Assembly: GCA_946481205.1 (NCBI GenBank)
Contig: CAMLNB010000018.1
Location: 1-25,394 of the forward strand
Source: an uncultured Kangiella sp.
Lineage (GTDB): Bacteria; Pseudomonadota; Gammaproteobacteria; Enterobacterales; DSM-103792
Direction of reading: 5' to 3'
DNA: 25,394 bases
Shown: positions 1-25,394 of the stretch, one piece after another
Numbering within the stretch: the first letter of the stretch is position 1
Layout of the letters: every line of letters starts with the position of its first letter
Notes under the pieces: generated by a model
The model's database searches: none
What the model saw: the letters and a program-made list of their open reading frames with translations, nothing else
Told to the model about the DNA's origin: nothing
Made by a program: the position numbers and the translations under genes

Positions 1-12
1 GAGTTCCGAATC

Positions 13-705
13 ATGACTGACCCGAAAATCATTGTTGCCCTTGATTACGATCAGCAGGCCAAAGCTTTGGCACTGGCAGATCAACTCGACCCGTCACAAT
101 GTCGATTGAAAATCGGCAAAGAGATGTTCACCAAGTTCGGTCCGGATTTGGTCCACGCGATCCAGCAGCGCGGTTTTCAGGTGTTCCTGGATCTGAAATT
201 TCACGACATTCCGAATACGGTCGCGGGCGCGGTCAAATCGGCAGCTGATCTCGGTGTCTGGATGGTCAATGTCCACGCCAGCGGCGGTCCGAAAATGATG
301 ATGGCGGCGCGTGACGCCTTGCAAGGTTACGGTGCAAAGCGGCCCTTACTGATCGCGGTGACTGTGCTGACTTCTTTCGATGCCGAGCAGCTCGCTGCCA
401 TCGGCATTACCCGCAGCCTTGATGAGCAGGTTCTGGCGTTAGCCAAGCTGACCGAAACCGCTGGTCTGGATGGCGTCGTCTGTTCGGCCCGTGAGGCTGC
501 AGCACTGCGGGCGCAATCGCGAGCCGGCTTCTGCTTGGTGACGCCAGGCATCCGGCCGGCCGGCAGCGAGGCGGGCGACCAAGTCCGCACCTTGACGCCA
601 AAAGAAGCGCTGCAGGCCGGCAGTAGCTACTTGGTCATTGGTCGACCGATCACCGGCGCGTCGGATCCGCTCAAGGCTTTGTGCGAGATCGCTGAATCGC
701 TGTAA
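13..705 (+). CDS. pyrF: Orotidine 5'-phosphate decarboxylase
   Basis: Cytoplasmic enzyme that decarboxylates orotidine monophosphate to UMP, the last step of de novo pyrimidine synthesis. The 230-residue product has the normal length of bacterial PyrF. It shows the diagnostic catalytic Asp-x-Lys-x-x-Asp motif (D60, K62, D65 in [12 protein letters not shown]), an upstream LDYD segment with D11, the LKIGKEMF lysine region (K33 to K36), and the phosphate-binding VTPGIRP and GRPIT segments near the C terminus. The ATG lies only 12 bases from the window edge, so the upstream context and any operon partner are not visible; a GAG at bases 1-3 is a weak ribosome site. In many gammaproteobacteria pyrF lies near ihfB and the lapAB genes, which would fit an O-antigen locus starting just downstream. 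Identification is secure. Confidence 0.97.
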
Positions 706-722
706 GCCGCTCTGGAGCGGCT
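705..722. other. Short hairpin after pyrF, weak terminator candidate
   Basis: A 7-bp perfect stem (AGCCGCT / AGCGGCT) with a CTGG loop begins at the last base of the pyrF stop codon. No T-tract follows on the plus strand, so it may be an mRNA 3'-end stabiliser or nothing functional rather than an intrinsic terminator. Confidence 0.3.
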
Positions 723-791
723 CAGGCCGGTCTCCTACCATGCGTTCCGTGCCCGGACGGCACCAACCACATGGATACGGAGACTTCCAAA

Positions 792-1106
792 ATGCGTTAC
801 CTGATTGCCGCTGCCTCGCTTGCCCTGCTGACCCTGATCGCCCCGGCCCACGCCAACAGCGTGACTGCCAAGCCGACCGAAGAGGTCACCGCCGAAGCCA
901 AAGCGGAAGCCCGGTTGAACATCAATACCGCCTCGGCCAAGGACTTGGCCAAAGGCATGAAAGGCATTGGCATCAAGAAAGCGGAAGCCATCGTCGCCCA
1001 CCGCGAAGCCAACGGCCCGTTCAAGTCGGTCGAAGACCTGCTGAAGGTCAAAGGCGTTGGTCCGGCCACTCTGCAGAAAAATGCCGCGAAGCTGGCGGTA
1101 AAGTAA
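792..1106 (+). CDS. ComEA-like secreted helix-hairpin-helix protein
   Basis: A 104-residue protein with a Sec signal peptide (hydrophobic run LIAAASLALLTLIA, cleavage likely after AHA at about residue 21) followed by a compact ComEA-type tandem helix-hairpin-helix domain. Its landmarks are the LNINTAS opening, GMKGIGIKKAEAIVAHRE, and VKGVGPATLQKNAAKL. Such proteins bind double-stranded DNA without sequence preference in the periplasm; family members act in DNA uptake during natural transformation, though many small gammaproteobacterial copies are uncharacterised. The ATG at 792 is preferred over an in-frame ATG at 771. It has GGAGA at 779-783 with 8-base spacing and puts the signal peptide at the N terminus. 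The gene stands alone between pyrF and a strong terminator and belongs to the conserved flank rather than the glycan cluster. Confidence 0.88.
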   Translation: MRYLIAAASLALLTLIAPAHANSVTAKPTEEVTAEAKAEARLNINTASAKDLAKGMKGIGIKKAEAIVAHREANGPFKSVEDLLKVKGVGPATLQKNAAKLAVK

Positions 1107-1123
1107 CCACTCAAGCGCATCGA

Positions 1124-1154
1124 GAAAGGGCATCGCAAGATGCCCTTTCTTTTT
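1124..1154 (+). terminator. Intrinsic terminator after the ComEA-like gene
   Basis: An 11-bp perfect stem (GAAAGGGCATC / GATGCCCTTTC) with a GCAA tetraloop is followed by five T at 1150-1154. It sits 17 bases after the ComEA-like stop codon and separates the housekeeping flank from the polysaccharide cluster. Confidence 0.88.
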
Positions 1155-1229
1155 CACAGGTTCGGGCAAAACCTTCACAAACTATAACGTTCTTTTACGT
1201 GCGCCATACAATCGGCGTGTCAGAAAATT

Positions 1230-1258
1230 TTCCAATTTTTCAAGGACTTTGCTATAGT
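1230..1258 (+). promoter_or_regulatory. Probable sigma-70 promoter for the glycan cluster (extended -10)
   Basis: An extended -10 element TGCTATAGT (TATAGT at 1253-1258) lies about 38 bases before the manC start. A poor -35 match, TTCCAA at 1230-1235, lies 17 bases upstream, as expected when an extended -10 compensates. It follows the terminator at 1124-1154 and is the best-placed promoter for the manC-to-wzm run. No JUMPstart/ops element (GGCGGTAGC type) was seen nearby, so RfaH control is not indicated. Confidence 0.5.
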
Positions 1259-1296
1259 CGCGCCCGGATTTCATTGGCTTGGAAGAGAGGGCACGG

Positions 1297-2751
1297 ATGT
1301 CCACATTAGCAAGCAAGACGTTATTGCCAGTCATCCTATCCGGCGGTGCCGGAACACGGCTCTGGCCACTTTCCCGTGAGTTGTACCCCAAGCAGTTGCT
1401 GCCATTGATTGGCGAGACCAGCCTGCTGCAACAAACCCTGCAACGTATCCAAAAGCCAATGTGGCCGATCACGGTTGCTGAGCCCGTTATTGTCGCCAAT
1501 CAGGAACACCGTTTTCTGATTGCGGAACAATGCCGTGCCATCGGTCAATCGGCGCGCATTGTGCTGGAGCCGGTAGGCCGTAACACGGCTCCGGCGATGA
1601 CTGTTGCTGCGCTGCTGGCAGAGCAAGCTGCACAGACATTGTTGCTGGTGATGCCTGCTGATCATGTGATTCGCGACAGCGCAGCATTTCACGAAGCTGT
1701 CAGCAAAGCGCTGCCGGCCGCGGCGGAAGGCGTCGTCGTAACGTTTGGCATTGTGCCGACGGAGCCGCATACCGGTTACGGGTATCTGCGTACGGGCTCT
1801 GAACTCGCAACGGGTGTTGTCTCGCTGGCGGCGTTTGTCGAAAAACCGAATCGCGAAACTGCTGAACAATTCCTGCGTTCAGGTGGTTACTACTGGAATG
1901 GTGGAATTTTCCTGGTCAGAGCCGACGTTTGGCTGAATGCAATGGCAGCGCTGCAACCAGCGATGCTGGAGGCGTGCAAAGCCGCGCATCAACATGCCAG
2001 CCAAGACCTCGATTTTGTTCGATTGGACAAAGCTGCGTTTGAGCGTTCGCCATCTGACTCCATTGACTATGCCGTGATGGAGCGTTTGCACGAGATTCCG
2101 CAGGCGCCGAAGGCTGCAGTTGTGCCGCTAGCTGCAGGCTGGTCGGATTTGGGCTCCTGGCCGTCGGTTGCTGAGCAGTTACCTGCTGATGAAAATGGCA
2201 ACCACGTGCGTGGCGATGTACTGAGCGTCAAATCCAAGAATAACCTTGCACTTGCCGAGCGCAGACTCGTCGCTCTGGTTGGCGTGGAAAATTTGGTCGT
2301 GGTCGAAACCGCCGATGCCGTCCTCGTGGCCAGCCGCGAGCACGCACAATCCGTGAAAGACATCGTGCAACAGTTAAATCAGCGCGGCCGTGGCGAAGCA
2401 CTTAGCCATCGCCAAGTCTTCCGGCCCTGGGGGAGTTACGAAGGGATAGATGAGGGCGCTCGCTTTCAGGTTAAGCGGATCAGTGTCAACCCTGGAGCCT
2501 CATTATCGTTACAGATGCATTACCACCGAGCCGAGCATTGGGTAGTGGTAACTGGCACCGCAGAAGTTACTTGCGATGACAAGGTATTCCTGTTGACTGA
2601 AAATCAGTCGACCTTTATTCCTTTGGGAAAAACACATCGGTTACGCAACCCCGGCAAGGTACCTTTGGAAATGATTGAGGTGCAGTCAGGCGCTTACCTC
2701 GGCGAGGACGACATTGTTCGATTCTCCGATGTGTATGGTAGACAGGCATAA
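1297..2751 (+). CDS. manC: Mannose-1-phosphate guanylyltransferase / mannose-6-phosphate isomerase (bifunctional)
   Basis: Bifunctional enzyme of GDP-mannose synthesis: the isomerase domain makes mannose-6-phosphate and the pyrophosphorylase domain makes GDP-mannose from mannose-1-phosphate. Residues 10-350 are the nucleotidyltransferase domain with SGGAGTRLWPLSR (G16 to R27) and FVEKP. The last 110 residues form the cupin-type isomerase domain starting at FRPWGSYE, with putative metal ligands in QMHYHRAEH (H408, H410, E413, H414). The 484-residue length is that of the type II PMI-GMP family. The ATG at 1297 is chosen over an in-frame TTG at 1279 because AGAGAGG ends 6 bases upstream. With manB it supplies GDP-mannose; no gmd or rmd is present, so mannose may be used directly or by another pathway. 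First gene after the probable promoter. Confidence 0.96.
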   Translation: MSTLASKTLLPVILSGGAGTRLWPLSRELYPKQLLPLIGETSLLQQTLQRIQKPMWPITVAEPVIVANQEHRFLIAEQCRAIGQSARIVLEPVGRNTAPAMTVAALLAEQAAQTLLLVMPADHVIRDSAAFHEAVSKALPAAAEGVVVTFGIVPTEPHTGYGYLRTGSELATGVVSLAAFVEKPNRETAEQFLRSGGYYWNGGIFLVRADVWLNAMAALQPAMLEACKAAHQHASQDLDFVRLDKAAFERSPSDSIDYAVMERLHEIPQAPKAAVVPLAAGWSDLGSWPSVAEQLPADENGNHVRGDVLSVKSKNNLALAERRLVALVGVENLVVVETADAVLVASREHAQSVKDIVQQLNQRGRGEALSHRQVFRPWGSYEGIDEGARFQVKRISVNPGASLSLQMHYHRAEHWVVVTGTAEVTCDDKVFLLTENQSTFIPLGKTHRLRNPGKVPLEMIEVQSGAYLGEDDIVRFSDVYGRQA

Positions 2752-2763
2752 GGATAGGCCCCA

Positions 2764-3864
2764 ATGTCGTTGATATTTCTGGTTGCAGGTGCGCGACCCA
2801 ATTTCATGAAAATCGCACCAATTGTCCGTGTGTTGAAAGCACGATCGGATGTTTTCCAGTTCCGAATCATTCATACAGGTCAGCATTTTGATCATGAGAT
2901 GAGTGATGTTTTTTTTGAGGAACTCGGCATTCCCGCTCCGGACTATCATCTTGGCTGTGGTGGGGGCACTCACGCCCAACAAACCGCCAAAATAATGGTT
3001 GCCTTCGAGGAGACATGCCAGAAAGAGCGACCAGACTGTGTAATGGTTGTTGGTGATGTAAATTCGACCTTGGCGTGCTCGATCGTCGCCAAAAAGATGG
3101 GTATCCGTGTTGCTCATGTTGAGGCCGGTTTGCGCAGTGGCGACATGACCATGCCTGAAGAGATCAATCGACTAGTCACGGACTCTATCAGTGACTGGTT
3201 CTTTGTCACTGAACCATCAGGGTACGAAAACCTGATCAAGGAAGGAAAGTCTCCTGACGCGGTGTCCAATGTCGGTCACGTTATGATCGATAACCTCTTG
3301 TACCAAAATGAGCAGCTAGAGCAAGCCGATAAATCCCAGTTCATTAGCGAACCGATAAAGAAACGTTTAGTGCGGTATGGTGTTGTCACCTTGCACCGCC
3401 CTTCTAACGTCGATGACCCGGTGCTTTTTTCTCGCATCATGAACGCGTTGAACACTGTCGCCGAATCGATTCCGCTGGTTTTCCCTGTGCACCCAAGAAC
3501 ACGTCAAGCACTGGATAAGAGCGGGCTTGTTGTCAGCGAGAACATCCATTTCACCAAGCCTCTCTCCTACATGGATTTCCTGAATCTCTGGAAAGACGCT
3601 GCATTCGTGATGACCGATAGCGGCGGGCTTCAGGAAGAGACAACCGGACTTGGCATACCTTGCCTCACCCTCCGTGAAAATACGGAACGACCAATAACGG
3701 TTGAGCAAGGTTCCAATCTACTAGTTGGCACGGATATCGACGCAATCATTGCTGCAGCGTTATCAGTCTTGGCGGGTAAAGGCAAGGCCGGACAACGTCC
3801 AATGCTATGGGACGGCGCTTCTTCCGAGCGCATTGTTGAAAAGCTTTTGAAGGTTCTGCACTAA
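2764..3864 (+). CDS. wecB: UDP-N-acetylglucosamine 2-epimerase (non-hydrolysing)
   Basis: Cytoplasmic enzyme interconverting UDP-GlcNAc and UDP-ManNAc. The 366-residue protein shows the family landmarks GARPNFMKIAPI at the N terminus, VVGDVNST (D98), HVEAGLRS (118-125), PEEINR (131-136), a mid-protein LHRPSN histidine segment, and the UDP-binding SGGLQEE plus RENTERPIT region near the C terminus. It starts 12 bases after manC, with GGATAGG as ribosome site, so the two are probably co-transcribed. No UDP-ManNAc dehydrogenase (WecC) follows, so the product sugar is more likely ManNAc itself than ManNAcA, unless WecC is encoded elsewhere. A 132-base gap separates it from manB. Confidence 0.95.
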   Translation: MSLIFLVAGARPNFMKIAPIVRVLKARSDVFQFRIIHTGQHFDHEMSDVFFEELGIPAPDYHLGCGGGTHAQQTAKIMVAFEETCQKERPDCVMVVGDVNSTLACSIVAKKMGIRVAHVEAGLRSGDMTMPEEINRLVTDSISDWFFVTEPSGYENLIKEGKSPDAVSNVGHVMIDNLLYQNEQLEQADKSQFISEPIKKRLVRYGVVTLHRPSNVDDPVLFSRIMNALNTVAESIPLVFPVHPRTRQALDKSGLVVSENIHFTKPLSYMDFLNLWKDAAFVMTDSGGLQEETTGLGIPCLTLRENTERPITVEQGSNLLVGTDIDAIIAAALSVLAGKGKAGQRPMLWDGASSERIVEKLLKVLH

Positions 3865-3996
3865 ACTTTATTGTGATCCTTCTATTGCTGCCAGCCACAA
3901 ACTTTAGCAGTGGTTTTTCTGGTGCGGCGTAGTCAACTGCTAAACAAAAACTCAATGCTCTTCCAGAGATCAGGCTAAGGTAGAAATTCAGCAGTG

Positions 3997-5382
3997 ATGA
4001 ATATGACTTGTTTTAAAGCTTACGACATTCGCGGCCGCCTTGGTGAAGAGATCAACGAAGATGTTGCTTACCGTATTGGGCGAGCATTCGGTGAGTTTCT
4101 TGGTGCAAAACGAGTTGCAATTGGATGCGACGTTCGCCTGAGTTCTCCTTTGCTCAAAGCGGCAGTGGCAAGCGGTCTGATGGATTCTGGCGCTGACGTT
4201 ATTGATCTTGGCATGACTGGTACCGAAGAAGTGTACTTCGCTGCCTTCCATCTCGACGTGGATGGTGCTATCGAAGTGACTGCCAGTCACAATCCGCTGG
4301 ATTACAACGGGATGAAATTGGTGGGTCGCGGCGCCAAACCAATCAGCAACGACAGTGGTTTGAGGCAGATTCGTGAAATTGCTGAGACGGGCCAGTTTGC
4401 ATTACCTGCCGCAAGAGGAAAGCTAACCGAGAAATCTATCCTCGCGCCGTACGTTGAGCATTTATTGGGCTATATCGATGCAAAAGCCATTCGGCCTTTG
4501 ACGATCGTGGCCAACTCGGGCAATGGCGCCGCTGGTCACGTAATTGACGCGCTTGAGGCTCGTTTCCGCGAGATGTCTGTTCCGATAACGTTTATCAAAG
4601 TGCACCATGAGCCGGATGGAAATTTTCCGCATGGCATTCCAAACCCCATCATGGTTGATAAACGAGCCGACACCATTAACGCCGTGATAGAGCACAAAGC
4701 AGATCTCGGTTTGGCATGGGATGGCGACTTTGACCGTTGCTTCCTGTTCGATGAAACAGGAGCTTTTATTGAGGGCTATTATATCGTCGGTCTGCTGGCC
4801 GAAGCATTTCTGTCCCAGCATGCCGGCGAACGGGTAATTCATGATCCAAGATTGATTTGGAACACTCAATCGATTGCTCAAAAGTACGACGGTCTTGCAA
4901 TCCAGAGCAAGACGGGGCATGCCTTCATAAAGGAGCGCATGCGTGCCGAGAATGCTGTCTATGGCGGCGAGATGAGCGCGCACCACTATTTCCGTGACTT
5001 CGCTTACTGTGACAGCGGCATGATCCCCTGGATGCTGGTGGTCGGGTTGATGTCAAAGCAGGACCTACCCCTCTCTGCACTGGTTAATGAGCGCATTGCT
5101 GCGTTCCCTTGCAGTGGCGAAATCAATTACAGGGTACGTGATGCCGGTTCTGTTGTTGCCGAGGTTGCGTCAGCGTTTGAGAAAGATGCCATTGGCATCG
5201 ATAAAACTGATGGACTGAGCCTATCGTTTAAACATTGGCGATTCAACATCCGCTCATCCAATACAGAACCTCTGCTGCGACTTAATGTGGAAGCACTTGA
5301 TTCGGTTGGTGTCGTCCATCAGCAAGTGGCTACGCTAGAGTCTTTGCTAAAGAACATTGATCCTACGATAGTGAGAATCTGA
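3997..5382 (+). CDS. manB: Phosphomannomutase
   Basis: Converts mannose-6-phosphate to mannose-1-phosphate for ManC (alpha-D-phosphohexomutase family, cytoplasm). The four family landmarks are visible: [11 protein letters not shown] at the N terminus, the phosphoserine loop [13 protein letters not shown] (S97), the metal-binding DGDFDR loop (D242 to R247), the sugar-binding GGEMSAHH loop (323-330), and the C-terminal phosphate-binding [10 protein letters not shown]. The 461-residue length is normal. The start is uncertain: GTG 3994, ATG 3997 and ATG 4003 are in frame and close together, and the only purine-rich site (AAGG at 3977-3980) is far from all three; ATG 3997 is chosen by convention. 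Only 2 bases separate it from rfbB. The family also includes phosphoglucomutase activity, so dual specificity is possible. Confidence 0.94.
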
Positions 5383-5384
5383 AT

Positions 5385-6446
5385 ATGACAATTTTGGTGA
5401 CTGGTGGTGCAGGATTTATCGGTAGCAATTTTGTTCTGGATTGGTTAGCTCAATCCAGCGAGATGGTTGTTAACTTGGATAATCTCACCTATGCCGGAAA
5501 TCTCGACAATCTTGCCAGCGTTAAAGGCAATACCTCACATATGTTTGTGAGAGGCGACATCGGTGATACTGAACTTGTCTCGCAGCTGTTGGCGGAGCAT
5601 AAGCCTCGCGCAGTTCTGAATTTCGCAGCAGAAAGCCATGTTGACCGCTCCATTCACGGTCCTGGAGCGTTTATTCAGACCAACATCGTTGGAACATTTA
5701 ATCTGTTGGAGTCAGTTCGTAGCTACTGGTCGAAACTGGACGAGCCGAGTAAAGCTGGTTTTCGCTTCCTTCATGTTTCCACCGATGAAGTTTACGGGTC
5801 ATTGAGTAAGTCGGACCCCGCGTTTACCGAAACCAATCGGTACGAGCCCAACAGTCCATACTCCGCAAGTAAGGCCGCCTCTGACCATCTGGTGCGCGCA
5901 TATCATCATACCTATGGTTTGCCGGTGCTGACGACCAATTGTTCCAATAACTACGGTCCCTATCATTTCCCAGAAAAACTTATACCACTGTGTATTTTGA
6001 ATGCGCTATCCGGAAAACCATTACCAATCTATGGTGATGGTCAGCAAATCCGTGATTGGTTGTACGTGAAAGATCACTGTAGTGCGGTCCGTCGTGTGCT
6101 TGCTGCGGGGAAGATTGGGGAGACCTATAACGTCGGCGGTTGGAACGAAAAGCCCAATATCGAAGTGGTGAAGACTCTGTGTTCAATTCTTGATGAGTTA
6201 CAACCACGTACCGATGGTGGTTCGTATATGACGCAAATCACTTATGTCGCAGACAGGCCCGGGCATGATCGCCGCTATGCCATTGATGCTACCAAGCTGG
6301 AACGCGAGCTAGGCTGGAGGCCGGCCGAAACCTTTGAAACCGGCATTCGGAAAACAGTTCAGTGGTATCTGGATAACCAAGCATGGGTCAGAAACGTGAC
6401 CAGCGGTGCTTACCGTGAGTGGGTAGGTAAACAGTACGGAGCATGA
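5385..6446 (+). CDS. rfbB: dTDP-glucose 4,6-dehydratase
   Basis: Second enzyme of dTDP-L-rhamnose synthesis: oxidises and dehydrates dTDP-glucose to dTDP-4-keto-6-deoxyglucose with bound NAD. The 353-residue extended SDR protein has the NAD-binding [10 protein letters not shown] loop (G7, G10, G13), the catalytic S-T-D-E-V-Y-G segment (T133, D134, E135), the YSASK pair (Y159, K163), and the typical [14 protein letters not shown] substrate region. It begins 2 bases after manB and shares an ATGA overlap with rfbD, so translation is probably coupled. The order rfbB-rfbD-rfbA-rfbC is a common arrangement. Confidence 0.97.
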
Positions 6447-7336
6447 CGGTGAAGATTTTGCTAACCGGCAAGAATGGGCAAGTGGGGTTCGAACTCCAGC
6501 GCGCACTTGCACCACTCGGCGAGCTTACATCTGTTGGGCAGAAGGATTGTGATCTGAATGATGCTGAGGCAATTCGAGCTCTCATTCGAAAGGTTCGCCC
6601 GGATGTTATAGTCAATCCCGCAGCCTATACCGCGGTAGACAAGGCCGAGTCGGATATGGAGACTGCCAATCGCCTCAACGCATTAGCACCCAGAATCATA
6701 GGCGAAGAGGCCACAAAGATTGGCGCTCTTGTTGTTCATTACTCCACTGATTACGTTTTTGACGGCACGGGCGACAAAGCATTTACAGAGTACGACACTC
6801 CAGCACCATTAAGCATTTACGGCAAGACTAAGCATGCTGGAGAAGTCGGTCTTCGTGAGAGCAACAATAAGCATCTTATTTTTCGCACTAGCTGGGTCTT
6901 TGGTGCACATGGGGCCAATTTCGCCAAAACGATGCTACGGCTGGCTACAGAGCGTGACACTCTCAATGTCGTGGCTGATCAGTATGGCGCTCCAACGTCT
7001 GCCGCTCTTATCGCCGATGTGACCGCGCAAGTGATTGGGCAATATAAGAAAGCTAATGGAGCCACGTTTCCGTATGGCACCTATCACTTGGTCGCTGATG
7101 GGACCACAACTTGGCATGACTTTGCCAAGTACGTTATTACAGCGGCGGAACAAAATGGGAGGGCATTGAAAGTGAGGGCGATGGATATCGGAGCAATACG
7201 CACTGAGGACTATCCAGTACAAGCCCCGCGCCCAAAGAATTCTCGATTGTCGACGAACAAGCTGCGTGCCACTTTTGATCTCGCACTGCCACCTTGGCAA
7301 CAGGGGCTGGACCACGTGCTTAAGCAAATATTGTAA
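6443..7336 (+). CDS. rfbD: dTDP-4-dehydrorhamnose reductase
   Basis: Final enzyme of dTDP-L-rhamnose synthesis, an NAD(P)H-dependent SDR reducing the 4-keto group. In its 297 residues are the nucleotide loop TGKNGQVG (G9, G12, G15), [12 protein letters not shown], the STDYVFDG segment (T102, D103, Y104) and the catalytic YGKTK pair (Y126, K130). The C-terminal [12 protein letters not shown] segment is typical of RmlD. Its ATG overlaps the rfbB stop by 4 bases and its TAA touches the rfbA leader. Confidence 0.97.
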
Positions 7337-7347
7337 TGGAGATTCGT

Positions 7348-8226
7348 ATGCGGAAGGGCATTATTCTGGCTGGTGGTTCTGGTACAAGACTGCACCCTGC
7401 CACTTTGGCAATCAGTAAGCAGCTATTGCCGGTCTACGACAAACCAATGGTGTATTACCCACTCAGCACCCTGATGTTGGCGGGCATTCGCGACATTCTG
7501 ATCATCTCGACCCCACAGGACACGCCCCGCTATCAACAGCTGTTGGGTGATGGTTCGCAGTGGGGCCTCAACCTGACTTATGCCATTCAGCCAAGCCCCG
7601 ATGGACTTGCCCAGGCATTTCTTATCGGTGAGTCATTCATCGGAAATGACCCAAGTGCATTGGTGCTTGGCGACAATATTTTCTACGGCCATGATTTTCA
7701 TCGTCTGTTGGCAAACGCCGATGCGAGAGTCAGTGGCTCGACCGTATTTGCATACCACGTTCATGACCCCGAACGTTATGGAGTTGCCGAGTTTGATTCT
7801 CAGGGTAAAGTGCTTTCGCTGGAGGAAAAGCCGAAACAGCCAAAATCAAACTACGCCGTTACTGGCCTCTATTTTTACGACAATCAAGTGGTTGATATAG
7901 CAAAGTCTCTCAAACCGTCACCGCGTGGAGAGCTTGAGATTACGGACCTGAACTTGATTTATCTCGAACGCAATCAGTTGCAGGTAGAGATTATGGGGCG
8001 TGGATATGCTTGGTTGGATACCGGGACGCATGACTCACTGCTTGAGGCAAGCCATTTTATTGCGACTTTGGAAAAGCGGCAGGGCTTGAAAATTGCGTGT
8101 CCTGAAGAAATCTCGTTCAGGAATGGTTGGATAGATGCCAGTGAGCTTTCTGCTCTTGCTACCCCGATGTTGAAAAATGGGTACGGTCAGTATCTTAAGC
8201 AAATACTAAATGAAAAGGTTTTCTGA
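7348..8226 (+). CDS. rfbA: Glucose-1-phosphate thymidylyltransferase
   Basis: First enzyme of the dTDP-L-rhamnose pathway: dTTP plus glucose-1-phosphate gives dTDP-glucose. From ATG 7348 the protein is 292 residues, the RmlA norm, and opens with [17 protein letters not shown] followed by [26 protein letters not shown] (D109) and SLEEKP mark metal and sugar binding. The in-frame ATG at 7336 overlaps the rfbD stop, but GGAG at 7338-7341 is spaced 6 bases from 7348, which favours the later start. The stop codon overlaps the rfbC start by one base. RmlA enzymes are usually inhibited by dTDP-rhamnose; this cannot be read from sequence here. Confidence 0.97.
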
Positions 8227-8771
8227 TGAAATTCACGCGTCTTGAAATACCCGATGTGGTGCTCTTTGAACCCAAAATTTTCGGTGATGACAGAGGTTTT
8301 TTTTTCGAGAGTTTCAACAAAAGTGCCTTTGATGATGTCGTCGGCCCAGAGCGAAAATTTGTCCAAGACAATCATTCAAAGTCAACGAAAGGTGTTCTCC
8401 GTGGACTTCACTATCAGATAAGCCAGCCTCAAGGAAAACTAGTGCGTGTGGTAGTTGGTGAGGTTTTTGATGTCGCTGTCGACCTTCGGAAAAAATCCCC
8501 GACATTTGGGAAATGGGTCGGCGAGCATTTGAGTGCGGAAAATAGAAAACAACTTTGGGTTCCTGAAGGATTCGCGCATGGCTTTGTTGTGCTTAGCGAG
8601 TACGCTGAGTTTTTGTATAAAACGACAAATTATTACGCACCAAAATTTGAACGAAGTTTGTTATGGAATGACCCTGATTTGTCAGTGAATTGGCCGATAA
8701 ACTCGTTACCCATTCTTTCACAAAAAGACGCTGCTGCTACTTTACTGAAGAATGCGGAGATATATGACTGA
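8226..8771 (+). CDS. rfbC: dTDP-4-dehydrorhamnose 3,5-epimerase
   Basis: Third step of dTDP-L-rhamnose synthesis, epimerising C3 and C5 of the 4-keto sugar. The 181-residue cupin protein carries the RmlC hallmarks: DDRGFFFESF, NHSKSTKGVLRGLHYQ with the probable catalytic base H62, PQGKLVRV, VPEGFAHGF, and a tyrosine at about Y131 as the likely general acid. Start and stop each overlap a neighbour by one base (rfbA before, wzm after), tying the rhamnose genes directly to the exporter. The GFFF codons create a run of nine T (8297-8305), which the conserved motif itself explains. Confidence 0.96.
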   Translation: MKFTRLEIPDVVLFEPKIFGDDRGFFFESFNKSAFDDVVGPERKFVQDNHSKSTKGVLRGLHYQISQPQGKLVRVVVGEVFDVAVDLRKKSPTFGKWVGEHLSAENRKQLWVPEGFAHGFVVLSEYAEFLYKTTNYYAPKFERSLLWNDPDLSVNWPINSLPILSQKDAAATLLKNAEIYD

Positions 8772-9589
8772 TGCAAGATTTTTCTCTCTCCCCGATGTCA
8801 TTGTTTGCTAGCTTTCTGAACAACAGACATCTTACTAAGTCGCTTGTAAAGCGTGAGATCATTGGGCGTTATCGTGGCTCGATGTTGGGCTTGTTGTGGT
8901 CGTTCTTCAATCCCGTTCTCATGCTTCTTGTTTATACATTCGTGTTCAGCGTCATCTTTCAGGCTCGTTGGGGTGGGGGAGGGGACTCTAAGACTGAGTT
9001 CGCATTAGTTTTATTTGCGGGACTAATTGTATTCAGTCTTTTTTCTGAAATGCTGAACAGATCTCCAAGACTGATTTTGGATAACGTGAATTATGTAAAA
9101 AAGGTAGTTTTTCCACTCGAAATTTTACCAATTGTTGCTTTAGGGGCGGCGTTGTTTCATATGCTGATAAGTTTAATGGTGTGGGCCATTGCATTTGCCC
9201 TTTTATTTGGTCGTCCACCTATAACAGCTTGTCTTTTACCAATCGTATTGATGCCATTGATTCTATTTACACTCGGGATTTCATGGCTATTGGCATCCCT
9301 CGGTGTTTACTTGCGTGATCTGTCGCAATTTGTCGCTGTAATTTCCACCGTTCTTATGTTTTTGTCGCCGATATTTTATCCTGTTAGTGCGCTACCTGAA
9401 GAGTACCAGTACTTTCTGTACTTGAACCCCCTTACGAACATTATTGAGCAAGTAAGAAATGTACTCTATTGGGGGAATTTACCAGACTTTTTCGAGATTC
9501 TAATTAGTACTCTTCTTTCCTTGCTATTCGCTTGGTTTGGCTTCGCGTGGTTTCAGAAAACGCGTAAGGGCTTTTCTGATGTTCTTTGA
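8771..9589 (+). CDS. wzm: O-antigen/polysaccharide ABC transporter permease
   Basis: Inner-membrane ABC-2 type permease that, with Wzt, moves undecaprenyl-linked polysaccharide to the periplasm. The 272-residue protein has the family's cytoplasmic N terminus with LVKREIIGRYRGSMLGLLWSFFNP (the amphipathic gate-helix region), then about six hydrophobic segments and a short basic C-terminal tail. Its start overlaps the rfbC stop (TGATG). A Wzm/Wzt exporter, with no Wzx or Wzy in the window, places this locus in the ABC-transporter-dependent class. Unlike most wzm-wzt pairs, it is separated from wzt by 236 bases. Confidence 0.94.
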   Translation: MQDFSLSPMSLFASFLNNRHLTKSLVKREIIGRYRGSMLGLLWSFFNPVLMLLVYTFVFSVIFQARWGGGGDSKTEFALVLFAGLIVFSLFSEMLNRSPRLILDNVNYVKKVVFPLEILPIVALGAALFHMLISLMVWAIAFALLFGRPPITACLLPIVLMPLILFTLGISWLLASLGVYLRDLSQFVAVISTVLMFLSPIFYPVSALPEEYQYFLYLNPLTNIIEQVRNVLYWGNLPDFFEILISTLLSLLFAWFGFAWFQKTRKGFSDVL

Positions 9590-9825
9590 GGTCGCCGCAA
9601 AAAGGCGAACGTCAATAGGATTCAAAGGTATGAGCGAAATTATGTTTGACTAGATCCATTTATGAACTTGCCAAACTATTCGCGACTGGTTAGTCGTTCT
9701 TTCTTTTTCAAAACGAATGAAAAGCGTGGCTAAACAAACTAGTTCTGGCGCCTGAACTCTATGTGCCGTACTAATATGAACCTTCAATTGGCAGTAACCA
9801 GATTATCTATATGTGAGGGTGTTCA
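9590..9825 (+). other. 236-base gap between wzm and wzt
   Basis: No supported gene. It contains a small hairpin (CGACT-GGTT-AGTCG, 9683-9696) followed by the T-rich stretch 9697-9708, a weak terminator candidate. Further on, a TTGGCA (9788-9793) and TATCTA/TATATG-like A+T-rich bases lie just upstream of a good ribosome site, GAGGGTG (9815-9821), for wzt. Spacing of the promoter-like boxes is poor (14-15 bases), so a separate wzt promoter is possible but unproven. Confidence 0.35.
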
Positions 9826-11196
9826 ATGTCGTCTGAAATCGCGATATGCGTTGAAGGTGTAAGCAAATGCTTCCAGATTTATGAGCATCCTCGAGATCGG
9901 CTAAAACAATTTTTCTTTCCAAGAGTTCAAAAAATTTTTAGTCTGCCTAAACGTGCATATTTCAGAGAGTTTTGGGCGCTAAAAAATATATCCTTCACTG
10001 TTAGAAAGGGGGAGTCTGTTGCAATTGTAGGCCGTAATGGAAGCGGTAAGTCTACGCTTTTGCAAATTATATGTGGGACCCTGAATTCTTCAAGTGGAAT
10101 AATTCGAACGAATGGTCGTATAGCCGCCCTTCTTGAGCTTGGTTCCGGATTCAATCCAGAATTCACTGGTCGCGAGAATGTCTATTTAAATGCGTCTGTG
10201 CTTGGCTTAAGTCTTGAAGAAATTAACTCCAAGTTTGATGAAATTGTGTCCTTTGCCGACATAGGGGCGTTCATTGATCAACCGATTAAAACATATTCAA
10301 GTGGTATGGTTGTCCGCTTGGCTTTTTCTGTTCAAGCAAGTGTTGACCCTGAGATTCTTATTGTTGATGAGGCGCTGGCTGTTGGCGATATTGGCTTTCA
10401 GTATAAATGCTTTCAGAGGATGGAGGCACTTAAAAGAAAAGGAGTCACCATTTTAATGGTGACTCATAGTACCAGTAGTGTATTAGAGTACGCTGATCGC
10501 TGCATCGTATTGGATAGTGGCGAAATGACCAATGATTCAAACGATGTGCTAGCTGCAGTATTAACCTACGAGAAGGGTATGCTGAGTCCTGCTGAATATC
10601 TTCCTGAAAAAAGTGAATTGCATTTTAACGGAAAGAGCTTTGATGTGCAGCAGCTTCGTACCATTCAGTCCAATTTTAGAAATTTCGATCTCAATGAAAA
10701 GCGCTTTGGTTCATCTAGGGCGATAATCGAAAGTGTTAGGGTCTTTAGAACAGGCGCAAAATCAGATTCTGATTCGCCTGCTTTCAAGTGTGGCGACGAA
10801 TTAACTTTCAAGTTTCGATTGCTTTCATCTGAGCGAATGGAGAACGTTGTTTTAGGTATTTCATTATCGAAAGCCCAAGGAGGGGACGTTTGGGGCGACA
10901 ATAATGTTTTTGCCGGTCATCCGATTCGCCTAGATTTAGGTGAAAATTACTTAGAATATCGTGTCCGCTTACCACTTGCATCCGGCGAGTACCTGTTGCA
11001 CTGCGGGTTAGCTTGCTTCGACGGCGACCAACGTGATGAGCTAGATCAGCGCAGACCCGTTGCAAAAATAGTCTTCCTGTCAACACGCGAACAAGTTGGT
11101 GTCGTGTTTGCTCCCATAACGGTGCTCACAGGTGAAACGCATCGTGCAAAAAGTAAGTCTGAGCAATTCACTCTACTCGAAAGGGGTATGCAATGA
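9826..11196 (+). CDS. wzt: Polysaccharide ABC transporter ATPase with C-terminal glycan-binding domain
   Basis: ATP-hydrolysing partner of Wzm at the cytoplasmic face. Residues 1 to about 250 form the ATPase: Walker A GRNGSGKST (69-77), the Wzt-typical signature YSSGM (157-161) in place of LSGGQ, Walker B ILIVDE (177-182), and the switch histidine H214. Residues about 285-440 form an extra beta-rich domain of the kind that, in E. coli O8/O9a and Klebsiella O12 Wzt proteins, binds the modified non-reducing end of the finished chain. The 456-residue length fits the long CBD-bearing class, not the short CBD-less class. It overlaps the next gene by 4 bases (ATGA). That gene encodes a likely chain terminator, so Wzt probably recognises the residue it adds. 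Confidence 0.94.
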   Translation: MSSEIAICVEGVSKCFQIYEHPRDRLKQFFFPRVQKIFSLPKRAYFREFWALKNISFTVRKGESVAIVGRNGSGKSTLLQIICGTLNSSSGIIRTNGRIAALLELGSGFNPEFTGRENVYLNASVLGLSLEEINSKFDEIVSFADIGAFIDQPIKTYSSGMVVRLAFSVQASVDPEILIVDEALAVGDIGFQYKCFQRMEALKRKGVTILMVTHSTSSVLEYADRCIVLDSGEMTNDSNDVLAAVLTYEKGMLSPAEYLPEKSELHFNGKSFDVQQLRTIQSNFRNFDLNEKRFGSSRAIIESVRVFRTGAKSDSDSPAFKCGDELTFKFRLLSSERMENVVLGISLSKAQGGDVWGDNNVFAGHPIRLDLGENYLEYRVRLPLASGEYLLHCGLACFDGDQRDELDQRRPVAKIVFLSTREQVGVVFAPITVLTGETHRAKSKSEQFTLLERGMQ

Positions 11197-13247
11197 TCGC
11201 TGCTTATTTGCTGCCTTTCCCAGTTCGTGGAGTTAGTGCGCCCTATCTTTGGTTTTTCTATCGCCTACTTACTGCCTACAAAGAGCCAATGCTCTTTATA
11301 TCCAGTCAAGAATACAGAAAAAGTCCGAAAGAATGGAGCGCAGATGAACGTTGGGAAGTTACTGCGGATGCCTGCAATAGACTTGGGTATTCTTTGCCAT
11401 CTGAGTCGACTTTTTCTTGTCATTCATATTTTGATCTAAGTGAAAAGATATTTGTTGACCTCCTTGCCGAATGTGGAGGGAATCCAACGGCTGCTTTTCG
11501 GCGCTTGTTATGCGATAGAATTCCGAGTTTGGAGAAAGAGCTTTCGTCTGCTCTAAGAGATGTGGGAGGTTTAGAAGCAATTCTAACACTATGTAATTGC
11601 CCATCATTGACATCTGTAGCAAAAGAATTTGGTGTCCCCGTTGTGCACATTGAGTTAGGTCCATTGCGTGCTCCTCTGTACCATGCGACCGCATACTTCG
11701 ATTTTAGAGGAGTAAACGGCAATACCGAGTTTAAAGAGCGCTATCTAAATGCTTCCTGGAGTGCGGATGATAAATGGGATGTAGATGACTTGAAGGCATT
11801 ACTGCAGCAACGTAATGAAAGTGACAATAATGTGACTCGGGGTGATAGCATTGGCGTTGTTTTGCAGGTTGATGACGACTCAAACTTGGTTGCGTTCGGA
11901 AATGGGTATAGTAATCAAGACTTACTGAATTACGCGGCTCTTAACTTTGATGTGAAGAGTTTGCTCGTGCGTACCCATCCAGGAAGTGCTTTTGATGCAA
12001 GGAATGTTCGTTACGATGTCGATAGGTCCTGTAATACAGTAGAGTTCTTTAAAAGATGTAAGCATGTTTTGACAGTCAATTCGAGTGTCGGTTTCGAGGC
12101 AATGTTACATCGAGTACCTGTTACAGTTGTTGGAGACTGTTCATATCGCTTCATATTGGACGCCGGGGATTCCGGCGAATTTCTCCGGCGCATTTCCTTC
12201 TATTTACTAGCTTACTTGGTTCCCATGGATCTGGTATTTGAGCCATGGTACCTGCGTTTCCGTCTCAGTTTTCCCGACGACCGCGATATTGCAATTAGAC
12301 ACCTAAAAAAGTATGGAGAGTTAACTAGTAAACTCCTCGTCGATGGAGATATTCAATTAGCTCGTCTCAATAGGGATATTATCAAACGCGATGATCAGCT
12401 CGCACATGTCAATCAAATCATTGCAGAGCGAGACACGCAGCTCACTGAACTTACTGAAACGATTGCAGCACGAGATATCTTACTTGCGACGCTAAGTCAG
12501 AGGGTAGCAGAAAAAGATGCACAACTTTTCGACCTCGGCCAGACGGTCGTTGAGCGAGACTCCCAACTCTCCTGCATTAGTCAGGTCGTCGATGAGAGAG
12601 AGGCTCGTCTTGCTGAGCTTGGTGATACCCTTGCTAGGCTAGAGGCTCAACGCTCCGAGCTTTCCTTGGCGATTGGCCAACGAGACTCTCAACTTTCCCA
12701 CCTTAGTCAGGTAGTCGCTGACAGAGAGGCTCGTCTTGCCGATCTTGGTAATTCCCTTGCTAAGCTAGATGCTCACTACTCAGGTCTTGCTCAGGCGATT
12801 GGTGAACGAGAGTCCCAACTCTCCAGCCTTAGTCAGGTAGTTGCTGAGAGAGACTCTCGACTTGTCGATCTTGACCGGGTCATTATGGAGCGTGATTCTC
12901 ATATCGCGGATCTTAGTCGTATGCTGACCGAACGAGACCGCAGTTTCAACCAACTTATCAATTCAAGATCTTGGCGGCTCACTAAACCGGTCCGGTTCTT
13001 GGGCCGTTTGTTGGGAGGGGATTTCAAAGAAGCACTTGGGCCAGTGCTAAGGATTCTGCGCCTTAACAAAACAGAAATGCCAGCCAATTTAGAGTCACAG
13101 AGTTTGAAGGGGGCTGCAATGTTAGATTGCGATTCGGTCGATGGACATTTAGGTTCCTTGACTTCGAGCGCTATCTCAACGTCAGATGATCTTGCACTCG
13201 TTACCAGGCGGGTAAACTCCGACGATAATAGCACCTCCGATAATTGA
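11193..13247 (+). CDS. Kdo-transferase-like (KpsC/WbbB GT99-type) protein fused to a 14-residue-repeat coiled coil; probable chain terminator and ruler
   Basis: A 684-residue protein, translationally coupled to wzt (ATGA overlap). Residues about 1-360 resemble bacterial beta-Kdo transferases of the KpsC/KpsS and WbbB (GT99) kind. They contain HIELGPLR (152-159), an acidic LQVDDDSN motif (224-231) matching the QVEDDxS motif of KpsC, VRTHPG (259-264) matching its KPHPD, and VNSSVGFEAML (295-305) matching its SSLGFEALL. Residues 381-590 are fifteen uninterrupted 14-residue repeats of the form hhxERDxQLxxLxQ, a predicted coiled coil. Then comes SRSWRLTKPVRFLGRLL (591-607), an amphipathic C-terminal motif, and a polar tail. 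In E. coli O9a WbdD a coiled coil between a capping enzyme and its anchor sets chain length; in WbbB a Kdo transferase caps the chain. By inference this gene does both jobs. Kdo transfer itself is not proven. N-terminal homology is judged from motifs only. Confidence 0.72.
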   Translation: MIAAYLLPFPVRGVSAPYLWFFYRLLTAYKEPMLFISSQEYRKSPKEWSADERWEVTADACNRLGYSLPSESTFSCHSYFDLSEKIFVDLLAECGGNPTAAFRRLLCDRIPSLEKELSSALRDVGGLEAILTLCNCPSLTSVAKEFGVPVVHIELGPLRAPLYHATAYFDFRGVNGNTEFKERYLNASWSADDKWDVDDLKALLQQRNESDNNVTRGDSIGVVLQVDDDSNLVAFGNGYSNQDLLNYAALNFDVKSLLVRTHPGSAFDARNVRYDVDRSCNTVEFFKRCKHVLTVNSSVGFEAMLHRVPVTVVGDCSYRFILDAGDSGEFLRRISFYLLAYLVPMDLVFEPWYLRFRLSFPDDRDIAIRHLKKYGELTSKLLVDGDIQLARLNRDIIKRDDQLAHVNQIIAERDTQLTELTETIAARDILLATLSQRVAEKDAQLFDLGQTVVERDSQLSCISQVVDEREARLAELGDTLARLEAQRSELSLAIGQRDSQLSHLSQVVADREARLADLGNSLAKLDAHYSGLAQAIGERESQLSSLSQVVAERDSRLVDLDRVIMERDSHIADLSRMLTERDRSFNQLINSRSWRLTKPVRFLGRLLGGDFKEALGPVLRILRLNKTEMPANLESQSLKGAAMLDCDSVDGHLGSLTSSAISTSDDLALVTRRVNSDDNSTSDN
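12333..12962 (+). repeat. Fifteen 42-bp (14-residue) tandem repeats encoding a coiled coil
   Basis: Exactly 15 units of 42 bases (630 bp, residues 381-590 of the overlapping protein) without insertion or deletion. The consensus peptide has hydrophobics at positions 2, 9 and 12, Arg-Asp at 5-6 and Gln-Leu at 8-9. Each unit spans two heptads. The first unit (LLVDGDIQLARLNR) and units 7 and 10 are the most divergent. If one continuous helix, 210 residues would span about 31 nm at 0.15 nm per residue. Confidence 0.9.
12543..12920 (+). repeat. Three tandem 126-bp super-repeats (3 x 42 bp each)
   Basis: Units at 12543-12668, 12669-12794 and 12795-12920 are visibly alike at the DNA level. Hand alignment gives 18 mismatches over the first 84 bases of units 1 and 2, and about 10 over the first 60 bases of units 2 and 3. 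Peptide echoes include RDSQLS-LSQVV and EARLA-LG. The pattern indicates block duplication of three 42-bp repeats, more recent than the origin of the basic repeat. Confidence 0.85.
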
Positions 13248-13617
13248 ACCTGTATTGTATTTTACAAGGCTTTGGATGAAATAATGCTACTTAAAGCCTT
13301 ATGGAGCATTAGTTGAAACGGGATCTCAGAAGTGAATGTGTAAGAGTTCCAATTTAAAATCACGTGATTGGGTAGGGGAAAATGCTTTAAGTCGATATAA
13401 ACTCTACCCGAATGGTGGTTTTGGCTGTATCTGTCTTTCTGATAAAATACATCAGTTCGTCTTGGCAGATATGTGTATTTAAAAGTGATTTCTTTGAATG
13501 GTCCTTAAGGTTGCTGGTCAGCTATAGAGGCATGTCCGTTGTATTTCAATTCCTTCGATCTGGCCAGCATGTTCCTATGATCTACAGCATTTTGCAATTC
13601 GTAAATTGAGGCGGTTA
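13248..13617. other. 370-base region without a convincing gene, upstream of galU
   Basis: It holds an 8-bp inverted repeat AAGGCTTT / AAAGCCTT (13266-13273 and 13293-13300, 19-base loop, no T-tract), so at most a weak terminator. It also holds a good -10-like TATGAT at 13576-13581 with only poor -35 matches, which could start galU transcription. A 65-codon open frame at 13412-13609 has no ribosome site and no recognisable product. The galU ribosome site GAGG is at 13608-13611. Confidence 0.5.
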
Positions 13618-14457
13618 ATGGAAACTACGAAGCGTATCAGAAAGGCAATTTTCCCTGTGGCAGGGATGGGTACTCGATTTCTACCTGCGACAAAAAGCAT
13701 ACCTAAAGAAATGCTTACCATCGTTGACAGACCGATTATTCAATATGCTGTCGATGAGGCAGTTGCTGCAGGTTGTGATCATTTGATATTTGTAACTGGT
13801 CGAAATAAACGTGCGATTTCTGACTATTTTGATAGACATCCGGAGCTTGAGTTTGAACTCGAACAAAAAGGGAAAATTAGAGAGCTAGAGCTAATTCGAA
13901 ATGTGCTTCCTAAGCATGTGAAATGCACTTTTGTGATACAGCCCCAAGCACTTGGACTCGGTCACGCAATATCCTGTGCGTCTCATTTAATTGATGATAG
14001 TGAAACTTTTGCGGTGCTTCTGCCGGATGACCTAATTGATGCATCCCCTAATTTTTGTTTGAAGCAAATGGTGGAAGAGTGGAGAGCGAAGCGGGTTGAG
14101 GGTGTAATCGCTATTGAACAGGTTCCAGAAAACGAGACTCATAAGTACGGGGTGGTGGGATTTGGCATCAGAGATCAAAATGATTTTACTATCAAGGAGA
14201 TTGTTGAAAAGCCAAGTGTTGGGGAGGCGCCATCGAACTGGTGTGTCGTTGGTAGATACCTCCTCCCCGGCAGTATAATGTCAAGACTTTCCGACTTGGC
14301 TCCAGGCAAGTCTGGGGAGGTTCAACTGACAGATGCAATAAAGATTGTTGTTAATGAGCAAAGAATTGTCGGATTTCCGTTTCATGGTAGGCGATTCGAC
14401 TGTGGAAATAGGGCCGGATTTTTAGAGGCAAATGTCCATTTCGGGATGAAAGACTAG
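13618..14457 (+). CDS. galU: UTP-glucose-1-phosphate uridylyltransferase
   Basis: Makes UDP-glucose from UTP and glucose-1-phosphate in the cytoplasm, a precursor for glucose and galactose residues and LPS core. The 279-residue protein opens with KAIFPVAGMGTRFLPATKS (G16 to K26), followed by IPKEMLTIVDRPIIQYAVDEA, LPDDLID, EKP and FDCGNRAGFLEA, all GalU landmarks. ATG 13618 is chosen because GAGG (13608-13611) is spaced 6 bases from it; an in-frame TTG at 13606 precedes that site and is unlikely. The C terminus stops soon after the GNRAGFLEA segment, somewhat shorter than E. coli GalU but past the catalytic core. It starts a second gene group after a 370-base gap; a second housekeeping galU may exist elsewhere. 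Confidence 0.94.
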   Translation: METTKRIRKAIFPVAGMGTRFLPATKSIPKEMLTIVDRPIIQYAVDEAVAAGCDHLIFVTGRNKRAISDYFDRHPELEFELEQKGKIRELELIRNVLPKHVKCTFVIQPQALGLGHAISCASHLIDDSETFAVLLPDDLIDASPNFCLKQMVEEWRAKRVEGVIAIEQVPENETHKYGVVGFGIRDQNDFTIKEIVEKPSVGEAPSNWCVVGRYLLPGSIMSRLSDLAPGKSGEVQLTDAIKIVVNEQRIVGFPFHGRRFDCGNRAGFLEANVHFGMKD

Positions 14458-14512
14458 ACTGATTTTTACTCCTGCGGAAGTGAAGGTCCCGCTAAAATTT
14501 CTGGATACCCAA

Positions 14513-16711
14513 ATGAATACGTTTAACAAAATATCAGTTGCTGTGGTTGTTCCTGTTTATAGGGATGTGGCACTAACTCTTAAATGCATTAAGTCTGCGA
14601 TTCCCGATCTGTTGGGTAACCCGGGGAACAGGCTTATTGTTATTCATGACAAGGGGCCTGAATCTGATATGCTTCCGGCGCTTAAAAGCCTGCAATCAAC
14701 ATACAATAATTTGATAGAGGTTGTTGAGAATTCATTGAATGTCGGTTTCGTTAAATCAGTCAATCGTGCGCTCTCAATGATTGCGAGCGAAGATGTTGTC
14801 TTGCTTAATAGTGACGTGATACTCCCTCCAGGGTGGCTAACCAGGTTGCAGCATGATTGTTATGGTGAAGAGCGGATCGGCACCGCAACGCCAATGACAA
14901 ATAATGGAACGATATGTAGTTTCCCCAAAAACCTTTCTGAAAATGAGTTACTTTGGGGTTTGTCTGTTGAGCAAATTGATAAAGGCTTCTCCAAAGTAAA
15001 ATTACCAGTCATTGAAGCTCCTACAGGGGTCGGTTTCTGCATGTATATTAGAAATGCATGCTTTCATGATGTTGGGAAACTGGACGAAGAGAGTTTTGGT
15101 AGAGGGTATGGTGAAGAAAATGATTTTTGTCAGAGGGCCATAAAGCAAGGCTGGAAAAATGTCATTAGCCCGAACGTATTCGCACATCATGTTGGAAGCG
15201 TGAGCTTCTCGACGGAAAAGTCAAGTTTGATCAAGAATGCAATGGAGAAACTGGCAAAGCTGCACCCAAACTACCATTCTGATGTGGCTCAATTCATACA
15301 GAATAATCCACTAAAGATAACAAGAATTCGTAGGTTAGCTGAGCTTGTTTCTCTTCAAAGACGTCCTGTCGTGGTACATGTTTGCCATGAACTTGGCGGT
15401 GGCGTAAAGCAGCACATTGACGAGCTTACATCGGCGTTGATTGGGCATGCGACTAGCATCCTCATCCAACCCTGCCGGGGGGCAGATCGGGTTGCGGTCA
15501 CGTTTTCCGATCTTTCCGAAGGCGACCAGCTTCAATTTGAAGTTCAAAGTGAGTATTCAAGCTTGCTTGAACTGTTGAGAGCCTTTTGCGTTGGAATGAT
15601 ACATTTTCATCACACGCATGGACTTCACCCCAAGATTTGGAGTCTGCCATCGGACCTAAAAATTCCGTATTGTGCCACCGCCCATGATTACTACTGGATA
15701 AACGCTAATCCAACGCTGACCGACACCGATGGCGTAGCAAGGCTTGCACGAATAGATGACGATAGTGTTGTAAATCCGCTCTATCCACTGCCAAATGGAG
15801 TCACTGCCTCAGAATGGCGAGACTCATTGCGCGCGTTGCTGGAAGGGGCTGATTTTGTGATATTTCCATCTGCGTTCACTGCCAGAATCTATGCGAAATT
15901 TTATGAGTTTAAGAAAATTTATATTGTTTGGCATCTTGACGATGCTCGCAAGCCGATAAATGCTGACATTGAAACAGCCCCCACAAAGCACGCACAGATC
16001 AACGTTGGAGTTCTGGGTGCACTGGGAAAGGAGAAGGGGGCAGACCTTCTAGAATACTTTGCACAGTCCTCAGCAAGCCATTCGCTCAAATTTATACTTG
16101 TGGGCTATGCGTACCGAAGTTTGTCAGGTGTTGAGGCGACCGGACCGTATTCAGACGTTGACTGTCAAGAGATCATTAAAGAAAAAGACGTGCACATATT
16201 TGTGTTTCCTGCTAGATGGCCAGAAACTTTTAGTTATACATTGAGTCACGCAATTGCTACAAATCTACCGATATTTGCGCCCCGAACTGGTGCATTTATT
16301 GAGCGGCTCAGCGGAAGGAGGAATACCTATCTTTTTGATCACGAAAAAGACACCAGCGATATATTCACGGAGTTTTTGAGTTTTATCGAAAAATTTAGAC
16401 GCGGGGAGACAATATACTCAGAGCGTTATGAAAATTTTGAAAGGGTTGACTCAAATAACTTCTATTTCAATATCTATACTGAGTATCTAAAGAATGCTGC
16501 GCCGCCCATTGAATCTGTTCTGTTTTGGGATTATGCAAATAAAATGGCACCAGTAAATACGTCTGACGACTGGAAAATGGACGTGCTTAAAGTACTTTGG
16601 AGAGTAACGCATTCCAAGTTTGGTTCTGTCCTTGCCGGATTTTTGCCATATCGATTCAAGCGTTGGATAAAGCGTTCTCTATCCTCGATGCCGATCCATC
16701 AAATAAAATAG
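14513..16711 (+). CDS. Two-domain glycosyltransferase (GT2 N-terminal, GT4-like C-terminal)
   Basis: A 732-residue cytoplasmic or membrane-associated protein probably carrying out two glycosidic transfers. Residues about 6-240 are a GT2 (GT-A) domain: VAVVVPVYRD, NVGFVKSVNRAL, the DXD-like VLLNSDV, and GYGEENDFCQRA. Residues about 280-640 resemble GT4 (GT-B): VVHVCHELGGGVKQHIDEL, HFHHTHG, the mid-domain VGVLGALGKEKGADLL, and WPETFSYTLSHAIA near the nucleotide site. In GT4 enzymes this last segment normally reads E-x7-E; here E571 is kept but the second position is H579. Multi-domain transferases are common in Wzm/Wzt loci, where few proteins build a regular repeat. The start is uncertain: an in-frame GTG at 14480 has no spaced ribosome site, and ATG 14513 with GGAT upstream is preferred. 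Donor and linkage cannot be assigned. Confidence 0.86.
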   Translation: MNTFNKISVAVVVPVYRDVALTLKCIKSAIPDLLGNPGNRLIVIHDKGPESDMLPALKSLQSTYNNLIEVVENSLNVGFVKSVNRALSMIASEDVVLLNSDVILPPGWLTRLQHDCYGEERIGTATPMTNNGTICSFPKNLSENELLWGLSVEQIDKGFSKVKLPVIEAPTGVGFCMYIRNACFHDVGKLDEESFGRGYGEENDFCQRAIKQGWKNVISPNVFAHHVGSVSFSTEKSSLIKNAMEKLAKLHPNYHSDVAQFIQNNPLKITRIRRLAELVSLQRRPVVVHVCHELGGGVKQHIDELTSALIGHATSILIQPCRGADRVAVTFSDLSEGDQLQFEVQSEYSSLLELLRAFCVGMIHFHHTHGLHPKIWSLPSDLKIPYCATAHDYYWINANPTLTDTDGVARLARIDDDSVVNPLYPLPNGVTASEWRDSLRALLEGADFVIFPSAFTARIYAKFYEFKKIYIVWHLDDARKPINADIETAPTKHAQINVGVLGALGKEKGADLLEYFAQSSASHSLKFILVGYAYRSLSGVEATGPYSDVDCQEIIKEKDVHIFVFPARWPETFSYTLSHAIATNLPIFAPRTGAFIERLSGRRNTYLFDHEKDTSDIFTEFLSFIEKFRRGETIYSERYENFERVDSNNFYFNIYTEYLKNAAPPIESVLFWDYANKMAPVNTSDDWKMDVLKVLWRVTHSKFGSVLAGFLPYRFKRWIKRSLSSMPIHQIK

Positions 16712-16729
16712 TGGATAGCAAAAGACATT

Positions 16730-17746
16730 ATGAAGGCGAAATTAGACAATCTTGATGTCGTAAGGTTATTTTTGGCATGGCTAGTTACATTTTCGCACTG
16801 CTATCCTTTAACTAACTCCACCGAACCTATCTCGAAAATTTTGGTACACCAATCCGGCGGGGGCTTAGCCGTCAATGGTTTTTTTTTGATTAGTGGGTAT
16901 TTGGTCGCAGTGAGTTGGATGAACAGGCCCAATCCTGTTCTATTTACAGTTTCGAGGATTATGCGAATCTGGCCTGCGCTCATTCTTGCACTCTTATTTA
17001 GTGTGCTTTGTGCGGCGTTGACCTCATCTGCTACCGTTTGGGAATTTATTTCTTCCGCGGCAGGATACATGGCTCATGGCCTTACCCTTTTTGGTGGTGT
17101 TCAGTATGAGCTGATTGGCGCATTTTCTAACCAGTCTACAACCTCTGTAAATGGCTCATTATGGACGCTGCCGTGGGAAGTAAGATGCTACCTTTTTCTG
17201 TTGTTGATCGGATTGCTTGGGATTCTCGAAAGAAGGGATTGTTTTAACTTGCTTTTCTTGTTGCTCTTATATGTCGTTTTCACTGGACTTAATTACCACC
17301 CTTTTACTGAAAATAAAGAAGTCCCTTTGATGCTAACGGCCTTCCTAACAGGGTCGTTTATTGCTGTCAACTTTCGGCCAGGAAAGCTTCATTTTGCAAG
17401 TCTTTTTTTGCTAGTGCTATCTATTGTCTTCTATTGGCTGAGAAGGCCTGATTTTTCAATACTGTTCTTTTTTTCATTTGCAATACTCACTTTAGGGTTT
17501 CAGGATTTTGTAAGGCTAAGCCCATTGAAGCTTGATATGTCATATGGGGTTTATCTCTATTCATTTCCCATACAGCAATTAATAGTTTTCATGTTTCCCT
17601 CTATTAGTCCGCCGTTTCTTTTCATTGCTTGTATTCTTCCAATTACAGTCTTTGCATACTTCTCTGCAAAATTTGTTGAGGCTCCATCGCTGCGCTTTCT
17701 TAAAGCAACGTTGGCTCCAAGGATTCTTAAAAATGAAAATGCCTAA
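16730..17746 (+). CDS. Acyltransferase-3 family membrane protein (OafA-like O-acyltransferase)
   Basis: A 338-residue integral inner-membrane protein with about ten hydrophobic segments and the acyltransferase-3 signatures: NLDVVRLFLAWLVTFSHCYPL near the N terminus with R12 and the conserved H23, GGLAVNGFFLISGYLVA, and NGSLWTLPWEVRCYL. Family members such as OafA transfer acetyl or other short acyl groups to O-antigen sugars. It lacks a periplasmic SGNH domain. It starts 18 bases after the glycosyltransferase with only a weak ribosome site, and its end overlaps the following lipoprotein gene by 14 bases. The acyl group and acceptor sugar are unknown. Confidence 0.88.
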   Translation: MKAKLDNLDVVRLFLAWLVTFSHCYPLTNSTEPISKILVHQSGGGLAVNGFFLISGYLVAVSWMNRPNPVLFTVSRIMRIWPALILALLFSVLCAALTSSATVWEFISSAAGYMAHGLTLFGGVQYELIGAFSNQSTTSVNGSLWTLPWEVRCYLFLLLIGLLGILERRDCFNLLFLLLLYVVFTGLNYHPFTENKEVPLMLTAFLTGSFIAVNFRPGKLHFASLFLLVLSIVFYWLRRPDFSILFFFSFAILTLGFQDFVRLSPLKLDMSYGVYLYSFPIQQLIVFMFPSISPPFLFIACILPITVFAYFSAKFVEAPSLRFLKATLAPRILKNENA

Positions 17747-18566
17747 TGCTGTATTCGCCTGCTTTTTGGTCTTGCTGGCAGGCTGTAGGCCTAGCGAAAA
17801 TCCAGTGAATGCGACGAAAGCAACTCATGAGCCGAGCGCTAAATCAGATTTGTATTGGGGCGCGCTTTTTCTGAATGAGAAGGAGCTGCATCTTCGAACC
17901 TCCTTTGAATCAGGGTTCTCTGAAAAAGTAATTACGATTCCAAATGCGCCACAAATGCTCACATTGCTCGGAAGATGGGATGGAAGCGATGTGAAGTTGG
18001 CTACTTTTGACCGCAATAGCTGCGCACTTGTTTTTTACTCAGACCTCTCGCTCGAAAAGCAAGTTTCGCATTTCACGGTTGATTGTTCCAATAAGTCACT
18101 GGCGGTAGTTTCTGGGGATTGGAATGGCGATGGGGTTGATACCGTAGGAATATATGATAGGGATTTGAGCGTTTTCACTCTATTCAATAGGAATGATGGT
18201 GCTTTAGAGTCGGCTTCTTTCCAGTACGGGCCGGTTGGGGGGGCGGCTTTCCCTATTGCTGGTGATTGGGACGGAGATGGTAGGGACACTGTTGGCCTAT
18301 GGTTCAATTCGAAATTCCAGGTGGATTTAAAGAATTCAAACGCTGAAGGTTTTGCAGACATTTCATTTGTAATTCCGTACCAGGGAACTGGCTCTGATGA
18401 GCTAACGCCATTTTCCATCAAGTATATGTCACATACAGCAATCGGTGTCCACAGTGCTAAAATGGGAGTTTTTACACTCTATCCCGATTTTCATGATGTG
18501 AATAAAATTATTACAGTTGAGTTTGGCAGAAAGAATGCTGTTTCAATTCCTATTGTCGGAGGTTAG
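17733..18566 (+). CDS. Lipoprotein with FG-GAP/VCBS-like repeats
   Basis: A 277-residue predicted lipoprotein of unknown function. A short signal peptide ends in the lipobox LAG-C (C18); Arg at +2 does not give the inner-membrane retention signal, so the outer membrane is expected. The mature part carries beta-propeller-type repeats about 48 residues apart: a degenerate GRWDGSD at 80-86, then GDWNGDGVDTVGIYD at 128 and GDWDGDGRDTVGLWF at 177. The last two have intact Asp-rich calcium-binding-like loops. ATG 17733 is preferred over 17739 because AAGGA (17719-17723) is spaced 9 bases from it. It overlaps the acyltransferase end and is followed one base later by the dioxygenase start, so it belongs to the same transcript. 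A carbohydrate-binding or surface role is a guess. Confidence 0.75.
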   Translation: MKMPNAVFACFLVLLAGCRPSENPVNATKATHEPSAKSDLYWGALFLNEKELHLRTSFESGFSEKVITIPNAPQMLTLLGRWDGSDVKLATFDRNSCALVFYSDLSLEKQVSHFTVDCSNKSLAVVSGDWNGDGVDTVGIYDRDLSVFTLFNRNDGALESASFQYGPVGGAAFPIAGDWDGDGRDTVGLWFNSKFQVDLKNSNAEGFADISFVIPYQGTGSDELTPFSIKYMSHTAIGVHSAKMGVFTLYPDFHDVNKIITVEFGRKNAVSIPIVGG

Positions 18567-18567
18567 C

Positions 18568-19479
18568 ATGTTTACAAGTGAATTTGGCTCGCTATGGATT
18601 GATCGGGCTGACGCTCTTCAGTTGGTGGAGAGCAAGTTATTGAGTAATGTGAATTTTCAGGATTTTCGGAGTAAGATTGATTTTTTTATCAAGAATGGGT
18701 ATGTAATTTTTGAATCTGAAGTACCTCATCAAGTGATTGATCAGTATTTGCATGACTTTGATAATGCGCTTACCAAAGACATTGGACTCTTGGCTTCGGT
18801 TCCTGCACATGGGCCTCAGGACAAAGGGATTATTTCTGCGACAGGTTCAAACAGAAGGGCCCCCTTGACCAAATACCTTGACACATATTGGTTAATTTCG
18901 TCGGCCTTGCCCATTATTTTTTCCACCAACATTAGTCGGTTTTTGTCGCTCATATTTGAAAGAGAACCTCTGGCGTTTCAAGGATTGCATTTCGAGACTG
19001 GATCGACACAAGCAATACATCAAGATACTGCTTATGTTGTTTCTGAGAAGCCGTTAGCACTTGCTGCTAGCTGGGTTGCTCTCGAGGATGTTGCCGAGGG
19101 AGCTGGCGAGTTAATCTATTATGAGGGGAGTCACAAACTTCCGGATTGGAAGTACTCAGGGAAGTTCAAACACTTTAATCACGAGCGCGATCCACATGAG
19201 CAGCATCTGCGCCATTTGGAATTCTTGCGCTCGGAGTCAGAACGACGTGGACTGCCACTTAAGCATTTTCTGCCAAAAAAAGGAGATGTGCTGATTTGGT
19301 CTGCGGACCTTGCACATGGTGGCGCAGAAATTTCTAAACCTGAGCTGTCTCGTAAGTCATTAGTCACCCACTACTGTCCGTCTGGTTTGAGGCCTCACTA
19401 CTTTAATTACATAGATAGTAGCCGGCAGACTGTTAGAACTAATAGCGGAATTGGTTTGACTTCGACATTTTATTATTAA
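18568..19479 (+). CDS. Phytanoyl-CoA dioxygenase (PhyH)-like Fe(II)/2-oxoglutarate oxygenase
   Basis: A 303-residue cytoplasmic protein of the PhyH group of non-haem iron oxygenases. The iron facial triad is visible: the H-x-D motif in AIHQDTAYV (H151, D153) and the distal histidine in DLAHGGAEI (H250). R262 in SRKSLVTHY is the likely 2-oxoglutarate ligand. GAGELIYYEGSHKLP is a further family segment. All expected ligands are present, so it should be active. The ATG at 18568 is clear: GGAGG (18558-18562) is spaced 5 bases. It is transcribed with the lipoprotein gene, whose stop lies one base before. The substrate is unknown; the context suggests hydroxylation or oxidation of a glycan sugar or its acyl substituent. 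Confidence 0.85.
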   Translation: MFTSEFGSLWIDRADALQLVESKLLSNVNFQDFRSKIDFFIKNGYVIFESEVPHQVIDQYLHDFDNALTKDIGLLASVPAHGPQDKGIISATGSNRRAPLTKYLDTYWLISSALPIIFSTNISRFLSLIFEREPLAFQGLHFETGSTQAIHQDTAYVVSEKPLALAASWVALEDVAEGAGELIYYEGSHKLPDWKYSGKFKHFNHERDPHEQHLRHLEFLRSESERRGLPLKHFLPKKGDVLIWSADLAHGGAEISKPELSRKSLVTHYCPSGLRPHYFNYIDSSRQTVRTNSGIGLTSTFYY

Positions 19480-19890
19480 GTGAGAAATATGGTCTAGATA
19501 TTGATACCAGCCAAAAGTGAGTCTGCCGGTACATGTAACCCAGCAGGCCAAAACATGAAGAAATGATTCACCGAAGAACAGATCATCTGTGTATTGCGGG
19601 AAGACGAGCAGGACGGGGTGGTGATCTGGGGGTAGTGCCGGAAATAGAACATCAACGAGCAGACCTTTTTCCGCTCGTGTAATAGTTGTACGCCCCGGAG
19701 GAGGTCCCCTCTGTGGGCCGGCCATGGATGGCCATATTCCTCGCTGTGTAACAGAACGCCCGCTCAGTCGGGCCTGGAACAACGGCAAACTCACGCTGCG
19801 ATTGGTATCAAATAGTCGTTGCAGGAGAGGTGATGTCGGAGGGGGGGTATTTGTCTTGGCTAGGGCGATTTTATTCTGAGGATTTATTTA
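19480..19890. other. 411-base gene-free stretch with IS debris
   Basis: Its composition differs from the surrounding A+T-rich genes, being G+C-richer from about 19590 to 19800. It contains the decayed IS3-family orfA described separately. It also contains short inverted repeats (GGCCAT-GG-ATGGCC at about 19720-19735 and GCCCG-CTCAGT-CGGGC near 19770) and a run of seven G at 19841-19847. No intact reading frame is convincing. The last bases carry the ribosome site of the next gene. Confidence 0.6.
19555..19710 (+). pseudogene. Decayed IS3-family transposase orfA fragment
   Basis: Reading from ATG 19555 in one frame gives MKK*FTEEQII-VLRE, then CRK*NINEQTFFR, with stop codons at three places. 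This matches the start of IS3-family (IS407-like) OrfA, normally MKKRFTEEQIIxVLRE followed by CRKHGISEQTFYRWK. DNA similarity seems to continue to about 19710 with frame disruption. No orfB and no clear terminal repeats were found. It is an old insertion scar between the dioxygenase and the second acyltransferase. Confidence 0.75.
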
Positions 19891-21039
19891 TTGTCCGTTA
19901 AAGATAGTTGTGTCTCCCACACTAATGGGAATATACCGTGGTTAGACCTTTGCCGTGCTCTGGCGATATTGCTGGTACTGCTTTCCCATGGTAGGCACTA
20001 CCTTAAACCTACGCTAGCTTGGACTGAGCAACTTAAATTTGGTGGATTTCTTGGTGTAGAACTTTTTTTTGTTTTGAGCGGCTATCTCGTTGGTGGGATC
20101 TTAATTAGAGATTACTGCAACGCTAAATCATCAACGTCTTGGATTTACACATTTCTGATCCGGCGTTGGTTTAGAACGATCCCAAACTATCTGATGTTTT
20201 TTACTGTTAATATTATCCTGCTCATTCTGGGAGTAAGAAGCGGCGTAGCAGATTCATATCTTCAGTATCTTACTTTCACACAAAATTTTCTATCTCCACA
20301 TCCTTCATTCTTTCCAGAGGCGTGGAGTCTATCAGTTGAGGAAATGTTCTACTTAATTGTACCTATCATGACTCTGCTCGCTACGCTATTAATTGGCAAA
20401 GGTAAGAATACGCTCTTCCTAGTGATTCTTACGATGTTCGTGTTTTCACATGCTTATCGAGCGATTCATGTTTTCAATTATAATCCTGTATGGGATGAGG
20501 GGGTTAGGAAAGTTGTGTTATTTCGCCTCGATGCGATCATGGTTGGGTTTTTACTTGCTTGGTTGCAAGATAGACGCGGCAGCATAAACAAGAAAATGAG
20601 AATTGCAGGTTTTGCTTTGTTGCCTTTGCTATTTTGGGGCAGCATGACCGCGATGCGGCCAAACGAGCTGTTAGATTCCAGCTTTTTCTGCAGGGTCTTC
20701 CTGTTCACGATTACATCATTTGGCTGTGCTGGCCTTATTCTCGTCGGGGTTAATTACACATTACCACGATATCTCTCCATATGTGTTTCGTATCTTGCAA
20801 AATGTTCATATTCTGCATATCTATGTAATCTACCTGTTCTTTTTATCATCAATGCTATTTTTGCCACGCCAGCTGGCGGCGATTTCGGAATTTTGAAATG
20901 GGTGATCTTTATAATTGGTACGTTGGCAATCTCTGCTGGGACATATCATTTCTTCGAGCGTCGTATGCTCTCTTTACGTGATAAGTATTTTCCAAGTGAT
21001 AGCGGAAGATTTGTTACTTCGAGCTCATTAAAAGCATAG
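19891..21039 (+). CDS. Acyltransferase-3 family membrane protein (second copy)
   Basis: A 382-residue polytopic inner-membrane O-acyltransferase. Motifs include IPWLDLCRALAILLVLLSHGRHYL (R22, H33), GGFLGVELFFVLSGYLVGG, EAWSLSVEEMFYLIVP, and a C-terminal FFERR segment. It is only distantly like the acyltransferase at 16730-17746, so it probably has a different acceptor or position. The start is a TTG: GAGGA (19878-19882) is spaced 8 bases from it, no in-frame ATG precedes the conserved N-terminal motif, and other starts would delete it. It lies just after the IS scar and opens a separate gene group. Confidence 0.87.
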   Translation: MSVKDSCVSHTNGNIPWLDLCRALAILLVLLSHGRHYLKPTLAWTEQLKFGGFLGVELFFVLSGYLVGGILIRDYCNAKSSTSWIYTFLIRRWFRTIPNYLMFFTVNIILLILGVRSGVADSYLQYLTFTQNFLSPHPSFFPEAWSLSVEEMFYLIVPIMTLLATLLIGKGKNTLFLVILTMFVFSHAYRAIHVFNYNPVWDEGVRKVVLFRLDAIMVGFLLAWLQDRRGSINKKMRIAGFALLPLLFWGSMTAMRPNELLDSSFFCRVFLFTITSFGCAGLILVGVNYTLPRYLSICVSYLAKCSYSAYLCNLPVLFIINAIFATPAGGDFGILKWVIFIIGTLAISAGTYHFFERRMLSLRDKYFPSDSGRFVTSSSLKA

Positions 21040-21205
21040 ATTCAAACTGTTCCTTGTAAATTCGGGCTCTCTCTGCTGAGGGGGTATATATCATGTTAGG
21101 TAACTTATTGTTGAAGAGCTTATTCAGTGTTTTTGTAAGCAATCGGTTGAGTCCTAATTCGTGCGCGTCGGGGCATAACCATCATGTTAAAGATGTTTGC
21201 ATGTT

Positions 21206-22000
21206 ATGGCTATGAGTGAGCTTGATATTTGTATTGTTGACTATTCCACTCCAATTGGGGTTCTTGAAACTACGCTTAAGACTTTGCAGGAGGCGCTTGC
21301 TGTAGTCGCGATGCCAATGTTTCCTCGGATCTACTTGATCGATAATGGCGATCGGTCGTCAGAGCTAACTGCGTTGGCAAATCGCACGTTGGGGCCAGGC
21401 CTAATTGAAGTTATCTCAGGTCATGGGAACATTGGTTTTGGAGCGGCGAATAACATTGTAATTGCTCGATGCATAAGCAAGTATTTATTGCTATTAAATC
21501 CCGATGTCGAGCTTAACCGGGATTGTCTGCTCAGGGGGCTGGCTAGCCTTGATTCGGAACCCGATATCGTAATGGGGGTCCCAGCTGTGGTTGACGCAAA
21601 CAATATGCCAAGTTATCTGTGCCGAAACTATCCAAGTGTCCGTGTACTTTGGAACAGGGCGGTTCGTTGGCCACAGTTTGGGATCGATAACCAGACCTAT
21701 GAGTTAGGCAATAAAAACTGGACTGTGCCTCGGGAAGATTTTGTAGTCGCGAGTGGCTGTTTCATGCTTTGCCGTACCGAGGCGCTACGAACTGTTGGCG
21801 GTTTTGATGAGAACTTCTTTCTGTATTTTGAGGATTATGATTTGACCTTGCGTTTGCGTGGGGTGGGGCGATGTCTGTTCATGCCACAAATGCAGATTCG
21901 CCATCATGGTGGCGGCGTTGCCGGTAAGGGGTGGCGTCATCGTATGCTGTTTTTACGCTCGGCATTGCGTTTTTTTTCCAAGCACGGGTGGCGTTGGTGA
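21206..22000 (+). CDS. GT2 family glycosyltransferase, rhamnosyltransferase-like
   Basis: A 264-residue GT-A fold transferase. Landmarks are LDICIVDYSTP at the N terminus, IYLIDNGD, NIGFGAANN, the DXD-type LLNPDVEL, the ASGCFMLCRTEALRTVGGFDE segment, and FFLYFEDYDLTLRLR, the acidic active-site region typical of WbbL-like rhamnosyltransferases. A dTDP-L-rhamnose donor is plausible because rfbBDAC are in the cluster, but is not shown. Start uncertain: TTG 21197, ATG 21206 and ATG 21212 are in frame without a good ribosome site. Its stop overlaps the GTG of the epimerase by 4 bases (GTGA), so the two are coupled. A WbbL-like enzyme could act early, on the lipid-linked HexNAc made from the WbpM/epimerase product. 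Confidence 0.86.
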   Translation: MAMSELDICIVDYSTPIGVLETTLKTLQEALAVVAMPMFPRIYLIDNGDRSSELTALANRTLGPGLIEVISGHGNIGFGAANNIVIARCISKYLLLLNPDVELNRDCLLRGLASLDSEPDIVMGVPAVVDANNMPSYLCRNYPSVRVLWNRAVRWPQFGIDNQTYELGNKNWTVPREDFVVASGCFMLCRTEALRTVGGFDENFFLYFEDYDLTLRLRGVGRCLFMPQMQIRHHGGGVAGKGWRHRMLFLRSALRFFSKHGWRW

Positions 22001-23001
22001 ATACGGTGACGTTGACATGTCCATCAGTTGCTGTGACAGGCGCCAGTGGGTTTATTGGCTCAATGGTTTCCAGCGAGTTGAGTCAGAGTGGTTTGTGTGT
22101 TCGCAATGGTTACCGAAATGAGGTTGCTGCTCGACACAATTCGTTCAAGATTGATCTCGGGCGCAAGTTAGTTGCGCATGGATTTCTTGATGGTGCCCAG
22201 GTTCTCGTGCATGCGGCAGGACCTGCACATACATCTTTGCCGGAAGAGAGACGATTTCGTATCGAAACTATTGATGGGGGGCGTTGGTTGTTTGAGAAAG
22301 CCGTCGCTGCTGGCGTTAAACGTATCGTACTGGTCAGCAGCTGCAAAGCTGGTTATGAGTTTGGTGAGGGCGTATCAGAGTCAGATATTGATAGGCCAGG
22401 AGATATTTATGGAAAGGTGAAGCTCGAACTTGAACAAATGCTTGTTGCTCTCGCCGAAATGGCTCGAGTTGAGTGGGTCATTTTCCGTCCGGCGCTGGTC
22501 TACGGTATCGGGGTAAAAGGCAACCTCTCGGCTTGGTTCAGACGTGCTAGAAATCCTCTGCTGCCGCGTTTCCCTTCCGCTGGCTATCGGTCAATGGTAT
22601 CGGTTGCTGATTTGGCAACTGCAATCGGTCTCGGATGTACCCATCCTAATGCTGCGAACAAACGATTCTATGTCTCAGATGGAGTTAGTTACTCCATTTC
22701 AGAGATTGACTCGGCGATCAGAAGGGGGGGGGGGCTTCGTTACTCGCCGATTCAATTGCCATGGGTCTGGAGACTTGCTGCGAGAGTTGGAGATATTGCA
22801 GCTGGTGCTGGAATGGACATTGGTTTTGACGGGGCCCGATTGGCAAAGCTCACGAAGACTGCAACATGCTCAGCCACACTTCTTCGTGCACAATTGAGCT
22901 GGCATCCAACAACGACCTTCTATGAGCAATTGCCATCAATGCTCGCAGTACAATCATCAGTAGCAAAGTCGCGATCTGCACCACAAACACAGCAATTTTA
23001 G
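21997..23001 (+). CDS. NAD-dependent sugar-nucleotide epimerase/reductase (WbpV/WbpK-like SDR)
   Basis: A 334-residue extended SDR protein: VAVTGASGFIGSMV (G15, G18, G21) binds NAD(P), VSSCKAG gives the catalytic serine region (S114/S115), and DIYGKVKLE supplies Y138 and K142. In Pseudomonas, WbpV and WbpK act after WbpM to make UDP-D-QuiNAc or UDP-D-FucNAc, and a wbpM-type gene lies right next to this one, which supports the same pathway. The GTG at 21997 overlaps the glycosyltransferase stop (GTGA); the upstream extension of the frame lies inside that gene and is rejected. An eleven-G run (22724-22734) encodes R243-G246; gain or loss of one G would remove or alter the last ~90 residues. The donor is inferred from context. 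Confidence 0.85.
   Translation: MNTVTLTCPSVAVTGASGFIGSMVSSELSQSGLCVRNGYRNEVAARHNSFKIDLGRKLVAHGFLDGAQVLVHAAGPAHTSLPEERRFRIETIDGGRWLFEKAVAAGVKRIVLVSSCKAGYEFGEGVSESDIDRPGDIYGKVKLELEQMLVALAEMARVEWVIFRPALVYGIGVKGNLSAWFRRARNPLLPRFPSAGYRSMVSVADLATAIGLGCTHPNAANKRFYVSDGVSYSISEIDSAIRRGGGLRYSPIQLPWVWRLAARVGDIAAGAGMDIGFDGARLAKLTKTATCSATLLRAQLSWHPTTTFYEQLPSMLAVQSSVAKSRSAPQTQQF
22724..22734 (+). repeat. Poly-G tract (G11) inside the epimerase gene
   Basis: Eleven consecutive G encode the end of an AGG and three GGG codons (Arg243, Gly244-246) and keep the gene in frame as given. Insertion of one G would end translation at the TGA at 22827-22829. Deletion of one G would shift to a frame ending at 22895-22897. 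Confidence 0.95.
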
Positions 23002-23018
23002 CTTCTCTCCCGACGCGA

Positions 23019-25001
23019 CTAGTTGACAGAAAGTTGGGATACCTGTTGCCTAGTGCTAAGGCGATGTAGATTCGATACCCGTTTTTGTATCATACATAGA
23101 TGATCACAAATGTCGGTATTCGGACTATATCCCGTCGGGGCTTCGCGCATAATCTCTCGGACTCTGTCGCAATCGGCTATAGCACAAGCATGGCGTAAGT
23201 TTTCCAGGATTTTCATTAGTTCGTTGTATGGCAAGAAAACTTCTGATGCCCGCAGGATACGCGGATGATCGGTACCAGTTACGTCGTCGCCGATGAGCAG
23301 GCCTTCATGCATCTTTTCACCAGGTCGTAAGCCTGTGTACTGAACTTCTATATCGCCGTTCTTATTCTTGTCATCTCGGACGGTTAATCCCATCAAATGA
23401 ATCATCTGTTTGGCGAGATCGGCAATCTTGATTGGTTCGCCCATATCGAGAACGTACACATCACCACCAAGCCCCATTGAGCCGGCTTGAATCACCAGCT
23501 GAGCTGCCTCTGGAATGGTCATGAAGTATCGACGAACTTCTGGATGTGTAACTGTCACGGGCCCACCCGCGCGAATTTGATCTTTAAATAGTGGAACCAC
23601 GGAGCCAGACGAACCAAGGACATTCCCGAAGCGCACCATCGTAAATCGAGTATTCTTTTGATGGTCCGCTAATGCTTGAAGGCACAGTTCTGCAAGTCTT
23701 TTTGAGGCGCCCATCAAATTGGTGGGGTGGACCGCTTTGTCTGTTGAGATTAAGACGAACGATTCAACACCAGCTTCGATTGCCGCCATCGCTGTGTTCC
23801 ACGTGCCGAAAACGTTGTTCTGAACGCCCTCAATCATGTTGTATTCAACCATCGGGACATGCTTGTATGCTGCAGCATGATAGACCGTGTGCACGCCGAA
23901 CGATTTCATAATGGAATGCATGAGTTTTCTATTCTGCACCGAACCCAACAGCGGGATGAACTCCACATTAATTTTCAAGTGCGAGCACATCTCCTCCAAG
24001 GCCATGTGAATGCTATACAACGCGTACTCAGATTGTTCAAGCAAGATTAACTGGCTTGGGCCCTGAGCAAGTACTTGGCGGCAAATTTCAGAACCAATCG
24101 ACCCGCCGGCCCCCGTTACAAGAACGGTTTTCGCAGAAATACAGCGAGATAGTAAGGTGACGTTTGGCTGCACTGGGTCTCGTGATAGAAGGTCTTCAAT
24201 ATCAATGTCACGCACTTCTTCAATGCGAGCCTTGCCGCTTACCAAATCAGACATTCCCGCAATGGTTTGAACTTTTACATTAAACGGTTCAAGGCTAAGG
24301 ATGATATTGCGACGATGGGAAGCCGAGATGGAGGGCAATGCCAGCAGAACAGCACTTACATGATGGCGACGGATCAGCGAGGGGATTTTTTTGGCCGAAT
24401 AGATACTCAGTCCCTGAACTGTGCTGTTATGAAGCTCTGTGTTGTCATCAATAAACGCGATCGGGTCGTATTCGTGGCCTATCGAAAGTGCCATTGCTAA
24501 TTGCGATCCTGCCGCACCTGCGCCATAAATTAAGACAGGGGTTTTCAGTTTACGCGTCAGTCGTTGAATATAAGCTCGGACAATGAAACGACTTCCGCCG
24601 ATAGCAATTGTTGCCAGAGCCCAGTATATGAAGGGAATGGAGCGAGGCATGTCAGTTCTAAAAACGAACTGTAGTGCTGCAAGCAAAAGTGCAGAGATGC
24701 TAACTGCCAAGATTACGGTGCCCATAGCACGCGTACTGAGATAACGGAGAATCGCGCGATACAATCCTACGCGCGCAAAGATAAAAACGGTGACCAATGT
24801 GGTGAGCAGGATTGCTGAGGCTTCACCAAAAGTTTGCGGTAAATAAAGACTACCGAGTCGAAGCGTCGCCGCTGCCAAAATAGTCAATGGAAGCAAAAGG
24901 CAGTCAACAGCGACAGAAATGAAACGCTTGATTGGTCGTGGTGCTGATAGCAAGGCAGCAAAAAATGATTGTTCTTCAAGCTGGCGAATTTGTGCCTTCA
25001 T
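23019..25001 (-). CDS. wbpM: Membrane-anchored UDP-GlcNAc 4,6-dehydratase (WbpM/CapD family)
   Basis: Converts UDP-GlcNAc to its 4-keto-6-deoxy derivative, precursor of QuiNAc, FucNAc and related sugars. The 660-residue protein has about four membrane segments in residues 25-150, a degenerate first Rossmann domain (IYGAGAAGS, about 157-166), and the catalytic NAD domain from about residue 295 (VTGAGGSIGSE). The active-site segment is STDKAVHPTNLMGASKR with S419, T420, D421, M430 and K434. Met in place of the usual SDR tyrosine is characteristic of WbpM/FlaA1 enzymes. The start has AGGA upstream of the ATG. It is on the strand opposite the whole cluster, only 17 bases from the epimerase end, with its own upstream region next to tRNA-Asn. 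Confidence 0.95.
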   Translation of the reverse strand: MKAQIRQLEEQSFFAALLSAPRPIKRFISVAVDCLLLPLTILAAATLRLGSLYLPQTFGEASAILLTTLVTVFIFARVGLYRAILRYLSTRAMGTVILAVSISALLLAALQFVFRTDMPRSIPFIYWALATIAIGGSRFIVRAYIQRLTRKLKTPVLIYGAGAAGSQLAMALSIGHEYDPIAFIDDNTELHNSTVQGLSIYSAKKIPSLIRRHHVSAVLLALPSISASHRRNIILSLEPFNVKVQTIAGMSDLVSGKARIEEVRDIDIEDLLSRDPVQPNVTLLSRCISAKTVLVTGAGGSIGSEICRQVLAQGPSQLILLEQSEYALYSIHMALEEMCSHLKINVEFIPLLGSVQNRKLMHSIMKSFGVHTVYHAAAYKHVPMVEYNMIEGVQNNVFGTWNTAMAAIEAGVESFVLISTDKAVHPTNLMGASKRLAELCLQALADHQKNTRFTMVRFGNVLGSSGSVVPLFKDQIRAGGPVTVTHPEVRRYFMTIPEAAQLVIQAGSMGLGGDVYVLDMGEPIKIADLAKQMIHLMGLTVRDDKNKNGDIEVQYTGLRPGEKMHEGLLIGDDVTGTDHPRILRASEVFLPYNELMKILENLRHACAIADCDRVREIMREAPTGYSPNTDICDHLCMIQKRVSNLHRLSTRQQVSQLSVN

Positions 25002-25302
25002 GATCTTCCTTGGCTACCAGTTCTCATCGACGCAACAGGGCATAACGCCTTCTTAACCGGGTGAATGATCAGCTGAGGCAACTGATGTTCGCAAAGCTCA
25101 ATGTTTGCTTGAGTGGACCATCAAGGCCGGCAATAAGCCACTGCAAAGCTAGCGTAACAATAATGAATTGCAACTTTGCACACAAGCGCCAGTTGTTTGT
25201 AGCTCTGCCGCAGCATCAGTTTACTAAACGAGCTTGCTGCATAACCGTTGACTGTCTCATCGACTCATCACAAACAACGCGTCGATGAGACAGCCGGCAA
25301 AC
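25002..25302. other. 301-base region upstream of wbpM, probable leader with inverted repeats
   Basis: It must hold the minus-strand promoter of wbpM, since the terminator and tRNA-Asn lie just beyond. A minus-strand TTGCAA near 25178-25183 is a possible -35, but no well-spaced -10 is convincing. The motif TCTCATCGAC occurs three times (25022-25031 and 25255-25264 direct, 25281-25290 inverted). No protein-coding frame here has a ribosome site or recognisable product. Confidence 0.5.
25252..25293. repeat. Perfect 13-bp inverted repeat
   Basis: CTGTCTCATCGAC (25252-25264) and GTCGATGAGACAG (25281-25293) are separated by 16 bases. No T-tract follows on either side, so it is not a typical intrinsic terminator. 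It lies between the tRNA terminator and wbpM and could act as an operator, a leader-RNA hairpin or a remnant of a mobile element end. Confidence 0.85.
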
Positions 25303-25331
25303 AAAAAGGGCCGCATTGTGCGGCCCTTTTT
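25303..25331 (-). terminator. Intrinsic terminator of tRNA-Asn, potentially bidirectional
   Basis: A 12-bp stem including flanking A/T (AAAAAGGGCCGC / GCGGCCCTTTTT) with the loop ATTGT. Read on the minus strand it begins 9 bases after the tRNA 3' end and ends in five T; read on the plus strand it also ends in five T. Confidence 0.88.
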
Positions 25332-25340
25332 GTATTTTAT

Positions 25341-25394
25341 TGGCGCCCTGACCTGGATTTGAACCAGGGACACACGGATTAACAGTCCGTTGCT
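25341..25394 (-). tRNA. tRNA-Asn (GTT), 3' part, cut by the window edge
   Basis: The reverse complement shows the anticodon stem CGGAC-TGTTAAT-CCG with anticodon GTT at 25381-25383, a variable loop, the T arm with GGTTCAAATCC, the acceptor 3' strand, and an encoded CCA end. The D arm and 5' acceptor strand lie beyond the window. It marks the right border of the glycan locus. Confidence 0.93.

Follow-up and report, generated by a model that had tools for sequence, protein, structure and literature searches.

The window, by which we mean the whole stretch of 25,394 nucleotides analysed here, harbours on its plus strand the rml genes upstream of wzm, followed by wzt, by an open reading frame which we call the terminator gene, and further downstream by a candidate polymerase gene (Table 1). 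The overlap of the terminator gene with wzt that had been claimed in the original prediction is real and amounts to 4 nt, since the stop codon TGA of wzt (11194-11196) and the start codon ATG of the terminator gene (11193-11195) share the letters ATGA. The extra C-terminal domain claimed for Wzt was recovered as well: Wzt_C (PF14524) matches behind the ATPase domain with 4.8e-14 (53 bits, cut-off 30.4), and residues 270-435 match 5hno with 1e-46, which we take to be the Kdo-reading Wzt domain of O12. At the WbbB locus of R. terrigena, Wzt matches 5hno with 372.7 bits across 176 residues, and the C-domain of the window's Wzt is by its sequence akin to the Wzt domain of this Raoultella locus. 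In 39 of 54 GT99 loci a Wzt ATPase gene on the same strand ends at most 150 nt from the GT99 start, and in 34 of those the C-domain resembles that of the window; no adjoining Wzt was found in the other 15, some of which (L040, L049) start too near the contig end.

Table 1. Features of the locus; residue numbers refer to the product of the terminator gene.
Feature	Position	Strand	Basis
rmlB, rmlD, rmlA, rmlC, dTDP-rhamnose supply	5385..8771	+	PF16363, PF04321, PF00483, PF00908
wzm, ABC-2 permease	8771..9589	+	PF01061 8.5e-30
wzt, ABC ATPase with C-terminal carbohydrate-binding domain	9826..11196	+	PF00005, PF14524, 5hno
Terminator open reading frame	11193..13247	+	684 aa, ATG start
GT99 head (residues 1-366), predicted retaining beta-Kdo transferase	11193..12290	+	PF21912, Capsule_synth, 5fa0, Foldseek, active-site residues
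Putative ruler, coiled coil of 15 repeats of 14 residues (residues 382-591)	12336..12965	+	lag-14 identity, predicted helix
126-bp (3 x 14 aa) tandem repeat in the ruler	12555..12873	+	TRF, 2.5 copies, 80% matches
Hinge SRSWRLTKPVR and helices after it (residues 591-623)	12963..13061	+	helix break, motif counts
Tail, predicted disordered (residues 624-684, 61 residues)	13062..13244	+	block pLDDT 27-38
Likely polymerase, GT2 + GT4, 743 aa from GTG (732 aa in entry P0125)	14480..16711	+	PF13641, PF13692

The 358 nt 3' of the terminator gene contain no listed plus-strand gene of at least 80 aa, and the counts of promoter- and terminator-like sequences around its end are close to the shuffled means. 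Behind these 358 nt and galU, as the second gene downstream, lies the GT2-GT4 gene, whose product shares 36% identity across 769 positions with the C-terminal part of P0089, a fused GT99 protein, and gives just a weak GT2 match with P0093. By this similarity it is the likely polymerase of the system. The assignment is not certain, because 358 nt and galU intervene and because another GT2 gene is present in the window (21197-22000).

Head, coiled coil and hinge of the predicted terminator

The N-terminal domain matches PF21912, the GT99 N-terminal domain, over the full profile (1-179; 1.8e-61, 207.8 bits against a Pfam cut-off of 27), which places it in GT99, and Capsule_synth with 1.5e-8. Residues 2-366 match the solved WbbB structure 5fa0 with an E-value of 1.7e-90, and the AlphaFold model of the head shows the modified GT-B fold of 5fa0. 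When this model was compared by Foldseek, the first 14 matches were all WbbB chains (E 2e-45 to 7e-42, TM by target 0.87-0.92). We also considered membership in GT107 (KpsC) and rejected it, as KpsC is matched only by fold and with far weaker E-values (about 1e-6 to 2e-5; 4e-7 to 2e-5 for KpsC and KrkA together). The KpsC/WbbB-like motifs named in the original prediction were all located within residues 225-305 (QVDDDSN 225-231, RTHPG 260-264, SSVGFEAML 297-305). For the active site we took ten residues named in the WbbB structural paper (PMC9587256), i.e. the nucleophile Asp, the base Glu, the His of the HP motif and contacts to Kdo and acceptor; the chain numbers of the 5fa0 alignment are those of the paper plus one. 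All ten checked residues are kept in the head: R12, W20, W54, E154 (E158 in WbbB), R159 (R163), N175 (N179), Q225 (Q228), the nucleophile D229 (D232), S230 (S233) and H262 (H265). Sequence and model thus support a GT99 (WbbB-type) head, a predicted beta-Kdo transferase and not a GT107 member, as far as Kdo transfer is concerned in agreement with what had been proposed. Because the closest GT99 relatives are just 50-52% identical to the window protein, the acceptor specificity could differ.

Polymerase modules behind the coil, which characterize WbbB as a single protein, were not found, and their claimed absence holds insofar as the Pfam matches listed (25 of 28, E up to 1) include no glycosyltransferase family past residue 366. 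Neither do the listed matches comprise a methyltransferase or kinase domain of the WbdD family.

The fifteen strict 14-residue repeats described before were confirmed: residues 382-591 form 15 rows of 14 in a single register without insertions or deletions, the row 480-493 resembling the others only loosely. Lag-14 identity across residues 371-605 is 0.299, a value reached by none of 2000 shuffles (maximum 0.149), and lag-42 identity of the same stretch is even higher (0.378). AlphaFold predicts one helix (386-589, 204 residues, about 30 nm) in a model of a single chain, with confidence below 60 over 381-400 and 451-490. Repeats and predicted helix agree with the proposed built-in coiled-coil ruler. 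By a home-made heptad rule, which also flags globular stretches such as 266-296 in the head, the window protein has 213 coil residues after the head. A similarity search with ruler and tail (376-684), scored among the 7995 candidates sharing most words, gave four matches besides the window itself.

At residues 590-591 the helix breaks, followed by predicted helices at 592-607, 611-614 and 616-623, with low confidence from 608. The motif SRSWRLTKPVR, which had been taken as the end of the protein, is indeed present from residue 591, but the 61 predicted-disordered residues follow the hinge helices, and the C-terminus lies 94 residues past the start of the motif. The hinge is found in 68 of 120 proteins of the polymerase family (shuffled mean 0.4, maximum 3), and in 64 of the 72 members with more than 200 N-terminal residues it stands ahead of the GT2 domain; the window's hinge resembles this family more than other GT99 proteins, and the window's likely polymerase carries no hinge motif of its own. 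Three proteins of the window's polymerase type, namely the Erwinia polymerase L019 and two GT99 fusions (P0089, L022), lack the motif between coil and GT2, and it is also missing from 9 of the 16 polymerase-free GT99 loci. For this reason we only infer that the hinge might serve as a polymerase dock. In eight other GT99 proteins without polymerase, most of them only remotely related to the window protein, the C-terminus lies 18-30 residues past the start of the hinge motif. This recurrent chain end singles out the hinge as the place to look for what fixes the rod or brings in the polymerase.

Distribution and possible exchange of the parts

We sorted 51 GT99 loci into classes of our own: in 16 the head is followed by a coil or hinge tail but by no glycosyltransferase family (Pfam at E up to 0.001), another 16 are fusions with an additional glycosyltransferase, 15 are heads alone and four are of other types. 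Calling the architecture uncommon is therefore overstated, although only 4 of the 16 (L025, L031, L043, L051) have at least 100 coil residues after the head by the heptad rule. Terminator and ruler in one protein are the usual state for such systems, as WbbB, WbdD and the terminator of K. pneumoniae O4 show (PMC11231755). Only one thing is less usual, namely a GT99 head with a long ruler that would work without having its polymerase on the same polypeptide. Within one order, searched around the L035 genome, GT99 matches turned up in two of 399 genomes (L001 and L035, both already in the set). In a literature search of titles and abstract openings we found neither a GT99 terminator without polymerase nor natural ruler-length alleles; the founding papers on WbbB and the O12 Wzt may describe either.

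The closest GT99 relatives of the window protein, P0031 and P0019, are fused to WbbB-like polymerases which have no BLAST match to the window's likely polymerase. While the head thus groups with fused WbbB-like relatives carrying another polymerase, the end of the ruler and the hinge resemble fused proteins of the window's own polymerase family. Within this family, the rulers of near-identical FkbM-headed proteins are longer or shorter by units of 14 residues, a series that may hold assembly errors, as metagenomes assembled from short reads can lose copies of a 42-bp repeat. The NCBI record of one of these proteins, P0152, is assigned to Acidovorax temperans, and P0142 differs in its unit sequences. 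Members of the P0152 family turned up in 53 of 399 genomes, and 30 of these loci were viewed for their lengths alone. Two GT99 proteins from Pseudomonas (L027 and L029) are 102 ruler residues apart and 90-91% identical on both sides. Judged by sequence, these length variants look like natural ruler-length alleles. Both the 14-residue FkbM steps and the 102-residue Pseudomonas gap would allow a quantitative ruler test in which coil length in nanometres is set against the number of sugar units, and no engineered variants would be needed.

We tentatively propose, giving it somewhat less than even chances, that ruler and hinge form a portable cassette on the polymerase side, with GT99, FkbM and other methyltransferase heads swapping at the head-ruler boundary, genes splitting or fusing on either side and the ruler gaining or losing units like a minisatellite. 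In the window, a GT99 head would then have been joined to ruler and hinge from a GT2-GT4 polymerase lineage, the chain being cut later in the linker. If so, a lineage could alter O-chain length and cap independently. The data indicate that a GT99 Kdo terminator can do without a fused polymerase, so that head, ruler and polymerase can be taken apart.

Proposed function and comparison with known systems

With high confidence we regard the window protein as a Kdo-capping chain terminator with its own ruler, acting on an ABC-transporter-dependent O-antigen made by a separate GT2-GT4 polymerase. This reading rests on the GT99 homology, the kept active site, the predicted fold and helix, the lack of a polymerase module, the gene overlap and the kinship of the Wzt domain. 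The polymerase would extend an undecaprenyl-linked chain at the membrane, which is probably rhamnose-containing, given the rml genes upstream of wzm and the Rha-GlcNAc acceptor of WbbB (PMC9587256). The hinge after the coiled coil may hold the base of the rod to the membrane, to the polymerase or to both. In whatever oligomeric state the coil would adopt, the head would sit about 30 nm off at the far end of the rod and reach only chains grown long enough, which would set the chain length. There, beta-Kdo from CMP-beta-Kdo would be transferred via an adduct on Asp229, and growth would stop.

A decaying WbbB, which has lost its polymerase half and keeps head and ruler as unused leftovers, could be suspected from the fusion of P0031 and P0019 to WbbB-like polymerases and from the disordered tail followed by 358 nt without a listed plus-strand gene of at least 80 aa. 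However, the ten active-site residues and an uninterrupted coil of 15 repeats are kept, the gene start overlaps wzt, another polymerase-like gene is the second downstream, the hinge is closer to that polymerase's family than to other GT99 proteins, and the chain end shortly after the hinge recurs in eight other polymerase-free GT99 proteins; we consider decay very improbable. That the Kdo is placed inside the polymer or on a lipid linker, as by KpsC, instead of forming the final cap, seems scarcely credible: the fold is common to KpsC and KrkA, but sequence and fold are far closer to WbbB, the overlapped wzt has a C-domain akin to that of the WbbB locus, and a long coil is present.

A coiled coil serving just as scaffold or as a stalk for oligomerisation, with chain length set elsewhere, is rather unlikely. 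The head-to-hinge lengths of GT99 proteins, ranging from 33 (L053) to 478 residues (L031), would fit such a stalk, but insertions into and truncations of the WbdD coil shift the modal length (PMC5082667), and the helical spacer of WbbB is described likewise (PMC9587256).

WbbB of Raoultella terrigena and K. pneumoniae O12 (GT99-coiled coil-GT102-GT103) shares with the window protein the GT99 active site, a coil after the head, the S-x-S-W hinge and an adjoining Wzt bearing a CBM. In contrast to WbbB, the window protein has no polymerase modules, and the likely polymerase is of the GT2-GT4 type; the head-to-hinge distance is about 225 residues, compared with about 125 in L023. A terminator-ruler separate from the polymerase is described for WbdD/WbdA and for O4 (PMC11231755), and this layout, with the terminator distal on a long coil and a separate polymerase gene in the cluster, is also found in the window. 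As in WbdD of E. coli O9a with WbdA, the terminator lies at the end of a coiled coil; the C-terminal membrane and recruitment region of WbdD (PMC11231755, PMC5082667) would have its counterpart here, and while WbdD adds phosphate and methyl, the window's head is predicted to transfer Kdo. ORF7 of K. pneumoniae O4 is likewise a Kdo-adding terminator with a coiled coil and separate polymerase enzymes, but belongs to GT137 and adds alpha-Kdo (PMC11231755), whereas beta-Kdo is predicted for the GT99 protein of the window. Finally, the fusions of FkbM methyltransferase, coiled coil, GT2 and GT4 (P0138, P0152 and others) have a polymerase part about 44% identical to that of the window and share with it the 14-residue repeats and the hinge SRSWRLTKP, but carry a methyltransferase head and combine everything in a single chain.

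Reading frame, ruler and neighbourhood of the terminator gene

Translation of the terminator gene yields 684 residues in which the motifs, the repeats and the hinge (SRSWRLTKPVR) of the original prediction are all present. The proposed Kdo-transferase-type head is likewise supported, as the N-terminus is assigned to GT99 by Pfam (1.8e-61), followed by Capsule_synth. At E≤10 only four PDB sequences match the protein (E 1.7e-90 to 3.1e-89, residues 2-366), all of them WbbB chains according to their entry titles. Ten WbbB residues named in excerpts of PMC9587256 have counterparts in the window protein (R12, W20, W54, E154, R159, N175, Q225, D229, S230 and H262). In an AlphaFold model built on 26 aligned sequences the head is confident (29 of 37 ten-residue blocks up to residue 370 score at least 90), and a Foldseek search with this model places 14 WbbB chains on top (E 2e-45 to 7e-42), with KpsC and KrkA ranking much lower (E 4e-7 to 2e-5).

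The ruler consists of 15 rows of 14 residues in a single register (residues 382-591), as had been claimed, with a lag-14 identity of 0.299 against a maximum of 0.149 in 2000 shuffles. The lag-42 identity is higher (0.378), and in the DNA the 42-residue super-unit corresponds to a repeat of 126 bp with 2.5 copies and 80% matches; therefore duplications of three units at once probably gave rise to part of the ruler. AlphaFold predicts the ruler as one helix of 204 residues (386-589), which at 0.15 nm per residue would measure about 30 nm. This helix breaks at 590-591 and is followed by another at 592-607, by short helices up to 623 and by a disordered tail; confidence is low over the tail and parts of the coil. 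The hydrophobic moment of residues 595-612 (0.38; protein mean 0.16, sd 0.08) fits a weak amphipathic surface helix.

The terminator gene overlaps wzt by 4 nt, and the C-terminal domain of the window Wzt matches the solved structure 5hno (E 1e-46). The same structure matches the Wzt of the Raoultella terrigena locus, where the gene following wzt encodes WbbB. In that system, according to excerpts of PMC9587256, the end read by the binding module of the transporter arises through Kdo addition. The Wzt gene ends at most 150 nt from the start of the GT99 head in 39 of 54 loci; 34 have a window-like C-domain. In the window, rml genes lie ahead of wzm, and the terminator gene is followed by galU and then by a 743-aa GT2+GT4 protein, the likely polymerase. 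Further downstream are two acyltransferase-3 genes, and the region 16730-21039 also holds a PhyH-like ORF and one that matches FG-GAP weakly. A nucleotide-sugar 4,6-dehydratase-like ORF with NCBIfam matches below cut-off, which we take to be of the CapD/WbpM type, lies on the opposite strand where the window ends.

Domain layouts at GT99 loci

The genome collection was scanned with two peptide patterns, which gave 101 related stretches. The best 80 were kept, and 54 of them have a GT99 head at E<1e-20. Three loci were omitted (L042, its protein identical to that of L041; L049, partial; L054, cut) and the other 51 were sorted by hand, the two main classes being checked with Pfam at E≤0.001. In total 16 of the 51 are fused, all with a glycosyltransferase family after the head, although several of these matches fall below the Pfam cut-off; L032 is among the fused loci. 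Another 16 have a tail without polymerase, with a glycosyltransferase family after the head in none of them at E≤0.001; 15 consist of a short head alone and four were classed as other. By our own, coarse rule a coil is flagged after the head in 14 of the 16 loci without polymerase, but it reaches at least 100 residues in only four (L025, L031, L043, L051); the hinge motif is present in seven. Therefore the architecture, predicted to be uncommon, is so only in part: the split layout itself is common, while long rulers are uncommon among the loci that have it. On a quick tree of 57 rows (loci, window and five database proteins) at least 12 layout changes are needed, compared with a shuffled mean of 29, which indicates that the layout is inherited yet repeatedly changed. 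Among nine polymerase-less proteins with the hinge motif (window, the database protein P0116 and seven loci) the chain ends 18-30 residues past the start of the motif in eight, and 94 residues past it in the window.

Other arrangements were also seen. The Erwinia locus L019, with a lone GT99 head beside a polymerase gene with an N-terminal coil, is split on the opposite side of the ruler. In Thiobacillus and related MAGs (L001-L006, L009, L011, L018) the head stands alone (385-406 aa) and most of the loci also encode a polymerase-like protein; those of L003, L005 and L011 have an internal hinge motif, with a flagged coil ahead of it in L003 and L005. The Desulfuromonadales protein of L031, in which Pfam at E≤0.001 finds no polymerase family, has about 478 residues from head to hinge, the longest among the GT99 proteins compared. 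A Verrucomicrobiales protein (L052) combines the head with a Methyltransf_24 domain, possibly two capping activities together, and the C-terminal end of an Acidobacteria GT99 protein (L047) matches tetratricopeptide repeats; both belong to the class other. Dyella jiangningensis carries two GT99 loci (L041, L042) on one chromosome, and Candidatus Steffania adelgidicola (L015, chromosome record 1.37 Mb) has retained a full fused GT99-polymerase gene.

Coordinates, lengths and hinge positions of the features discussed
Feature	Coordinates (nt)	Length (aa)	Hinge at residue
Window, terminator	11193-13247 (+)	684	591
Window, GT2+GT4 protein	14480-16711	743	
Window, acyltransferase-3	16730-17746		
Window, acyltransferase-3	19891-21039		
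Window, 4,6-dehydratase-like ORF	23019-25001 (-)		
L019, Erwinia	10001-13650		
L031, Desulfuromonadales	1286-3910		
L047, Acidobacteria	10001-12292		
L052, Verrucomicrobiales	7085-9361		
L027, Pseudomonas, WbbB-like	10001-13288		
L029, Pseudomonas, WbbB-like	10001-13594		
P0146, FkbM-headed		1103	321
P0138/P0142/P0150, FkbM-headed		1117	335
P0139/P0151/P0163, FkbM-headed		1131	349
P0152, FkbM-headed		1145	363

Histories of head, ruler and hinge

In the quick tree the window head pairs with the database protein P0031 (97% SH-aLRT), P0019 being next (94%). Both are GT99 heads fused to a WbbB-like polymerase: to the C-terminal part of R. terrigena WbbB, P0031 is 40.6% identical over 530 positions and P0019 is 38.5% identical over 566. 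Neither gives a useful match to the window polymerase (best E 2.1 and 0.12, respectively). The window polymerase is instead similar to the C-terminal portion of a further GT99 fusion, P0089 (36% over 769 positions). Its family comprises 3760 proteins found, of which the best 120 were analysed. More than 100 extra residues, always N-terminal, occur in 73 of these 120, and FkbM methyltransferase (PF05050) is listed for 47 by hand count. The hinge motif is present in 68 of the best 120 (200 shuffling rounds: mean 0.4, maximum 3) and precedes the GT2 domain in 64 of the 72 whose N-terminal part exceeds 200 residues, while lag-14 identity over the 98 residues ahead of the hinge reaches at least 0.2 in 46 of 64 family members versus four of 34 other GT99 rows (window 0.31); these counts are not independent, as they include close relatives, chiefly an Acidovorax-type group. 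The 46 residues of ruler end and hinge of the window score 117-138 against the best members of the polymerase family and do not exceed 91 against other GT99 proteins, with means of 100.7 (26 family rows), 75.0 (25 GT99 rows, window included) and 64.1 (20 locus rows).

The plain reading of these comparisons is that head and ruler-hinge would be of different origin, the latter sharing its history with the polymerase. Against this, the stretch compared is short, and the hinge motif is lacking between coil and GT2 in P0089 and L022, which are GT99 fusions to a window-type polymerase, as well as in the Erwinia polymerase of L019.

In FkbM-headed homologues of the window polymerase, length changes in steps of whole 14-residue units of the ruler (see table), which look like natural ruler alleles, although assembly collapse of repeats is possible in this series. 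Identities are 94.96 to 98.78% for those pairs of these eight proteins that fall among the 80 listed of 254 protein pairs. P0149 (1132 aa) and P0153 (1146 aa) have one extra residue, located elsewhere. P0133 and P0142 are 96.6% identical across 830 residues that span ruler, hinge and polymerase, yet their methyltransferase heads differ, an apparent exchange of the cap head. Of the two Pseudomonas WbbB-like proteins, that of L029 has a ruler 102 residues longer than that of L027, with 90-91% identity on either side (head 334/366, after the insertion 601/665) and a 120-bp tandem repeat (2.0 copies, 94%) in the expanded ruler. This difference is a multiple of neither 14 nor 7, which counts against a simple unit rule.

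Comparison with WbdD/WbdA and WbbB

For WbdD/WbdA and for K. pneumoniae O4 it is established that one protein unites terminator and ruler and that the polymerases are separate, as described in excerpts of PMC11231755, while in WbbB a single chain comprises the head, the ruler and the polymerase, as described in those of PMC9587256. The window resembles WbdD/WbdA in its split layout, with GT99 as the terminator, and because the polymerase modules are absent its protein is, strictly speaking, no WbbB. Therefore the window protein is a GT99 terminator in a WbdD-like split layout, and what is new is the combination of this terminator with a layout that was already known.
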